Shown here: in pieces, positions 1 through 64,000 of the stretch | Layout of the letters: the number at the start of each line of letters is the position of its first letter | Position numbering within the stretch: the stretch's first letter is position 1 | NCBI GenBank assembly: GCA_029881795.1 | Contig: JAOULX010000009.1 | Location: forward strand, 1 to 64,000 | DNA: 64,000 nt | Origin: Gammaproteobacteria bacterium | Lineage (GTDB): Bacteria > Pseudomonadota > Gammaproteobacteria > SZUA-229 | Reading direction: 5' to 3' | Made by a program: the position numbers and the translations under genes | Notes under the pieces: generated by a model | What the model was told of the DNA's origin: nothing | The model's input: the letters and a program-made list of their open reading frames with translations, nothing else | Databases searched by the model: none

Positions 1-5
1 TCGCT

Positions 6-287
6 ATGATTGCTGGCTTGTCTGGAATAACCGAGGGATTCTATGCAGTAATTTTCGTAAGTGTTATCCAGTTTATTCATTTCATGGCTAAACGAGGATT
101 TACTGCTTTTCCCACACAAGTTCGCTTTGTTTACGGGACATTTGTAATTATTGCATTTTTTGATCCAACTCAAATTTTTTATTGGATGTTGCTGATAGGG
201 ACTGTGATGGTTACTCTTTTTAACACCTGCTTTATTGCAAGAATGTTGATTCTAATGCCATGGAATAAGAATGAAAAACTATCATAG
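6..287 (+). CDS. small hypothetical membrane protein, possibly cut at its N-terminus
   Basis: A 93-residue frame with strongly hydrophobic stretches around residues 8-28 and 42-82, so two or three membrane segments are likely, ending in a short charged tail. The reading frame stays open to the left edge of the window, so the ATG at position 6 may be internal and the protein longer. I recognise no family. The next gene (cmoB) converges on it from the right. That it is a real gene rests on its consistent hydrophobic pattern and on the lack of a competing frame. Confidence 0.5.
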   Translation: MIAGLSGITEGFYAVIFVSVIQFIHFMAKRGFTAFPTQVRFVYGTFVIIAFFDPTQIFYWMLLIGTVMVTLFNTCFIARMLILMPWNKNEKLS

Positions 288-295
288 AAAAGCAC

Positions 296-318
296 AATAA
301 AAGCAGCAAGCTGCTTCG
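296..318 (-). terminator. candidate terminator downstream of cmoB
   Basis: Read on the minus strand, a 6-bp stem (AAGCAG / CTGCTT) with a four-base loop is followed by TTTTATT. It lies about 130 bases past the cmoB stop, in a gap without genes (288-446). The short stem makes this a weak call. Confidence 0.3.
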
Positions 319-446
319 ATTCATTAGAACAAATCATAAGCCGCTTCTTAGAAAAATATATATTCTTCCCTGCTGGCTTTAATGCCAACGCGCTTTCTCT
401 GTTTGATCCTTTTTTGGGTTATCGTGATAAGACAGTCATCAAAACT

Positions 447-1439
447 CTACGGCGCCTCGGCGATAATAACCACTCGCTTTGGTGCCGGGTAACCCTCGAC
501 TGTTTTTGTATGATCATCCGCATCTAAAAACTGCTCCAGCGAATGGAACTGCATCCAGTCTGTCGACCGTTGTTCCTCAGTCGTCGTTACGCTGACATCT
601 ACTACCTTGATATCTTGATAACCACACCGTTTCATCCACGCCACCAGCGTTGCTACACTGGGTAAAAACCAGACATTGCGCATTTGCGCATAACGGTCTT
701 CTGGCAACAAGGCTTCACCTTCATCACCATCAATTATTAAGGTTTCCAGCACCAGCTCGCCGCCACTGCGACAACAATGCCGCAAATCCATTAAATGATC
801 GATGGGTGAACGCCGATGATAAAATACACCCATCGAGAAAACGGTATCAAAGGCTTTAAGCTGGGGCACATCTTCTATCCCAAATGGCAACACAAAGGCG
901 ACCTCGTCTTGCCTTACTTTACTGATATAACGCCGCATGATCTCAAACTGGTAAACATATTTAAGCCCCGGATCAACACCGATTAACAATTCAGGGTCAT
1001 GCGCTGCCATACGCCAGAGGTGGTAGCCGTTTCCACAACCAACATCCAGTACTTTTCTGCCATTTAACGGCGACAGGTGTTTTTCAAGCCTGTCCCACTT
1101 CCAGTCGGAGCGCCATTCGGTGTCGATGTGAATACCAAACAAATCAAACGGCCCTTTACGCCACGGCATTAATAATTTTAAATTATTTTTTATTTCCAGC
1201 CGCAGTTCATCATCGAGTTGTCCGCCGCAGCCAATCTTTATTGTGCCTGCACTGAAGTCAACACTCTCGGGTTTAACTGCAGGCAACAACTCCAGCACTG
1301 CCTCCCATGCAGAGAGGTCTCCGTGGTTGGTGTTATAAAGTTTTTCATCAAGCTGCGCTGGTAAAACGGCAAGCCATGGTTCCAGCTCGGTGCCTTTTAT
1401 TTTTTCAAGCAGAAGTGAATAATCGACTGTGGATTTCAT
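447..1439 (-). CDS. cmoB: tRNA U34 carboxymethyltransferase CmoB
   Basis: CmoB transfers the carboxymethyl group of carboxy-SAM to 5-hydroxyuridine at tRNA position 34, giving cmo5U. The 330-residue length matches the family. The hallmark PWRKGPF occurs at residues 92-98, followed by the SAM/cxSAM-binding loop VLDVGCGNG at 130-138. It lies 27 bases after cmoA, which makes its unusual cosubstrate, so the two form one functional pair in one transcript. The start is an ATG; its upstream bases show no strong ribosome binding site. Confidence 0.97.
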   Translation of the reverse strand: MKSTVDYSLLLEKIKGTELEPWLAVLPAQLDEKLYNTNHGDLSAWEAVLELLPAVKPESVDFSAGTIKIGCGGQLDDELRLEIKNNLKLLMPWRKGPFDLFGIHIDTEWRSDWKWDRLEKHLSPLNGRKVLDVGCGNGYHLWRMAAHDPELLIGVDPGLKYVYQFEIMRRYISKVRQDEVAFVLPFGIEDVPQLKAFDTVFSMGVFYHRRSPIDHLMDLRHCCRSGGELVLETLIIDGDEGEALLPEDRYAQMRNVWFLPSVATLVAWMKRCGYQDIKVVDVSVTTTEEQRSTDWMQFHSLEQFLDADDHTKTVEGYPAPKRVVIIAEAP

Positions 1440-1466
1440 AATAATGGGGTAATATTTTTTAGCGCG

Positions 1467-2186
1467 CTACTTAACGGCAACAATTGACACAAAACTATAA
1501 CACTGAAACCAGATTTGCGCGCTGCTAAAGCCCGCTGCTTTTAAACGCTGCAAGTGCACCGCCAGTGTCTCGGGAATCAGTACGTTTTCTATGGCACTGC
1601 GCTTTTGTGCGATTTCAAGTTCGCTATAGCCATTGGCTTTTTTAAACGCCAGGTGCAGGGTTTCATTTAACTGCGCCTCTGCTGGGTTTTCAAATTTTAT
1701 TTTTTCTGACAGCACCAGCGCACCACCCGGCAATGTATTGTCTGCTATATTTTTTAACAGCTTTGCACGATCCGTTAGCGGTAAAAACTGCAGCGTGAAG
1801 TTCAGCACGCTTAGCGAGGCTGACTGGATATCGACATCACGGATATCATCACAGCTAACGGTGACACCCGGCCCCTGCTGCAGGCCGATATTTTGCTGGC
1901 AACGCTCAGTCATTGCTTGCGAATTATCTACCGCGTACATCTGGCAGTTGTGGTGTGTTAAACGCGAACGCATTGACAGGGTCGCAGCACCCAGCGAACA
2001 GCCGAGGTCATAGACATTTGAATTTTGCTGAACGTATTGTTCGGCAAACACGCCCAGCATGGTGACTATGTTTTCATAGCCGGGCACTGAACGGCGAATC
2101 ATATCGGTAAATACATTGGCCACATTTTCATCAAACACAAAATCAACGACGTTTTGTTGTTTTGAATAAAGTGTATCCGCTGTCAT
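1467..2186 (-). CDS. cmoA: carboxy-S-adenosyl-L-methionine synthase CmoA
   Basis: CmoA converts SAM and prephenate to carboxy-SAM, the donor used by CmoB. The protein has 239 residues, the usual size, and a class I methyltransferase fold with the glycine-rich loop VYDLGCSLGAA at 58-68. Its ATG overlaps the stop of the VanZ gene in an ATGA arrangement, and cmoB follows, indicating translational coupling in an uppP-vanZ-cmoA-cmoB series. Confidence 0.96.
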   Translation of the reverse strand: MTADTLYSKQQNVVDFVFDENVANVFTDMIRRSVPGYENIVTMLGVFAEQYVQQNSNVYDLGCSLGAATLSMRSRLTHHNCQMYAVDNSQAMTERCQQNIGLQQGPGVTVSCDDIRDVDIQSASLSVLNFTLQFLPLTDRAKLLKNIADNTLPGGALVLSEKIKFENPAEAQLNETLHLAFKKANGYSELEIAQKRSAIENVLIPETLAVHLQRLKAAGFSSAQIWFQCYSFVSIVAVK

Positions 2187-2608
2187 TTAGCAGAGGTCCG
2201 TTTTAACAGTTGTTGTTCTATGCGCAGCAGATGGTATTTGCCGCAGCCTCTGGTCACAAAATACCCGGCCAGCACACCGAGACTGTTGGCCAGCATATCG
2301 CTGAACTCAAAAAAGCGCACACCGCCAGCTTGCTGGGCAAATTCCATACCGACACCTAAGCCAATAAACGCAACTGCATGAAAAATACGTGCGCGGGTCT
2401 GATAAAAAATCATTGCAAACCAGATCATCAGTAGGGCATAGGCAGAAAAATGCATCACTTTATCAAAGTCGGCAACATCTACCTCTATCGGGTTTGGTGT
2501 TAATGAACCATAGACAATATAGGCCAGATACAAATAGCCCAGCAATAACCAGAGCCAGAACCAGCTGAGTTTCTGACCGGCAAATTGCGAATTTGAAACA
2601 GCACTCAT
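2183..2608 (-). CDS. VanZ-family membrane protein
   Basis: A 141-residue protein with four hydrophobic segments (about residues 15-35, 50-70, 75-92, 100-120). The pattern of a YGSLTP motif after helix one, then KVMHFSAY and GVGMEFAQ, is typical of the VanZ family. The biochemical role of single-domain VanZ proteins in gammaproteobacteria is unknown; the name comes from teicoplanin resistance. It lies 14 bases after uppP and overlaps cmoA by four bases. Transcription with the lipid-carrier phosphatase suggests an envelope role, which is inference. Confidence 0.85.
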   Translation of the reverse strand: MSAVSNSQFAGQKLSWFWLWLLLGYLYLAYIVYGSLTPNPIEVDVADFDKVMHFSAYALLMIWFAMIFYQTRARIFHAVAFIGLGVGMEFAQQAGGVRFFEFSDMLANSLGVLAGYFVTRGCGKYHLLRIEQQLLKRTSAK

Positions 2609-2622
2609 TGCGTCATTACCTT

Positions 2623-3432
2623 TTATATAAACAAAACAACTAAAACAACACCCAGTAACAGGCGATAAATCACAAACGGCATCATGCCGATTTTATCCAG
2701 CAGCTTTAGAAAATAGTGAATACAGATAAACGCGCTGACGCCGGAAATGACAGCACCTGTGATCAGTGATGAAAAGTCACCGCCTTTTGCCACCGATAAA
2801 TAATGCAGCGTTTCCAGACCACCGGCCAGCACGATAACCGGAATCGATAACAAAAATGAAAATCGGGCAGCGGCATCCCGTGTTAAGCCCAGCATTAAAG
2901 CAGCGGTAATGGTAATACCAGAACGCGAGGTACCGGGGATTAACGCGATCGCCTGAGCGATGCCGATGACCAGCACATCCTTCCAGCGAATACTGTATTC
3001 ATTGCGACTGCGTCGGCCTTTGCTGTCGGCCCACCAGAGTAAGCCGGCGAATATAAACTGAGTGGCCGCAATCACCAGCGCACCACGCAGTGCATCTTTA
3101 ATAAAGTCATTGAACAACAGCCCGCAAATACCGACCGGGATAGTACCGAATAAGACCGCCCAGGCCAGCCGGCTATTGTCAGTCTGTTTGCCATGCCGCG
3201 AAATAAACGGCAGCGAGCCGAACCAGTCGACCGCCATATCTGCCAGCTGCTTTCTGAAATACACCACCACCGCAGTTAAGGTTCCGACATGCACTGCAAC
3301 ATCAAATGCCAGTCCCTGATCCTGCCAATGACTTAGCAGCGGTACTAAGATTAAATGTGCCGAGCTTGATATCGGTAAAAACTCGGTCAGCCCCTGCACC
3401 AGCGCTAAAACAATTATCTGTATTAAATCCAA
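2623..3432 (-). CDS. uppP: undecaprenyl-diphosphatase UppP/BacA
   Basis: This integral membrane enzyme dephosphorylates undecaprenyl diphosphate, recycling the lipid carrier for peptidoglycan and surface polysaccharides. The two catalytic signatures are present: QGLTEFLPISSSAH at 13-26 and PGTSRSG at 166-172. The 269-residue length is normal, with multiple hydrophobic helices. The start is a TTG at 3432: only about 12 residues precede the first signature, as expected, and GGTGA lies a suitable distance upstream. No in-frame ATG fits better. Confidence 0.96.
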   Translation of the reverse strand: MDLIQIIVLALVQGLTEFLPISSSAHLILVPLLSHWQDQGLAFDVAVHVGTLTAVVVYFRKQLADMAVDWFGSLPFISRHGKQTDNSRLAWAVLFGTIPVGICGLLFNDFIKDALRGALVIAATQFIFAGLLWWADSKGRRSRNEYSIRWKDVLVIGIAQAIALIPGTSRSGITITAALMLGLTRDAAARFSFLLSIPVIVLAGGLETLHYLSVAKGGDFSSLITGAVISGVSAFICIHYFLKLLDKIGMMPFVIYRLLLGVVLVVLFI

Positions 3433-3519
3433 TTTTTTGTCACCAAGACACAGTCACACAGCGGCTTACATTGCCTCTGTTGGTCTGAGCTAAATGACCC
3501 TCCTCTGTTTGTTTTGTTT

Positions 3520-4701
3520 TTATAAACGCGTTCTGAAATCCGCCAGACTAAAACCACGAAGCCCCGGTTGCAGACCTTTTCCCAGCGCCATTACTTTAAA
3601 GCGCTCGCCCATTTCGCCGGGCAGGGTCAGTGTTTTGACCTGCTGCGACAACTGCATCTGCTGGCTTATCTGTTGATCTGATAACGCCGACATTTTATTT
3701 TCAAAAATCTCCGGCAAACCACAGCCCAATAAAAACTGGGCCTGCGTGGTGTAACCCATGACATCGAAACCGATTTCGAAAGCCGCTTCTGCTACGCCTG
3801 TGAAATCCACAAATGCGGTGATATCCTGCAAGCCCGGATAAAAAAAGACATTGTCATGCGCCCGGTGCTGGTAGTAACACATAAGCGTACCCATATCCCG
3901 TTCGGCGCTGTAATATTGTCTGCCGTCATAGCCATAGTCAATCAGCAACACCAGACCCTGCCCCAGCATCGTGTGAATACTGTTGAGCCAGGGTTTGACT
4001 GACGGATTATATTCAGAGCGGTAGTTATCTGGCAACAATTGCCCGGTTGTATCTTCAATTTCTGCTACTGCTGCCTGCAAACTGGCATCCGCCGCTGTGT
4101 TAACCCAGTTTAATTTGCTAGCGCTGTGTTCGATTTTGCATTCAAACAATTCGCCGTTTTGTTTTTCAAAAACCCGTACCGGCATCGCATCCAGCACTTC
4201 ATTGGCAATCACCACGGCATTCACCGGCTGCTCGGGTAACTGCTGCAACCAGCGCAGTTTGCCGGCTAAATGCGGACACTTTTGTTGCAACAACTGCTGT
4301 TGTCGCTGCTGTAATTCGGCACTGACTTCAATAATCCAGTAAGCCTCCGGCAAACAATCTAATGCTTCCAGCTCCAGCAACAGATCGCTGGCCAGCAGGC
4401 CTGAACCTGCACCAAATTCTATAACGATAGCGTCTGTCAGTGTTACCAACACCTGTTGTAGCTGGCGCGCCAGCGACTGAGCAAACAACGGTGACACTTC
4501 CGGCGAGGTAATAAAGTCGCCGGCCGCGCCAAACTTTTGCGAACCGGCCGCATAATAACCCAGTCCCGGCTGATACAAGGCCATGGCCATGTACTGATCA
4601 AAGCCGATTGCAGTGCAATCATCGATAGCCTCGATCACTGTCTGATAAAGCTGCTGGCTATGACTCTTTTGTTCTGCTGTTGGCTCGGGCAAAGCGGCCA
4701 C
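3520..4701 (-). CDS. MidA-type SAM-dependent methyltransferase (DUF185)
   Basis: A 393-residue protein of the MidA/NDUFAF7 family. NDUFAF7 in mitochondria dimethylates an arginine of a complex I subunit; the bacterial substrate is not established. Recognisable segments are the N-terminal YMAMALYQPGLGYYAAG, then GDFITSPEVSPLFAQ and the SAM loop IEFGAGSGLLA. The start is probably the GTG at 4701, since no in-frame ATG lies upstream. It is divergent from the pteridine reductase, with 66 bases between the starts that must hold both promoters. Confidence 0.88.
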   Translation of the reverse strand: MAALPEPTAEQKSHSQQLYQTVIEAIDDCTAIGFDQYMAMALYQPGLGYYAAGSQKFGAAGDFITSPEVSPLFAQSLARQLQQVLVTLTDAIVIEFGAGSGLLASDLLLELEALDCLPEAYWIIEVSAELQQRQQQLLQQKCPHLAGKLRWLQQLPEQPVNAVVIANEVLDAMPVRVFEKQNGELFECKIEHSASKLNWVNTAADASLQAAVAEIEDTTGQLLPDNYRSEYNPSVKPWLNSIHTMLGQGLVLLIDYGYDGRQYYSAERDMGTLMCYYQHRAHDNVFFYPGLQDITAFVDFTGVAEAAFEIGFDVMGYTTQAQFLLGCGLPEIFENKMSALSDQQISQQMQLSQQVKTLTLPGEMGERFKVMALGKGLQPGLRGFSLADFRTRL

Positions 4702-4767
4702 ATCGGCTTGTGTGTTAATATGCTGTCCTGTCTTATAGTGTGTAATCTATTTTTAGCGGGGTAAAAC

Positions 4768-5526
4768 GTGTCCAATTCTAACGCAAGCGATCTTCAGAAC
4801 AAAACGGCTTTGATCACGGGTGCTTCGCGCCGCATCGGAGCGGTGATTGCCCGCACTCTGCACAGCGCAGGCATGAACATTACACTACATTATCGTGGCG
4901 CTAAAGAACAAGCCGATGCGCTCTGTGATGAACTCAATCAGCTGCGCGATAACTCCTGTATCGCGCTGCGCCTAGACCTGCATCAGACCGCACAATTACC
5001 CGAGCTGATCGAACAGAGCCAGCAACACTGGGGCAGGCTCGATTTACTGGTTAATAACGCCTCCAGCTTTTACCCGACCCATGCCGGCAAAATCACCGAG
5101 CAACACTGGGATGACCTGATCGGCAGCAACTTAAAAGCGCCGTTGTTTTTATCTCAGGCCGCTATCCCGGCACTCAAAGCCAGCCAGGGCTGCATTGTTA
5201 ATATCGTTGATATTCATGCCGAACGGCCGATGAAAAATCACACGCTGTACTGCGCCGCTAAAGCCGGTCTGGCGATGCTGACCAAGTCACTGGCTAAAGA
5301 ATTAGGCCCTGAGATCCGGGTTAATGGTGTCGCACCGGGCGCTATTATGTGGCCTGAAAGTGAGCTCGATGCAGAGACTCAAAATGAAATACTAAGCCGT
5401 ACCGCACTCAAACGCAGTGGCATGCCGGAAGATATTGCCGCAGCCGTATTATTTTTGAGCCGCGACGCCCACTATATTACCGGACAGATCATTCCGGTAG
5501 ACGGTGGTCGCAGTTTAAATATTTAG
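4768..5526 (+). CDS. pteridine reductase, FolM-like short-chain dehydrogenase
   Basis: An NADPH-dependent SDR that probably reduces dihydropterins or dihydrofolate. The 252-residue frame starts with GTG. It shows the cofactor loop TGASRRIG near residue 17, where arginines in place of the usual glycine/serine pattern are typical of pteridine reductases. It also has NNASS after strand four, a YxxxK catalytic pair in TLYCAAKAG, and a C-terminal TGQIIPVDGG. Its position next to folK and folB supports a pterin role; assignment as FolM rather than a general SDR is family knowledge plus context. Confidence 0.85.
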   Translation: MSNSNASDLQNKTALITGASRRIGAVIARTLHSAGMNITLHYRGAKEQADALCDELNQLRDNSCIALRLDLHQTAQLPELIEQSQQHWGRLDLLVNNASSFYPTHAGKITEQHWDDLIGSNLKAPLFLSQAAIPALKASQGCIVNIVDIHAERPMKNHTLYCAAKAGLAMLTKSLAKELGPEIRVNGVAPGAIMWPESELDAETQNEILSRTALKRSGMPEDIAAAVLFLSRDAHYITGQIIPVDGGRSLNI

Positions 5527-5616
5527 CAGCACACTTAGTCGTTTTTAGGTAATATCCTTGAAAAAACAATATTACATATAACAGCACTTAACCCTGCAAA
5601 ATCACGGACCATCACT

Positions 5617-6555
5617 ATGAAAACACTTATCTCAGTTTTACTGATTATCAGTTACTCTTACGCACAAGCCACCGAAATACCTGATTATCCGGCTGACAAA
5701 ATCAGCGCAAATACTTATGTGATTCACGGCCCGCTTGAGTTTCCTAATGAAAAAAACCAGGGCTTTATGAACAATCCCGGCTTTGTAATTACCAATGATG
5801 GCGTGGTGGTGATTGATCCCGGTTCCAGCCGCTACAGCGGTGATATGGTGTTGCGACAGATTCGTAAACTGACGTCAAAACCAGTCACTCATGTCATTAA
5901 TACCCATATTCATGGTGATCACTGGCTCGGCAATCAGGCTTTTTCCGAAGCCTTTCCTGCTGCCAAACTGATGGCGCATCCGGATATGATTGCGCTGGCG
6001 AAAAAAAGCGAAGCGGTTAAATGGATTAATTTAATGCAGCAAATGACCAACGGTGCGACCAAGGGCACGAAGGCGGTTATTCCTGAGACAGCCGTTGAAG
6101 ACAGCTTTGTGCTTAAAACAGGTGGTTTTACTTTCAAGGTCTATGCGCCTGCCAAAGCCCATAGCAAAACCGATGTGATGGTGCATGTGCTTGAAGAGTC
6201 TGTGGTATTTCTTGGTGATAACGTTTTAAGCGGACGCCTGCCGAGCATGGGTGATGCAACTTTCCGCGGTAACGCCAAAGCCTGTGAGATTGCGTCTAAC
6301 ATCAATGCCAAGCATTTTGTGCCAGGTCACGGCCAGACCAGCGATGTCAGCATCGTTAAACAATTTCAAAATTATGTCAGCACGGTTTACCAGCAGGCTG
6401 CGCGCTATTATGACGAAGGCTTAAGTGATTTTGAAATGAAACCTCAGGTGGTTAAACAATTAACCGCGTTTCATCAGTGGGTGAATTTTGACGATGAAAT
6501 TGGCCGCCATATCAGTCTGGCAGTACTTGAGGCTGAACGCGCAGCGTTTGAGTAA
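5617..6555 (+). CDS. exported metallo-beta-lactamase-fold hydrolase
   Basis: A 312-residue protein with an N-terminal signal peptide (cleavage near residue 19, after AQA). It carries the metal-binding pattern of the fold: HIHGDH at 97-102, AHSKTD at 181-186, GDN at 200-202 and PGHG at 236-239. It resembles periplasmic SoxH-type hydrolases, whose substrates are mostly unknown. It lies between folM-like and folK genes but on the plus strand, converging with folK, so it is not part of the folate set. A true beta-lactamase activity is not implied. Confidence 0.85.
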   Translation: MKTLISVLLIISYSYAQATEIPDYPADKISANTYVIHGPLEFPNEKNQGFMNNPGFVITNDGVVVIDPGSSRYSGDMVLRQIRKLTSKPVTHVINTHIHGDHWLGNQAFSEAFPAAKLMAHPDMIALAKKSEAVKWINLMQQMTNGATKGTKAVIPETAVEDSFVLKTGGFTFKVYAPAKAHSKTDVMVHVLEESVVFLGDNVLSGRLPSMGDATFRGNAKACEIASNINAKHFVPGHGQTSDVSIVKQFQNYVSTVYQQAARYYDEGLSDFEMKPQVVKQLTAFHQWVNFDDEIGRHISLAVLEAERAAFE

Positions 6556-6567
6556 CCAAGCCGCTTA

Positions 6568-7059
6568 TCAGCCCCAGTCAAAGTCGATGGGGTAAAGTTT
6601 TTCTTTTGTTTTATCAAAGACTTGCCAGTGCTCAGCATAGCTTTTCCCGGTGACGGGATGGCTTAGCTGAGGCGCTATTTCGGCCAGTGGCCAGAGCACA
6701 AAGGCATTTTTAAGGATTTCACCACGCGGCACGTCAAGGCCGTTTTGCTGGCTCACCAACTCATCATAAACCAGTAAATCCAGATCCAGCGTTCGTGATG
6801 AAAAACGCGGGCCGCTACGATCACGACCATTTTTATCTTCGATCTGATGCAACAGGCGTGACACCGTCAGCACATCCTTTTCGGTCTCAAAGGCGGCCAC
6901 CAGATTGTAAAAATCATCGCCCTTAAAGCCCACCGCCTCGCTCTGATAAACCGAGGACAATTCCAGCTCACCAAACACTTGGCGCATATCCTCGACACCT
7001 TTGCGGATGCTGGCTGCCTTATCAATGTTACTGCCAACGCTGATATAAACTTTGCTCAC
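6568..7059 (-). CDS. folK: HPPK, 2-amino-4-hydroxy-6-hydroxymethyldihydropteridine diphosphokinase
   Basis: FolK transfers pyrophosphate from ATP to 6-hydroxymethyl-dihydropterin in folate synthesis. The HPPK signature ending in SSRTLDLDLLVYD is present, as are the N-terminal VYISVGSNI and a pocket with GFKGDDFYN. I place the start at the GTG at 7059 (MSKVYISVGSN), one base after the folB stop. A longer frame exists from a TTG at 7083, but it would overlap folB by 23 bases and adds residues the family lacks. It is translationally coupled to folB. Confidence 0.94.
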   Translation of the reverse strand: MSKVYISVGSNIDKAASIRKGVEDMRQVFGELELSSVYQSEAVGFKGDDFYNLVAAFETEKDVLTVSRLLHQIEDKNGRDRSGPRFSSRTLDLDLLVYDELVSQQNGLDVPRGEILKNAFVLWPLAEIAPQLSHPVTGKSYAEHWQVFDKTKEKLYPIDFDWG

Positions 7060-7060
7060 G

Positions 7061-7417
7061 TCAGAACTTCTCGCCTCTTTCAATCACCACACCGACCGAT
7101 TTAGAACCCCGTAACGCACCGGGCTTGTTCAGCGTCAGGCGCAACCAGGGCACGGCAAACTCATCTCTGACGATGGCGGCTATTTCTTCAGCCAGTTTTT
7201 CCACCAGCTCGAAGCTGCTGGCCTCGACAAAAGCAATAATGCGCTTGCCCACTTCTTTATAATTGAGCGTGTCGTCAATCTGATCGGAACTGGCTGATTT
7301 AGCAATATCGGCTCCCATTTCAAGGTCGATACTGATGGTTTGTTTAATTTCACGCTCCCAGTCGTAGATACCAATAACTGTTTCGATCTCTAACTCGCGT
7401 ATAAATATGATATCCAT
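7061..7417 (-). CDS. folB: dihydroneopterin aldolase
   Basis: FolB cleaves 7,8-dihydroneopterin to 6-hydroxymethyl-dihydropterin, the substrate of FolK encoded next. The 118 residues match the family. Visible landmarks are IGIYDWER near residue 16, a LNYKEV segment, the ELVEKLAEEIA helix and the closing KPGALRGSKSVGVVIER. The ATG start is clear. It heads the two-gene folB-folK transcript and is divergent from rpmB. Confidence 0.95.
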   Translation of the reverse strand: MDIIFIRELEIETVIGIYDWEREIKQTISIDLEMGADIAKSASSDQIDDTLNYKEVGKRIIAFVEASSFELVEKLAEEIAAIVRDEFAVPWLRLTLNKPGALRGSKSVGVVIERGEKF

Positions 7418-7485
7418 AATGTTTTTTCGTCAGGACTCTTGGTTTGATGTGAATGGCAATTTGAATCTATATATCAGGCCGCACT

Positions 7486-7521
7486 ATAACCATTCAGGCG
7501 GTTATTGACCAGATATTGGTC
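7486..7521. promoter_or_regulatory. two adjacent dyads between folB and rpmB
   Basis: The first dyad is ATAACC (7486-7491) with GGTTAT (7500-7505). Directly after it, GACCA (7507-7511) pairs with TGGTC (7517-7521). Both are perfect. They lie between divergent start regions of folB and the ribosomal protein genes and could be protein-binding sites, though chance is possible for arms this short. Confidence 0.3.
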
Positions 7522-7559
7522 TAATTCAAACTAATCTCGGATTATTCTGTGGAATCGGC

Positions 7560-7588
7560 TTGCGGCAAGCAGTGGTTTCCGGTATTAT
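7560..7588 (+). promoter_or_regulatory. sigma-70-like promoter for rpmB-rpmG
   Basis: A TTGCGG box at 7560-7565 and a TATTAT box at 7583-7588 are separated by 17 bases, the ideal spacing. Predicted transcription would begin near 7595, giving a leader of about 38 bases before the rpmB ATG at 7633. Confidence 0.45.
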
Positions 7589-7632
7589 TCCGCCTCTTTC
7601 GTGAACCAGATTCTGACCTTTGGAGAATCCAA

Positions 7633-7869
7633 ATGGCTAAAGTATGCCAAGTGACCGGTAAAAAACCGATGTCAGGTAACAATGTATCGCATGCAAAAAA
7701 CAGGACAAGACGCCGTTTCTTGCCTAATATCCACTCTCATCGTTTTTGGGTTGAGAATGAGAACCGTTTCGTGCGTTTAAAAGTATCAGCTAATGGTATG
7801 CGCATTATTGATAAAAAAGGCATTGATGTCGTCTTAAAAGAACTTCGTCAACGCGGTGAAAAAGTTTAA
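7633..7869 (+). CDS. rpmB: 50S ribosomal protein L28
   Basis: A 78-residue basic protein beginning [12 protein letters not shown], the canonical L28 N-terminus, with the conserved [17 protein letters not shown] and a C-terminal RQRGEKV. The open frame extends 84 bases further upstream to 7549, but that part contains the promoter and has no L28 residues. The GGAGAATCCAA before the ATG at 7633 supplies the ribosome binding site. It is cotranscribed with rpmG, nine bases downstream. Confidence 0.98.
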
Positions 7870-7878
7870 GGAACCATT

Positions 7879-8034
7879 ATGAGAGATAAAATCAAATTAG
7901 TCTCATCGGCTGGTACAGGTCATTTCTACACTACGACCAAGAACAAAAAAACCATGCCAGAAAAGATGGAAATCAAAAAGTTTGACCCACGTGTTCGTCA
8001 ATACGTGATGTATAAAGAAGCTAAAATTAAATAA
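7879..8034 (+). CDS. rpmG: 50S ribosomal protein L33
   Basis: A 51-residue basic protein ([19 protein letters not shown]...), the normal length of bacterial L33, with the conserved [19 protein letters not shown] ending. AAGGAACC lies just before the ATG. This is the zinc-independent form: no CxxC pairs are present. The order rpmB-rpmG is the standard one. Confidence 0.98.
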
Positions 8035-8060
8035 GCCTCTTTCGCGGTCAATCTTTAGTA

Positions 8061-8086
8061 AAAAAGCCTGCCTTGCAGGTTTTTTT
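8061..8086 (+). terminator. Rho-independent terminator of rpmB-rpmG
   Basis: AAAAAGCCTGC and GCAGGTTTTTTT form a long stem closed by a CTT loop at 8061-8086. The stem core is GC-rich and is followed by a T run, 27 bases after the rpmG stop. Confidence 0.85.
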
Positions 8087-8154
8087 ATGGCTGTGACTAT
8101 CGTCGCAAAATAATCTAAACTCCACTCTGTTTAATACTTCTCTGGGAAACCACA

Positions 8155-9354
8155 GTGTCAGATGTTTTTGTAGGTCGCCAGCCTATTTACAACCGTCATC
8201 TGGGCATTTTCGCCTATGAGCTGCTGTTTCACGCTGATGCAGCGGCCAGCAACAGCACAGTGTCGGCGGATGATGCCACCTCTCAGACCATCATTAATAC
8301 CTTTATCGAAATCGGCCTTGAAAACATCGTTGGTAACAGTCATGCCTGCATTAATCTGACCCGGTCTTTTTTATTGCACGAAGACAAGCTACTGATACCC
8401 AATAAACAGGTCATTCTTGAGGTACTGGAAGATATTCCGGTCACCGATGAGTTGATTGTTGCCATGCGCCAACTGCATCAACAGGGCTTTACCTTTACGC
8501 TCGATGATTATATTTATAACCCGGCGCATGCTGTGTTACTGGAAATGGCCAGCATTATTAAAATCAATATTTCCGCACTGTCGCAAGCTGAAGTCCATGA
8601 ACACGTTAAACAGCTGCGCCCGTACAATAAAAAGCTGCTGGCCGATAAAGTTGAAACGCTTGATGACTATGACTTTTGCATGGAGCTTGGTTTTGACTAT
8701 TTTCAGGGCTATTTCCTGAGCCGGCCGCGTATTATTCGCGGTGCCTCATTGCCACAAAATAAAGTCGCCATCATGAAAATTCTGGCTTTATTACAAAATC
8801 AGGATGCAGATATCGATGACATCAACCAGTTGATTAGTGCCGATGCAACCATCAGTTATAAGATTCTGAAATTAATGAATTCGGCTTTCTTTAGTTTTGA
8901 TACTAAGATCGATTCGGTCAAGCAAGCCTTGTTGTTAATGGGCCGGCAAAAACTCTCAAGCTGGGCTTCGATGAGCGCACTGAGCCAGCTAGACGATCGG
9001 CCGGCTGAAATGCTGCATATCGCCATGACCCGCGCCAAAATGTGTGAACTGCTGGCCAGGCAAGCCAGATTGCAACCGGTTGAAAATTATTTCACCGCCG
9101 GCTTGTTTTCAGCACTGGATATTCTGATGGGGCAACCTCTCGACAGCTTACTCAAACCACTGCCTGTCAGTGATGACTTAAGGCTTGCGATCATCGATAG
9201 AAAAGGCGTCATCGGTTATGCACTGGACTGCACTCTGGCCTATCAGACATCTGACTGGAAAAACGTAAAATTCCTTAATTTAAGCATTGCAGAAATCTCA
9301 TCCTGCCACCTGCAGGCGATTAAGTGGACGCTTGCTATTATGAAGATGATGTAA
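8155..9354 (+). CDS. degenerate EAL plus HDOD domain protein (YuxH-type)
   Basis: A 399-residue signalling protein with a GTG start. The N-terminal half is an EAL-like domain. YELLFH stands at 21-26 in place of ExLxR, LDDYIY (116-121) replaces the usual DDFG, and ADKVET (163-168) replaces AEGVE. DYFQGYFLSRP at 181-191 is well kept. Residues 205-395 form an HDOD domain (ISYKILKLMNSAFF). Missing metal ligands mean cyclic-di-GMP hydrolysis is unlikely; proteins of this architecture act as regulators by binding partners. It is probably monocistronic. Confidence 0.88.
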   Translation: MSDVFVGRQPIYNRHLGIFAYELLFHADAAASNSTVSADDATSQTIINTFIEIGLENIVGNSHACINLTRSFLLHEDKLLIPNKQVILEVLEDIPVTDELIVAMRQLHQQGFTFTLDDYIYNPAHAVLLEMASIIKINISALSQAEVHEHVKQLRPYNKKLLADKVETLDDYDFCMELGFDYFQGYFLSRPRIIRGASLPQNKVAIMKILALLQNQDADIDDINQLISADATISYKILKLMNSAFFSFDTKIDSVKQALLLMGRQKLSSWASMSALSQLDDRPAEMLHIAMTRAKMCELLARQARLQPVENYFTAGLFSALDILMGQPLDSLLKPLPVSDDLRLAIIDRKGVIGYALDCTLAYQTSDWKNVKFLNLSIAEISSCHLQAIKWTLAIMKMM

Positions 9355-9378
9355 AGCCGCTTCGACAGCAGCTTTTTT
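9354..9378 (+). terminator. candidate terminator after the EAL-HDOD gene
   Basis: AAGCCGCT and AGCAGCTT around a five-base loop form an 8-bp stem with one mismatch, followed by TTTT. It starts at the stop codon of the upstream gene and ends just before the stop of the converging hydantoinase gene. Confidence 0.5.
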
Positions 9379-9379
9379 C

Positions 9380-11347
9380 TCAAGCGCTGGCGGCGGCGAT
9401 CCTCGTTAGCAGCAAATTCCCGACCCGATCCACCACGGCTTGCCAGCCACTTTTAATATAGCTGCTGGCCACTTGTTCCAGAACCAGGGCCGGGCCGTTG
9501 ATAGACTGACCCGCGCCCAGTTGATCCCGTTCATAGACCGCAACTTGATCAGCTTCACCGTACAGACTGACGCTTGAGCTGGCAGCGGCTCTGACCGGCT
9601 TTAATGCCGGCAATTCAAAATCCAGCGCTTTGGCTTGTAGCTTAACCCGTAACGTAACCAGCTCCAACTTCGACTGCATGCGATGACCATAACGCTGCAG
9701 ATGCAGTTGATGAAAAGCCCCGGCGACCTCATCCAGACAAGTCCATTTTATTGGCAAGCTAAAACTCTGGCCGCTGTAACAGACATCAACCGTGACACTA
9801 ACCTGTGCCTGCTGTGCTGCCAGTTCGGTTTTCATCTGCTGCTGAGCCTGCGCCACTAAATCCTGCACCGTACTATTGATTAAGGCATCGCTGCATTGAT
9901 CAAATCTTCGATTAATGCTGTGCGACATTTCACGCGACGGCACGGCTACCAGCATGCCCAGCGCTGATAGCACACCGCCATGCACCGGGATCATGGCTTT
10001 ATCCATATCCATCGCCTCAGCCAGTTCGCAGATATGCAAACCACCGGCTCCACCAAACGATAACAGGGTAAATGCTTTCGGGTCTTCACCCCGCTCGATC
10101 GAGATAACTCTTAACGCCTGCACCATATGCTCGTTAGCAATTTGCACAATGCCTTTGGCCGCCTGTTGCAGTGTCACCCCGAGCTGGCTTGCCAGTTGCC
10201 CGACCGCAGTTTCTGCCGCCTGATAATCAATCGTCAGATAACCGCCCAGGCTCTGTTGCTGCGGGATTCTTCCCAGCACCACATTAGCATCGGTTACCGT
10301 TGCCTGAATGCCGCCGTTACCATAACAGGCAGGGCCTGGACTGGCTCCGGCTGATTCCGGCCCGACCAGTAATAAACCGCCGCCATCAAGCCGTGCTATC
10401 GAGCCACCACCGGCGCCAATAGTGTGCATATCAACCATTGGCACAGCCACCGGATAACCGGCAATTTGAGCTTCGCTGGTCAGTCCAATCTGATTTTTTA
10501 TCAATGCCACATCGGTCGATGTGCCCCCCATATCAAAACTCAACAGGGCTTTATCAGCGCTTTCAGAGGCCACAAATTCAGCGCCTTTAAGCCCGCCGGC
10601 TGGGCCGGATAATAATAAATTCACGGCATGACTGGCCGCCTGTTCAACCGAGATGGTGCCGCCATGACTTTGCATCACTGAGATACTGGCATCCGGCAGC
10701 GCTTGCTCAAGCCGCAATAAATAATGTTTCATCAGCGGGCCGACGTAGGCATTGAGACAGGTTGCCATGCCGCGTTCATATTCGCGTCGTTCACTCAGCA
10801 CAGCCGATGAGCGACTGACAAAATAGTCGTCTGACAAGATCGCTTCCAGGCGTTTTTCATCACTGTCATCGAGATAAGAAAATAACAGATTGATCGCCAC
10901 CGCCTGCGGCTTAATCTGATCAATCAGCTGCCGACATTGCTGCAGATCCTGCTCTGTCAGCCGCGACAGCGTCTGGCCCTGTGCCGATAGCCGCGAGGCC
11001 ACCTCAATACAGTGTTCAGGCTGGATTAAGGACGGTTTTGATTTGGGTTGCAGATTATACAGTTCGGCTCTGGCCTGACGGCCGATCAATATCACATCCT
11101 TCAGGCCCTGGTTGGCAATGTAAACCGTTTTCACACCACGGCCTTGCAATACTGCATTGGTGGCTACTGTTGAACCATGTGTTAAGCGCAGACCCTGACT
11201 GTTTTTTATGCCCAGTTCTGCAATCCCCTGCAGAATCGCCTGTTCGGGTGCAGCGGCTGTTGACAGTACTTTATGGGTGCGGATAGCGCTGCCATCATAA
11301 AGTACAAAATCGGTGAAGGTGCCACCGGTATCAACGCCTAACCACAT
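9380..11347 (-). CDS. hydantoinase/oxoprolinase family protein, HyuA-like
   Basis: A 655-residue member of the ATP-dependent N-methylhydantoinase A / 5-oxoprolinase family, which opens cyclic amide rings. Residues 3-20 hold the nucleotide-binding VDTGGTFTDFVLYD. LTHGSTVATNAV and the second phosphate-binding region LSFDMGGTSTDVALI follow, then the GAGGGSIARLD loop. Usually a HyuB subunit is encoded next door; here none is present, as the neighbours are the converging EAL-HDOD gene and a divergent ABC transporter. The substrate cannot be inferred. Confidence 0.88.
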   Translation of the reverse strand: MWLGVDTGGTFTDFVLYDGSAIRTHKVLSTAAAPEQAILQGIAELGIKNSQGLRLTHGSTVATNAVLQGRGVKTVYIANQGLKDVILIGRQARAELYNLQPKSKPSLIQPEHCIEVASRLSAQGQTLSRLTEQDLQQCRQLIDQIKPQAVAINLLFSYLDDSDEKRLEAILSDDYFVSRSSAVLSERREYERGMATCLNAYVGPLMKHYLLRLEQALPDASISVMQSHGGTISVEQAASHAVNLLLSGPAGGLKGAEFVASESADKALLSFDMGGTSTDVALIKNQIGLTSEAQIAGYPVAVPMVDMHTIGAGGGSIARLDGGGLLLVGPESAGASPGPACYGNGGIQATVTDANVVLGRIPQQQSLGGYLTIDYQAAETAVGQLASQLGVTLQQAAKGIVQIANEHMVQALRVISIERGEDPKAFTLLSFGGAGGLHICELAEAMDMDKAMIPVHGGVLSALGMLVAVPSREMSHSINRRFDQCSDALINSTVQDLVAQAQQQMKTELAAQQAQVSVTVDVCYSGQSFSLPIKWTCLDEVAGAFHQLHLQRYGHRMQSKLELVTLRVKLQAKALDFELPALKPVRAAASSSVSLYGEADQVAVYERDQLGAGQSINGPALVLEQVASSYIKSGWQAVVDRVGNLLLTRIAAASA

Positions 11348-11450
11348 CTGTGTTTGCCTTTTTCTCTGTACCGCACACGCTTACACGCCGCCGCGGTGAA
11401 TTAATGAATATAACTTGAAATCATTTTCAAACAACGAATAATACACATCT

Positions 11451-12437
11451 ATGTCAAAAACAACATTAATTAAAGCCAGTGGTATCCAGCGTTATTACGG
11501 CAACAGTCTGGCTGTTAATAACCTTAATTTTGAACTGCATGTCGGCGATATTCTGGGTTTTCTTGGCCCCAATGGCGCCGGCAAATCGACCACCATGCAA
11601 ATCATCAGCGGCACGCTGGCACCGGATGCAGGGCAGATTGAAATCAATGGTTACGATCTGATTGAACAGTCCACCCTTGCCAAACAACAACTGGGTTACC
11701 TGCCCGAACAGCCACCACTTTATAAAGAACTCACGGTTGATGAATACCTGAGCTACTGCGCCAGACTCAGAAATATCGACAAGCCATCACTACCGGCGGC
11801 ACTCGATAAAGCCAAACAACGTTGTGGCCTGAGTGCGGTCGGCCGGCAATTAATCAGCAGTCTATCCAAGGGTTATCAACAGCGCGTTGGTATAGCTCAG
11901 GCCATCATTCATAACCCGGCGGTGATTATCCTTGACGAGCCCACGGTCGGACTTGATCCAATTCAGATACAGGAAATACGCCAGCTGATTCTCGAACTGG
12001 GTCAACATCACGGGATTATTTTATCGACCCATATTCTGCCTGAAGTACAGGCGGTCTGTAACCGGGTACAGATTATTCGTCAAGGTGAACTGGTGTTTAA
12101 CAGTGAGATGGCCAGTATCGACAAGAGCCGCCACAGTCAGCAGTTTGATCTTGCATTTAAAGCGCCGGTGGATGACGCCTTGTTAAACAGTATCGACAGT
12201 CTGACGCTGGATAAACTCAGCGAGACTAGCTATTGCATTGAACTGCCGGACAATGAAAGCGAAGCCGACGCGGCACTGCAGCAACTATTAACAGTTTGCT
12301 GCCAGCAAAACTGGAGACTGCAGCAGCTGACACCACGCAGCCGCAGTCTTGAACAGATTTTTATCGAGTTGACCACACATGACAACAGCTCCGGCAATGA
12401 CACGGCCGCTCTGGCCGAAAAGGAAACCAGCGAATGA
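11451..12437 (+). CDS. ABC transporter ATP-binding protein, GldA/NatA type
   Basis: The 328-residue ATPase has Walker A GPNGAGKST near residue 40, signature SKGYQQRVGIAQA, Walker B VIILDEPTVGLDP and the switch STH. A C-terminal extension of about 100 residues follows, as in GldA-type exporters. It overlaps the permease start (ATGA) and leads a four-gene operon with a permease, a GldG-like protein and a DUF4340 protein. The substrate is unknown; the gammaproteobacterial version is widespread and not linked to gliding. Confidence 0.92.
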   Translation: MSKTTLIKASGIQRYYGNSLAVNNLNFELHVGDILGFLGPNGAGKSTTMQIISGTLAPDAGQIEINGYDLIEQSTLAKQQLGYLPEQPPLYKELTVDEYLSYCARLRNIDKPSLPAALDKAKQRCGLSAVGRQLISSLSKGYQQRVGIAQAIIHNPAVIILDEPTVGLDPIQIQEIRQLILELGQHHGIILSTHILPEVQAVCNRVQIIRQGELVFNSEMASIDKSRHSQQFDLAFKAPVDDALLNSIDSLTLDKLSETSYCIELPDNESEADAALQQLLTVCCQQNWRLQQLTPRSRSLEQIFIELTTHDNSSGNDTAALAEKETSE

Positions 12438-13183
12438 TACTGACGATTGCCTTACGTGAATGTCGCTCACTGTTTATGTCACCGCTGGCCTGGACGGTAC
12501 TCGCGGTTGTTCAGTTTATTCTGGCCTGGATATTCTTCGCCCAGATCGATAATTTTTTTGCCTTGCAGCCGCAACTGCAAAGTTTAAAAAATGCCCCCGG
12601 CGTTACCGACCTGGTGGTCGCGCCTTTATTTAATATCACCAGTATTGTTTTGCTAATGGTCGTACCGCTGATGACCATGCGACTGATCAGTGAAGAAAGA
12701 CGCTCCGGCACGATTCAGTTACTGATGTCATCACCGCTCAGCATGAGCCAGATTGTGCTCGGCAAATATCTCGGCATGATGATATTTTTCACCGTCTTTA
12801 TTTTTCAGATTGGTCTGATGCCGCTGACATTAACACTCGGCACTGATCTCGATCTGGGTAAATTAATGGCCGGCTTTTTATCTATTTACCTGTTAATCGC
12901 GGCCTTTGTTGCTGCCGGACTTTATCTTTCAAGCCTGACCGATAACCCCAGCGTTGCTGCAATCTCCAGCTTTGGCCTATTACTACTGCTATGGATTATT
13001 AATGCCAACTCACCGAATGACAGCAGCGGCAATCTGTTTAATTACCTTTCACTGATTAACCACAGTAATGCCATTATCCGCGGCGTAATAAACAGTACTG
13101 ACATCATTTATTTTTTACTGTTCATCGTCTGCTTTCTTGGCCTCAGCATACGTCAGCTTGATTCTTACCGGTTGCAACACTAA
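12434..13183 (+). CDS. ABC-2 type permease, GldF-like
   Basis: 249 residues with six hydrophobic segments, starting with the typical ALRECRSLFMSPLAW and carrying the ABC-2 motif RLISEERRSGTIQLLMSSPLS near residues 83-103. It forms the membrane channel for the preceding ATPase. Its stop overlaps the ATG of the GldG-like gene (TAATG), showing tight coupling. Confidence 0.9.
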   Translation: MILTIALRECRSLFMSPLAWTVLAVVQFILAWIFFAQIDNFFALQPQLQSLKNAPGVTDLVVAPLFNITSIVLLMVVPLMTMRLISEERRSGTIQLLMSSPLSMSQIVLGKYLGMMIFFTVFIFQIGLMPLTLTLGTDLDLGKLMAGFLSIYLLIAAFVAAGLYLSSLTDNPSVAAISSFGLLLLLWIINANSPNDSSGNLFNYLSLINHSNAIIRGVINSTDIIYFLLFIVCFLGLSIRQLDSYRLQH

Positions 13184-14556
13184 TGATGACAACTCCTAAA
13201 AAAAAGCGTCAGTTACGCATTCAGTCTTACCTTTTTACACTGTTATTTTTATCTGTCACGGCGCTGCTGGGCTGGTTCAGCACCCAATACAGTATCAGTA
13301 CCGACTGGACCTATGGCCAGCGAAACTCTCTATCAGCCTCCACTGTTCGGCTGTTAAAAACCATGCCGGATCCACTTAACATCAATATTTATCTGCCGGA
13401 TCAGGCTTCGGCACGACAAGCTGTCGATGAGTTATTTAAACGCTACCAGAGTCATAAGAAAAACTTTAATTACAAGCTGCTAAATCCAGACCTCGATATT
13501 GAACTAGCCAAAGCCGATAATATCAGCCGCTATGGCCAGGTGGTTATTAAATACCGCAATCGTACTGAGCGCCTCGACAACGTTAATGAAAGTCTGTTAG
13601 GTAACGCGCTGTCACGCCTCAGCCGTGAACAATTACCGCATGCTGTTTTTATCCAAGGACACGGCGAACGCAATCCCTTATCACAGGATAATCCCGGCTT
13701 CAGTAAATTAGCTGCGGCATTGAGCGAAAAAGGCATTAAAGTCAGCCCGCATAATTTACTCAGCGGCGTCTTACCGCAAGATACCAGTATTGTGGTCATT
13801 GCCGGCCCACTGCGTGCCTATCTGCCCGGCGAAACAGAGCGTCTGCAACAATATATTAAATCCGGCGGCAATTTGCTATGGCTACAGGAGCCTGACAACA
13901 ACGCCGCACTGCAGCCATTAACTCAACAACTTCAGTTATCTTTTGAGCCCGGTATTCTGGTCGATGCCGACCCTGAGCTACGCGCCACTCTGCGCATAGA
14001 ACACCCTGCTACTATTGCGGTATTGCAATATAACCTGCACCCGATTACCCGCAATATTCCTTACAACACCCTGTTCATGTTAGCCGGCAGCGTTGACTTT
14101 TTGCCATCAGATCAGTCTGACTGGGAAGCCACCACTTTATTCAGCAGCCGACCAAGCACCTGGTCAGAAACCGGCACATTACTCAGTAAAGAAATTAAAT
14201 TTGAAAAAAACAAAGGCGACCGTCTCGGCCCGTTACCCATGGCGCAGGCACTGCAACGAAATAACCGTTTTACCGAGACCAGCAAATCACAGCGCGTGGT
14301 GGTGGTAGCAGACAGTGACTTTCTGGCCAATAACTATCTCGGTGCGGCGGCTAACCTGATGCTGGGTGAAAATATTTTCAACTGGCTAAGCCGTGATGAA
14401 CAACTGTTATCGTTTGAGATTAAAACAGCACCGGATTTGACGCTGCAACTGTCGGATACACAGATCAGTTTTATCGGCCTGAGTTTTCTGTTACTGATGC
14501 CTGCCGGCCTGCTGCTGACCGGGTTTATTATCTGGCGTAAACGTCGCCAAGGCTAA
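13183..14556 (+). CDS. GldG-like ABC auxiliary protein
   Basis: A 457-residue protein with an N-terminal membrane helix (about 15-35), a large periplasmic region and a C-terminal helix (about 425-452) followed by a basic tail. The opening (TDWTYGQRNSLSASTVRLL), the central FIQGHGERNP and the GNLLWLQEP segment match the Gldg/DUF4350-type family accompanying GldA/GldF ABC transporters. It probably presents or binds the substrate on the outer side of the membrane; this is inference. Confidence 0.85.
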   Translation: MMTTPKKKRQLRIQSYLFTLLFLSVTALLGWFSTQYSISTDWTYGQRNSLSASTVRLLKTMPDPLNINIYLPDQASARQAVDELFKRYQSHKKNFNYKLLNPDLDIELAKADNISRYGQVVIKYRNRTERLDNVNESLLGNALSRLSREQLPHAVFIQGHGERNPLSQDNPGFSKLAAALSEKGIKVSPHNLLSGVLPQDTSIVVIAGPLRAYLPGETERLQQYIKSGGNLLWLQEPDNNAALQPLTQQLQLSFEPGILVDADPELRATLRIEHPATIAVLQYNLHPITRNIPYNTLFMLAGSVDFLPSDQSDWEATTLFSSRPSTWSETGTLLSKEIKFEKNKGDRLGPLPMAQALQRNNRFTETSKSQRVVVVADSDFLANNYLGAAANLMLGENIFNWLSRDEQLLSFEIKTAPDLTLQLSDTQISFIGLSFLLLMPAGLLLTGFIIWRKRRQG

Positions 14557-14558
14557 TT

Positions 14559-15410
14559 ATGTTTACTTCACGCTTGCTGCTTAACCTTGGCTTACTCATG
14601 CTGCTGATCATACTGATTGCAACTGCACTGATCAGTCAGCAACCATCAGTCAGCGAATCGGCTTTCTCGGCATTAAAGATTAACGACGTTACGCAGATCG
14701 AGATTGACTATAACCAGCAAATTACCGCATTAACAAAAACTCAGGAGCAGTGGCACATCACCCAACCACTCTCGGTTCAGGCAGATACGTTCCGACTACA
14801 GGCGCTGCTCAATATACTGACCATTAAAGAGCCACTGCAATATCAGATAGCTGAGGCTGACTATAAAAAATATTCACTACAGCCGCCACTGGCCACCGTT
14901 AGACTCAACCAGCAGGCATTTTATTTTGGCAGCACTTCGCCAGTGAATGGTAAACGCTATGTTTTAACCCGACAGAAACTGTTTTTAATTGATGATACTT
15001 TTTTTCCTTTATTCACATCCGGCTATAAAAACCTGATGCGTCGTCAGCTGTTCCCTGACAACACCACACTTCAAAGTATCAAGATCGGTAAACAACTGGT
15101 CTCACAAAACGCCCAGGGTAGTTGGCAAGCAGCCGACAAAGCGATCAGCCCCGATCATTTAAAACAGTTTGTAGATAACTGGCTGCATATTCAGGCTTTT
15201 GCTGTCAGCAAGGCCAGCAAACCTTATAAAGGCAGCGAGGTCATTCTTAAAACCGGCGATAACAAAACGCTGCGTCGCTTCATCCACAAAAGACAGGCAA
15301 ACACGCTGGTTATTAATCCTGAACTGGGATTGAGTTACCAGCTTGATATAAAGGCCTATGAATCGCTGAGCAACCCGGCCTATTACAGTAAAACATTTGT
15401 GGCTGACTGA
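14559..15410 (+). CDS. DUF4340 domain protein
   Basis: 283 residues, N-terminal membrane anchor (about 5-26), then a periplasmic DUF4340 region with the repeating pattern of residue-by-residue beta strands (for example TQEQWHITQPLSVQADTFRL and KYSLQPPLATVRL). DUF4340 proteins are regularly the fourth gene of the Gld-type ABC exporter set. The biochemical role is unknown. It lies two bases after the GldG-like gene, and mutM starts 11 bases later. Confidence 0.85.
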   Translation: MFTSRLLLNLGLLMLLIILIATALISQQPSVSESAFSALKINDVTQIEIDYNQQITALTKTQEQWHITQPLSVQADTFRLQALLNILTIKEPLQYQIAEADYKKYSLQPPLATVRLNQQAFYFGSTSPVNGKRYVLTRQKLFLIDDTFFPLFTSGYKNLMRRQLFPDNTTLQSIKIGKQLVSQNAQGSWQAADKAISPDHLKQFVDNWLHIQAFAVSKASKPYKGSEVILKTGDNKTLRRFIHKRQANTLVINPELGLSYQLDIKAYESLSNPAYYSKTFVAD

Positions 15411-15421
15411 GCCTAACGCCG

Positions 15422-16237
15422 ATGCCTGAGTTACCCGAAGTAGAAACCACTCTGCGCGGCATTGCGCCACACATCCAGGGCCAGTCTGTCAGTCGTGTGC
15501 TTGTCAGAAATAAAAATCTGCGCTGGCCTGTGCCGGCTGCTCTGTCCAGTCAGTTGCCCGGCCAAACTTTGCTTGAGATACGCAGGCGCGGAAAATATTT
15601 ATTGCTGCTGACTGAAAAAGGCACCGCTATATTACATCTGGGCATGTCAGGCAGCCTGCGTATTACCTCACTGCAGACGCCGGCTGAAAAACATGATCAT
15701 GTGGATATTATTTTTGCCAATGATAAGGTATTGCGGTTTCGCGACCCGCGCCGTTTTGGCTGTGTCTTATGGACCACTCAGCCAGCTGAGCAACATAAAC
15801 TGATTGCCGCGATGGGACCAGAACCTCTGTCTGATGAATTTAACGGTGATTATTTATATGACTTATCACGCTCGCGTAAATGCAATATCAAGAGCTACAT
15901 CATGGACAGCAAGGTGGTGACCGGGGTCGGCAATATTTATGCCAGCGAAGCCTTGTTCAGCGCCGGTATTCTGCCGGCACGTCAGGCAGGTCGTATTTCA
16001 AAACCGCGTTACCAAGTTCTGGCGGAATCGATCAGACAGGTACTAACGGCTGCCATCAAACAAGGTGGCACCACATTAAAAGATTTTACTCGGGAAGATG
16101 GCCAGCCTGGCTATTTCAAACAGTCACTCAAGGTCTATGACCGTGCCGGCCTGGACTGTACTGTGTGCCAACAGACCATAAAGCAAAAAGTACTGAACCA
16201 GCGCTCAACCTATTACTGTAGCCACTGCCAGCGCTAG
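15422..16237 (+). CDS. mutM: formamidopyrimidine-DNA glycosylase MutM
   Basis: MutM removes 8-oxoguanine and formamidopyrimidines from DNA. The protein starts with the obligatory MPELPEVETTLRG, where Pro1 after Met removal is the catalytic nucleophile. It also has HLGMSGSLR, FRDPRRFG, the helix-two-turn-helix GVGNIYASEALF and a C-terminal zinc finger (CTVCQQTI...YCSHCQR). The 271 residues are normal. It probably shares the transcript of the upstream ABC genes, 11 bases away. Confidence 0.98.
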   Translation: MPELPEVETTLRGIAPHIQGQSVSRVLVRNKNLRWPVPAALSSQLPGQTLLEIRRRGKYLLLLTEKGTAILHLGMSGSLRITSLQTPAEKHDHVDIIFANDKVLRFRDPRRFGCVLWTTQPAEQHKLIAAMGPEPLSDEFNGDYLYDLSRSRKCNIKSYIMDSKVVTGVGNIYASEALFSAGILPARQAGRISKPRYQVLAESIRQVLTAAIKQGGTTLKDFTREDGQPGYFKQSLKVYDRAGLDCTVCQQTIKQKVLNQRSTYYCSHCQR

Positions 16238-16281
16238 TCTGCGCTCGATAGCAGTTTACTTTTTCTGCTGACAACAAGCGC

Positions 16282-16494
16282 TTAACTAAGCACATCTACA
16301 TCCTGTGCCTGTAAGCCTTTATCACCATCGTGCAATTCAAATTCGACGTTTTGTCCTTCCTGTAACGACTTATAACCGTCGCCGCGGATCGCTCTGAAAT
16401 GTACAAAAACATCATCACCACTCTCGCGAGCGATAAAGCCAAATCCTTTGCTATTGTTAAACCATTTAACGGTTCCTGTGACACGATCTGTCAT
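16282..16494 (-). CDS. cold-shock protein, CspA family
   Basis: A 70-residue single-stranded nucleic acid-binding protein with RNP1 KGFGFI (about 16-21) and RNP2 VFVHF (29-33), [12 protein letters not shown] at the N-terminus. A strong ribosome binding site (GGGAG) precedes the ATG. The 150 bases upstream (16495-16645) contain no gene and may carry the long leader usual for these mRNAs. Such proteins act as RNA chaperones. Confidence 0.95.
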
Positions 16495-16645
16495 TGCTTT
16501 CTCCCTTTCCTTTTTATATACCGACTCTGAGTATGAGAACGGCTCCTGACTAGCCGGGCCAGACGGACCTGACCCGGTTATTGTAACGCTATTTTATCGG
16601 TATTCTCAAATCAACACTATTGAGCTGAAAATACCCATTCACTGT

Positions 16646-17056
16646 CTAATAAACTACCGACACATCATCGGCCTGTAAGCCTTTATCACCATCGCTGACA
16701 TGAAAGAACACAGCCTGTCCTTCCACTAAACTACGGTGACCTTTACCACGGATTGAACGGTAATGTACAAATACATCATCACCGCTATCACGGGTAATAA
16801 AACCATAACCTTTAGTACCGTTAAACCATTTGACTGTACCGCTTTCGCGACCATCACGTGATACATCCTCTCCACCAATTGCAGAGACACGGACTGTAGC
16901 AACCATGGTTGAAATGAATGTTGTAACCAGTAACAAATATGCCAGAGACTGCAGAGTCAGTTCAACCAGAGAAAATTTGGTGGCAATGAAGGCTGCTACA
17001 GATGAAAAAATTAAACTAATAACGACGTTTCTTATAAATGTTTTTTTACTTAACAT
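16646..17056 (-). CDS. membrane-anchored cold-shock domain protein
   Basis: 136 residues: two predicted membrane helices (about 8-28 and 33-53), a short charged linker, then a complete cold-shock domain (72-136) with RNP1 KGYGFI (82-87) and RNP2 VFVHY (95-99). The domain is closely similar to the free protein encoded next, so the pair looks like a duplication with added membrane helices. The RNA-binding face would be placed on the cytoplasmic side if both termini are inside, which is inference. Confidence 0.88.
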
Positions 17057-17224
17057 ATCAACTCTCTAAATAAATATTTCAAAATGAACAATAAAAGCCC
17101 TGTTTATGGCATAAACCGCACAAAAATCAGGGTAAACTCACTAACCGGAACGCTTGAATACCGGCCACGCTGAGTCTATCACAACCTAAAATAATCATAA
17201 AACATTTAAGCTAAGCATTTGAAT

Positions 17225-17764
17225 TTACTCCGGTTTGAATTCCTTTTTCAGACCGAAATTCATACCGATAGACAGCCGCTGGCGAGAACTGCAGTTCCTG
17301 CTAACCTGATGGATAATATCGGGCCGAAAAAACACCATTTTTCCTGCTTCTGGCTCTATTTCCAGCAGATTCGGTCCGACCCCGAGCTGTAGCTGCCCCG
17401 AGTTTTCTGGTGCCTCAACATAATAAACCCCGGACATTAACTCATCATCGTCGTCATGGGTATGCGCTATGGTGACATCGCCATGCTGCATACTGTTAAA
17501 CCAGAAGCCACATTGCAGACTCTCAGCGTCTGTTTCGAGTATCTCTGCCACATAGGCTGTAGCCTGCGCTATCAATAACTGCAGCTCAGGGATTTTTTCT
17601 CTGTCGATATAAATGTTTTCATAACGACCTTCAAAGAAATGACTCTTATGCGTTAATTGCTGATCTGCATATTGTTTAAAACCCGCCATGATATTTTTAT
17701 TAATCCCGGCCGAGTTTTGCAACCAGCCGACATGACCATACTTTATTTGCGTTAGTGTAGACAT
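17225..17764 (-). CDS. 2-oxoglutarate-Fe(II) oxygenase family protein
   Basis: 179 residues with the iron-binding facial triad of this fold: HTHDD at 101-105 (H103 and D105 as HxD) and H152 in DIIHQV. The probable 2-oxoglutarate-binding Arg163 lies in RQRLSIGMNF. It belongs to the group of putative oxygenases with a TIGR02466-like C-terminus, whose substrates are unknown. It stands alone, divergent from the HD-GYP-like gene, with 240 bases between them (17765-18004) in which I see only AT-rich promoter-like sequence. Confidence 0.8.
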   Translation of the reverse strand: MSTLTQIKYGHVGWLQNSAGINKNIMAGFKQYADQQLTHKSHFFEGRYENIYIDREKIPELQLLIAQATAYVAEILETDAESLQCGFWFNSMQHGDVTIAHTHDDDDELMSGVYYVEAPENSGQLQLGVGPNLLEIEPEAGKMVFFRPDIIHQVSRNCSSRQRLSIGMNFGLKKEFKPE

Positions 17765-18004
17765 CTTACTTTCTTACCATCTGTTATAAGTTTGTTGCCA
17801 ATAATAGGGTCACGTAGCGACTGTTACTGCCGGCTCACAGCAGCAATAAAAGTTGTCATCTAACTGACATTACAGCTATTTCTTTGCGCTTACTGAAGCT
17901 GCACTATTCACAAAGATATTACATTATCACGCCATTTTTCATATTAAAAAGCTCGTAAATATAATATCATCGTTTCTCAATCGCATTAAACTGAATATCA
18001 CCTT

Positions 18005-19153
18005 ATGGATCGCATTAAACTTGCTCATGGCGAGGTAACACTCGGCCAGCCTACTCAATGGTCTATCTATAGTTCCAATGGTCAGTTGCTGCTGCGTCAG
18101 GGCTCCGTTATTTCGCGTCAGGAAGTTCTTGATAAAATTTTCTTACACGATCCGTTTCGCAATGCTGAAATGATTATTAATCAGTCCATAGATGCTGCCA
18201 ACAATCATTTTCAGCTGGCAAAAAACACCCTCAGTAAAAACTATAACCCCTTTAATGAGATTACCCGTTTTTCTACCCGCTATCGCAACATACTAAAAGA
18301 CATTGAAAAACGTGACCCGGTCGTCGCCAAAAAAGTCATGCGGCTGGCAGCCGACATTCAGTCGCTGGTGGCTTTTGATGAAGACGCTTGTCTGGGTGCT
18401 ATCCACTTTTATTATGATCAGACCTATACCGCTTTGCAGCCGATTTACAAGGCGATACTCTGTGAACTAACAGCCACTTTACTGGACTACAACCCGACTC
18501 AGAGACTGAGCCTGCTGGCTGCTGCGATAACGTCCAACATCGGCCTGACCGGCATTCAGGAACAGCTCAACAAACAAAGCATTCCGCTTTCAGAACAGCA
18601 ACAAAAAATCATTCATAATGCACCGGCCAAAGCCGTTGAGTTGCTTAATGACTGCGGCATCAAAGATTCTGTGTGGTTAAAAGCCCTGATTGAAAACCAT
18701 GAAAGAAACGATGGCAATGGCTACCCCTGGGGTTTAACCAGTAAGTATATTGGTGTGTTTGGTAAAATTTTAGGACTGGCCGATACTTATGTTGCGATGA
18801 TCACCAAACGCGCCTATCGCAAGGCCGCGCTGGCCCAGTCTGCGCTCAAAGAAATTTATCAGATGTCGTCTAAAGAAGATGAAACCATCTATCTAAACTT
18901 TATTCGTCAGCTCGGGGCCTATCCTCCCGGTACACTGGTGAAGCTGGCCAATAATGAAACCGCGGTGGTCATTTATCGTGGTTTTGGCAATTCAATTATG
19001 AGCTCTGCCATGAGTATTGCTGATCCCAACGGCAAATATTATGGCAACCCAATTAAACGCGATACCAGTCTCGAAGAATTTAAAGTCAGTAAAATCCATA
19101 TCCCGACCACCAAGCCGGACTTAAACCCGGATGTGCTGTGGTCTTATAAATAA
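18005..19153 (+). CDS. HD-GYP-like protein with degenerate metal site
   Basis: 382 residues. Residues 160-290 resemble the HD-GYP cyclic-di-GMP phosphodiesterase domain: NHERNDGNGYPWGL (231-244) retains the GYP motif and H204 is kept. The defining HD pair is replaced by TSN (176-178 in AITSNIGLTGI), and the later YDAL is YVAM (262-265). With key metal ligands lost, hydrolysis is doubtful; a binding or regulatory role is more likely. The first 150 residues and the last 80 match nothing I recognise. Confidence 0.8.
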   Translation: MDRIKLAHGEVTLGQPTQWSIYSSNGQLLLRQGSVISRQEVLDKIFLHDPFRNAEMIINQSIDAANNHFQLAKNTLSKNYNPFNEITRFSTRYRNILKDIEKRDPVVAKKVMRLAADIQSLVAFDEDACLGAIHFYYDQTYTALQPIYKAILCELTATLLDYNPTQRLSLLAAAITSNIGLTGIQEQLNKQSIPLSEQQQKIIHNAPAKAVELLNDCGIKDSVWLKALIENHERNDGNGYPWGLTSKYIGVFGKILGLADTYVAMITKRAYRKAALAQSALKEIYQMSSKEDETIYLNFIRQLGAYPPGTLVKLANNETAVVIYRGFGNSIMSSAMSIADPNGKYYGNPIKRDTSLEEFKVSKIHIPTTKPDLNPDVLWSYK

Positions 19154-19165
19154 ATCAGGCCTTAC

Positions 19166-19696
19166 TTAGTAATACGAGCCATCGACATTAAGCAGTTTGG
19201 ATAGCTTAAGCAGCTCTTCTTGTCGATAAGCCTGTTGCAGTGGTAGCAACTTTTCGGGCTGGGTATAAATCAGCCGGGTTAAATTCTTATTCCAGTTCTG
19301 CGTTATCTCGATCTTAATCCCGTCTACTGTCCAGTAATGCCTGTTCTCTGATTCAAAATTGCCGTATCTGACCCGTGGCTTTCCATATTTTAACGTCAGC
19401 CGTAACAGCATGCTGCGAAAATAATCATAAGGCAGGTGGTATTCTGCGAAGGCAAATGTAGCAGTGGTTTTCTCATACGCTACAAACAAAAATTTACTTT
19501 GCTTGAAGTTCGATGTCATATCGTAAACATCATACCAGTTATCATCACCGGCCTCTCTGACCACCTCGGCACCACTGTCACGGATCGCCAGGCGCAAATC
19601 AACACGATTGATCTGGTTAATATTGACGCCGAATAATTCAAACGCCATCAGCGGCGCAGGCAGCAGCAGAACAATCACTAGTAAATACTTTTGCAT
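19166..19696 (-). CDS. hypothetical exported protein
   Basis: 176 residues with a signal peptide (MQKYLLVIVLLLPAPLMA, cleavage near 18). The mature part, starting FELFGVNINQINR, contains a strand-rich region and TVDGIKIEITQNWNKNLTRLIYTQP. I do not recognise the family; similar short periplasmic proteins of unknown function occur in gammaproteobacteria. It converges with the HD-GYP-like gene and is divergent from the kinase gene, with 28 bases between starts. Confidence 0.6.
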   Translation of the reverse strand: MQKYLLVIVLLLPAPLMAFELFGVNINQINRVDLRLAIRDSGAEVVREAGDDNWYDVYDMTSNFKQSKFLFVAYEKTTATFAFAEYHLPYDYFRSMLLRLTLKYGKPRVRYGNFESENRHYWTVDGIKIEITQNWNKNLTRLIYTQPEKLLPLQQAYRQEELLKLSKLLNVDGSYY

Positions 19697-19724
19697 CAGA
19701 CGGAGCCTGCTATATAGTTAATAA

Positions 19725-21161
19725 ATGGCGCATTTTCTCGTTATTGATCAGGGCACGCATGCCAGTCGCTGCATAATTTTTAATGCTGCCGGGCAAATAC
19801 AGGCCAAATCTGAACACTCTTTGTCTATTTATCGGCAGGATAACGGATTTATTGAACAAAATGCTGAAGAAATTCTGCATTCTGTACAGCAATGCCTTGA
19901 TCAGCTTCGCTCAGACCCGGCTTTTCCTTTAATCACAGCCGCCGCACTGATCACACAGCGCTCCACCATCGTCGCTTATGAGCAACGCAGTGGCGCTGCG
20001 CTGTCTGCTGCCATTAGCTGGCAGGACACACGGGCAGCCGCCAGCCTGCAACCACTGCACGCTAACGCCGCCGAGATTAAAAGCATCACCGGTCTGGTGA
20101 TCTCGCCGCATTATGGCGCCAGTAAAATCAACTGGTTACTGACTCACAACAAACAGTGCCAGCAGGCCTTGCAAGCTCAGCAGCTGATTATCGCGCCATT
20201 AGCCAGCTATCTGCTGCGACACCTGAGCACGGCCAGCCGGCCACTGATCGACCACGTTAACGCCTCTCGCACCCAACTGTTTGATATCAACACTCTGCAG
20301 TGGTCTCAACGCATGATCAATCAGTTTAAGATTGATCAGAGCTGTCTGCCCGATGTCCGGCCCTGTGTTGATTCTTTTGGCTTGTTAAAACAGGATAATA
20401 TACCGATTAATCTGCTTAACGGTGATCAGAACGCGGCATTATTTGCCAATGCGATGCCGTCTGATGATGCAATACTGGTTAATATCGGCACCGGCGCCTT
20501 TGCTTTGACGCTGACCGCGAAACTTCAGCAGCACCCGAAGCTACTCTGTGGTCTGGCGCTGAGTCAGGCCGGGCAGGCCCGGTATTTGTTAGAGGGCACG
20601 GTCAACGGTGCCGGTGCCGCATTGGATGCGCTGTTCAGTGAAACGGATCAAACTCTGTTATTTAAGCAACTACCGGTATGGCTCGAAACCATTACTGAGC
20701 CTGCGGTTTACATCAACAGCATTAGCGGACTGGGTTCCCCCTGGTGGAACAGCCACATTACGCCGCATTATCTGCAGCGTGCCAGTGATCAAATCGATCT
20801 GCCTGAGCGCGCAGTCAGCGTTATTGAAAGCATTGTATTTTTACTGCAAAACAATATTGAATTGCTGTGCAGCGGCGACAATCGACAAATTATTATTTCC
20901 GGCGGCCTCAGTCGCTTAGATGGACTTTGTCAGAAACTGGCTGATCTGAGTCAGCTTGACGTGCGCCGTTATGACAATACCGAAGCCAGTGCCAGTGGTG
21001 CGGCCTGGATACTGGCGCAATCTGAGGATCAAGAAAACACGCCTTGGCAGCCTGATCTGAAAGCCGACTGTTTTATGCCCGCTAAACAACCGTTACTGCA
21101 TCAGCGTTATCGGTTATTTAAACAGGAATTAAATCGATTGTGTCAGAATGACCACAAATAA
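19725..21161 (+). CDS. FGGY-family kinase, divergent glycerol kinase
   Basis: A 478-residue sugar-kinase-like ATPase. DQGTHASR at 8-15 corresponds to DQGTTSSR of GlpK, followed by GFIEQNAEEI. ISWQDTRAA and GDQNAALFANA, with the catalytic aspartate of the family, are also present, along with NIGTGAFALTL for phosphate binding. Genes for a glycerophosphodiesterase and glycerol-3-phosphate dehydrogenase follow, so glycerol is the likely substrate. The changed N-terminal loop and shorter length leave other polyols possible. Confidence 0.8.
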   Translation: MAHFLVIDQGTHASRCIIFNAAGQIQAKSEHSLSIYRQDNGFIEQNAEEILHSVQQCLDQLRSDPAFPLITAAALITQRSTIVAYEQRSGAALSAAISWQDTRAAASLQPLHANAAEIKSITGLVISPHYGASKINWLLTHNKQCQQALQAQQLIIAPLASYLLRHLSTASRPLIDHVNASRTQLFDINTLQWSQRMINQFKIDQSCLPDVRPCVDSFGLLKQDNIPINLLNGDQNAALFANAMPSDDAILVNIGTGAFALTLTAKLQQHPKLLCGLALSQAGQARYLLEGTVNGAGAALDALFSETDQTLLFKQLPVWLETITEPAVYINSISGLGSPWWNSHITPHYLQRASDQIDLPERAVSVIESIVFLLQNNIELLCSGDNRQIIISGGLSRLDGLCQKLADLSQLDVRRYDNTEASASGAAWILAQSEDQENTPWQPDLKADCFMPAKQPLLHQRYRLFKQELNRLCQNDHK

Positions 21162-21262
21162 ATTGTATGCTGCCAGTTGTCCTAAAGTAGTAACAGCTAC
21201 TTTATATTTTCTGTTAAGTTCTGATCAGAACTAACAAGCGGTTATCACTTAAAGGAATAAAC

Positions 21263-22054
21263 ATGCAGATACCCAGACTGATTGCACACCGTGGCTATTC
21301 ATCACGCTACCCAGAAAATACCCTGGCCAGCCTTGAGGCTGCGCTTGATGCCGGTGCCGTCTACGTCGAATTTGATTTGCAAATGATTGCTGATGATGAC
21401 TTTATTCTGATGCATGATGCGGATTTGCAGCGCTCATCTGGAGTAAAGAAATCACTGTTTTCGCTAACCAGCAGCACAGTACGTCATTTTCAGGCCGACT
21501 ATTACACGGTTTTTAAAAACCAGTTTTCCGGGATAAAAATACCGTTACTAGAGCATGTCATTTCGCTGTTTAAACAGTTTCCAAAAGCCATCGCCATTAT
21601 TGAAATTAAAGAAGACTCTCTCAAAGAGTTTGGCACCGAGCACGTTATGAAAAAACTGCTGCAACGCCTGACGGATCTGCGTGATCGCTGTTATATCATT
21701 TCATTCAGTTATGACGCGATTGCTTATACAAAACAGCACTCTGATTATAAAACCGGTTTTGTTTTGCATAAATACAATGACCATTATCATGCTCTGGCAG
21801 ACCAGCTGGCACCGGATTTACTGCTGTGCAACTACCGCAAACTGCCGGAGCTTAACAGTGCCGGCGAACTGGCAGCTGACGCCTTATGGACAGGCAATTG
21901 GCAATGGGCTCTGTACTTAATTGATAATGCCGAACTGGCATTGTGCTATGCAAAAAACGGTATCGACTTTATCGAAACCGATCACATAGGTTCCTTATTA
22001 CAGCATCAACATCTTAACTCTCAGATCGTAAAACACAATGCCATCAAAAACTGA
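21263..22054 (+). CDS. glycerophosphodiester phosphodiesterase
   Basis: 263 residues of the GDPD TIM barrel: HRG at 9-11, PENT at 17-20, E36 and D38 as metal ligands, and HD at 51-52. It hydrolyses glycerophosphodiesters from phospholipid breakdown to glycerol-3-phosphate and an alcohol. No signal peptide is present, so it resembles cytoplasmic UgpQ. A good ribosome binding site (AAAGGAATAAAC) precedes the ATG. Its end overlaps the dehydrogenase start by 17 bases. Confidence 0.9.
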   Translation: MQIPRLIAHRGYSSRYPENTLASLEAALDAGAVYVEFDLQMIADDDFILMHDADLQRSSGVKKSLFSLTSSTVRHFQADYYTVFKNQFSGIKIPLLEHVISLFKQFPKAIAIIEIKEDSLKEFGTEHVMKKLLQRLTDLRDRCYIISFSYDAIAYTKQHSDYKTGFVLHKYNDHYHALADQLAPDLLLCNYRKLPELNSAGELAADALWTGNWQWALYLIDNAELALCYAKNGIDFIETDHIGSLLQHQHLNSQIVKHNAIKN

Positions 22055-23186
22055 TTATGACCTGATTATAATCGGCGCAGGAATTCACGGCGCTGCAGTT
22101 GCCCGCGCGGCTGTGCATGATGGTTATTCAGTCTGTGTACTGGAGCAATATACAGAGGCCGGACTGGCTACATCTTCCCGCTCCAGCAAATTAATTCACG
22201 GTGGCTTGCGCTATCTTGAAAGTTACCAGTTCAAACTGGTCAGAGACTGTTTAAAAGAACGCCGTATCCTTGCTGCAACCGCAGCTTCACTGGTCAAACT
22301 TTTGCCCTTTTACATACCGGTGTATAAAAACAGTCGCCGCCCTGGCTGGCTAATTCAACTCGGCCTGTTTATATATCAACTGCTCGGTGGCGGGCCATAC
22401 AGAAAATTAAAAAAATCAGAGTGGGAAAAACTCGACGGTCTGTCACAAAAAGACCTGCTCGCGGTTTTCGAATATACCGACGGCCTGACCGATGATAAGA
22501 AACTTACGCAACAAATACTTCAGCGGGCTATCGACAAAGGTCTGCGTTTTTTTACAAACTGTCATGTTGATAAAATTCAGGTTCAGTCTGACACTGTCAC
22601 CGTCAGCACTGACACTCACCCCGACATCAGCTGTCGTATACTGATCAATGCCAGCGGACCGTGGGTAAACCAGTTACTTGCCAGAGTATCCCCTGCGGTC
22701 AGCACACTTGCCGTTGATTTGGTGCAGGGTGCACACATCATTATTCCGAGGACTCTTTCAAAAGGTATTTATTATGTTGAAGCGGACGACGGACGGGTAA
22801 TTTTTGCTATTCCCTGGCAACAGCATTGTCTGCTAGGCACCACAGAAACCGCATTTACCCAGCAGCCTGAGGACTGCAAAGCGCTGGCCTCTGAAATCAA
22901 TTATCTGCTGACTACCTGGAACCGGTATTTTTCCGACCATTTACGCCACGATGATGTACTGCAATCCTTTGCCGGGCTAAGAGTTCTGCCAGCATCCGAT
23001 GACACTGCTTTTAAACGTAAACGTGAAACTGTGTTGCACTGTGACAATGACACCGCACCCCGGATTATTAGCATCTACGGCGGCAAGTTGACCGCGCATC
23101 GTCACACCGCCGAGCTATTAATGTCGATCGTACATCAGCGCTTACCCGGTCACAGTCACACCGATACATCAACACTACCGCTTTAG
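22038..23186 (+). CDS. FAD-dependent glycerol-3-phosphate dehydrogenase, short form
   Basis: 382 residues. The Rossmann loop GAGIHG is at 13-18 and the GlpD hallmark TSSRSSKLIHGGLRYLE at 45-61; FAGLRVLP and YGGKLTAHR close the FAD domain. It oxidises glycerol-3-phosphate to dihydroxyacetone phosphate, passing electrons to quinone. E. coli GlpD has about 500 residues; the C-terminal helical domain is absent here and the frame ends naturally. It overlaps the phosphodiesterase gene and completes a glycerol/phospholipid salvage operon. Confidence 0.85.
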   Translation: MPSKTDYDLIIIGAGIHGAAVARAAVHDGYSVCVLEQYTEAGLATSSRSSKLIHGGLRYLESYQFKLVRDCLKERRILAATAASLVKLLPFYIPVYKNSRRPGWLIQLGLFIYQLLGGGPYRKLKKSEWEKLDGLSQKDLLAVFEYTDGLTDDKKLTQQILQRAIDKGLRFFTNCHVDKIQVQSDTVTVSTDTHPDISCRILINASGPWVNQLLARVSPAVSTLAVDLVQGAHIIIPRTLSKGIYYVEADDGRVIFAIPWQQHCLLGTTETAFTQQPEDCKALASEINYLLTTWNRYFSDHLRHDDVLQSFAGLRVLPASDDTAFKRKRETVLHCDNDTAPRIISIYGGKLTAHRHTAELLMSIVHQRLPGHSHTDTSTLPL

Positions 23187-23851
23187 CCTAAACCAGCAGA
23201 CTCGCTGTCAACTGTTGCAGCGCTGTTAGCGGCATGGCCAAACACTGCAGACAGCGCTCTTAAATCACAACTCAACAGTTTAATATCCAAGCGCCGGTAC
23301 AAAGCTTTATCAGGAACTTGCGCCTCCCTATGAATCACTATCGGAATTTTCAGGCTTTTACAAATTCGCCGGTATAACACCGAATTCATCACCGGAGCCA
23401 AAACGAACAAATACCCACAACGTTTTCTGATCATAAATTCTATCAGTTCAAAAATCATTTTTTTAAGAACATCCTTGCCTCTGTATGTAGGGTCCACTAC
23501 CAACCGTCCTATCTCACCGTAACACGGATGATTAAAATCCTGCGGCAGATAGTTCAATACAGAAAAGCCCGGCTCTTCCATTGGCAAACCCGCTTCATCT
23601 GACCTTTCAGAAAAATTGACACGTGCCCCGGCAACAACCCGGGCATTCTCTCTGACAATATAAACATACTCATCCGTTAATAACTCATCGCATCCTGCTC
23701 TCATATTATTTTCTGCCAGATCAAGATCGAGATCTAATTTATAGTATCGATCAACCAGCTGTGAATACTGCTCCAGATATTCTTTATTGTTTGAAAACTC
23801 ATAGACAACCTTATCGTTAATCAGATTTTTTATATTATACAGTGCTGACAT
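23183..23851 (-). CDS. FeeM / autoinducer-synthase-like N-acyltransferase
   Basis: 222 residues with a GNAT-type fold of the FeeM (N-acyl amino acid synthase) and PEP-CTERM-associated acyltransferase group. Landmarks are YYKLDLDLDLAENNMR near the start, VAGARVNF, CYGEIGRLVVDPTYRGKDV and LFVLAPVMNSVLYRR. Such enzymes use acyl carrier protein thioesters. No exosortase genes are in the window, and the acceptor is unknown. Its end overlaps the convergent dehydrogenase gene by four bases. Confidence 0.7.
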   Translation of the reverse strand: MSALYNIKNLINDKVVYEFSNNKEYLEQYSQLVDRYYKLDLDLDLAENNMRAGCDELLTDEYVYIVRENARVVAGARVNFSERSDEAGLPMEEPGFSVLNYLPQDFNHPCYGEIGRLVVDPTYRGKDVLKKMIFELIEFMIRKRCGYLFVLAPVMNSVLYRRICKSLKIPIVIHREAQVPDKALYRRLDIKLLSCDLRALSAVFGHAANSAATVDSESAGLG

Positions 23852-24369
23852 TACATTTATCCTTTGTCGATTTATATGAAATGAACCAATTGATATTCAG
23901 TTCCGACAAAATCAGCACACAGTGAAGCACTTTCAGCCTGCTTTAAGGCTGCTTTAAGGCTAAAAATATTTATCTAGAAAACAGAGAAGACCGATAGTAC
24001 AAGACGCGTAATAGTCAGCTATCACTGACTACTGCCTGTTACGATCCATCGTGTTAGTTGCTATTTTCTACAACCATAGAGCAGACTATTTCCTGAATAA
24101 TTCATAGCATCTGATCTTACCGGCATTACAGCAGACCCAAGAATATGCCTGCACGGATAACACAAGAGTGACTTTTTTTACTCAGAAAATATTTTCTGTG
24201 TAGAAGTCTTTTGAAATAAATATATAGACTCAAGACAACACACTTTTTACAGCTCTTATCTTCAAATAAGCGCCACTTATCTCTTATACCTACTTTTACA
24301 AAATCGACATACATAGCGCTTTATTTTTCAGATTTTTTTACTATGATGATTTTTTTTCACACTACATTC
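23852..24369. other. AT-rich gene-free stretch
   Basis: More than 500 bases without a convincing gene. It holds a direct repeat of GCTTTAAGGCT near 23939-23961 that could form small hairpins upstream of the acyltransferase gene. A 62-codon minus-strand frame (24126-24314) lacks protein-like composition. The stretch presumably contains the acyltransferase promoter. Confidence 0.4.
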
Positions 24370-24370
24370 G

Positions 24371-24436
24371 CCTCCAACAACCCTGCTGTCATTACCAAAA
24401 TTCCGCCTTTGAGTGGCGAGTGGAGGTGATTTTTTT
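24371..24436 (+). promoter_or_regulatory. structured leader or terminator-like element before the HAD gene
   Basis: CCTCCA (24371-24376) pairs with TGGAGG (24421-24426), enclosing a small hairpin CGCC (24404-24407) / GGCG (24415-24418). A seven-base T run (24430-24436) follows. No plus-strand gene lies upstream, so it may be an attenuator or the 3' end of a small RNA rather than an ordinary gene terminator. Confidence 0.35.
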
Positions 24437-24486
24437 AGCATATTCCAGTATGCTTCGTTTTCATTTAAAACTGACGGTATTTTTTA

Positions 24487-25242
24487 ATGTTAAAAGCACT
24501 CATATTCGACGTCGATGGTACGCTTGCAGACACCGAAAAAGACGGCCACCGCGTGGCCTTTAACGCCGCCTTCAAAGAAGCCGGACTGGACTGGGAATGG
24601 AGTGTGGAACTCTACGACAAACTCTTGGCTGTCACCGGCGGTAAAGAACGCATGAATTATTATCTCGATCATTTCAACACAGAATTTGATCGGCCTGAAA
24701 ATTTACAGGAAATGATTGCCGCTTTACATAATACAAAAACGCGTCATTATACTGAGTTACTGGCGAAGGGAGCGATTCCATTGCGCCCCGGCGTTAAACG
24801 CCTGCTCGATGAAGCGCGTGCGGCCGGTCTGCGTCTGGCCATTGCCACCACCACAACACCGGAAAACGTCACCGCTCTGCTGGAAAACACCCTCGGCAAA
24901 GAATCCATTGACTGGTTTGAAGTGATCGCTGCCGGTGATATCGTGCCCGCTAAAAAACCGGCTGCAGATATTTATGACTGGGCATTAAAAGAAATGCAGC
25001 TGGACGCAGCCGATTGCCTGGCATTTGAAGACTCTGAAAACGGTATCAAGTCTTCTCAGGGTGCTGGCCTGAAAACCATTATCACGGTCAATGATTATAC
25101 CCTTAGCCATGATTTCAGCGGTGCTGCCATTGTGCTCGATAACCTCGGTGAGCCTGATCAGGCTTTCTCGGTTATCAGTGGTGATGGATATGGTAAAAGC
25201 TTTGTAGATCTGGTGTTCTTGTCACAGCTGCACGCCACTTAA
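24487..25242 (+). CDS. HAD-superfamily phosphatase, CbbY-like
   Basis: 251 residues with the HAD nucleophile motif DVDGTLADTE (D8, D10), a cap domain at about 15-90, motif II ATTTTPENV, the lysine motif AKKPAADIYDWAL, and motif III FEDSENG. It closely follows CbbY, which dephosphorylates the Rubisco inhibitor xylulose-1,5-bisphosphate. No Rubisco or Calvin cycle gene is in the window, so the assignment to CbbY rather than another phosphoglucomutase-like HAD rests on sequence alone. It is a single-gene transcript ending in a terminator. Confidence 0.82.
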   Translation: MLKALIFDVDGTLADTEKDGHRVAFNAAFKEAGLDWEWSVELYDKLLAVTGGKERMNYYLDHFNTEFDRPENLQEMIAALHNTKTRHYTELLAKGAIPLRPGVKRLLDEARAAGLRLAIATTTTPENVTALLENTLGKESIDWFEVIAAGDIVPAKKPAADIYDWALKEMQLDAADCLAFEDSENGIKSSQGAGLKTIITVNDYTLSHDFSGAAIVLDNLGEPDQAFSVISGDGYGKSFVDLVFLSQLHAT

Positions 25243-25249
25243 GACACAT

Positions 25250-25276
25250 CAGGCCGCTAACTTCCGGCCTGTTTGT
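25250..25276 (+). terminator. Rho-independent terminator after the CbbY-like gene
   Basis: CAGGCCG (25250-25256) and CGGCCTG (25265-25271) form a perfect GC-rich 7-bp stem with an eight-base loop, followed by TTTGTT, eight bases after the stop. Confidence 0.7.
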
Positions 25277-25302
25277 TCATCGCTAAGCTGACAAACACCA
25301 GC

Positions 25303-25671
25303 TTATTTCTGAGGCATGTATTGTTTTCTGTATGAATGGGTGATCTCGGTGAAGCGGGCTACTGTGTTGGTCAGATTCGCGCGCGGGTACTTACTGCAGC
25401 GATCATCCAGCCACTCTATCATGCCGTCATAATCGGTACTGCCAAAAATATCATAAGTATCTGCAACAATCAGGTTAAAGGCCGTTATGTAGCCAGCCAA
25501 CCACTGCCTGACCTGCAGCTCGCGTTCGCCTCCTGCAGCTCTGGCGCTACTATAAACTGCACAGGATTCACCACCCAGACCATAGGTTGCAAACTGTTGC
25601 CGGTTATCTTTAGCCGTTGCAGTAAAACTGACGACGACCAATGCCAATATTAAAAAATAAGGTTTTATCAT
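25303..25671 (-). CDS. hypothetical exported protein with a cysteine pair
   Basis: 122 residues with a signal peptide (cleavage near residue 20, after ATA). The mature part has two cysteines (GESCAVYSS and DDRCSKYP) and a helical pattern with WLAGYITAFN. This resembles small HdeA/Rap1a-like periplasmic proteins, but I cannot assign a function. It stands alone. Confidence 0.6.
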   Translation of the reverse strand: MIKPYFLILALVVVSFTATAKDNRQQFATYGLGGESCAVYSSARAAGGERELQVRQWLAGYITAFNLIVADTYDIFGSTDYDGMIEWLDDRCSKYPRANLTNTVARFTEITHSYRKQYMPQK

Positions 25672-25954
25672 TATATTCTGCTTCTTTTCTTTTGCACCGA
25701 AGCCGATTGGCCGGCTGATTGTCTAGTATGATAACGATTATAACTCGTCTTAACTATAGCCTAAATATGGCGCATTGCGCTAAATCTTCAGCGGCTTTTT
25801 TGTCATACTGCCAGCCTTAGTTAACACTAAAGACAGCCTATTAATAAGATAATATGCGTTAAATTCGCCATAACTTGTTAGCTCGGCAGTCAAAACAGAA
25901 TTAAAACCTGCATTATCAGGTGCAATTTTTTAGCCATGCTTTAGACTTAAGCCT
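25672..25954. other. divergent intergenic region with two hairpin/T-run elements
   Basis: Between a leftward exported-protein gene and rightward frnE-like gene. GCGC-ATT-GCGC lies at 25770-25780, followed by AGCGGCTTTTTT. A second element is ACCTG (25906-25910) / CAGGT (25917-25921) followed by a T run at 25926-25931, only about 24 bases before the frnE-like ATG. They could mark a small transcript or leader attenuation. Confidence 0.3.
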
Positions 25955-26587
25955 ATGCAAAAGCCCGAACTAAAACTGTCTGTATTTAGTGACTATATCT
26001 GCCCGTTTTGTTATATCGGTCACCACCGTATACAACAATTAAAACAGCAGTATGAGCTTAAAATTAACTGGTGCCTGCTGGAAATTCATCCTGAAACCCC
26101 AGCCGAAGGTATGTCCACCTCTGAACTCGACTATAACGACCAGCAATGGCAGGACATCGTCGCCACACTGAACAACCTGATAGACACCGAGCAGTTAGCG
26201 TTTAAACACGAACATCAGTTCACCACCAATTCACATCAGGCATTACTACTGGCCGAGGCCTGCAAACCCTTAGGGGCAGAGATTTTTTACCGGTTACACA
26301 ACCGTTTGTTCGAGGCTTTTTTTGTCGATATGCTTAACATTGGCGAGCCCAAAGTATTACGTCAGATTGCCCACGAATGCGCGGTGCCCGATGAAACCGT
26401 TGAAGCCGCGCTAAAACCTGACAGCGAATTTGAAAAACACCTGGCACTGTATCTTCAATATGCCCAGCAGGCTCAGATAACAGGCGTGCCAACTACCATT
26501 ATTGGTTCTGAAAAACTGGCCGGTGTTGCGAGCTTGAGCAGCCTGCAAAAAGCAGCTGAAAAAAGTCTTGGAAACAGCGCGAGCTGA
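25955..26587 (+). CDS. DsbA-family oxidoreductase, FrnE/HCCA isomerase-like
   Basis: 210 residues of thioredoxin fold with active site CPFC at 16-19 in DYICPFCYIGH, a helical insertion, and the cis-proline region GVPTTIIG. No signal peptide, so cytoplasmic. FrnE-like proteins act as disulfide oxidoreductases or glutathione-linked isomerases. Its TGA overlaps the next ATG by one base (TGATG). Confidence 0.88.
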   Translation: MQKPELKLSVFSDYICPFCYIGHHRIQQLKQQYELKINWCLLEIHPETPAEGMSTSELDYNDQQWQDIVATLNNLIDTEQLAFKHEHQFTTNSHQALLLAEACKPLGAEIFYRLHNRLFEAFFVDMLNIGEPKVLRQIAHECAVPDETVEAALKPDSEFEKHLALYLQYAQQAQITGVPTTIIGSEKLAGVASLSSLQKAAEKSLGNSAS

Positions 26588-27105
26588 TGCAATTTCCTCG
26601 GTCTGCGTTTTGGGATTTTTCTGTCCGCTATTATCAATCCGCCGGGGTTGAGGCTAACTGTCTGCGGCTGCAGGATCAGTATCATCTGAATGTTAATTTA
26701 TTATTGTTTTGTCACTGGTTAGGCGTAACAAAGCAATCCGTGTTAACTGTTGAACAATGGCAACAGATCATCAGTGCCGCTCTGCCATGGGACGAAACCA
26801 TTGCCATGCTGCGCAAATCACGAAAGCTGATCGGTACTGCCAATATTGCATGGCCCTCTGATTTCAAACAGAAAGCCCGCGATAATGTCATCAATATCGA
26901 GCTTAATACTGAACACATGCAGCAGCTGGCTATAGAACAGGCTTGGCTTGAAATGCCGCACTGCAACAGTGATGATGAGCTTGAAACCATCATCAGCAGC
27001 AATCTCAGTCACTATCTGTCGGCCTCGGGCAGCGACTGTCATCTCAGCGATATCCAGAAGCCGCTGCAAACAATGATATCAGCTGCGCAGAATTTATCAG
27101 ACTAG
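26587..27105 (+). CDS. TIGR02444-family protein (DUF2390)
   Basis: 172 residues beginning FPRSAFWDFSVRYYQSAGVEANCLRLQD, the signature of this gammaproteobacterial family of unknown function. Mostly helical and cytoplasmic. Translationally coupled to the FrnE-like gene. Its 3' end overlaps the convergent YqaA gene by nine bases. Confidence 0.85.
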   Translation: MQFPRSAFWDFSVRYYQSAGVEANCLRLQDQYHLNVNLLLFCHWLGVTKQSVLTVEQWQQIISAALPWDETIAMLRKSRKLIGTANIAWPSDFKQKARDNVINIELNTEHMQQLAIEQAWLEMPHCNSDDELETIISSNLSHYLSASGSDCHLSDIQKPLQTMISAAQNLSD

Positions 27106-27531
27106 CAACCAGACAATAATGCTGTATCGCAGTGCTTTGCCCACGGCGATTGCCAGTAAACACAGATAAAAATTCAGTCGTAACCAGCCGGCCGCCAGAC
27201 ATAAGGGATCACCTATTACAGGCAGCCACGATAAAAACAGCAGCGGCCAGCCCCAGTCACGCAGACGCTGCACCGAAGTGGGACTGAGTTTTTCCGGAAT
27301 GGAATGGGGGAATTTTTTTATTAAGTAAAAGCCCAGCAGCCATGACGACAAACCACCCAGCGTATTACCTACCGTTGCGACAATCAGTAAGGCCTGGTAG
27401 CCGAAACCCTGTGACAGATAAGTCACCAGTAGAGCTTCTGATGAGCCCGGCAACAGTGTAGAGGACAAAAATGCACTGAAAAACAACGACCATAAACTAA
27501 ACGTTTCCGTTACTACAAACCAGTCAGCCAT
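27097..27531 (-). CDS. YqaA-family small DedA/SNARE-associated membrane protein
   Basis: 144 residues with four hydrophobic segments. FLSSTLLPGSSEALL near the start, GNTLGGLSSWLLGF in the middle and LPVIGDPLCLAAGWLR near residue 115 are typical of YqaA proteins of the DedA superfamily. These are implicated in envelope or lipid homeostasis; the transported species is not established for this subfamily. It lies 13 bases downstream of the chalcone isomerase-like gene. Confidence 0.88.
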   Translation of the reverse strand: MADWFVVTETFSLWSLFFSAFLSSTLLPGSSEALLVTYLSQGFGYQALLIVATVGNTLGGLSSWLLGFYLIKKFPHSIPEKLSPTSVQRLRDWGWPLLFLSWLPVIGDPLCLAAGWLRLNFYLCLLAIAVGKALRYSIIVWLLV

Positions 27532-27544
27532 TCATCATCACTAA

Positions 27545-28102
27545 TTAGTTGCCTAGTAACTGCTGTTTCAGCTCTTCTGCTACCGGTTCTTTACCGAGCC
27601 AGATTAATAGCAATGCCCGGTAAAAACTCGCGCCTTCTATCAGGCCTTTGTCACGGTTATTAATGCTGACTTGTGTACCCTTGTTCGGGTAATAATCCAG
27701 CCGGATAACATCACCTTTATGTACGGTTTCAAAGTAACCGTTAAAGCGTTTTATTTTTTCATCAAGTTGCTTCAATAAAGTAGCCGACAGGTTTTCTTCG
27801 AAGCCCTCGATCCAGGCATCCGTTAGTTTATCTTTATCGACTTCATCGTAAACAAAATGCATTGCCATTCGCATCGGCTGCTGTAAATTAATATCGGCAT
27901 TTTTTTTAACTGCATCTGCACTATAGAAAGCCGCCACATAAATATCAAAAATAAATTTTGTACGGACACCGGCACCGTTAAGCGTTAAACGCTGATCGGC
28001 CAGCATCACACTCTGCGCTATTTCCACACCCGCCAGCTCGGTAGCCTGAGACGCGGACGATGAAATCAGTAAAAATAAAAACAGTGATCGTTTCAGAAAC
28101 AT
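27545..28102 (-). CDS. exported chalcone isomerase-like protein
   Basis: 185 residues with a signal peptide (cleavage near residue 20, SQA). The mature protein has the chalcone isomerase-like pattern LNGAGVRTKFIFDIYVAAFY, MAMHFVYDEVDKDKL and KGDVIRLDYYPNKGTQVSINN. Bacterial members are periplasmic or lipid-binding proteins of unknown role and need not make flavonoids. It forms a leftward series with dgkA upstream and yqaA downstream. Confidence 0.85.
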   Translation of the reverse strand: MFLKRSLFLFLLISSSASQATELAGVEIAQSVMLADQRLTLNGAGVRTKFIFDIYVAAFYSADAVKKNADINLQQPMRMAMHFVYDEVDKDKLTDAWIEGFEENLSATLLKQLDEKIKRFNGYFETVHKGDVIRLDYYPNKGTQVSINNRDKGLIEGASFYRALLLIWLGKEPVAEELKQQLLGN

Positions 28103-28124
28103 AATCAGCTCCCTGCCGTTTGTT

Positions 28125-28496
28125 TTAGAGAAATTTTTGCAGCAAAATAACCAGCCAGACCAGCGCCATATTAATAAGCGCCAGCAAAACCGCCGCTGAG
28201 CCCATATCTTTAGCCCGCCCAGCCAGCTCGTGTTTTTCTTGTGTGATCAGATCAACTACGGCCTCTATTGCTGAGTTTATAATTTCAACAATCAACACCA
28301 GCACGACGCTAGCGATCAGTAGCAGTGTCTGCAGCGGATTCAGATCAAGCAAGAGTGCAAGCGGTATCAGTACAACAGCGAGAATTGTTTCCTGACGGAA
28401 AGCCTCTTCATTTTTCCAGCAAGCTTTAAAACCTTGCCAGGAATACACGCTTGCCTTAATCAAACGCTTTAAACCTTTATTGCCGCTGTCTGCCAT
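28125..28496 (-). CDS. dgkA: diacylglycerol kinase
   Basis: A 123-residue integral membrane kinase that phosphorylates diacylglycerol to phosphatidic acid. After a cationic amphipathic N-terminus come three membrane helices; the catalytic segment EIINSAIEAVVDLI and the following AKDMGSAAVLLAL are diagnostic. It starts the dgkA, chalcone isomerase-like, yqaA series. Confidence 0.95.
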   Translation of the reverse strand: MADSGNKGLKRLIKASVYSWQGFKACWKNEEAFRQETILAVVLIPLALLLDLNPLQTLLLIASVVLVLIVEIINSAIEAVVDLITQEKHELAGRAKDMGSAAVLLALINMALVWLVILLQKFL

Positions 28497-28576
28497 CTTT
28501 GATACTTTTGCTGTTGTTTAAATGAATTCATAGTATGACATTCTTTGCGAAGTGTCATCAGGCTTCTATGAATAGC

Positions 28577-28672
28577 GGGCAGTGGACAGTTGGAAGACAA
28601 TTTTATGACTAGTCAATCAGCTGTCTGCAGCAGATTTAATTTTTATCTTTTACTGCAAACTGAAAACTGCCC
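28577..28672. repeat. imperfect inverted repeat past gcvPB
   Basis: A 17-base arm at 28577-28593 and an arm at 28656-28672 are inverted copies matching at 13 of 17 positions, with a spacer of about 62 bases. They lie between gcvPB and dgkA (28497-28687). No T run follows, so this is not an ordinary terminator. Confidence 0.35.
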
Positions 28673-28687
28673 ACTTTAGCTTGAGTT

Positions 28688-30136
28688 TTATACCTTGCCG
28701 GCTTCGGTAACGGTCCAACTCAAATCCAGCTGCCTGGCTGCACGTACTTCATCAAGCCGTTTAACCGGCATCGTATGTGGTGCAGAGGTGACCAGTTCAC
28801 TATCGTTTTCTGCTTCATGCTGTATCTGCACCATGGCTTTAATAAATCCATCAAGATCTTCTTTGGATTCTGTTTCGGTCGGCTCAATTAACAGACATTC
28901 CGGTACCAGTAGCGGGAAGTAAGTGGTTGGTGCATGGTAACCCAGATCAAGCAGTCGCTTGGCAAAATCCATCGCCGTGACATGCAGATCTTTGGCCTGT
29001 TTTTTCAATGTAATGATAAATTCATGGCTGGCAAAACGATCCGGAATGGCGGCTTCAAAACCGGCTTTTTTCATCTCGGCCATCATGTAGTTGGCATTTA
29101 AGGTTGAGAATTCAGAAACCCGGGTCATGCCTTCACGGCCTAACAGACGCATATAAACATAGGCCCGAATTAACACCCCAGGGTTACCAAAGAAGGCCGA
29201 TAAGCGACCGATACTTTTCGGATAATCGCTTTTATTGGCCCAACGGAATGATTCATTTTCTTTAATCACGCCAGCAATTGGCATAAACGGTATTAGCCGT
29301 GCCGACACACCTATCGCACCAGAACCCGGACCACCACCACCGTGAGGAGTCGCAAAGGTTTTATGCAGATTCGAGTGAATGACATCAAAGCCCATATCAC
29401 CCGGCCGAATTTTACCGAGAATGGCGTTCAGGTTGGCACCGTCGTAATACAGCAGACCGCCTGCGGCGTGTATCATCTTTGCAATTTTTTGTATTTGTCG
29501 TTCAAACACGCCCAGTGTTGATGGGTTGGTCAGCATTAAACCGGCTGTTTGCGGCCCTATCGCTGCTTCCAGTGCAGTGATATCCACATCACCGTCAGCC
29601 AGTGTCGGGATTTCTTTTACCGTGTAACCACACATCGTCGCCGTTGCCGGATTGGTTCCGTGCGCTGCATCAGGCACCAAAATTTCACGACGCTGATGGT
29701 CGCCATTGGCATCGTGAAAAGCCCGGATCATCGCAATACCGGCAAACTCACCCTGAGCTCCGGCCATTGGCGCTAATGAAAATCCTTTCATGCCGGTCAC
29801 TTCACACAACATTTCCTGCAGTTCATACATGCAGGACATAAAACCTTGGCTGAATTTTTCTGGTGCCAGCGGATGACGTCCGGCAAACTCAGGTGCCAAT
29901 GCAATACTGTTGGCAACCCGCGGATTGTATTTCATGGTGCAAGAACCGAGCGGGTAAAAATGCGTATCTATCGAAAAATTTCGGGTTGATAAACGCGTGT
30001 AGTGCCGTACTGCCTGTAGTTCGGATACTTCCGGTAAAGCGGCAGACTGACGCCGACGCATCGCCGCTGGAATGCTGTTCAGCTCCGTCTTATTTGTTTT
30101 GTGTAAAGCGGATTTCGAGTGCTCAAAAATTAACAT
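28688..30136 (-). CDS. gcvPB: glycine dehydrogenase (decarboxylating) subunit 2
   Basis: 482 residues, the PLP-bearing subunit of split P-protein, which decarboxylates glycine and passes the aminomethyl group to GcvH. The N-terminal [13 protein letters not shown], the PLP-lysine segment [20 protein letters not shown] and a C-terminal [13 protein letters not shown] are all present. It starts three bases after gcvPA, so both halves are made together. Confidence 0.97.
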
Positions 30137-30139
30137 GTC

Positions 30140-31504
30140 TTAAACCTCACTCAGTGCTTGTGCCAGTGCACTGACATATAGATCGATTTCTTTTTCGGTA
30201 CGCTGTTCAGTCGCGCAAACTAAAATAGCATTACCCAATTCCGGGTAGTCCTCAGCCAGATCAAAACCTGCAATGATGTTTGATTCTGTCATTGCATCCA
30301 GTACCGCTCTGGCCGGTTTATTTAATTTAATCACAGTCTCATGGAATGACGCACTATCAAACATTCTTTCAGCCCCATCCAGCGCACAGATTTTTTCAAC
30401 CAGCGAGCGTGTATTAAGGTGGCTTTGTATCGCCGCATTTTCCAAACCAGCTGCCCCTAATATCGACATATGAATGGTTGATGCCGTCACGACCAGCCCC
30501 TGATTGGTACAGATATTCGATGTCGCTTTGGAGCGGCGGATATGCTGTTCACGGGCCTGCAGTGTTAATACAAACCCTTCCTTACCATCCTCATCGAGCG
30601 TGCGACCGACTATGCGACCCGGCATCTGCCGAACCAGTGCTTTTTTACAGCACATAATGCCGTAATAAGGACCACCTGATGACAACGGCGCACCCAATGG
30701 CTGACCATCACCACAGGCAATATCAGCACCGGCCTCACCCCACTCTCCGGCCGGTTTTAAAATGCTCATTGCCAGTGGATTAACAACCGCAATCAGCAAC
30801 GCGTTATTAGCATGCGCCCAGTCAGTGATCGCATCGACATCTTCTAGTGAACCGAAGAAGTTAGGCTGCTGAATCACAACGGCAGCAAAATCTTCACCTT
30901 CAAAGGCTTTTAATGCGTCCAGATTGATACAGCCGCTGTCTTTGTCGTAATCGATATCGACCAGTTCTATATTCTGGCCATTAACCAGTGTATGCGTCGC
31001 TGCTGCATAAGACGGGTTTATATTACGTGGTACCAGAATACGTTTACTTTTTGATTTGCGATTGGCTCGCACCGCCATCAGAACGGCTTCGGCAACTGAG
31101 GAAGCACCGTCATATACCGAGGCATTCGATACATCCATAGCGGTCAGCGTAGTCATCATTGACTGAAATTCATAAATCAGCTGCAAGGTTCCCTGTGATG
31201 CCTCTGCCTGATACGGGGTGTAAGCCGTATAAAATTCACCGCGGGTAGTGATTTGCCAGACGGCAGCGGGGACATAATGATCATACGCACCGGCACCAAT
31301 GAAACAAAGCGGCCGGCCATCCTGTGCGCCACGCTCAGTCATTAACTGGGTCATTTGCATTTCGCTCAGACCAGTCGGAATCTTTAACAACTCAGCAGCG
31401 CGCAATTCTGCAGGCACTTCGGAAAAAAGATCATCGATCTGTTTAACACCAATGCTCTCAAGCATGCTGCTAATTTCATTTTCTGTATGGGGAATAAACG
31501 GCAT
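30140..31504 (-). CDS. gcvPA: glycine dehydrogenase (decarboxylating) subunit 1
   Basis: The first half of split P-protein; [18 protein letters not shown] at the N-terminus and [15 protein letters not shown] are standard, with [14 protein letters not shown] further on. I place the start at the ATG at 31504 (MPFIPH, the usual first residues), which has AAGG upstream. An open frame extends 48 bases further to 31552, but there no ribosome binding site is visible. The mature protein has about 454 residues. Confidence 0.96.
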
Positions 31505-31572
31505 ATCGTCGGAAACCTTAAATAGTAACGCCACTGATGACAGTGGCGTCATTAAGAACTAATTAAATGATT

Positions 31573-31959
31573 TTACTCTTCTATAGAGTCTTCGTAGGCT
31601 TGCGCATCCATCAGACCTTCGAGCTCATCTTCATTTGCCGGATTAATTTTAAATATCCAGCCATCATCGTAAGGTGAGCTGTTGATAATTTCGGGTGTAT
31701 CTGTCAGCGCCGGATTGGCATCGACGATTTCACCACTGATTGGCATATAAATATCTGATGCCGCTTTAACCGATTCAACCACGCAGCAGGCTTCTCCTGC
31801 GGTGAATTCTGTTTCTATTTCCGGTGTTTCTACAAATACGATATCACCCAGCAGTTCCTGTGCATGCTCAGTGATGCCGACCGAAACCGTACCATCATCA
31901 TTCATTCTCACCCATTCGTGTGAACTGGTGTATCTCATCTCTTCAGGGATATTGCTCAT
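31573..31959 (-). CDS. gcvH: glycine cleavage system H protein
   Basis: 128 residues, the lipoyl carrier that shuttles the aminomethyl group between P and T proteins. The lipoylation lysine sits in [14 protein letters not shown], preceded by the conserved RYTSSHEWV start and [11 protein letters not shown]. Placed between gcvT and gcvPA in the operon. Confidence 0.98.
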
Positions 31960-32025
31960 TACTAACCCGCCTTGATTGTTTATATTTTCGTAATTTATAT
32001 TTTTGTGTTTTAAGTGTAATTAACT

Positions 32026-33117
32026 TTATATTTCGACACAAACCTGACCATCGCGCACAAAGGGTAATTTAACCACTTTAGCATCGACCAGTTTACCGCG
32101 CATGTCTATCTGCACCAGCTCGGCAGTCTGTGCCGGCACCCGTGCCATCGCGATGGCAACCCCCATGCTTGGCGAGAAGGTTCCGCTGGTGATTTCACCT
32201 TCTCCGATTCCTTCTACCAGCACTTTCTGGTGGCCGCGCAACACACCTTTGGCTTGCAGCACAAGACCGACAAATTTCATCGCCGGGCCGGCCGTCTTCT
32301 CGGCTTGCAGCGCTTCACGGCCGATAAAATCACGCTGATCATTCATTGCCAGAGTCCAGCCCAAACCGGCCTGCAACGGTGAGGTATCCTCGTCCATATC
32401 GGTACCGTACAGATTCATGCCGGCTTCGAGCCGCAGGGTATCACGGGCGCCTAAACCAATCGGCTTAACACCGGCCTGTGCCAGCTGGTCCCATAAATCT
32501 GCAGCCTCTGTCTCTGGCAACATGATTTCAAAACCGTCTTCACCGGTATAACCGGTACGGCCGACAAACCAGTCACCACAGGGCTGACCGACAAAGCGCT
32601 TGAGCTCTGAAGCGATGCTTTTACAGCTCTCGGGTAACACCGATAATGCCTTCTGGATCGCATTTGGCCCTTGCACCGCAATCATCGCCAGTGTCGTGCC
32701 TTCTTTAACCGTGACCCCAAAGCCCTTGGCCTGTTCACTAATCCAGGCAATGTCTTTGTCACGGGTGGCAGCATTGACAACCATCCGAAACCACTGATCA
32801 TTGAGATAGTAGACGATTAAGTCATCGATCACACCACCGCGTTCATTAAGCATACAACTATAGAGCGCTTTACCCGCTGAGTTGGTGACTTTGCTGACGT
32901 CGTTAGCTAATAATTTTTTAAGGAAATCAATGACATTGTCGCCTTCAAGATCAAGTACGACCATATGAGAAACATCAAACATACCGGCATCAGTGCGCAC
33001 CTGTTTGTGTTCTTCCATTTGTGAGCCGTAATTAATAGGCATTTGCCAGCCGGCAAAATCGACGATTTTCGCGCCATATTGCACGTGTTTGTCATACAGG
33101 ATAGTTTGTTGGCTCAT
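32026..33117 (-). CDS. gcvT: aminomethyltransferase, glycine cleavage T protein
   Basis: T protein transfers the methylene group to tetrahydrofolate and releases ammonia. Visible family motifs are [34 protein letters not shown] and [13 protein letters not shown] choose the ATG at 33117 ([12 protein letters not shown]): GGAG lies seven bases ahead. An earlier ATG at 33132 would put that ribosome binding site inside the gene. It is the first gene of gcvT-gcvH-gcvPA-gcvPB under a glycine riboswitch. Confidence 0.97.
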
Positions 33118-33122
33118 AGCGA

Positions 33123-33150
33123 TACTCCGCATTTATTCAGTAAATGAGTA
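33123..33150 (-). promoter_or_regulatory. hairpin hiding the gcvT ribosome binding site
   Basis: On the minus strand TACTCATTTA (33150-33141), a CTGAA loop, TAAAT (33135-33131), a GCG bulge and GAGTA (33127-33123) form a 10-bp hairpin. The Shine-Dalgarno GGAG (33128-33125) lies within the 3' arm. It follows the second glycine aptamer directly, so it is the likely translational expression platform of the riboswitch. Confidence 0.6.
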
Positions 33151-33378
33151 CCGCCCCTCTGTCCGGGATACCTGAGAGATACAGCCGGCTATTGATACCA
33201 GATCAAGGCCTGCTTTCCCCTTCGGTGGGTAATCTTGCCATCATACCGGGCAATTACCGCTCTCCAGAGCCAACGATAAAGTATCTGTCCTTTTACCTGA
33301 GCGTTTCCGGGCGAGTTGCGCCTTCGGTGACCGCCAAACTAAAAATAGCCTGCGATTCTCTCCAGATACCTGAGTTGT
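33150..33378 (-). promoter_or_regulatory. tandem glycine riboswitch
   Basis: Two consecutive glycine aptamers precede gcvT on the minus strand. Aptamer I (about 33378-33284) starts with CAGGTATCTGGAGAGA and contains CACCGAAGGCGCAA and CGCTCAGG. Aptamer II (about 33274-33153) contains CTCTGGAGAGCGG, CACCGAAGGGG and CTCTCAGGTATCCCGGACAG. This is the standard two-aptamer class that activates glycine cleavage genes when glycine is abundant. No intrinsic terminator follows, so control is probably at translation. Confidence 0.95.
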
Positions 33379-33388
33379 TGAGGCCGCC

Positions 33389-33394
33389 ACTATA
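33389..33394 (-). promoter_or_regulatory. candidate -10 box for the gcv operon
   Basis: TATAGT on the minus strand at 33394-33389 would place the RNA start near 33381, just before the first aptamer. No convincing -35 box stands at the right spacing, so an activator may be needed. Confidence 0.35.
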
Positions 33395-33399
33395 AACCA

Positions 33400-33769
33400 A
33401 AGTGTCCCCGGTTGCCAGCAAGATGTGCGTTTCCATAGATCCTTGATGAAAGCCCAGAGCTTGGCTGATAGCATATCTGCAGACCGATGTGCTCAGGCTA
33501 AAGCGGCTTGATTATTTGACATCAGAGTATACTGATCAGAGGCGTTTTTTTACTGTGGCTAACATTAAACTCTGCGCCCTGATGAGATGATTAGCTTTTG
33601 TCACAAAGATGACTTCAAACCGTATGACTGATAACGCCATCTATTTATCCAAACTATCATTTAAGCACATTATTTATTGAGTTCAGTGCAATGTTGAATG
33701 CACTATATCTATAGTGCGACTTACATTAATAGAAGCGATGCTAAGCAGATTACATTTGTTTTACTGTGT
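33400..33769. other. gap between the gcv promoter and the machine cluster
   Basis: About 370 bases without a gene. The half nearer gcv presumably holds its upstream control region. The half nearer the TonB-like gene holds the dyads listed separately at 33685-33717. I see no clear T-run terminator for the incoming cluster transcript. Confidence 0.4.
33685..33717. promoter_or_regulatory. chain of AGTGC dyads
   Basis: GCACTATA (33700-33707), TC, TATAGTGC (33710-33717) is a perfect palindrome. An overlapping second dyad links AGTGCA (33685-33690) with TGCACT (33699-33704). Three copies of the same half-site in 33 bases suggest an operator for a dimeric regulator, or a transcript-end hairpin for the cluster, though no T run follows. 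Confidence 0.35.
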
Positions 33770-34675
33770 TCACGATGGATAAAATTCAAGCGGGTAGGTT
33801 ACCGTTACCGTTTCAACTTTCTTCTTTCCAAAATTGAATAATTTAATTCGTGATAACAGCTTTCTTTCCAGCTTTTTATCCTTTAATTCACTGGAGACAA
33901 TTTTAACTTTAGTCACGCGTCCTGATGGTGCGATGGTGATTTCCAGTACAACACGACCTTCCAGCCCGGGATTTCGGCGCAGCTCACGGTTATAGATGGC
34001 ATAGATTGAACCTTTGTTCTTATCCATGACGATAGTTATTTCTTCAGTGGTGCGTGTTTTTTGTTTATTCTTTTGAGCTTTTTCAGATTTGACAGTAGCT
34101 GCAGCGGCAGAACTTTTAACTCTGGTGGTTTGTCTGCTGCCGATTGCAGTGCTACTAACACTGCGATCAAGACCCTTGGTACTGACACCCCCGCTGCCAC
34201 GAGTCAGGCTGGCAGACAGGTTCAGATTATCATTGCTTGCTGCTTTTGTTCCGGAGTCTAAAGCCCGGCTATTGATCAGATCACTGATCGCCGGTGTCTC
34301 CATTAGATCCGACAACTCATTGGAAAGTGCTAATAAGCCGGATTTTTTTGCTTTTTCACGGGCCTTGGTCTGATCAGTTGTTAAGGGTTTTTTCGGCTTC
34401 GGCCTGGGCCGCTTGATCTGTTTGTCTTTGACTGGGGCTTTAACCACCGGTTTTGCTACAGGTGTTTTTTTCTTCTGCTCCAGAAACTTTACCAGCCTCG
34501 GCGGCAACGGCTCACGTTCTTTTTTTTCCGGCTTGGGCACATCAATTATCGCAACCAGTAGACCCAGCAGCACACAAACAGATAACACAATGCGATAAAT
34601 TTTGCGAAATAACACATCATCTTCATTTCTTTGCATCCACTGCAGAGAAAATTCCTGATAATTACTCACTGACAT
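33770..34675 (-). CDS. TonB-like energy transducer with AgmX/PglI C-terminal domain
   Basis: 301 residues. A short cytoplasmic start, one membrane helix (about 27-43), then a Lys/Pro-rich stalk (45-105) and a low-complexity Ser/Thr linker. The C-terminal domain (about 205-301) has the AgmX/PglI pattern IYNRELRRNPGLEGRVVLEITIAPSGRV. In Myxococcus, such domains occur in the GltG/GltJ (AgmX) gliding proteins that span the periplasm. With ExbB and two ExbD encoded just upstream, it probably carries proton-motive-force-driven motion to periplasmic and outer membrane partners. It is the last gene of the cluster. Confidence 0.85.
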   Translation of the reverse strand: MSVSNYQEFSLQWMQRNEDDVLFRKIYRIVLSVCVLLGLLVAIIDVPKPEKKEREPLPPRLVKFLEQKKKTPVAKPVVKAPVKDKQIKRPRPKPKKPLTTDQTKAREKAKKSGLLALSNELSDLMETPAISDLINSRALDSGTKAASNDNLNLSASLTRGSGGVSTKGLDRSVSSTAIGSRQTTRVKSSAAAATVKSEKAQKNKQKTRTTEEITIVMDKNKGSIYAIYNRELRRNPGLEGRVVLEITIAPSGRVTKVKIVSSELKDKKLERKLLSRIKLFNFGKKKVETVTVTYPLEFYPS

Positions 34676-34721
34676 AATTCACTAAACCTTTAAGCATTGT
34701 CTTCACCAATTTCACCACCCG

Positions 34722-35225
34722 TTAACTTTTCGATTTTGCAATCTGTAAGACAGCAAGTGAAATTCTGGAATAATTTGTCTTGGTACAGGTGGCCATGATT
34801 TTTTTCAGGGCTTTATAGGGAATTTTCTTATCCCCCATGATTGTAATTTCGCGCTGGCCATCTTTGGTTTTTTTAGACTTTGAACGCTTGTATTCAAATT
34901 GTAACTCTTTTTCCAGCTGCGGAATGACTGCTGCCTTTAAGCCGACAACATCACTTAGTGAAACCACACGTCTACCGGAAACCAGTAGCTCATTATTGCT
35001 GACTGCAATCACCAGTGTCTCTTTCGGCAGCGCTTCCGCCACCGACTTTGGCAACTGTATATCTTTTGAACCGGGCAATTGCTGGGTACTGGATGAATTG
35101 ACCAGTAAAAAGAACACCAGAATGGTAAAGATATCCATTAATGAAACCAGATTAAGACCGACTTTTTTATTGCGTTTATGGCGCCTGTCCATACGCATGG
35201 CTCGTTTTGACATTTTCATGCTCAT
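34722..35225 (-). CDS. ExbD/TolR-family proton channel subunit (second copy)
   Basis: 167 residues. One membrane helix (about 25-45) with the proton-conducting aspartate in LVSLMDIFTILVFFLL, then a periplasmic ExbD domain with KIPYKALKKIMATCTKTNYSRISLAV. Its ATG overlaps the stop of the first ExbD gene (ATGA). Two unlike ExbD genes after one ExbB match the AglR-AglQ-AglS stator of Myxococcus. Confidence 0.9.
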   Translation of the reverse strand: MSMKMSKRAMRMDRRHKRNKKVGLNLVSLMDIFTILVFFLLVNSSSTQQLPGSKDIQLPKSVAEALPKETLVIAVSNNELLVSGRRVVSLSDVVGLKAAVIPQLEKELQFEYKRSKSKKTKDGQREITIMGDKKIPYKALKKIMATCTKTNYSRISLAVLQIAKSKS

Positions 35226-35734
35226 TGACGACCGCCTTGCTTTTTAGCTACTGGCGCATCACCGATACTGATGGCGGGAAACAGATCGATAGTCTCTACC
35301 GTCATCCCCGGCAAAATAATATTTGCCGTTCTGGCCCTGTCCATGACTTTAACCATCAACTGATAAGAAACATCTGGCTCGATCAGTATCGTCACATTTT
35401 GTTTTTCTGGAAATTTATTTTTTATCTGCACCAGAAGATCGCTTATTTTTTGCCATTTAGCCTCTTCGTTTTTTACTGCAAAACTTTTGATCAGCTTGCT
35501 ACTGCCATTTCTAATATCTATCTGACTCTCTCGCAATACGATTTGTAACTGCAGGTCAGGCTTTTTATTTTTATCTGCACCACCAGCACCTTTGGGTATA
35601 TTCAATTCCAGAATAGCAATTTTAGAAAACACCGCGGTTATTAAAAGAAACGGAACCAGTATCACCATCAAATTCATGAAGGCTGTGATATTCATTTCCT
35701 CATCGTCTTTCAGATGTCTTTTTCTTCTTCGCAT
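35222..35734 (-). CDS. ExbD/TolR-family proton channel subunit (first copy)
   Basis: 170 residues, a basic start MRRRKRHLKDDEEMN, then a membrane helix with ITAFMNLMVILVPFLLITAVF and a periplasmic ExbD domain (VTILIEPDVSYQLMVKVMDRAR). The helix has asparagine where the second ExbD copy has the proton-carrying aspartate (FMNLM against LMDIF), so this copy may not conduct protons itself. The first copy also has a longer periplasmic insert. Confidence 0.88.
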   Translation of the reverse strand: MRRRKRHLKDDEEMNITAFMNLMVILVPFLLITAVFSKIAILELNIPKGAGGADKNKKPDLQLQIVLRESQIDIRNGSSKLIKSFAVKNEEAKWQKISDLLVQIKNKFPEKQNVTILIEPDVSYQLMVKVMDRARTANIILPGMTVETIDLFPAISIGDAPVAKKQGGRQ

Positions 35735-35771
35735 TTCAGATTATCCCGCTTATTTATCCGCCAAATACAGA

Positions 35772-36416
35772 CTATGCCGCTGCTTTTTTCTTGATGGTAA
35801 TAATATTCAGGCATTTAACAGCAGCCATCTCAAGGCCGTCTACCAGTTTGCTGGTTTTTGTCTGGATGACAGTATGCATCAGCAATAGCGGTATCGCCGC
35901 AATCAGTCCGAATGCAGTGGTATTCATTGCCACCGAAATACTGGCAGACAGTAAATCTGCTTTTTCAGCCGGGTCGGCATTAGCCACTGCTGTAAATGCC
36001 TCGATTAAACCAATAATAGTCCCCAGCAGTCCCAGTAGCGTTGCAATATTGGCAAATGTGGCCAGATAATGCGTTCTTGCTTCCAGTGGCGGCATCACTT
36101 CCATCATGCCCTCTTCCATCGCTGCTTCAATATCATCGCGGCGCTGCGCCGTAGACAAGCGATTAAATCCATAACTTAAGACGATACTAAGCTGTGATTT
36201 GGAGTTACTCATTTGCTGCATTGCGCCTTTATAATCATGCGTCTCCAGCAGTGGTAACAAACGCCCCCAGGTTCTGCGCATGGAAAGCTGTGACTTTGAT
36301 ATAACGATATATCTTTCCAGCGCGATGGCTACGCCTAGTGCCAGAACAATGAGTATCGGGTACATAAACAGCCCGCCAGTTTGAAAGAAATTAATGAGCG
36401 AATTAAATATATCCAT
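35772..36416 (-). CDS. ExbB/TolQ/MotA-family proton channel protein
   Basis: 214 residues with three membrane helices (about 15-35, 115-140, 155-185), the ExbB pattern GLLGTIIGLIEAF and SISVAMNTTAFGLIAAIPLLLMH near the C-terminus. It forms the pentameric channel around which ExbD dimers sit. ExbD genes follow at 37 bases. In context it would drive the AgmX-type transducer rather than siderophore uptake, since no TonB-dependent receptor is near. Confidence 0.92.
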   Translation of the reverse strand: MDIFNSLINFFQTGGLFMYPILIVLALGVAIALERYIVISKSQLSMRRTWGRLLPLLETHDYKGAMQQMSNSKSQLSIVLSYGFNRLSTAQRRDDIEAAMEEGMMEVMPPLEARTHYLATFANIATLLGLLGTIIGLIEAFTAVANADPAEKADLLSASISVAMNTTAFGLIAAIPLLLMHTVIQTKTSKLVDGLEMAAVKCLNIITIKKKAAA

Positions 36417-36464
36417 AGTGTCTCCTAAATTGTTTTTTGTTTAACCGTCGGGTTAATATCGTAA

Positions 36465-36740
36465 TTATTCTGTCTGACTTTCAATCAACTCGGCATAATT
36501 GTTTTCCTGCCGTTTAAACTCTTCCGGATCGACGGGCCTGAGCATATCATCTGTCATACCATGCACCTTCAACTGGTAATCAATTTCTGTCGCTGCTACT
36601 TTTTTCCAAGGCACCACATATAAAATTTTAGGCAACTCACTGTTTCCGGTTATCTTGCTCGACTCAAGTCTTATTCGCTGTTCCGCCTGCACAGAAACAG
36701 ATATTAACAGAAGAGACAACAATATTAATCGTATTCTCAT
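36465..36740 (-). CDS. small exported protein of the machine cluster, unrecognised
   Basis: 91 residues with a signal peptide (cleavage near residue 19, VQA). The mature part is short and mixed: SSKITGNSELPKILYVVPWKKV then a helical charged tail. It abuts the TPR lipoprotein gene and precedes exbB, so it is probably a periplasmic component of the same machine. No family is recognised. Confidence 0.65.
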   Translation of the reverse strand: MRIRLILLSLLLISVSVQAEQRIRLESSKITGNSELPKILYVVPWKKVAATEIDYQLKVHGMTDDMLRPVDPEEFKRQENNYAELIESQTE

Positions 36741-37325
36741 TTATTTTCTCGACTTTAATTGACGTTGCAACAGTGACACCCATTGCGAAACCCGTTTATC
36801 ACCAGCTTTTTTCAGATCAAGGTATAAGCGATAATTTTCCAGTGCCTTATCCGGCTTATGCAGATACAACTCCTGCAATATTCCCAGATTATAATACGCA
36901 CTGGCGTAATATGGGTTGCTTACAATCGCCGCCTCTAGCATCCTTTCAGCCTCTGAAAACTTACCTTTCTTTCTGTAGATAACAGCCAGATTGTTTCTTG
37001 CCTGTACCAGCTTGTCGTTTATTTTAAGTGATTTTTCAAAAAACTCTTCGGCCTTGCTCAATCTGTTTTTACTGGCATAAATAACCGCTTTATTAGCCAG
37101 CACCCCACTTGCATTCGGGTATTTTTTTAACAGTTTATTAAGTATAACTTGTGCCTGCTTCAGACGCTTTTTTTTGATTCCCTCTAATGCTCTTTTATAG
37201 ACCCGTTTGTCTGAATCCGACATTGATGACTGCTGATCAGCAGATTCATCGTCGATTTTCACAACATCCTGCACACAGGCTGTTAACAGACTAAAGCATA
37301 AGATCAAGCTCAGACTATAACGCAT
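36741..37325 (-). CDS. TPR lipoprotein
   Basis: 194 residues. A lipoprotein signal with lipobox LTAC (cysteine at 17), then three to four tetratricopeptide repeats (for example ALEGIKKKRLKQAQVILNKL, VYASK..AEEFFEKSLKIND and ASAYYNLGILQEL). It would be a periplasm-facing scaffold, most likely on the outer membrane. It overlaps the preceding giant TPR gene by 11 bases. Analogous in type to GltE of the Myxococcus machine, an inference from architecture only. Confidence 0.85.
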   Translation of the reverse strand: MRYSLSLILCFSLLTACVQDVVKIDDESADQQSSMSDSDKRVYKRALEGIKKKRLKQAQVILNKLLKKYPNASGVLANKAVIYASKNRLSKAEEFFEKSLKINDKLVQARNNLAVIYRKKGKFSEAERMLEAAIVSNPYYASAYYNLGILQELYLHKPDKALENYRLYLDLKKAGDKRVSQWVSLLQRQLKSRK

Positions 37326-40104
37326 CGATCACCAGCTCCAGCTTTTCTTCACGCAGATAACGGCCGGGGTATAACTTAGCCAGATTATCAACACTTTTTT
37401 TGACCCATTTATCATAAATTGAATCCCGTGTACGCTTCAGATTACTCTGATAAAACTCGATCGCTTTTTCTTCGAAAGGAAACGCCTGCTCCTCAAGCAA
37501 TATATTGTATTGCTCAAGTTCCTCTGCATTGAGATTTTTAGGACGTTCTGATTTCATCAGCGCTTTACTGAATTCATTATATATCACACCGATTTTATGA
37601 GTGGCTTCAGTACTTGTCTCTGCTATTTTGTATCTGAGCACACTGGCAAAGGCATTCACCGCCTTTTTCATCCTGGTCTTTTTTAATTTCAAATTCTTTT
37701 TAAACGGCGCTTTAAGTGTAACCCAGCTGTAATGCAAATAGGCCCGGTCAGCTAGGCTAACTGAGGCCTTTGATGCCAGATAACGGGAGCGTGCAGAACG
37801 TGATTTACCAGCCGATTTCTCTGCTGCGATAAGCTTTTCTTGCCACTCCCTCTGTTTTTTCGCCTGATTCAGATAGCCGTAAATCTCTATTACTTTCTGC
37901 CGTGTCTCCATCGCAATCGCGAACGGACGGGGGTATTTCGCCAGATAGGTCTGATAGGCCTCTATCGCCTTCCATCTTTTAGCAGCTTTTTCATACAACT
38001 CTGCTATCTGATAATAAAGTAGCCGCCGCTGTTTAGCGGACTTTGTAAACTTTATCATCCTCGTATACTCGGAAGCCACATTTACATATTGTTTGCTTTC
38101 TTTATAGGCAACCGCAAGCTTTGTCGTTACATCGTTTTGCAATTTATGCTTCGGATAAAACTTCCTGAAACGCACCAGCACGTTAATGGCTTTTTCCCAT
38201 TGTTTTGTTTTAAGCAACTCATTTGCTGCATCAAATTCGGCTGCAGAGACTATTGATGACTCAGGTACTACTTTTTTAAGCCTCAGAAAGGTCCTGATCG
38301 CCAGTTCACTGTCACCGGCTTTCTGAGCAATCTCCGCTTCTTTATATATAGAGATAGCAATTCGCTTTCTGATTTTTTTATACTCTTTGTCTTTCTTTTC
38401 TTTAGCGGGCCTTAGTTTTAACAGTTCAAGATAAGTTTTTTCTGCCTCAGAATATAATTCTAGTTCAAACTGACCATGCCCAAGAATCAACAGCGCCTTC
38501 TTTTTCTGCTTGCTAGTCGATTGCGGCAGCACTAATTCTGCCATATCAATCGCCTCAAGAAATTTTCCCTGCTCATATTGGATTTCTGCAACATGCAGCA
38601 ATGTATTTTTAAGGCGCTTATCTTTAGGGTAGGCAGCAGCGAATTTTAGAGTACTGTCCACGACTTTTTTCTGCCACTCCAGCCTGGTCTTTGTTTTCGG
38701 CTGTGCCAGCTTTGCCACACTGGTTGCAACCAGCACAGCCGAGTATGCTGCCTCTGTAGTTTCTTCTGACTTCTTGTAATTATATGCCACCGCCTCATAA
38801 GCACTGAAGGCCTCATCATATCGCCTTAACTCTGCTAACAGCTCGGCATATAAAAAATGCATGTGAGCGGTCTCTTTATCCAGCGGGAAAGATTCAATAT
38901 ATTCTGAGTACCAGTGTATCGCCCTGGTTTTTTCTTTATCGGATTTCTTGTTCTGACCCAGACTGTGATGGTACTGTGCCAATAATTTAAAGTTGTATTT
39001 GAGTGCTGTTTTTATTCCTTCAAACTTATCAATATCATTAGTTTGCCAGTAAGCTGACTTCAGTGAATACAGGTGAGAGAATTCCTGTCGCGCAGCAATG
39101 ACTTTTTTCGGTAATTTGCTGCTGCGCCAGACATCGATTGTTTCCAGCGCGAGATCAGGTGAATGCTCAGAATTTTTATAACTCTTCACAAAGGCCATAT
39201 AGCTGTCAGCGGTATCAGCATAACGCTTCTGACCAAGGTATAACTGGCCCAGTGAATAATAGATATCTTTGATATATGGCCCGGCTTTTCTTTTTGTAAA
39301 GAAATTATTCACAGAAGAAACACCCTTCATTGATGAAAAACTCAGGCTGATAACACGCAGACTATCCGCATAGAGTTCATTCTCAATTCTTGACAGCTCT
39401 CTTTCACTGCCAAATTTTAAATTATCCAACACCGATACAAAATCATGCAGCGCCAGATCATATTTCAATAACTTAAAATAAACCCAGCCACGTTTATACA
39501 AGGAATTATCTGCATAAATAGATTCTCTGCTCAGTACGGCGGTATATGCTTTAAGGGCTTTCTGGTAGTCTTTTTCAATAAAATACGCCTCAGCCAGTCT
39601 GAATTGAGCCTGTGAATAAAACTCTGATTGCGGATACGAATTAACCAGCCTTACCAAACTGGCCATAACCTGATCAGGCTCGGCGTTTAGCTCATAAGCC
39701 CGTGCCAGCTGATATAAAACGCGGTGATTATCAGCCTCGCCAGGATATTCTTTCAGGGCCGTTTCAAATAACTCCACTGCAGATGCAATACCCTGTTCAA
39801 TATCCCGTTGCTGCTGCTCTGTTACGGTATCACTGGCTATCAGTTTTTCTGCCTGATCGACTTCAATCTCGGCTAAGCGCACCAGTACCTGTCTGCGTTG
39901 CTCACTAGATGGCCTGGATACCTGCAGATATTTTCTATATTCGAAAATAGCACTGCCGCCGGTCTTAACCGCTGGCAGCTGATTTAGAAAACTCAGATCA
40001 GCCTGCTGCTCAATATCAGCAATCGTGATCTTATCTGCGTATGCTAGCGAACCGTAATATACACTTAGAAAAAAAGCTGTATGCCTGCAGCAGCGCCTAA
40101 TCAC
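37315..40104 (-). CDS. giant periplasmic TPR protein
   Basis: 929 residues, GTG start within a GTGA overlap with the upstream gene. A signal peptide (cleavage near residue 23, AYA) is followed by an almost continuous array of tetratricopeptide-like helix pairs from about 50 to 880 (for example EADNHRVLYQLARAYELNAEP, PQSEFYSQAQFRLAEAYFIE, KKALLILGHGQFELELYSEA), rich in lysine. It has no other domain. In role it resembles GltD-type TPR scaffolds, linking inner membrane motor to outer membrane partners; this is inference. Confidence 0.85.
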   Translation of the reverse strand: MIRRCCRHTAFFLSVYYGSLAYADKITIADIEQQADLSFLNQLPAVKTGGSAIFEYRKYLQVSRPSSEQRRQVLVRLAEIEVDQAEKLIASDTVTEQQQRDIEQGIASAVELFETALKEYPGEADNHRVLYQLARAYELNAEPDQVMASLVRLVNSYPQSEFYSQAQFRLAEAYFIEKDYQKALKAYTAVLSRESIYADNSLYKRGWVYFKLLKYDLALHDFVSVLDNLKFGSERELSRIENELYADSLRVISLSFSSMKGVSSVNNFFTKRKAGPYIKDIYYSLGQLYLGQKRYADTADSYMAFVKSYKNSEHSPDLALETIDVWRSSKLPKKVIAARQEFSHLYSLKSAYWQTNDIDKFEGIKTALKYNFKLLAQYHHSLGQNKKSDKEKTRAIHWYSEYIESFPLDKETAHMHFLYAELLAELRRYDEAFSAYEAVAYNYKKSEETTEAAYSAVLVATSVAKLAQPKTKTRLEWQKKVVDSTLKFAAAYPKDKRLKNTLLHVAEIQYEQGKFLEAIDMAELVLPQSTSKQKKKALLILGHGQFELELYSEAEKTYLELLKLRPAKEKKDKEYKKIRKRIAISIYKEAEIAQKAGDSELAIRTFLRLKKVVPESSIVSAAEFDAANELLKTKQWEKAINVLVRFRKFYPKHKLQNDVTTKLAVAYKESKQYVNVASEYTRMIKFTKSAKQRRLLYYQIAELYEKAAKRWKAIEAYQTYLAKYPRPFAIAMETRQKVIEIYGYLNQAKKQREWQEKLIAAEKSAGKSRSARSRYLASKASVSLADRAYLHYSWVTLKAPFKKNLKLKKTRMKKAVNAFASVLRYKIAETSTEATHKIGVIYNEFSKALMKSERPKNLNAEELEQYNILLEEQAFPFEEKAIEFYQSNLKRTRDSIYDKWVKKSVDNLAKLYPGRYLREEKLELVIDAL

Positions 40105-41573
40105 TTTTGCACTGCCTCAGCTGCAGCATCAGACTCTTGCTGCAAAGCCTGTTGTATTAATTGCTCTGTTTCCAGCTGCTGTTGTTTTAACTCCTGTTTA
40201 TCATAAAACTGTGCCAGAGCAAAACGAGCCTGTGACAGATAATCTGTTACCTCATCGTACTGCGCCCTTAAGGTATCAATAATAAAATGTCGGGCAAATT
40301 TCTGATGCCACTCGATCGACTGCCGAACTTCTGCTTTTGATTTTTCAACAGCAGCAACCGACTCCTGATAGCGGGCTTTATTTTTATCCGTAACATCCGG
40401 CTCTGCAATGACCAGCTGATAAAACACCTGCTCCAGTCTTTTTTCAACAAATGTCATTTCACGGTATTTATAAACAGCGTCGCGCCATTCATCCAATGTT
40501 GATACATAGCGAAACAAACGACTCATCTGTTTGTTAGTCAGCCATTCATCGACGTGTAATATTTTATCCAGATCCAGCAGATAGCGATCAAACTCACCCG
40601 CCCCGGTTTTTTCAATATAATGCGACAAGTCCAGTCTTTGCTGACCAAAATATTCAACTGCATACTGGTAAAAGGCCATCGCCTTTTCTCTATTATCTAT
40701 TTTTTGCAGCAGATACGGTATAACGATATAGGCGTGATGAATCGCTTCATTACCTACTGTCTGCTTAATCAGCCGCAGCGAAAGATTAAGCGCCAGTTCA
40801 TATTGCTTCAACTCTGATGAGGCATAGATCATTCCTTGCAAAGCCCGCGAACCCAGATGACCGTGCAGCAACACTTTTCTGAAGGCGAGCTTTGACTGCT
40901 GATAATGCCCGCCCTGCAGCAGCACATAACCCAAGGTGGTGTATATCTGATCGGTGAAGGCGTCTGCCTGATTTTTTATTGCAGCCGCATTTGCCAGTGC
41001 CGTCAATGATTTCTCAAACGCTGCAATATCAGCATTTTTTCTCATCATACAGATCGCAATATTGTATTTCACATAAGACGTGAACGGCGAAGTCTCTGCT
41101 ACCTTCTGCAATTCTTTAATGGCGGTATCGTACTGCTTATTATTCATCGCCATAATGCCATACATAATATTTTTCATCTGCTGATTAGCGGCCGATAAAT
41201 CACCCTCTATTTTAGAAAAAGCAGTCGCAGCAGAGCTTACCCGTCGACCTTTATAGTGCAGTTTGCCAAGATAAAACCAGGCTTTATTTCGTATCTTTAC
41301 TGATTCGTTTTTAGTTAACAGGTCAAGCATGCCACTGACCTGACTATGCAAATCATAGTTTAGATAAACCGATGCAACATAGGCCATACTGTTATTATCG
41401 AGCGTCAATGAAGCGCTCTCTTTTGCTGTCAGATAATGACTGATCGCATCAAAATTATCATCCTGCATTCGATAGAACATGATTTCTGAAAACAGAACAT
41501 CTGCCAGTTCCTGCTCTGTTGCTGAGCAACTGAGGGTATAAAAAACAAGCAGCAGTGACAACAGCCGTCTCAT
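40101..41573 (-). CDS. periplasmic TPR protein
   Basis: 490 residues with a signal peptide (TLSCSA near 15-20) and TPR-like helix pairs along most of the length (KAWFYLGKLHYKGRRVSSAATAF, KYNIAICMMRKNADIAAF, LGYVLLQGGHYQQSKLAF). A coiled-coil, glutamine-rich C-terminal tail runs from 455 to 490. The signal contains LSCSA, so a lipoprotein (cysteine near 16) is possible. It overlaps both neighbours by four bases. Confidence 0.82.
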   Translation of the reverse strand: MRRLLSLLLVFYTLSCSATEQELADVLFSEIMFYRMQDDNFDAISHYLTAKESASLTLDNNSMAYVASVYLNYDLHSQVSGMLDLLTKNESVKIRNKAWFYLGKLHYKGRRVSSAATAFSKIEGDLSAANQQMKNIMYGIMAMNNKQYDTAIKELQKVAETSPFTSYVKYNIAICMMRKNADIAAFEKSLTALANAAAIKNQADAFTDQIYTTLGYVLLQGGHYQQSKLAFRKVLLHGHLGSRALQGMIYASSELKQYELALNLSLRLIKQTVGNEAIHHAYIVIPYLLQKIDNREKAMAFYQYAVEYFGQQRLDLSHYIEKTGAGEFDRYLLDLDKILHVDEWLTNKQMSRLFRYVSTLDEWRDAVYKYREMTFVEKRLEQVFYQLVIAEPDVTDKNKARYQESVAAVEKSKAEVRQSIEWHQKFARHFIIDTLRAQYDEVTDYLSQARFALAQFYDKQELKQQQLETEQLIQQALQQESDAAAEAVQK

Positions 41574-42106
41574 TGGCTGCCCTTAATTATTGCAAATGAG
41601 ATATCTGGTCTTCTTGTAACTATATTGCTGCTCACTTTAATCCGCGCTATGACCTCACCTGATTTTTTATCAAACAGCCAGGTTTGTGCTTTTTTAATAA
41701 TATTGCCCTGCCGGTCGGCCCCGGAAAGAACCGCAACCACTTCATGGACGCCTTCTGTAGCGCTGCCTATATAGACTCGGTTAGCACCACCTCTAAGCAG
41801 AGCAGTTTGTTGCTTTTCGTCGTAATTAAAAGTGGTTTTATCTGCACCATCAAGCTGCACAATGATTTGTTTAAGGATAAACACCGCACCCTGATCATGC
41901 GACAAATATATTTGCAGGCGGTTTTGCTCGGGATAAGAGCTATCCATTATTAACTTACTGGCGTTTTTGATTACCTGTAAAGCTCTGAGTTTTATTTGCT
42001 GATCGGCCTGAGACTGTTTTTCCTTTTGATTACTCGTCGCTGACAGATTAAATGCCTGCACACAAAGCGTAATTAAAATAAGACTTTGCCAGAGAACTCT
42101 GCGCAT
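41570..42106 (-). CDS. unrecognised exported protein of the machine cluster
   Basis: About 178 residues from the ATG at 42106, which overlaps the preceding stop as TGATG; a longer frame from a GTG at 42118 is less likely. A signal peptide (QAFNLSA near 20) leads to a beta-rich domain with QNRLQIYLSHDQGAVFILKQIIVQLDGADK and HEVVAVLSGADRQGNIIKKAQTW. The pattern resembles a small immunoglobulin-like sandwich, but I name no family. It is strongly coupled to its neighbours. Confidence 0.65.
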   Translation of the reverse strand: MRRVLWQSLILITLCVQAFNLSATSNQKEKQSQADQQIKLRALQVIKNASKLIMDSSYPEQNRLQIYLSHDQGAVFILKQIIVQLDGADKTTFNYDEKQQTALLRGGANRVYIGSATEGVHEVVAVLSGADRQGNIIKKAQTWLFDKKSGEVIARIKVSSNIVTRRPDISFAIIKGSQ

Positions 42107-42714
42107 CAGAATGACCACTCAATCCCGAGATGAATTTCTGTATTATTTGTCAGCTTATCAGTTCCCAGAATATCCGAATTAATTAAGCGGTCGCGAAATT
42201 CAATCCTCAAGGAGTGACCGTTAGCCGGCTCTATTTTCAGGCCAACACCGGCATGCAAGGCCACGTAATCTTCACTATCGATCGTAATTGATCCGATTCC
42301 GCCCAGCAGATAAATATCCGCACGTAGTGCCTGACCTTTGCGCCAGTAAACTTCTGCCGGCAAAACATTGTAGCCAAGCAAGACACTGTAAAAACCCGCA
42401 ACAACCTCTTCTTCAGATAATAACGGCAACCCGACGTTTCTATATTCACTATCATTAACCAGCGCAGCACCTAACTCTGCCGATACAAACAGATCTTCAT
42501 CAAACGGATAATTAATATACCAGGCCAGCATTGGGCTGCTGTTAAAGTTTTCAAAGTTCATTAGCCCGATATAAACACCGCTGTTGATACCCACATTCAC
42601 CAGATCAGCATCTTTTATCAAAGCCTGTTCAGCATCGGGGTTGACTATATCAAATGCACTAACCAGCGGACTGAACAGCAGCAATAAAATAATAGCTAAA
42701 TATCTGTCTTTCAT
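42106..42714 (-). CDS. outer-membrane beta-barrel protein
   Basis: 202 residues with a signal peptide (cleavage near 20, VSA) and alternating hydrophobic strands ending in a terminal aromatic (IHLGIEWSF), the insertion signal of outer membrane barrels. About eight strands are possible. In the Glt and Nfs machines, small barrels (GltA, GltB, NfsA, NfsB) are outer membrane parts; the same slot is inferred here. Confidence 0.78.
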   Translation of the reverse strand: MKDRYLAIILLLLFSPLVSAFDIVNPDAEQALIKDADLVNVGINSGVYIGLMNFENFNSSPMLAWYINYPFDEDLFVSAELGAALVNDSEYRNVGLPLLSEEEVVAGFYSVLLGYNVLPAEVYWRKGQALRADIYLLGGIGSITIDSEDYVALHAGVGLKIEPANGHSLRIEFRDRLINSDILGTDKLTNNTEIHLGIEWSF

Positions 42715-42723
42715 ATCATTCCT

Positions 42724-43461
42724 TCAATAAAAGTAATTCAGGCCAACACTGACTTCTTCTAGGTATTCATCAAACTGCTCTGACTGCGGATAATAACGCA
42801 GCCATTGCGCAGAAAAGCTGATGCGTTTTGACTCTGCAAAAACAATTCCCAGCCCTGCTTTATTGATTGCAGCACTGAGCTGACTTCCGCCGATTACCTG
42901 AGCAGAAGGTTTATTAACAATTTGCCCGCCACCAACGATTAAATACGGTATCAGCGTTTTTATACGTTTAAAGTAAAAGTTAAGATCCAATGTCAGCACG
43001 CGTGTTTGTGAAATCTTTCCGGGCACTTCGCCAATATTCAACGAGACCCGCATATCATCCTCAAAGCGATGACCGGCCTCAAATCCCAGCAAAATATCGC
43101 CCTGCAAAAAACCCGCTCTGAAACTCAGGTCAAATTCAGTCTCGCCTTCAAAATTAATCAGAAACTCATCAAAACTCATATCTGGATTAAGCAGACGATT
43201 ATCCAGTAACGTCGCCAGCGTCGCCCAGCCATAGACCTGTTCATTCTGCTGCAGATAAAACCAGTCAGCATATTGCTTTTTTATGTGCACCACTTCACCG
43301 CTCAGTAACACATGCTCTACCCGGTATTCATTTGCAGGGCCTTTATGAAGCTCAAGAAAGGCTTCGGTTATTTTTATCTCAACCGGTATATTTTCTTTTG
43401 CCAGCAGATGACATGACAGCGTCATCAAGATTATCAGGGCAGTTATCTTCGACCTGATCAC
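42724..43461 (-). CDS. SH3-like domain plus outer-membrane barrel
   Basis: 245 residues, GTG start overlapping the upstream stop (GTGA). After a signal peptide (near 21) comes a bacterial SH3-like domain at about 28-90 (LELHKGPANEYRVEHVLLSGEVVHIKK, WFYLQQNEQVYGWA). A beta-barrel-like segment then ends in terminal tyrosine (VSVGLNYFY). The SH3 domain could contact peptidoglycan or partner proteins while the barrel sits in the outer membrane. This combination is notable. Confidence 0.75.
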   Translation of the reverse strand: MIRSKITALIILMTLSCHLLAKENIPVEIKITEAFLELHKGPANEYRVEHVLLSGEVVHIKKQYADWFYLQQNEQVYGWATLATLLDNRLLNPDMSFDEFLINFEGETEFDLSFRAGFLQGDILLGFEAGHRFEDDMRVSLNIGEVPGKISQTRVLTLDLNFYFKRIKTLIPYLIVGGGQIVNKPSAQVIGGSQLSAAINKAGLGIVFAESKRISFSAQWLRYYPQSEQFDEYLEEVSVGLNYFY

Positions 43462-46397
43462 GGCATAATCCAGTTAACAATCGTTGATGCATCTGTGCCG
43501 GATAACACCGGTACAAAACCACCTGCTCCGTCTGATATTTGCGGATGCACCGGACTCGTTCCAGCTGACAACGGATAATTGACCAGACTGTTTTGCGCTG
43601 TTGCCGCCCGGTCTTCGATAAATGCCAGTGCCGCCCGGTAATCACCACTGACATCCCCGCTTAAAATAAAACGCGGCAAGGTATTTTCAGAAGGCACAGC
43701 ATTACTTAGCGTCGTGCTGATCGTGCGCTGATCAAAATCACTTTTATTATTGATCGCCTTATGACAACTGGCACACTGTTCCATCAGCAGACCGTGGACA
43801 CTGTCTCTGAACAATGCATACGACGGCGCAGTATACAGACCGATAACTTCTGATAAATCACTGATACCATTTGAATTCAGGTCCGGGCCATACGGGCTGT
43901 TATAATAATTGGCACCGTTATCAATCCATTCTGTCAGCAACCGCATTTCCGATAGGTTCAGCAGGTTATGATTGGTTGCACCAGTCAGTGTTTGCGGCGC
44001 TTTCAATTCACTGGCAGTTAATTTCTCGATCAGATAACTGCTTCTTGAGGATTCTCTCGGCCCACCGACGCTGACATAGGGCAAGCGTCGCTGCGTCAGA
44101 TACGCACCGTCTTTCAGATTAACCTGAGGCGTGGTCTGCAGGCCCGGATCTGCCGCTGCTTTAATCAGGTTTTTATACGACAGCAAGACGCCGTCGTTCG
44201 GGTCATAATTATTTCTTAAATCCGGGATCTGAGTATTATCATGACAGGCACTGCATTTGGCGCTAAGAATCGGCTGGATGTGTTCTACAAAATTAATAAC
44301 ACCGTCCAGCGGTGCCGGTGTGGTTAACAACCCGTAGTTAAGGTTTATATCAATTCCCTGTGCAACCAGCACCTGTACCGACGTACCAGCCGCCTCGCTC
44401 GCCAGAGCCGAGGCCTGTGCCGATGCCAGCACCGTGTCAGTTATCCAGACATCGGTATACACAATATCTGCTTTCAGGTCCGCCGAAAGTATCCCGTCCG
44501 GATCACTGCCAGTGCCGTTTACGACTCTCGCTCTGGTTTCTGCCATGGTCTCGTTTATCTGCGACGGCCCCAGCTGTGCCACCGGGTTATTAAAGGCTAT
44601 CGGGTAGATATTCAAAGCCGTGTGTCGTCTCGGACTATGGCAACCGGCACACTCCAGGGTCTCGCCGGGTCTGACCTGAAACCACGAAGTGTGGTTGGTA
44701 ATCGCCCTGCCCTTAGCATCCAGCACGCTGATCGCCAGCGGGGTATCGGCCGGTACTTTCACCAGCACCGAGCCATCCGGCTCAACTTCAGAGTAGCCCA
44801 GAATCTGTTGCATCACCGAGCCTGCTGCGCCAATTAAATCCTGTCCAGCGCCTTCTGGCACCGCAACCGGTTTGGTCAGCCTGACAAAACGCGCCGGTCG
44901 ATCTTCAACAGTGCGGTAATTGATATTGGATAAGTCCTTAATCGCTGCAATATCGGCCACGCTCTGCCGCGGATCATCGGCTGCTGCGGCAATCTGTGCA
45001 ATCATCTCGCCCTCTGTTGCAATCATCATTGACGGCCCCAGCAAATCATTACTGTCGCTGTCATAGACACTGCGCACATGCAATAAACCCTTTTTTGACG
45101 CTTCAAGTACAGCATTTAACGAGCCACCTGGCCCGGAAAACGCATCGTCAATTTGCTGAGGGTAAGGGCGCGGCTGCACCGCGATGGCATCATAAGCAAT
45201 TAAGCCTTTATCCGCTGTTACAACCGGCGTCATTTTTTTACTATCTAAGTGCATGATATAGATACCGAAAGACGGATCGCCTTCAATATTTTTGCTGACA
45301 TCGGTTTGTAAATCTCTGACCTCAATTTGCTGACTTGCCGACCAGCTCACCAGTATTCTGTTAGAGCCATCAAACACCGGATAGGGACTCAGGTAACGGC
45401 CGTATCTTGAGACCCCGGGTTCTATATTAATGCGGTTTAATGACAGCTGTTTCTGTGCTATTTCAGCGGCTGTATTAGCGGCACTATCCGCCATATCAGC
45501 AAACTGATTGATATTAATTTCAAGCAGAGCGCCGCTGCCATGGCTGCCAGAAACCGGCGCATGAATCGCCACAATATTGCCATTGGGTAACTCACGCGGG
45601 CTGAAGAAGCTATTGCCTTTACTGTATGCCCCGTACAGGGTTTCTATACCGGTACCATCCGGGTTCATGCTGATTAACGGGAAATGACTTCTCTGCCCGG
45701 TGGCTTCCCAGCGACTGAACATCAGTTTGCCATTGCTTAAAAGCGCCACATCGCGGTCGTGTCCCACATGAAAAGATATTTGTTTAATAAGCGTTCCATC
45801 CGCACTGATAACATGCAGCAAACTGGAATGGTGCCGGCCTTTGGGATCAAGATAGGAAAAGGGCTCTGTATTATTATCCGCCAGTTGTTGTCGGCTGGCC
45901 GTCTGCCGGTTTGATGAGAAGACTATCCGCCCATCCACCAAAAAGTTCGGGTGCAGATCGTCATAGAGTTCCAACGGATCATCGAATGTCCGCTGGGTTA
46001 GCTGCTTACTGGCGACATCCAGGGTCCAGATATTCCAACTATTATCTCCGGGTCGGCGCATTGAAAAAACAATGCTGCTGCCATCAAATGAAATTTCAGG
46101 ACTACTGACATCGCCATGACCGTCTGTTTCTGAAAGCGTCAGATTTTTTTCAGCGGCCGAAGCAGATGCCGCATCACGCCAGTACAAATCACCACCAGCA
46201 ACAAAACTGACCGGATCCACCGGCTGCACCAGCGCACGGACAGATCGCTTAACATAGACAACAGGAAAACTACTGGCGGCAGTAATGCTTGCGCCATGAA
46301 AATTCAGAGCATCACAGGAATTCAGAGCAGGCAGAGCAATAAAAAGCCATGCCAGACGTGGATTAAAAAATCGCAAGCATACATACATCATGAACAT
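43458..46397 (-). CDS. three-haem beta-propeller lipoprotein (HZS-alpha-like)
   Basis: 979 residues. A lipoprotein-like signal with LNSC (cysteine 28) is followed by a WD40/PD40-type propeller (about 90-400, with SFDGSSIVFSMRRPGDNSWN and LVDGRIVFSSNRQ). The region before the first haem site resembles the middle domain named after hydrazine synthase alpha subunits. CxxCH haem sites lie at 583-587, 715-719 and 875-879. The family occurs widely outside anammox, and no other anammox gene is here. It begins the machine operon and overlaps the SH3-barrel gene; its substrate is unknown. Confidence 0.78.
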   Translation of the reverse strand: MFMMYVCLRFFNPRLAWLFIALPALNSCDALNFHGASITAASSFPVVYVKRSVRALVQPVDPVSFVAGGDLYWRDAASASAAEKNLTLSETDGHGDVSSPEISFDGSSIVFSMRRPGDNSWNIWTLDVASKQLTQRTFDDPLELYDDLHPNFLVDGRIVFSSNRQTASRQQLADNNTEPFSYLDPKGRHHSSLLHVISADGTLIKQISFHVGHDRDVALLSNGKLMFSRWEATGQRSHFPLISMNPDGTGIETLYGAYSKGNSFFSPRELPNGNIVAIHAPVSGSHGSGALLEININQFADMADSAANTAAEIAQKQLSLNRINIEPGVSRYGRYLSPYPVFDGSNRILVSWSASQQIEVRDLQTDVSKNIEGDPSFGIYIMHLDSKKMTPVVTADKGLIAYDAIAVQPRPYPQQIDDAFSGPGGSLNAVLEASKKGLLHVRSVYDSDSNDLLGPSMMIATEGEMIAQIAAAADDPRQSVADIAAIKDLSNINYRTVEDRPARFVRLTKPVAVPEGAGQDLIGAAGSVMQQILGYSEVEPDGSVLVKVPADTPLAISVLDAKGRAITNHTSWFQVRPGETLECAGCHSPRRHTALNIYPIAFNNPVAQLGPSQINETMAETRARVVNGTGSDPDGILSADLKADIVYTDVWITDTVLASAQASALASEAAGTSVQVLVAQGIDINLNYGLLTTPAPLDGVINFVEHIQPILSAKCSACHDNTQIPDLRNNYDPNDGVLLSYKNLIKAAADPGLQTTPQVNLKDGAYLTQRRLPYVSVGGPRESSRSSYLIEKLTASELKAPQTLTGATNHNLLNLSEMRLLTEWIDNGANYYNSPYGPDLNSNGISDLSEVIGLYTAPSYALFRDSVHGLLMEQCASCHKAINNKSDFDQRTISTTLSNAVPSENTLPRFILSGDVSGDYRAALAFIEDRAATAQNSLVNYPLSAGTSPVHPQISDGAGGFVPVLSGTDASTIVNWIMP

Positions 46398-46779
46398 TCA
46401 CGCCAGCCACACTGTCGTTCAGAAGCACCATCTTGCAGTGCCTGACTGTTATGAAACTGGATTCCCTTAAATTTATGAACCGGTTAATACAGTGCCTGCA
46501 TATATCCGGCTAATCACCCATATTATTGTTAGCCTGATCGCAAGCAGCATCTTCAGACGCCTCAAAAAGCGATACAAGCCCGTTTTTATTATTCCCTTTT
46601 AACTAAAGCATTGATATTGCAAATAAAATCCATGCAGATCAGACACTATAAACAATGCCGCTGATCACTGGCAAGCGATCATTCTAACCTAATATATGAA
46701 TTCAGATAAGGGAAGTTATTTGAAAGACAGACGGAATCAGCAGGGCCGCGCCCACTGATTCGTCGGTTTGAAATACTGC
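46398..46779. other. gap between TpsA and the three-haem gene
   Basis: About 380 bases without a gene, AT-rich. It separates the two-partner secretion unit from the twelve-gene machine unit and probably contains the promoter of the latter. I see no strong terminator or dyad and cannot place promoter boxes. Confidence 0.4.
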
Positions 46780-49700
46780 TTAACGACAGGCCAGCACTTT
46801 ACCGTCTGAACTGTTGTCAGCCCCGGCATTCTCGTCCTCTGGCTGTTCCTCATCAAGCTGTGCAACCAATGCGTCACTGGTACTGATAAGGGTATCGACC
46901 GGTACATTAATCACTTCAACATTGTCAGGACTAACAATACTGCCATCCAGTATGGTTACTCCCAGTGCTGCGATCAAGTCCGCGACCGAGCCCACACCAG
47001 TGCCAGCTGTTCTGTTAACGATGCCACCCGCAGACAGATCGACCAGCATAGAACCGCTTGCCGCATTAATCACTGCGGCTCCGTTCGCTGCCGCAGTGCC
47101 GGTTAAATCCAGATTACCGTTAACCAAAAGATCTATGTCGCCGGCTGTCATATAGGCACCACTGTTATCACCAGCACCAGCGGTTAAGCTCACACCGCCT
47201 GCTATTTGTGCGCTTAATTGATTGGCATTTTGCCCACTTGCATCAAATATTGACGCCGCAGAATTAACACCACTGCCACCGTTAAGTGTCAGATTAGCCG
47301 CCAGATTAAGACTGATATCACCCTCTGCCGACAAATACGCATCGGCATTATCGATAGAGCCACCCTGAATAGTCAGATCAGCTGTCGCTGCAACATTCAA
47401 TAAGCCAGTTGTTGCTACATGCACTGCACCGGCTGTGGCCTGAAGCCCAACCGCAGCACCGCTGATATTCATATTGGCCGCCGTCATAGTTAATATGCCA
47501 GCGCCGGTATTGCTTATCAAAACATCACCAACGCCATCTGCATCGGTATCAGATGAAATCGATAAGTCCGCACTAGCAGCAACATTATTGTTAATGCTCA
47601 CTGTTCCAGCTGATGTCAAATCCATATTGCTGGCAGACAGTGTGCCGTTAATCGCCAGCCCGGTGACTGCGTCTACTGCCAGATTTGCTGCTGCATCGAG
47701 ATTACTGGCAACCGTTAAGGTGCCGCTTGTATTCAGCACTATATCACCGGCACTGTTGAGCCCACTATCAACATTAAGGTTACCCGTGTTATTAATATTA
47801 ACGTTATTGAGCTGCTGATTATTGAAACTTAAAGATGCGACCTGTGTATCAAGCGCAGCCACAGAGCCGATTCCATTTGCCGCCGTGAGTGTCGTGTTCT
47901 GGGCCACGATGTTGGTCCCTGATGCACTGGCTTTTTCAATCGCTCCGGCAGCCGTTAATATGACATTTCCAGTAGCCGCACCTGTACTGGTACCATCAGC
48001 AGTGGCATAAGCCGCCTGTAGATTAATATCGCTGGCATCTGTATAAACTATATCACCAGCTGTACTTGCCAGGTTGAGCTGATTCACATCATTACCCGCT
48101 GCCGTTAAGCTGATACCATTGCCAGCCTTGGCAGAAAACTGATCAACCACAACCCCACCACCAATCGTGTTCACTCCTGCTGCGCCATCGGTAATCGCGC
48201 CAGCTGCGTTCAGGCTAACGGTGCTCGCACTAAGACTTGCAGCATTATTAAATGCAATATCGCCGCTCAGTGATGACATAAAAAGCGCCGAGCCAGTCGC
48301 GCTCAATGCTGCATTCACATTGATTGTGGCATCTGATTCAATCGTGATATTGCCCGAAGACGTATTCCAGTCTGCTGCAATCACCGATACCAGGCCCGGG
48401 GTTTGATTGGCAACAAATATATCACCGCCATTTGTTGTGAACGTATTCATAACAAATGCACTGGCTGCAATATTCGCAATATTATCCAGATAAACAGAAC
48501 CCGCGCCTGCCACAGAAACGCTTACCGCACCTTGCAAGTTTGACAGATTAAAGTGGCTCGCTGCCGTGCCGATACCGTTTTCAGAGATCAGATTAAGATC
48601 AAACGCCGAATCAATATTCGCGACCCCAGCTGCAGCATTTAAAATAGACCCGCCTGTTGTGCCGTTACTGGCGACACTGGTATCAAGCACTACACTAGCT
48701 CCGCTAGCATTGATTGTTCCAATGCTAAGATCACCGTCATTATAAATTTCAATAACATTTCCATTCGTTAGATCTATATTGCTAACCGTCATGGCTTTAT
48801 TGTTTGAAAAATAAATACCGCCAGTCACTGAGTTACTAGCAGAGCCCAGCGTGTTAACAGACAGCTGAATTGGGTTGGCCTGGGCTCCAAACCCATCGGT
48901 AGTGATGAAACTAAACTGATCGGCAACGATATCCAGTGCAGATACACTGTTATCTGTCACGCTGCCGACATTAAGAATCACACTGCCCGCTCCTGCATTC
49001 ATCGCCATCAGTGACGCATTTTGCCCGAACGTTAAAGAGCTTGCAGTCGCTGTTGTGGTCGCAGAAATATTTCCGCCCGCGGTATCAATACTGCCCGCTC
49101 CAGCAAACGCAATAGCATCACCCGCCGACAACGTAACGCTGCCGCCTGCGGTAGAAATGATATTGTTAATCTGAATCTGCCCAAGACCATCACTTTCTCC
49201 AGCAATAACTTTACCGGAATCAGCAACCAAGGTTAGATTTAGAGCGGCAGTGCTCGAGGTAATTGGCGCATCAATAATAATGTCGTTAGCCGCATCCAAC
49301 GTTAAAGAAACAGCCGTCGCCCCAGTCACATTAATTGCTGTTGCGACTGTAATATTGCCAGAGTCTGTACCTGTACCACCAGTATCTATTTCAACATTTG
49401 TACCGACGTTTAATTGCGCCAGCAAGGTATCAACATTTAAGTTTGAGCCCGCACCGGTACTGCTGAATAGCGGAGCTGCAGTAATTGCTGAATCGACCGC
49501 GGTGCTGATTGTTAAATCATTCGGGTCCAGTAGCCAGCTACCGGCTTGACCATTGGCAGCAGACAAGTCCAGTTTGATTTCAGCTACATCAAGAAACTGT
49601 TTACCGGAGGTTTCTACAAAACCGCCATTACCATTTTGCAGGCCACCGGTTGCACTGATGGTACCGTGGACTCGGGTCGCATCATCGGCCCAAACTATGA

Positions 49701-50823
49701 TTTCGCCGCCGTTTCCAGAGTCAATCGCATTGGCTTGAAGCGTAGCATCTAAGCCAACAAATGCTGCATTGGCATTTTGTAACTCACCACTGCCCTGATA
49801 ATTACCACCCACATGAATCTGGCCACCGGCTTTGGTACCGGAGGCATCAAGCATTGCCTGGTCAATAATACCAACCTGATAACCCAGCACATCAATTACG
49901 CCACCATTGCCATCGAGTCCATTTGCCGAGACCTCACCCGATACCAGCGTAGTACCATTCTCGCTCTGGATTAAAACCCGGCCACCGTTATCACCTGCGG
50001 CACTGATAATCGAATTTTCAGATAGGGTCAGATCATTTGTTGCCACCAGTATCACATTACCATTAGCATCCAGTGATAATGCATTCGCCTGAATAATCCC
50101 GGAATGCGTCAAGCTGCCGGCAAACATGCCCACCGCTCCGCCATCAGTAGTGACTGAACCTAAGTTAAGCACTGAATTGCTGGCTGACTGTACTTCAAAG
50201 CCAACATCGGATGCCTGCAAACTAGTCAGCGTTAATTTTTCACCGGCAGCTAAAATAACATCACCTTGCTCAACCGAAATAACACCCTCGTTAATAATGT
50301 TCGGTGCAATCAGCGCGATATCAGCATCCGCACCGGCCGTAATAAAACCCTGATTTAAAATATCACCGGCATCAACGCCCTCAAAATTTAATTTACCGTC
50401 AATAAAATCCTGATTCGACAAATTCAACGTCGATGCAATAAAGCCCGCTGTATTAACCACCGCATTTTCGCCAAAAATAATACCGTGCTGGTTAATCAGA
50501 TAAACCTGACCGTTTGAAGTCAAGTTACCCATAATTTCCGAACCATTACTACCCACCACCTGATTCAGCACCGCGCTATTAGCGCCACTTTGCTGAAAGT
50601 GAGTGGTCTCATTGGCGCCGATTGAAAACTCCTGCCAGTTAATCACAGAACCATTGCTATTGGTTATATGCAGAGAATTCACGTCAGGTTGTGAAAAGGC
50701 CACATTTCCATGAATCACCTCGGCTCCGGTTGGGTTTGCACTAACCCCGAGCGACGTTACAGCAAGCATGATACCTATCATTAAGGCAGACGGGCTGGTT
50801 TCCAGTATATTTTTTGGTTTCAT
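46780..50823 (-). CDS. TpsA-type filamentous haemagglutinin-like exoprotein
   Basis: About 1347 residues from the ATG at 50823, which has AAGG eight bases ahead; longer frames from 50829 or a GTG at 50853 have worse spacing. A long signal peptide (LAVTSLGVSA near 30) precedes the TPS secretion domain, with NPTGAEVIHGNVAFSQPD, INWQEFSIG and the NQHGIIFG turn corresponding to NPNGI. The remainder is a Gly/Ala/Ser/Asn-rich parallel beta-helix, and the protein ends in DGKVLACR. It is exported by the TpsB two genes upstream. Confidence 0.92.
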   Translation of the reverse strand: MKPKNILETSPSALMIGIMLAVTSLGVSANPTGAEVIHGNVAFSQPDVNSLHITNSNGSVINWQEFSIGANETTHFQQSGANSAVLNQVVGSNGSEIMGNLTSNGQVYLINQHGIIFGENAVVNTAGFIASTLNLSNQDFIDGKLNFEGVDAGDILNQGFITAGADADIALIAPNIINEGVISVEQGDVILAAGEKLTLTSLQASDVGFEVQSASNSVLNLGSVTTDGGAVGMFAGSLTHSGIIQANALSLDANGNVILVATNDLTLSENSIISAAGDNGGRVLIQSENGTTLVSGEVSANGLDGNGGVIDVLGYQVGIIDQAMLDASGTKAGGQIHVGGNYQGSGELQNANAAFVGLDATLQANAIDSGNGGEIIVWADDATRVHGTISATGGLQNGNGGFVETSGKQFLDVAEIKLDLSAANGQAGSWLLDPNDLTISTAVDSAITAAPLFSSTGAGSNLNVDTLLAQLNVGTNVEIDTGGTGTDSGNITVATAINVTGATAVSLTLDAANDIIIDAPITSSTAALNLTLVADSGKVIAGESDGLGQIQINNIISTAGGSVTLSAGDAIAFAGAGSIDTAGGNISATTTATASSLTFGQNASLMAMNAGAGSVILNVGSVTDNSVSALDIVADQFSFITTDGFGAQANPIQLSVNTLGSASNSVTGGIYFSNNKAMTVSNIDLTNGNVIEIYNDGDLSIGTINASGASVVLDTSVASNGTTGGSILNAAAGVANIDSAFDLNLISENGIGTAASHFNLSNLQGAVSVSVAGAGSVYLDNIANIAASAFVMNTFTTNGGDIFVANQTPGLVSVIAADWNTSSGNITIESDATINVNAALSATGSALFMSSLSGDIAFNNAASLSASTVSLNAAGAITDGAAGVNTIGGGVVVDQFSAKAGNGISLTAAGNDVNQLNLASTAGDIVYTDASDINLQAAYATADGTSTGAATGNVILTAAGAIEKASASGTNIVAQNTTLTAANGIGSVAALDTQVASLSFNNQQLNNVNINNTGNLNVDSGLNSAGDIVLNTSGTLTVASNLDAAANLAVDAVTGLAINGTLSASNMDLTSAGTVSINNNVAASADLSISSDTDADGVGDVLISNTGAGILTMTAANMNISGAAVGLQATAGAVHVATTGLLNVAATADLTIQGGSIDNADAYLSAEGDISLNLAANLTLNGGSGVNSAASIFDASGQNANQLSAQIAGGVSLTAGAGDNSGAYMTAGDIDLLVNGNLDLTGTAAANGAAVINAASGSMLVDLSAGGIVNRTAGTGVGSVADLIAALGVTILDGSIVSPDNVEVINVPVDTLISTSDALVAQLDEEQPEDENAGADNSSDGKVLACR

Positions 50824-50837
50824 CTTCATCGCCTTAT

Positions 50838-52319
50838 TTATTGAGAGATACACTCAAAGTCCTTATTTTCATCAGGACTGGTGACATCGTTGAATAAATT
50901 CTCCCAAGTCTCACTATAAGACTCAGGTCTGGGATACACATCGGCCGCTAAAAATGCCGGAATACTGCTCAACAGTGCTGGTTGTGTCTGACCACTGGCG
51001 ACATTACCACTAAAGCCAGCCTCACCTTTCCCTAAATCTACCCGAAGGCCCTGATCCGTCGACATACTGACATGGCCATCATAAACCGAGACGTATAAGC
51101 CCTCTCGGGTCTCGGTTGCATTCTTTTGACTGAACGTTGAAGCAGCGACGTCGACTGTATCGGGCCTTGGCGCTGGAGCAGAACGCATAAACAGGGGCAT
51201 CTCAGGTAACATAATCGGCGCACTGTCGATGTTCCTGAGAAATGCGGTTTCATTTAAATTAAGCACACGGCTACCCGCATTATTGCTTAACTCAACCGCA
51301 CCATCCCATACGTGGGTATACATACCTTCGTTAGCTGTAGCCACAACCGGACTGATAAAGAAATTCAGCATTTTTTCTAATGGTGTGAGCAGCGCCCGCG
51401 GGCTTGCAGCCACACACTTACCATCGCACATAATATCGTAACCCGTGCCTCGAATACCGATGGTGGCAACCGGGGTTTGCATTTTATAACCTGCTGGATT
51501 GCTCTTTCCGATCAGACCACTGGTGGCGCGCAGCCCCCCGCGCAATAACGACATCAGAACTGAACTGACTGACGCATCATTTTCATTATAGTGATGCTTT
51601 TTAATCTCGAATTCTGAATCCGCATTTAAAGTCACCCGGCTTTGATCTCTAAACGCAATCACTGCAAACGATGACAGACCGGTACTGACTTTATCACCTT
51701 CGTATAACGGACCACCGACAAAGATCTGCCTGGTTTTCTGATGTTTACTACGGGCACTTACCTGACCACGCATAAAGGCAACCCTGCCAATGACATAGTC
51801 AGCACCTACATTCTGGTTTTTGCTGGAGCGCTGATTTTCCTTGACGCAGTCTTTTTCACAGAGGCGGGCATCAAATTCTGTACCGCGAATACCAATGGTC
51901 GCCAGCGGCGTTTTAATTTGATAAGCATCATCCCGATTTTTACTGATGAAGCCGGTAATTGCACGAATACCACCTTTAAATAAACTCAACACCGCGCTGT
52001 CTGAGCGACTTCGTCTTGCAATGTATCGATCAATACCTAAACTGGAATTGGGGCGGATGGTGATTTTTGTGCCATCTTTCATTTTGACAATGGCAAAACT
52101 TCTGGCTGCCGTGGTGATGATATCTTCTTCAAATATTACGGCATTTTTACCCATAATACGCGTACCCTGATCGCCATGCTGTGCAGTAACAACACCACGC
52201 ACATAATCAACCACACCCACTTCACTGGCGGCAGAAACATTTGCAGAATACAAACCAACGAGTGCAATTAAAATTCCACTGAAGAGCGAAGCCTTGCTGA
52301 GTAACGACTGGTTTTTCAT
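50838..52319 (-). CDS. exported protein with two FecR domains
   Basis: About 493 residues from the ATG at 52319; the frame also opens at a TTG four codons earlier. A signal peptide precedes two copies of a unit of about 165 residues. Each has a FecR-like domain (GVVTAQHGDQ... and GRVAFMRGQV...), the segment GGxRAxxGxIxK and then TPxATIGIRGT. A second repeated element, EGMYTHVWDGAV / EGLYVSVYDGHV, follows. There is no cytoplasmic domain or sigma factor nearby, so it is not a classical FecR sensor; a surface or periplasmic TPS accessory is inferred. Confidence 0.85.
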   Translation of the reverse strand: MKNQSLLSKASLFSGILIALVGLYSANVSAASEVGVVDYVRGVVTAQHGDQGTRIMGKNAVIFEEDIITTAARSFAIVKMKDGTKITIRPNSSLGIDRYIARRSRSDSAVLSLFKGGIRAITGFISKNRDDAYQIKTPLATIGIRGTEFDARLCEKDCVKENQRSSKNQNVGADYVIGRVAFMRGQVSARSKHQKTRQIFVGGPLYEGDKVSTGLSSFAVIAFRDQSRVTLNADSEFEIKKHHYNENDASVSSVLMSLLRGGLRATSGLIGKSNPAGYKMQTPVATIGIRGTGYDIMCDGKCVAASPRALLTPLEKMLNFFISPVVATANEGMYTHVWDGAVELSNNAGSRVLNLNETAFLRNIDSAPIMLPEMPLFMRSAPAPRPDTVDVAASTFSQKNATETREGLYVSVYDGHVSMSTDQGLRVDLGKGEAGFSGNVASGQTQPALLSSIPAFLAADVYPRPESYSETWENLFNDVTSPDENKDFECISQ

Positions 52320-52327
52320 AATTACAC

Positions 52328-53887
52328 TCAATATTTATAAGTCATATTAAAATGAAGTTTGCTATCTCCTTTTTGTGTTTCTCCAAAACCTGACTGTGCC
52401 CTCGCCAGATCTGCCACAACCGACAGATCCCGTCCTCGGTTCCAGCGTATGCCGACCCCTACAGACGAAATATTCTGCCTTAACTCGGTAGCCGGATCCG
52501 AGACTTCGGTGAACTCGGCCTGTCCCGAATCATAAAAAACCAGCCCGCTTAACTGACTGGATTTGAATTTTTTCCAGAATTCTAAATTTGAATAATAACC
52601 ACGGTCTCCGAGTAGCGCATATTCTTCATAACCTCTGACTGTGCGAGCGCCACCGATAGCAAATTGCTCTGCTGAAATCAGCGGCCTGTCCGCATACTGA
52701 CCGCTTAATTTAAAGCGCAGCAGCCAGTCTGATAATGGCATGTCATAATGCCCGCGAATCCGCGTCAAGCCCCAGTCTGTATCTGGAACTCGGTCCTGAC
52801 TGGCGTATGCTTCATCATTTATCCGGTTATGAAAATAAGACACCGAAAAAGCGAAGGGAGAACGACCCTTGGGTCGTGATAATTCGTATTCAAGCGAGAC
52901 CGGTTCACTTTGAACAGTACTGTCACTGACAGAGTTACCGAAATCAGTGGATGAGACCTGATTACTAAAAACTTTTTTATCCAGTCCAACGGTTATTGTC
53001 TGTCTGTACGATTTAATATTTACGAAACCAATCATATAACGCACACCCTGCACAGTACCGATACCACTGACATCAAACAGCCCCGGGTTATTTTCAAACA
53101 AGGTAACGCTCGCGACCGAGGAGTCGCTATAAAAAAACGATAACTTATCACCAATACTGTAAAACGGCATACTGTAACTCAGCACCCATTGAGCGACATT
53201 ATCCGGTTCTTCGGTAGAAGTACTGTAATTAATACCGGCTATATGATCCAGATTAAACAAGTTACTGTACTGATAGCCCAGCGCTAAACGAATCTCACCA
53301 CTGTTTTCGGAACCTGTGTTTGCCAGTTGTGCATAAGCGGTGTCAGGTGACTTATCCGCGACCTTTAATTCCACATCGATGGTGTTTTGTTTTTCCCCTT
53401 CCTTAAACAACATCTGTAAACTTTTGTCCGGATGTTGGTTGGCAATGGTCAGGCTTTTATTCAGCAGCCGGGTATTGGGCGCCACGCCTTCTACAAGATT
53501 TGGTAGGCTGTTCTTAATATTTAGATCATTAAAATGCCGATTACCCGAAACTTTCAAATTACCCAGTTTAAATTCGTATATGCGTAATTTAACAACCCCG
53601 TCACGTAATGACTGCGGCATTAAAATAACCCGATGAAAACTAAAACCCTTTTTTTTCAGATGTTTTTCCAGCTCTTCCACAGCAGAAGCCAGCCCTGCAA
53701 GGCTGTAATGACGGCCAAGATACGGTTTCAGTATTGTAGTAACTTCTGCTGACGACATGACTTTCGATCCCGTTACTTCATAACGCACTACATCAAACTG
53801 TAGATCTGGCGGTGCTTCAAGTGCTGACACTGACCCAAAAACACAACAACAAATAATCAATATGACCCTTCGCAGCATTAATCTCAT
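52328..53887 (-). CDS. TpsB outer-membrane transporter (ShlB/FhaC/HecB family)
   Basis: 519 residues with a signal peptide (near residue 23). Two POTRA domains (about 30-180) include FSFHRVILMPQSLRDGVVKLRI and GNLKVSGNRHF. The 16-stranded barrel carries the conserved GGARTVRGYEE loop and ends in a terminal tyrosine. It secretes the TpsA protein. It is first in the unit TpsB-FecR-TpsA, and its stop lies nine bases before the FecR-protein ATG. Confidence 0.95.
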   Translation of the reverse strand: MRLMLRRVILIICCCVFGSVSALEAPPDLQFDVVRYEVTGSKVMSSAEVTTILKPYLGRHYSLAGLASAVEELEKHLKKKGFSFHRVILMPQSLRDGVVKLRIYEFKLGNLKVSGNRHFNDLNIKNSLPNLVEGVAPNTRLLNKSLTIANQHPDKSLQMLFKEGEKQNTIDVELKVADKSPDTAYAQLANTGSENSGEIRLALGYQYSNLFNLDHIAGINYSTSTEEPDNVAQWVLSYSMPFYSIGDKLSFFYSDSSVASVTLFENNPGLFDVSGIGTVQGVRYMIGFVNIKSYRQTITVGLDKKVFSNQVSSTDFGNSVSDSTVQSEPVSLEYELSRPKGRSPFAFSVSYFHNRINDEAYASQDRVPDTDWGLTRIRGHYDMPLSDWLLRFKLSGQYADRPLISAEQFAIGGARTVRGYEEYALLGDRGYYSNLEFWKKFKSSQLSGLVFYDSGQAEFTEVSDPATELRQNISSVGVGIRWNRGRDLSVVADLARAQSGFGETQKGDSKLHFNMTYKY

Positions 53888-54048
53888 TCCCGGATAAAAT
53901 ACACCTGATTAAAGTAGCGGCCACGGACACAACGACTTTAAAGAAGTATAGATAAATATTTGATTAGTAATTGGCCCAGAATTGGAGAATCAGACTTAGC
54001 TCACAAAACCAGCATCTAATTCCATGATATACGCCATTGATTCATATT

Positions 54049-54867
54049 TTAGGAGTCTTTGTCCGATTTATCAGCAGCAATTTGCTTTAATTGCTGCTCA
54101 ATTTTTATCAGCCGACGCTCAAGCCGACTTACAGCCTTGTCCAGATAGATCTCTTCTTCTCTGGTTTCTGCTTCAACGTCTTTTTCCACCTCTTTTTCGA
54201 CAAAATAGGCCGCTAAATTGGCCGTCACCAGCGAAAATAGCACTACGCCAGCAATTATCAGTACCGCTGCGAAAATGCGCCCCGGCCCACTGACCGGCGT
54301 AAAATCACCATACCCGACCGTAGAAACCGTCACCAGAGCCCACCAGATACCTTCCGAAGGCGATTCAAATGCCGGATCAATCGCCGTGATAATAATGCCT
54401 GAAAGCAAGACTAGCAGCAGCGATACCAGCAAGGTGGCTCCCAATTGATTACGACTGAGGATTTTTCTGACGGTTTTCGTTAAGCGGTAAACCAGGCCCA
54501 CCATTAGTAATAAGCGCAGGCTCCTCAAGATGGCCGCTAGTGGTGAATAGCCCCAAAGAATGATCGGCAAGCCAGCACAGATAATTAATAGATTCATCCA
54601 GTTACTTCGCAGGTAGCGCTTTTTGTTATCAACCACGCTTACCAGCAAAACCGACTCAATCACAAAAAAGCACCAAACCAGCCAATCAAAAAAGACCGTT
54701 TCGGCTGGTTCTGTGGTCATCTGAAAATCCAGATAGAACTGGAAGGGCATCCACAACACCAGCATCAGCATCGGCCATTGAAAAACTTTATCCCAGAATT
54801 TAGCCCGTTGATTTTCATGCGGGCTAACGCCGGAAAGACCAATCAGTGCGTGAAACGGCACAGCCAT
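54049..54867 (-). CDS. voltage-gated-type potassium channel
   Basis: 272 residues: helices S1-S4 (about 30-130, with an arginine-bearing RSLRLLLMVGLVYRL stretch), S5, a pore loop with the selectivity filter TVGYGD at 183-188, and S6. A charged coiled-coil tail (225-270) follows. Such channels exist widely in gammaproteobacteria. It ends the housekeeping side of the block, three bases after ubiI, and may be cotranscribed with it. The 160 bases to its left hold no gene. Confidence 0.93.
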   Translation of the reverse strand: MAVPFHALIGLSGVSPHENQRAKFWDKVFQWPMLMLVLWMPFQFYLDFQMTTEPAETVFFDWLVWCFFVIESVLLVSVVDNKKRYLRSNWMNLLIICAGLPIILWGYSPLAAILRSLRLLLMVGLVYRLTKTVRKILSRNQLGATLLVSLLLVLLSGIIITAIDPAFESPSEGIWWALVTVSTVGYGDFTPVSGPGRIFAAVLIIAGVVLFSLVTANLAAYFVEKEVEKDVEAETREEEIYLDKAVSRLERRLIKIEQQLKQIAADKSDKDS

Positions 54868-54870
54868 CTA

Positions 54871-56118
54871 TCAGCGTCGCTGTTCCGTGCTGCCGGCTTC
54901 AAGCTGCCAGCGATCGCGTGCGATAACCGGCAAATCGCCTTCAAAACCCATTGCCCGGCGCATCAGCAGCGATTTGGCCAGCTCACTCTTCTGTACCAGA
55001 TTAAGACCGAGGTTTCTAAGCTGACTGATTAGTGAGTTGTCATTGCCAAACAGGTTTTTGAATCCACTCATACTGAACATCATTAGCTGATTTTCACCCC
55101 GACGCCAGCGCTCATATTTTCTCAGCGTCTGGTAGCTGGCAAAATCACGCCGATGCAAAATCGCATTATTCATCACTTCTGCCAGACTGGCAGCATCCAT
55201 CAGACCCAAATTAACACCCTGACCGGCCAGCGGATGAATGGTATGGGCCGCATCACCGACCAGCACTAGGCCTTCTTTTATATATTCCCGCGCATGCCGT
55301 CTGATTAGCGGAAATGCGGCACGCTCGCTGACGCTTTGTATCCGGCCCAGCTTGCCATCAAAGGCATGGCATAATTGTTTACTAAAGCTCTCATCATCGA
55401 GTGCCAGTAATTTCTCAGCCTCTGCCGAATCTGCCGACCAGACAATTGAACACTGGCCACTCGACAAGGGTAAAAATGCCAGCGGCCCGGTCGCTAAAAA
55501 TCGTTGCCACGCCGTATGCTGATGATGCTTGTCTGGCCTGACCACACAAACAATGCCCTTTTGCTGATAATCTGCAAGCTCCAGATCAATACTGGCGGCT
55601 TGTCTGACCATGGAATGAGCGCCATCTGCCCCGACCAGTAGTCGACAACTTAAACGCTGGCCATTTTCTAAAGTCACGCAGCTATTTTGTGGCTGATAGT
55701 CAATCGCTTTTACCGACTGGCCACTGATCAGTTCGACATTGTCATGGGCCGCTATCCTGTCCAGCAATGCCAGCTGCAGCACTCTGTTTTCAACAATATG
55801 CCCGAGCTCTTTAACACCGCTATCGGCGGCATCAAAAATAACCTCGCCATCGCCCTGCGCATCCCAGACCTGCATTTTTTCATAAGCACAGCAACGCCGT
55901 TTTTCGATACCGCTCCAGACCCCGAGATAATCCAGCACCTGTTGCGATGAATGACTAATCGCCGATACTCTGAGGTCATAGTCATCGGCCGGATCAATCT
56001 CTCCGGGTATGTGTTTTTCAATCACAGCAATTTTCAGCGCCGATTGTGCCAGTGCACAGGCCAGCGTCGAGCCCACCATGCCACCACCCACTATAATGAC
56101 ATCATAATTTGTTTTCAT
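54871..56118 (-). CDS. ubiI: ubiquinone biosynthesis C5-hydroxylase, UbiI-like
   Basis: A 415-residue flavin monooxygenase with GGGMVGSTLAC at 11-21 for FAD binding, a central VGADGAHSMVRQ and the second motif GDAAHTIHPLAGQGVNLG. It hydroxylates the ring of the ubiquinone precursor. It overlaps ubiH by ATGA. UbiI/UbiF types are hard to separate by eye; the synteny with pepP-ubiH favours UbiI. Confidence 0.9.
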   Translation of the reverse strand: MKTNYDVIIVGGGMVGSTLACALAQSALKIAVIEKHIPGEIDPADDYDLRVSAISHSSQQVLDYLGVWSGIEKRRCCAYEKMQVWDAQGDGEVIFDAADSGVKELGHIVENRVLQLALLDRIAAHDNVELISGQSVKAIDYQPQNSCVTLENGQRLSCRLLVGADGAHSMVRQAASIDLELADYQQKGIVCVVRPDKHHQHTAWQRFLATGPLAFLPLSSGQCSIVWSADSAEAEKLLALDDESFSKQLCHAFDGKLGRIQSVSERAAFPLIRRHAREYIKEGLVLVGDAAHTIHPLAGQGVNLGLMDAASLAEVMNNAILHRRDFASYQTLRKYERWRRGENQLMMFSMSGFKNLFGNDNSLISQLRNLGLNLVQKSELAKSLLMRRAMGFEGDLPVIARDRWQLEAGSTEQRR

Positions 56119-57338
56119 AATGACACACCGCGCATCAGTCTAGACATTTTGCCTACCAGCCCCATACTCTGCCTGGCCAGCAGGTGTCGCAAGGATGGCA
56201 GGCAATCAACCATCATCAGACCAGCCGCTCTGGCATGAGCCAGCGGCATAAAATTATTGGAAAATACTTTTACCAGCGTATCGGTAAAACGAAATACCCG
56301 GTTCATATCTTTTTGTCGTGCTGCGGCATAATCATCCAGCCAGCTCTGTGGATCTGCCACACCCTGTCGCTGTATTTTTTCAGCCAGCAACGCCACATCA
56401 CGCAATGCCAGATTAAAGCCCTGTCCCGACACCGGATGCAGTCCATGTGCCGCGTTTCCAATGACCACCACGCGGTCTTTTACCAGACGCTCTGATTCAG
56501 TTAATGCCAGCGGATAAATATTTCTGACGCCGGTTTTTAATAATCGACCCAGTCTGAAACCAAAGCGTTGCTGTAACTGCTGCAAAAACGCCTCATCATC
56601 AAGCGCCATCACCGAGTCTTGGTCTTCACGGTTGATCGTCCAGACCACCGAACAACGTGGCTTGCTGTTTTCATCCTCGGTCATCGGTAAAAAAGCCAGC
56701 GGCCCTGAGCTGGTGAAACGCTCATACGCCACAGACTGATGATTTTTTTCTACCGACACATTGGCAATCACAGCCGACTGCTGGTAATCGCTTTTACGGT
56801 GTGCAATACCAGCCAGATTGCGCACTGTCGACATTGCACCATCCGCTGCAACCAGCAAACTGGTCTGCATTTCAATACTCTCGGCTCCACAGTCAACCGT
56901 GATCGTGACCGCCTCAGCCGTCTCGCTGAGATCACTGACTGTTGCCGGCATCAACATATCCAGCTGCTGCATTGTTTGTAAGCGCGTCTGTAATACCTCA
57001 CCCATCACACGATTTTCAATCACGTAACCCAAGGCTTCCACCCGTTCTTCATAATGGTGCAAACGGGTCACACCAAAATAACCCTTATCTGACACATGGA
57101 TCGTTTTTATCGCTGCACAGCGTTGTTTCAGATCAGGCCATATCGACATCGCCTGCAGTATTTTTTTAGAGCCATAGGACAAGGCAATGGAACGGTCATC
57201 AAAGCTGGGTTGTTGCTGGCTTTTCCAGGCAAAGGCTTCGACGATAGCAATCGACAATCCACTGTCTTTTAATGCCAGCGCCAGACTGGCACCGACCATG
57301 CCACCACCAACAATTATTATGTCGTAAACTTTTTTCAT
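56115..57338 (-). CDS. ubiH: 2-octaprenyl-6-methoxyphenol hydroxylase UbiH
   Basis: A flavin monooxygenase of ubiquinone synthesis. Reading from the ATG at 57338 gives MKKVYDIIIVGGGMVGASLAL, the standard start; a longer frame from a GTG at 57383 adds residues unlike the family. VVIGNAAHGLHPVSGQGFNLALRD is the FAD-ribityl motif. It sits between pepP and ubiI as in other gammaproteobacteria. Confidence 0.93.
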   Translation of the reverse strand: MKKVYDIIIVGGGMVGASLALALKDSGLSIAIVEAFAWKSQQQPSFDDRSIALSYGSKKILQAMSIWPDLKQRCAAIKTIHVSDKGYFGVTRLHHYEERVEALGYVIENRVMGEVLQTRLQTMQQLDMLMPATVSDLSETAEAVTITVDCGAESIEMQTSLLVAADGAMSTVRNLAGIAHRKSDYQQSAVIANVSVEKNHQSVAYERFTSSGPLAFLPMTEDENSKPRCSVVWTINREDQDSVMALDDEAFLQQLQQRFGFRLGRLLKTGVRNIYPLALTESERLVKDRVVVIGNAAHGLHPVSGQGFNLALRDVALLAEKIQRQGVADPQSWLDDYAAARQKDMNRVFRFTDTLVKVFSNNFMPLAHARAAGLMMVDCLPSLRHLLARQSMGLVGKMSRLMRGVSL

Positions 57339-57502
57339 CTGTATTTTTAAAACCTTTCCCGCCGCATCACGGAAAACACCCACTGTTGATTATTGGAAAA
57401 ACACCGCTCTCAGTCAGCCGCTCGCATTACCGCAAATGAGCGCGCCAAACCGATAACTAAACGCGCCTGATCTCTGCATCATTATCGCGACTGTTATCAT
57501 TT

Positions 57503-58816
57503 TTATGAATAAGATTGAGCTGCCATAAAGTTTTCAATATCATCCACCTCACTGATCAGTGCAGCAGTCAGCACATCGTGCCCGTCTTTTGTAACCAGCA
57601 CATCATCCTCAATACGTACACCAATATCCCACCAGCGCTTAGCCCCTTTAGAGCCGTGTGGTATATACAGTCCGGGCTCTACCGTCAGCACCATACCCGG
57701 TTCCAACAGCCGCCATTCTTCACCAACTTTATAATCGCCGACATCGTGCACATCCATACCCAGCCAGTGACCGGTTCGGTGCATGTAATACTGGCGGTAA
57801 CTTTCATCTTTGATTAACTGACTCACTTTGCCTTTTAATAAGCCGAGTTCAACCATGCCTTTGGTCATGGTTTTAACCGCTGCATTATGCGGATCGTTCC
57901 AGTGATTTCCCGGCAGCACCTCTTTAATCGCGGCTTTTTGTGCTGCCAGAACCAGCTCATAGATTTCACGTTGGGGTACACTAAACTTACCATTAACCGG
58001 AAAGGTACGGGTAATATCAGCATCGTAGCCCTGATATTCTGCGCCGGCATCAATTAATACCAGATCGCCATCCTTCATCTTTTGATCGTTCTCAACATAG
58101 TGCAATATACAGGCATTGGCGCCACTGCCAACGATGGACGAATAAGCCCAAGTGGCACCGTTGCGCTGAAATTCATGCAGATATTCTGCTTCCAGTTCGT
58201 ATTCAAACATACCCGGCTTACAGATTGCCATTGCCCGCTGATGCGCCGTGACTGAAATATCAGCCGCCTTTTGCATCAGTTTAATTTCAGGCTGAGTTTT
58301 AAACAGTCGCATGTCATGTAAAAAATAATCCAGCGAGACAAATTCATAGGGTACGTGTGTACCTGCACGTGAATTTTTTTTCAGATGATTGACCCAGCCC
58401 ATGACCTGTTTATCAAAACCCAGATCCAGCCCCATGGTGTAATACACCCGTTCACAATGCTCCATTAGCCCAGGCAGAATATCGTCGATATCATCAATCG
58501 GGAATGCATCATCGCAAGCAAATTCTTCAATCGCGCCATCTGGGCCGTAGCGTTTGCCATTCCAGGTTTCCATTAAGGGGTCACGGTCACGACAAAACAA
58601 CACGTATTCACCATTTTTTCGGCCAGGAATCAGCACGATGACCGCCTCAGGCTCGGGGAAATCACTGAGGTACAAAAAGTCGCTGTCCTGTCGGTACTTA
58701 TGTTCCACATCGCGGTTCCGGCTTCGCATCGGCGCTGCCGGCAAGATGGCTATGGCATCTTTACCCATCATCCGCATCAGCTGCTTACGGCGTCTTTTTA
58801 ATACCTGCTTATTCAT
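57503..58816 (-). CDS. pepP: Xaa-Pro aminopeptidase
   Basis: 437 residues that remove the N-terminal residue before proline. The dinuclear metal site is visible: the two aspartates in LVLIDAGAEYQGYDADITRTF, the histidine in HRTGHWLGMDVHD, and glutamates in VLTVEPGLY and GVRIEDDVLV. Located between ygfB and ubiH, all leftward. Confidence 0.97.
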   Translation of the reverse strand: MNKQVLKRRRKQLMRMMGKDAIAILPAAPMRSRNRDVEHKYRQDSDFLYLSDFPEPEAVIVLIPGRKNGEYVLFCRDRDPLMETWNGKRYGPDGAIEEFACDDAFPIDDIDDILPGLMEHCERVYYTMGLDLGFDKQVMGWVNHLKKNSRAGTHVPYEFVSLDYFLHDMRLFKTQPEIKLMQKAADISVTAHQRAMAICKPGMFEYELEAEYLHEFQRNGATWAYSSIVGSGANACILHYVENDQKMKDGDLVLIDAGAEYQGYDADITRTFPVNGKFSVPQREIYELVLAAQKAAIKEVLPGNHWNDPHNAAVKTMTKGMVELGLLKGKVSQLIKDESYRQYYMHRTGHWLGMDVHDVGDYKVGEEWRLLEPGMVLTVEPGLYIPHGSKGAKRWWDIGVRIEDDVLVTKDGHDVLTAALISEVDDIENFMAAQSYS

Positions 58817-58825
58817 AGTATCTCG

Positions 58826-59410
58826 TTAGTGTAGAGTTTCGGTTCTGACCGGCTTATTCAGTTTCACAGGCTGCAGTTCTTCATTAATCAATAACACGCC
58901 GACCCGGACAAATTCTTCCAGCTGCATATAATCGTCTTCACTGTTCTCGTTATCCTCGTCGTCGAACACCGCCTGTGAGATCTGAATAAAATCAAGCATC
59001 AGCTCGGCACTGTCTTGCGGCATTTTATCCCCCTGTTTGATCCCCCCTGCTGCCAGTCCATAAAGAAAACCCTGGCACCAGTTAGCCAGCGCATAAACCC
59101 GGTCGGCTAGTTTGTCGTCATCCGATGCCAGTAAACACTGAAAGTCAGTAACTTCATTATTTAATGATGCAATGGTGGCCAGATACATTTGCTGCAGCTC
59201 GTCGGCCAACTCACCCATTAGTACATTACCTTCTTCTTGGACGCCAACCACATGCTGCTGCCATTGATTAACATCGGCACTACCCTGAGCGCATAATATG
59301 CCACACAACGCACCATGCGCTTCGGATGCTTCCATGGTCGCATTTACTTTAAGCAGAGATTCCTGCAAATTAATATAATCCGGCATTAAGGCCATGGTTT
59401 TACTCTTCAT
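58826..59410 (-). CDS. ygfB: UPF0149 (YgfB-family) protein
   Basis: 194 residues, mostly helical, beginning PDYINLQESLLKVNATMEASEAHGALCGILCAQG and carrying WCQGFLYGLAAGGI, both family marks. The role in most species is unknown; the gene is nearly always linked with pepP. A later ATG at 59395 is an equally possible start. Divergent from the small coiled-coil gene, with 104 bases between them. Confidence 0.92.
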   Translation of the reverse strand: MKSKTMALMPDYINLQESLLKVNATMEASEAHGALCGILCAQGSADVNQWQQHVVGVQEEGNVLMGELADELQQMYLATIASLNNEVTDFQCLLASDDDKLADRVYALANWCQGFLYGLAAGGIKQGDKMPQDSAELMLDFIQISQAVFDDEDNENSEDDYMQLEEFVRVGVLLINEELQPVKLNKPVRTETLH

Positions 59411-59514
59411 CAGTCATTTTGCCCAAGTTTAACACGGCCTCCTGCGCAGAAGCAGCCTCAGAATGTATTGAAATAGTTGACCCGACTGGCAAGCCCAACT
59501 AATATTTAGAAGAT

Positions 59515-59727
59515 ATGAGTAACACTGACAACAATATGGATGACCTGGAAAAACAGGTCGAAGAGCTACTGAACCTGTGCGACAAACTCACTGCGTCAAA
59601 CAGCTCACTGCGCGGCACGGTTGATGAACTAAAAACCGAACGTAGCACGCTTATTCAGCAAAAAGACAAAGCCCGTGGCCACATCGAGTCGATGATTACC
59701 CGTCTGAAATCGATGGAACAGAATTAA
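59515..59727 (+). CDS. small coiled-coil protein, TIGR02449 family (ZapB-like)
   Basis: 70 residues, almost wholly a heptad coiled coil (LEKQVEELLNLCDKLTASN...). This family is consistently encoded just before zapA in gammaproteobacteria without being proven a ZapB orthologue. Its stop overlaps the zapA ATG by one base (TAATG). A divisome scaffold role is inferred from the neighbour. Confidence 0.88.
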   Translation: MSNTDNNMDDLEKQVEELLNLCDKLTASNSSLRGTVDELKTERSTLIQQKDKARGHIESMITRLKSMEQN

Positions 59728-60032
59728 TGCCCGCAAAACCCAATTCGGTCAGCATTCGACTACTCGACAAAGAATACAGCATTGGTTGTCCCGACGGCGA
59801 AGAGGCTTCACTACTGGCTTCGGCTGATCTGGTAAACAAAAAAATCAAAGAAATCAAAGAGCGTGGTTCGATTATCGAATCTGAACGCATTGCCGTCATG
59901 GCTGCATTAAATCTGGCCCACGAAGTTTTAAATGCCAACTCGGCCAGCACCAGCCTGAGTGATGTTGATAAAAGAATTCACTCGCTTAAAGAAAAAATTG
60001 ATTCAGCAATTGGTCAAATTGAGCTACCATAA
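59727..60032 (+). CDS. zapA: cell division protein ZapA
   Basis: 101 residues that promote FtsZ bundling at the division ring. The N-terminal dimer domain contains VSIRLLDKEYSIGCPDGEEASL, followed by a coiled coil (RIAVMAALNLAHEVL...). It is coupled to the small coiled-coil gene and followed by 6S RNA, the conserved arrangement. Confidence 0.95.
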   Translation: MPAKPNSVSIRLLDKEYSIGCPDGEEASLLASADLVNKKIKEIKERGSIIESERIAVMAALNLAHEVLNANSASTSLSDVDKRIHSLKEKIDSAIGQIELP

Positions 60033-60039
60033 CTAACGG

Positions 60040-60229
60040 GTCTCTGCGGTGTTCGTAGCAAAATTTTCATTTCCCTTGTCCCTAATAACTGACCCCGGGT
60101 ACTCTACTGTTAGTACTGTGTGCATTACCGTTGGTTTATCCAGTGGGAAGCCTAAGGTATTAACGAGGGTTCCCACCTGAACTTTCTGGTTCAAGGTCGC
60201 TTATTTTGATACGGCACAGGCGGAGACCC
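60040..60229 (+). ncRNA. ssrS: 6S RNA
   Basis: About 190 nt between zapA and fau, the classical position. The ends pair (GTCTCTGC with GCGGAGAC), enclosing long imperfect stems and a central bubble typical of 6S; the conserved GTGTTCGTAGCA near the start and GGTTCAAGG near the end fit. It binds sigma-70 RNA polymerase in stationary phase. The exact ends are approximate. Confidence 0.9.
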
Positions 60230-60244
60230 ACTTAACCCTTTCCT

Positions 60245-60838
60245 ATGACTTCCAGCACACAAAGACAAAATCTGCGGCGGCAACTGCGGCTACAGCGCAA
60301 GCAACTCAGCTCCAGACAGCAACATATTCACGCCAGAAAACTGGCCAATGTTCTGCAACGCAGTCGACATTTCAAACAGGCAAAAAATGTGGCTTTTTAT
60401 CTGGCCGAAGATGGCGAAATCTCTGCTGAAGCCGCGATACAGCTGGCCTGGAAAAGTCGAAAAACGGTTTATCTGCCGGTGTTATCGCCGTTTGCAGATG
60501 AGTTATTCTTCGCTGCCTACACATCTAAAACGCGGCTTAAGCTGAACCGCTTTGGCATCGCCGAACCCGCCGTCAGTATCCGCCACTGTAAACGCGCTCA
60601 TCAACTACAACTTATTTTGATGCCACTGGTAGGTTTTGATAGCCAAGGCAACCGACTGGGTATGGGCGGGGGCTTTTACGATCGCAGCCTGCATTTCAGG
60701 CGGCAACAGAAAAACTGGCGCAAGCCACGACTGATCGGACTTGCTCATGAATGTCAGAAAACAGTGGCTATCCCGGTCGAAGACTGGGATATTCCGGTCG
60801 ATGCGATCGCTACAGAAAAAACGCTATACCGATTTTAA
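60245..60838 (+). CDS. fau: 5-formyltetrahydrofolate cyclo-ligase
   Basis: 197 residues that convert 5-formyl-THF to 5,10-methenyl-THF with ATP. The ATP-site motif GNRLGMGGGFYDRSL is at about 139-153, with a basic N-terminus RRQLRLQRKQL. Linked with 6S RNA as in E. coli ygfA, consistent with cotranscription or processing. Its stop overlaps that of the convergent barrel gene. Confidence 0.95.
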   Translation: MTSSTQRQNLRRQLRLQRKQLSSRQQHIHARKLANVLQRSRHFKQAKNVAFYLAEDGEISAEAAIQLAWKSRKTVYLPVLSPFADELFFAAYTSKTRLKLNRFGIAEPAVSIRHCKRAHQLQLILMPLVGFDSQGNRLGMGGGFYDRSLHFRRQQKNWRKPRLIGLAHECQKTVAIPVEDWDIPVDAIATEKTLYRF

Positions 60839-61638
60839 AAGTTCATGCCAAAAACAATCGCTGTTTGCAGAAAGCTGAATTCCTGTGTCAGCTTGTCAGA
60901 CGAGCTTGAGGTGGTTCTGACATCATTCATTTCAATCTGACCCGTCTTCACAAAAACGCGCATAAAAATGTCATATTTGAATAACACCTCTGCACCGGCT
61001 TTGATGCTCAGGCCGTAGCCTGCGGTATGAAACTGATCATTTCGCTCACGGCCAAATAAGGTCGCATTGGTTTTTGGGTACATGATCGCATAACCCAGTC
61101 CCCAGTATGCAGATAGTGCGACTTCTGCCTGCTGCTGCAGCCATAACGGCAGAAAATGTTCAAATTCGAAGGATATAAAATTCAAACCATCAGTGTGCTC
61201 AAAGGTTAAAAAATCAGTCGTTAGTTGCTGTGGAGTACCCGCAGCATAGGTACCGTCAAAACCTTCACCGGTACTGATAGTGCCATCAATAGTAACGGTC
61301 TGATCCTGCACCATGACGTATTTCATATGGTCATTACCAAACGAAACTGAAAAGGTATCGGTTAGGTAATAACCTACACGGCCATTCGACTGCGGCAACG
61401 TCAGGCCGGCTGGATTCAGATAGGGATCTAATGCGGTCGGCGTTGGTCGGTCCGTGGCCTGTACATCATATAACGTAAAATCATAACCATTGCCGGTCAG
61501 GTGTAAATCGCTGTTGCTGTACTCCGCCCTGTTCCAGCCATAATAGCCATACCATTTACCTTCTTTATTCAGCAGACCGGCCTGACTGCTACTGCTAAAA
61601 AACACTAACAACGCAACTGCTACGAGCTTTTGATACAT
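60835..61638 (-). CDS. hypothetical outer-membrane barrel protein
   Basis: 267 residues with a signal peptide (cleavage near 20, SQA). Strand-rich throughout, with aromatic girdles (GKWYGYYGWNRAEYS, VALSAYWGLGYAIMYP) and a C-terminal aromatic ending VFGMNF, which signals outer membrane insertion. No specific family recognised. Single gene. Confidence 0.7.
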   Translation of the reverse strand: MYQKLVAVALLVFFSSSSQAGLLNKEGKWYGYYGWNRAEYSNSDLHLTGNGYDFTLYDVQATDRPTPTALDPYLNPAGLTLPQSNGRVGYYLTDTFSVSFGNDHMKYVMVQDQTVTIDGTISTGEGFDGTYAAGTPQQLTTDFLTFEHTDGLNFISFEFEHFLPLWLQQQAEVALSAYWGLGYAIMYPKTNATLFGRERNDQFHTAGYGLSIKAGAEVLFKYDIFMRVFVKTGQIEMNDVRTTSSSSDKLTQEFSFLQTAIVFGMNF

Positions 61639-61814
61639 AGTTCACCTGATACATTGATCTAAAAATTGCAGCGCATTTTATCAGAACAAACACTGGGGTT
61701 TGCCATCAAATCACTCAAAAAACCTACAAACTTGTTTCATCTCAATGATTTTCTTGCACACAGCTCGGGCATAAGGCTAAATACCAACATCATTCGTCTT
61801 AAGCCTCATACTTA

Positions 61815-62639
61815 ATGTATTTATTATCGTTGTTCCGCTATCGTCTGTTCCGCTACAGCCTGTTGCTTCTGGTATTGTTCATTTTTCTGGTGCTGATGCT
61901 GCTGATCCAGCCGCTTCAGCGACTACAGACCAGCCAAGGACTTTCGCCTGACAGCCACAGTGCCGCTAATAGTGTCATTATCGCTATCTGGAATCTTCAT
62001 AATCAGCAAAGCTGGCATAAATCAGACAATAATGCGGTGATTGCACAGCAGTTTGCCAGCACCTCGCTGGGCAAAAGTGATCTGCTAGCGTTACAGGAAG
62101 TCGAGCTGTTTACAGAAATGCGTGCCATTGCTGCAGCGAATAAACTTCAGTTCCACGGCGCCCGCGATGCCATCCTCGCCAGACTTAAGCTGGTCTCCAG
62201 CGGCCATCTTACTCTCAACCCCAAAGGCAAAACCGCCTTCTGGGCTGACATCGAACTGAAAAATGGCATCGTACTGCGGCTTTATTCGGTTCATCTGAGT
62301 TATAAAAAAGGTCGCTCGCCGTTTATTGCAGAGATCCGTGGTCAGGAAACCAAAGCCTTAACAGACCACGCAGAGAATTTTAACGGCCCGGTTATTATTG
62401 CCGGTGACTTCAATACCCTAAGCCTGTTTAGCCCAGATTTCAGTCAGATACCGGTGTTTACACAACTCAAACAAGCCGGTTTTAAAAGCACACGGCCACT
62501 TGGTGCCTGCAACAGTCAGATTCCATTGGGTGAGCAGGACTGGATTTTTATTAAAAATGCCCGCACTTTACGTTACGTTTGCGGTAATTATGCCGGCTCC
62601 GATCACCGCTGGATTCAGGCAGAAATCATCCCTCAGTAA
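61815..62639 (+). CDS. membrane-anchored endonuclease/exonuclease/phosphatase family protein
   Basis: 274 residues. A membrane anchor (about 13-35), then the metal-dependent hydrolase fold: IAIWNLHNQQSW, LLALQEVELF with the metal glutamate, GPVIIAGDFNTLS, and the C-terminal GSDHRWI. The active site would face the periplasm. Members hydrolyse DNA, phosphoinositides or other phosphodiesters; the substrate is unknown. Confidence 0.88.
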   Translation: MYLLSLFRYRLFRYSLLLLVLFIFLVLMLLIQPLQRLQTSQGLSPDSHSAANSVIIAIWNLHNQQSWHKSDNNAVIAQQFASTSLGKSDLLALQEVELFTEMRAIAAANKLQFHGARDAILARLKLVSSGHLTLNPKGKTAFWADIELKNGIVLRLYSVHLSYKKGRSPFIAEIRGQETKALTDHAENFNGPVIIAGDFNTLSLFSPDFSQIPVFTQLKQAGFKSTRPLGACNSQIPLGEQDWIFIKNARTLRYVCGNYAGSDHRWIQAEIIPQ

Positions 62640-62658
62640 GCAACATAACAAGCCGTTA

Positions 62659-64000
62659 TCAGGCGCTTTTTTGACTGCTTAAAAACAGCGCGTAAGCCGG
62701 GTTATCCGTTTCATCCCAGTACGGATAACCGGTTTTTTGCAGATACTCTGTCAGTAGTGGATACTCGTCAGCAGGCACTTGCATACCCACCAGTACCCGG
62801 CCGTACCCGGCGCCATGATTGCGGTAGTGAAACATACTGATATTCCAGCGTTTACCGATATTTGTCAGAAATTGTAATAACGCACCCGGTCGTTCTGGAA
62901 ACTGAAATCTGAACACCGTTTCATTTTCGATGCCCTCAGCCCTACCGCCCACCATATAGCGAATATGCAGCTTAGCCACTTCGTTATCACTGAGGTCTGT
63001 TACCGGATAACCCTTGTCTTTTAAAATACCGATCACCGTGTCTTTTTCATGCTGGCCTTCTGACAGCTGGATACCAGCATAGACCTGGGCCAGAGTATCA
63101 CTGGAATAGCGGTAATTAAATTCGGTAATACCCCGTTTACCCAGACTCTTACAAAACTTATGGAAGCTGCCCGGCTCTTCCGGGATGGTGACAGCCAGCA
63201 AGGCTTCTCTGTTTTCTCCCAGCTCTGAACGCTCTGCCACATGCCTGAGACGATCAAAATTCATATTAGCACCGCTGTTGACTGCCACCAGCGTCTGATT
63301 TTCTGCGGCAGTCTTTTCAACGTATTTTTTTAGCCCTGCAATCGCCAATGCACCGGCCGGTTCCATAATAGAACGGGTGTCATCAAATATATCTTTGATC
63401 GCAGCACACATTTCATCGGTGTTTACCGTAATCACTTCATCGACAGTTTCCTTAAGCAAGCGGAAGGTTTCCTTACCGATCTGCTTAACCGCAACACCAT
63501 CGGCAAAAATACCCACCTGAGGAAGAATCACGCGGCGATTTTTTTCCATAGCCGCAGCCAAGCAGGCCGACTCATCGGCTTCTACTGCAACAATTTTAAT
63601 CTCGGGCCGTAAATATTTCAAAAACACTGACATCCCGGCTGCCAGACCGCCGCCGCCAACCGGAATAAAAATCACATCAATCTGGTCCGGGTACTGGCGC
63701 AAAATTTCCATCGCCACCGTGCCCTGACCAGCAATCACATCGGGATCATCATAAGGATGGACAAAGACCAGGTTTTTTTTCTGCGCTTCTTTTATCGCGT
63801 AATCGTAAGCATCATCATAAGCATCGCCCACCAATACGGCTTTGGCGCCGTAGGCTTTGACCGCATTGACTTTAATCGTCGGGGTCGTTTTCGGCATCAC
63901 AATCGTGGCTTTAACCCCCCGTTGTTGTGCTGCCAGTGCCAGCCCCTGCGCATGATTACCTGCCGAAGCGGCGATCACACCTTCTAGTTCACCCTGCCGC
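62659..64000 (-). CDS. ilvA: threonine ammonia-lyase, biosynthetic (5' part cut by window edge)
   Basis: The frame is open to the right edge, with EGVIAASAGNHAQG at 63990-63940, so the PLP-lysine region lies outside. Visible are the glycine loop PVGGGGLAAG and two C-terminal ACT-like regulatory domains (VTIPEEPGSFHKF and FQFPERPGALLQF), marking the isoleucine-sensitive biosynthetic form. It makes 2-oxobutanoate for isoleucine. About 446 of roughly 500 residues are present. Confidence 0.95.
   Translation of the reverse strand, partial: RQGELEGVIAASAGNHAQGLALAAQQRGVKATIVMPKTTPTIKVNAVKAYGAKAVLVGDAYDDAYDYAIKEAQKKNLVFVHPYDDPDVIAGQGTVAMEILRQYPDQIDVIFIPVGGGGLAAGMSVFLKYLRPEIKIVAVEADESACLAAAMEKNRRVILPQVGIFADGVAVKQIGKETFRLLKETVDEVITVNTDEMCAAIKDIFDDTRSIMEPAGALAIAGLKKYVEKTAAENQTLVAVNSGANMNFDRLRHVAERSELGENREALLAVTIPEEPGSFHKFCKSLGKRGITEFNYRYSSDTLAQVYAGIQLSEGQHEKDTVIGILKDKGYPVTDLSDNEVAKLHIRYMVGGRAEGIENETVFRFQFPERPGALLQFLTNIGKRWNISMFHYRNHGAGYGRVLVGMQVPADEYPLLTEYLQKTGYPYWDETDNPAYALFLSSQKSA

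Follow-up and report, generated by a model that had tools for sequence, protein, structure and literature searches.

An Agl-Glt-type core complex operon in a gammaproteobacterium: a barrel pair, an ExbD protein without its membrane aspartate, and exchangeable upstream modules

The twelve-gene operon described here, located in a 64,000-nucleotide stretch of gammaproteobacterial DNA (the window), belongs, judged by gene content and order, to the Agl-Glt core complexes of Gammaproteobacteria. It contains one ExbB, two ExbD proteins, a TonB/GltG-type transducer and three TPR proteins in the order of that complex, the TPR proteins being identified by their position. The first-pass annotation had described an Agl-Glt/Nfs-like machine in a gammaproteobacterium. 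Such a machine is no novelty: a core of AglRQS with GltC, GltD, GltE and GltG, of unknown function, was already described in Gammaproteobacteria in 2011 (Luciano 2011, PMC3169522), and in 2013 it was called a standalone machinery (PMC3858216). What is new here is a barrel pair in gltB-gltA-gltC order, a loss of the ExbD1 membrane aspartate with a single origin, and the exchange of modules upstream of the core. The most likely function of the operon would be a proton-driven handling (installing, retaining or moving) of surface proteins, and not gliding. What this ancestral core does has been a question since 2011, and about a quarter of the gammaproteobacterial genomes sampled carry it.

The operon is a minus-strand run of 12 tightly packed ORFs extending from 46397 to 33770, with junctions ranging from a 48 bp gap to a 13 bp overlap (Table 1). 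All ORFs were verified at their coordinates, and the protein types proposed in the first-pass annotation were recovered there, all but the two small exported proteins by family matches. The description of one TPR protein as 'giant' needed correction: with 929 aa it is large, yet not giant by Glt standards, GltI having 4132 aa (PMC3169522). The same 12-gene order was found in two further species of the genus (G036 and G035), and it is therefore not a product of chance. The promoter-like site just upstream of the first gene is the best of its region; this block is kept in two species and the boundary hairpin in a second one.

Table 1. Features of the core complex operon and of the adjoining two-partner-secretion (TPS) unit, in window positions
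Feature	Position	Strand	Evidence
HZS_alpha haem lipoprotein, first gene	43458..46397	-	PF18582 2e-20; 5c2v_A 1.2e-13; CxxCH positions; invariant Cys
SH3-like domain + outer-membrane beta-barrel, GltB position	42724..43461	-	SH3_4/SH3_3 below cut-off; relatives match TIGR04565 5e-9
Outer-membrane beta-barrel, TIGR04565 OMP_myx_plus, GltA position	42106..42714	-	TIGR04565 4.4e-29 above cut-off; OMP_b-brl 1.1e-7
s182, exported, family-less	41570..42118	-	AF2 model pLDDT 91.8; locus order
Exported TPR protein (490 aa), GltC position	40101..41573	-	TPR_2 3e-7; gene order
Exported TPR protein (929 aa), GltD position	37315..40104	-	TPR_6 9e-19; YbgF-type TPR stretches
TPR lipoprotein (194 aa), GltE position	36741..37325	-	TPR_17 3e-15; lipobox LLTAC
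s91, exported 91-aa protein, GltF position	36465..36740	-	Alignment of relatives; locus order
ExbB/TolQ/AglR-type proton channel protein	35772..36416	-	MotA_ExbB 8.5e-28
ExbD1, AglQ/S-type, Asn replacing membrane Asp (AFMNLMVILVPFLL)	35222..35734	-	ExbD 2.5e-16
ExbD2, AglQ/S-type, Asp retained (SLMDIFTILVFFLL)	34722..35225	-	ExbD 1.8e-18
TonB-like energy transducer, AgmX/PglI C-terminal domain, last gene	33770..34675	-	NF033768 8.7e-24 above cut-off; GltG 3.6e-13 below cut-off
Boundary TPS unit/operon	46645..46761	-	TpsA followed by terminator-like hairpin (46761-46734); operon preceded by promoter-like site (46674-46645)
TpsA, filamentous-haemagglutinin-type exoprotein	46780..50853	-	TPS domain 5.6e-25
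Protein with two FecR domains	50838..52331	-	FecR 1e-23
TpsB, ShlB/FhaC/HecB-type outer-membrane transporter	52328..53887	-	ShlB 2.5e-24, POTRA_2 7.5e-14

Among 369 gammaproteobacterial genomes drawn evenly from the class, 88 carry a GltD relative; none was found on plasmids in a plasmid search. Hosts of the same core that can be grown in the laboratory include, for example, Cellvibrio, Steroidobacter and Rhizobacter. The order of nine genes, s182-GltC-GltD-GltE-s91-ExbB-ExbD1-ExbD2-TonB/GltG, is constant in ∼60 loci, its junctions being kept in all but one of the 58-76 informative loci per junction. All 56 genomes with a TIGR04565 barrel also have GltD, where 13.4 were expected (Fisher p 1e-43, a value that ignores shared ancestry), and the two lie at most 25 kb apart in 39 of the 57 barrel hits. 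HZS_alpha was detected in 57 genomes, 52 of which have GltD. The conserved co-occurrence whose lack would have counted against the first-pass annotation is thus present, both for the core order and for barrel and GltD.

With the Agl-Glt and Nfs systems of Myxococcus the operon shares the motor, a transducer of the GltG type and TPR proteins, and at the corresponding place it has a barrel pair; its order (barrels, C, D, E, small protein, motor, G) is similar to that of nfsA-H, s182 and the inserted motor genes aside. With the core of Luciano 2011 it shares ExbB, two ExbD and GltG-, GltC-, GltD- and GltE-type proteins in a single cluster; that paper also notes one further gene without a myxobacterial relative and confines GltA, GltB, GltF and GltH to Myxococcales and Bdellovibrionales. 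In the present operon, in contrast, the core is accompanied by a related barrel pair and, where GltF would stand, by a gene of GltF size. The SH3-containing barrel protein and the adjacent barrel are related (hhalign probability 94.5, E 7.7e-8), as are GltA and GltB in Myxococcus (PMC4488436). Position, size and class are what links the TPR proteins to GltC/D/E, the barrels to GltA/B and the small exported proteins s182 and s91 to the Glt set, s91 to GltF. The GltE-position lipoprotein matches the GltE model at 6e-7, below the curated cut-off, and the PilW model more strongly (3.5e-16); in two genomes (G075/G222) GltC and GltD are fused into one protein. Two models considered as possible Glt models, NF033759 and NF033757, are actually TraA and CglB.

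All seven TonB-like relatives show matches both to the GltG model and to the AgmX/PglI tail (NF033768); for the tail the window protein exceeds the cut-off. However, its GltG score is 48.9 of the 650 bits of the equivalog cut-off, a family search found no FHA domain of the GltG kind, and a PDB sequence search with its profile gave no match. Moreover, the operon lacks GltI, GltJ and further Glt genes, and it carries a haem lipoprotein and no CglB. The relationship to Agl-Glt and Nfs proposed at first pass stands for the core, through the transducer matches, the gene order and the co-occurrence, and not for the GltG and GltE equivalogs, the FHA domain, GltI/GltJ or a proton site in both ExbD proteins.

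The two ExbD proteins differ in this site. For Myxococcus, a conserved aspartate is described in AglQ as well as in AglS (PMC9389320), whereas in the window it is present in ExbD2 and not in ExbD1. The ExbD1 position is Asn in 53 of 65 cases, the window protein included, and the Asp-to-Asn change has a single origin on the tree; ExbD2 never lost its membrane Asp (62/62). This bears on whether two ExbD-type motor subunits form hetero- or homodimers, a question unanswered according to a 2022 review.

We propose that ExbB, ExbD1 and ExbD2 form an inner-membrane proton motor driving the transducer, and that its force would pass through periplasmic TPR proteins at the GltC, GltD and GltE positions and the two small exported proteins to the barrel pair. 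This path is modelled on Myxococcus, where AglR binds GltG (PMC3169522) and where GltA, GltB and GltC binding provides a further analogy; the location of each part is likewise a prediction. The machine would act on surface-exposed or outer-membrane-attached proteins, to install, retain or move them. Gene context suggests that the upstream modules are its load, which would vary by lineage and usually be a haem/flavin redox set; in the window it may be the HZS-alpha-like haem lipoprotein and possibly the neighbouring TpsA filament. Taken together, core complex membership, the force path to the barrel pair and a lineage-specific surface-protein load form a reading that we hold to be rather probable. 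In a bolder extension, which we offer with considerable doubt, the gammaproteobacterial Glt-type machine would serve redox work outside the cytosol as a mechanical device: with one protonatable site per ExbD1/ExbD2 heterodimer, its proton motor would install or move surface haem/flavin proteins via the GltA/GltB-like barrel pair, and gliding would have arisen when Myxococcus swapped this load for an adhesin.

The modules upstream of the constant core are indeed swapped between lineages. The usual one comprises a hydrazine-synthase-alpha-like haem protein, barrels and the flavinylation genes DUF3570, ApbE and thioredoxin; elsewhere it gives way to LamG/cytochrome sets, or to a giant DUF11-like protein in core types devoid of redox genes. 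One genome (G050) carries two core types, each with different neighbours. DUF3570 adjoins the barrels in 46 of the 57 barrel hits, and ApbE, thioredoxin and HZS-like genes are often near. Such genes, known from the ApbE-DUF3570-thioredoxin-DUF4266 flavinylation clusters (Meheust 2021, PMC8238504), lie near or between barrels and core in most relatives, although they are missing from the operon in the genus of the window. Meheust 2021 is silent on the ExbBD/TPR core (ExbB and gliding, 0 mentions; TonB, 1), and the parts of PMC3169522 consulted do not mention haem or flavin genes beside the core. Literature searches returned nothing relevant on an ExbBD/TPR/TPS or HZS/ExbB/TPR combination, and no experiments on the gammaproteobacterial branch. 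The near-constant company of the core, a barrel pair and haem/flavin proteins, provides concrete candidate loads to test.

The haem lipoprotein of the window has the lipobox LNSC with an invariant Cys27, an N-terminal beta-propeller-like region, a middle HZS_alpha domain and three CxxCH motifs (aa 583, 715 and 875). Both the middle haem-site domain and the C-terminal haem region align with hydrazine synthase alpha (5c2v), with a total of 53 bits; however, the window protein is a lipoprotein with a third CxxCH. It reaches 73.7 of the 800 bits of the equivalog cut-off and the operon has no beta/gamma partner subunits, and there is no reason to expect hydrazine synthesis from it. Its AF2 model (pLDDT 49.8) was left unused.

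These neighbours could also be read as parts of an energised export or import system, in which the motor would open the barrels in TonB fashion for a metal, haem or polymer and the haem/flavin proteins would act on the substrate. The TonB-like transducer, the ExbBD-type motor and the company of the barrels agree with it, and flavinylation clusters are partly linked to iron assimilation (PMC8238504). However, the operon contains no TonB-dependent receptor, the barrel domain (∼160 aa) is below the size of a TonB-type plug barrel, and the core types with the DUF11-like protein do without redox genes, so that we find this reading unlikely.

A three-gene TPS unit, missing from the first-pass annotation, lies directly upstream of the operon (46780-53887). 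Its TpsB and TpsA are ordinary members of the FhaB/FhaC type, with a FecR-domain protein between them. TpsA, the only two-partner-secretion exoprotein gene of the genome, evolves fast (52% and 28% identity within the genus) and ends in KVLACR (KVLVCR in G035). This adjacency is kept in G036 and G035, which might suggest that in this genus the TPS unit works together with the motor as a single system, in which TpsA anchoring, release or movement would be energised. However, tight adjacency was seen only within this genus, apart from one looser case in which 13 kb and unrelated genes separate the two, and in the class no association of TpsA with the core was seen (33 genomes against 28.6 expected, p 0.16, ignoring shared ancestry). 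Because the conserved hairpin and promoter block intervene and this association is absent, we excluded the TPS genes from the operon, as a unit predicted to be transcribed separately. Two-partner secretion in its known form does not require such an energy source, and a joint system appears quite improbable.

A true gliding engine, in which TpsA or the haem lipoprotein would serve as the surface adhesin for propulsion of the cell, would fit the homologous core, the large exoprotein gene beside it and the motors of Myxococcus and Flavobacterium, which move surface adhesins (PMC3858216, PMC9389320). Nfs and a surface polymer moved by the motor are likewise described (PMC3858216). However, no MglA-size GTPase was found in the genome (Arf-family matches fall only in frames of 334-450 aa) and nothing of CglB beyond a 27-residue match (E 0.001), and the operon lacks GltI/GltJ; the window showed neither spore nor Exo genes. 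Moreover, most of the genomes with the core belong to bacteria without known gliding, and Luciano 2011 (PMC3169522) showed the core genes to be insufficient for motility. Nothing was found tying the operon to surface motility or polysaccharide, and we see little chance for an engine of this kind. A second Tol-Pal-like envelope-integrity system without surface load is hardly credible: TolQ and TolR are the closest models for ExbB and ExbD and a TPR protein matches YbgF-type repeats, but the scores (61.2 of 221 and 33.1 of 127.3 bits) are far off, as are those for the curated TonB-ExbBD cut-offs, the operon has no Pal or TolB gene, barrels and a haem protein are foreign to Tol, and five further MotA/ExbB proteins suffice for the genome's own Tol and Ton systems.

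The two small exported proteins have no assigned family, yet both belong to the nine-gene core. s182, its first gene, was found in 67-68 of the 80 named loci and adjoins GltC in 65 of 65; its model has an N-terminal helix followed by a beta-sandwich, and a fold search gave nothing at E <= 0.001, only generic beta-sandwiches. s91 is present in 77 of the 80 loci, between GltE and ExbB wherever both were found; compared by place and size, its 91 aa stand against the 89 aa of GltF, and its relatives share the motif GN.ELPK.LYxVPWK.

The source genome is gammaproteobacterial (2.93 Mb, 97.5% complete) and the window is its contig C9. All twelve minus-strand reading frames of the operon proposed by the first-pass annotation were found, with gene junctions that range from a 48-bp gap to a 13-bp overlap. 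The haem lipoprotein encoded by gene 1 carries CxxCH motifs at residues 583, 715 and 875; in the window genus it extends C-terminally past the end of its relatives in other genera, and this extension carries the third motif.

Features of the window and of related loci (locus numbers are ours)
Feature	Position	Strand	Description
Glycine riboswitch	33275-33375	-	upstream of gcvT, gcvH, gcvPA, gcvPB (28688-33132); ordinary
Operon	46397-33770	-	twelve genes
Gene 1	43458-46397	-	haem lipoprotein with hydrazine synthase alpha (HZS-alpha) middle domain (PF18582 2e-20; 5c2v_A 1.2e-13)
Gene 2		-	SH3+barrel protein
Gene 3		-	TIGR04565 barrel
Gene 4		-	s182, exported, 182 aa
Gene 5		-	TPR protein, 490 aa (GltC position)
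Gene 6		-	TPR protein, 929 aa (GltD position)
Gene 7		-	TPR lipoprotein (GltE position)
Gene 8		-	s91, exported, 91 aa
Gene 9		-	ExbB
Gene 10		-	ExbD1
Gene 11		-	ExbD2
Gene 12		-	TonB-like protein with AgmX/PglI tail
Promoter-like site	46674-46645		before gene 1
Hairpin	46761-46734		3' of TpsA
TpsA	46780-50853	-	C-terminal KVLACR
TpsB, double-FecR protein, TpsA	46780-53887		directly upstream of operon
6S RNA	60038-60838	+	then 5-formyltetrahydrofolate cyclo-ligase-like gene; ordinary arrangement
Second core type	L105:17213-22546; L122:17239-22470; L089:17341-22488; L138:1-3189		longer TonB-like protein (~457 aa), then giant DUF11-like exported protein
DUF1501-like protein	L037:13042-14775		Tat signal; no Pfam match at E 0.01
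GltC-GltD fusions	L135 from 19284 into L136 (G075); L137:4254-8510		single frame

According to Luciano and co-workers (PMC3169522), several Gammaproteobacteria have homologues of AglR, AglQ, AglS, GltC, GltD, GltE and GltG in a single cluster with one additional gene of unknown kind. There the whole is named the core complex, its function is called unknown, its genes are described as insufficient for motility, and GltA, B, F, H, I, J and K are deemed limited to Myxococcales and Bdellovibrionales. The window operon belongs to this class, since all seven TonB-like relatives matched both the AgmX/PglI tail and the GltG model (best 1.9e-17; every score fell far short of the 650-bit cut-off). The Agl-Glt reading of the first-pass annotation was right in kind, and for the core it had already been published. 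Beyond this, we find that the barrel pair is a constant companion of the core, that the proton site was lost on one side only, that the redox modules are exchangeable and that the window genus is exceptional.

The two barrels are mutually related (hhalign 94.5%, E 7.7e-8), SH3-barrel relatives match TIGR04565 at 5e-9, and the pair stands ahead of the GltC-type gene. In Myxococcus, the gene order is cglC-gltB-gltA-gltC, GltB and GltA are paralogous barrels, the three Glt proteins bind each other and GltC accumulation requires both barrels (PMC4488436). The window pair shares this placement, and s91 resembles GltF (89 aa) in size and place; both are putative counterparts by position, size and class. 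However, the window transducer lacks the FHA domain of its Myxococcus counterpart, and the operon has no gene like GltI or GltJ. In two genomes the GltC-type and GltD-type proteins are fused in a single frame of 1418-1419 aa, which supports their working jointly; GltD frames of 1400-1600 aa occur in several other genomes.

A GltD-type alignment scan of genome contigs gave at least 579 confirmed stretches, the best 80 of which, a sample biased to the closest relatives of the query, were assigned to loci in named organisms. These 80 include many unclassified Gammaproteobacteria, Chromatiales, Woeseiaceae, Thiodiazotropha, Steroidobacter and Cellvibrio, and also Burkholderiales such as Aquabacterium, Ideonella and Rhizobacter. 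Among them the nine-gene core keeps the order of genes 4 to 12, with junctions adjacent in 65/65, 75/76, 72/72, 62/62, 63/63, 64/64, 58/58 and 59/59 of the loci in which both members of the pair were identified. An even draw of 369 genomes from the class, covering 272 genera, contained 88 with a GltD relative (E <= 1e-30). TIGR04565 scored above cut-off in 56 genomes, every one with GltD (13.4 expected, p 1e-43, treating as independent genomes that share ancestry); HZS_alpha was found in 57, 52 of them with GltD, and both barrel and HZS_alpha in 48. GltD was no more than 25 kb away for 39 of 57 barrel hits, and a barrel no more than 6 kb away for 47 of 66 HZS_alpha hits.

The membrane aspartate is present in all 62 ExbD2 sequences, whereas ExbD1 has asparagine at this position in 53 of 65; a proline seven residues downstream is likewise found in 53 of 65 and never in an Asp form. 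In a phylogeny of the two paralogues a single branch (support 100/99) sets the Asn group apart, and the 12 Asp forms of ExbD1 (Steroidobacter and loci with similar neighbours) fall outside it. This reads as a single loss of the ExbD1 aspartate, provided that the root falls between ExbD1 and ExbD2. In contrast, a 2022 review (PMC9389320) describes the conserved aspartate in both AglQ and AglS of Myxococcus and calls it unknown whether they form homo- or heterodimers; the AglQ D28N substitution abolishes function (PMC3858216). Because an Asn-bearing ExbD1 is encoded beside an Asp-bearing ExbD2, the sequences suggest a heterodimer with a single proton site.

At least four neighbour sets were found beside the constant core: (a) ApbE, HZS-alpha-like protein, small cytochrome-like protein, SH3 barrel, TIGR04565 barrel, thioredoxin (AhpC/TSA) and DUF3570; (b) PSD2-type cytochrome-like protein, LamG haem protein and DUF1501-like Tat protein, with or without ApbE; (c) a longer TonB-type gene followed by a giant DUF11-like exported protein; and (d), in the window genus, the HZS and barrel part of (a) without flavinylation genes and with the two-partner-secretion (TPS) unit adjoining. 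DUF3570 has been proven to be a substrate of ApbE (PMC8238504). It occurs no more than 4 kb from at least 46 of 57 barrel hits, and the true share is probably higher, since 7 of the 11 remaining hits belong to genomes outside the matches listed. The window is a genuine exception, and the two DUF3570 genes of its genome sit on other contigs. One genome (G050) has both core types, with different neighbours. The second core type adjoins the infB-rbfA-truB-rpsO-pnp region in several cases. The DUF1501-like protein and its relatives are accompanied at the core by the LamG haem protein, mostly also by the PSD2-type cytochrome-like protein.

An energised core that stays constant while its exported neighbours change is the pattern expected of a machine for different surface loads. 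Proton flow through ExbB with ExbD1/ExbD2 would move the TonB-like arm. This arm would then act, by way of the TPR proteins, on the two barrels and on anything they hold at the surface. The parts and partners are read from sequence; Myxococcus and the gene context point to this force path and load, and the most likely outcome is that surface proteins are installed, retained or moved. Cell gliding, the function of the Myxococcus machine, is unlikely in general, because the class is so widespread and because a search of the window organism's genome turned up neither polarity nor adhesin parts, with no MglA-size GTPase and only a 27-residue match to CglB. The window organism itself might still glide.

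The TPS genes were absent from the gene set of the first-pass annotation. The promoter-like site before gene 1 has the best score in the region, although such sites are singly weak evidence and overall no more frequent than in shuffled sequence. The hairpin is retained with compensating changes in one other species of the genus (G036), and the block around the promoter-like site is conserved in this and a second species (G035). On this basis we treat the TPS genes as a separate neighbouring unit and keep the operon limits as first drawn. G036 has the entire set together with the TPS unit; in G035 all twelve genes are present and tpsA adjoins them, the contig ending inside tpsA. Other genera of this family carry the core along with the haem-SH3-barrel module, sometimes divergent and with extra genes between. 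Among the 369 class genomes the TPS domain showed no association with GltD (33 genomes with GltD vs 28.6 expected, p 0.16). The sole cysteine of TpsA is its penultimate residue, and this C-terminal cysteine is kept in both other species despite 52% and 28% identity.
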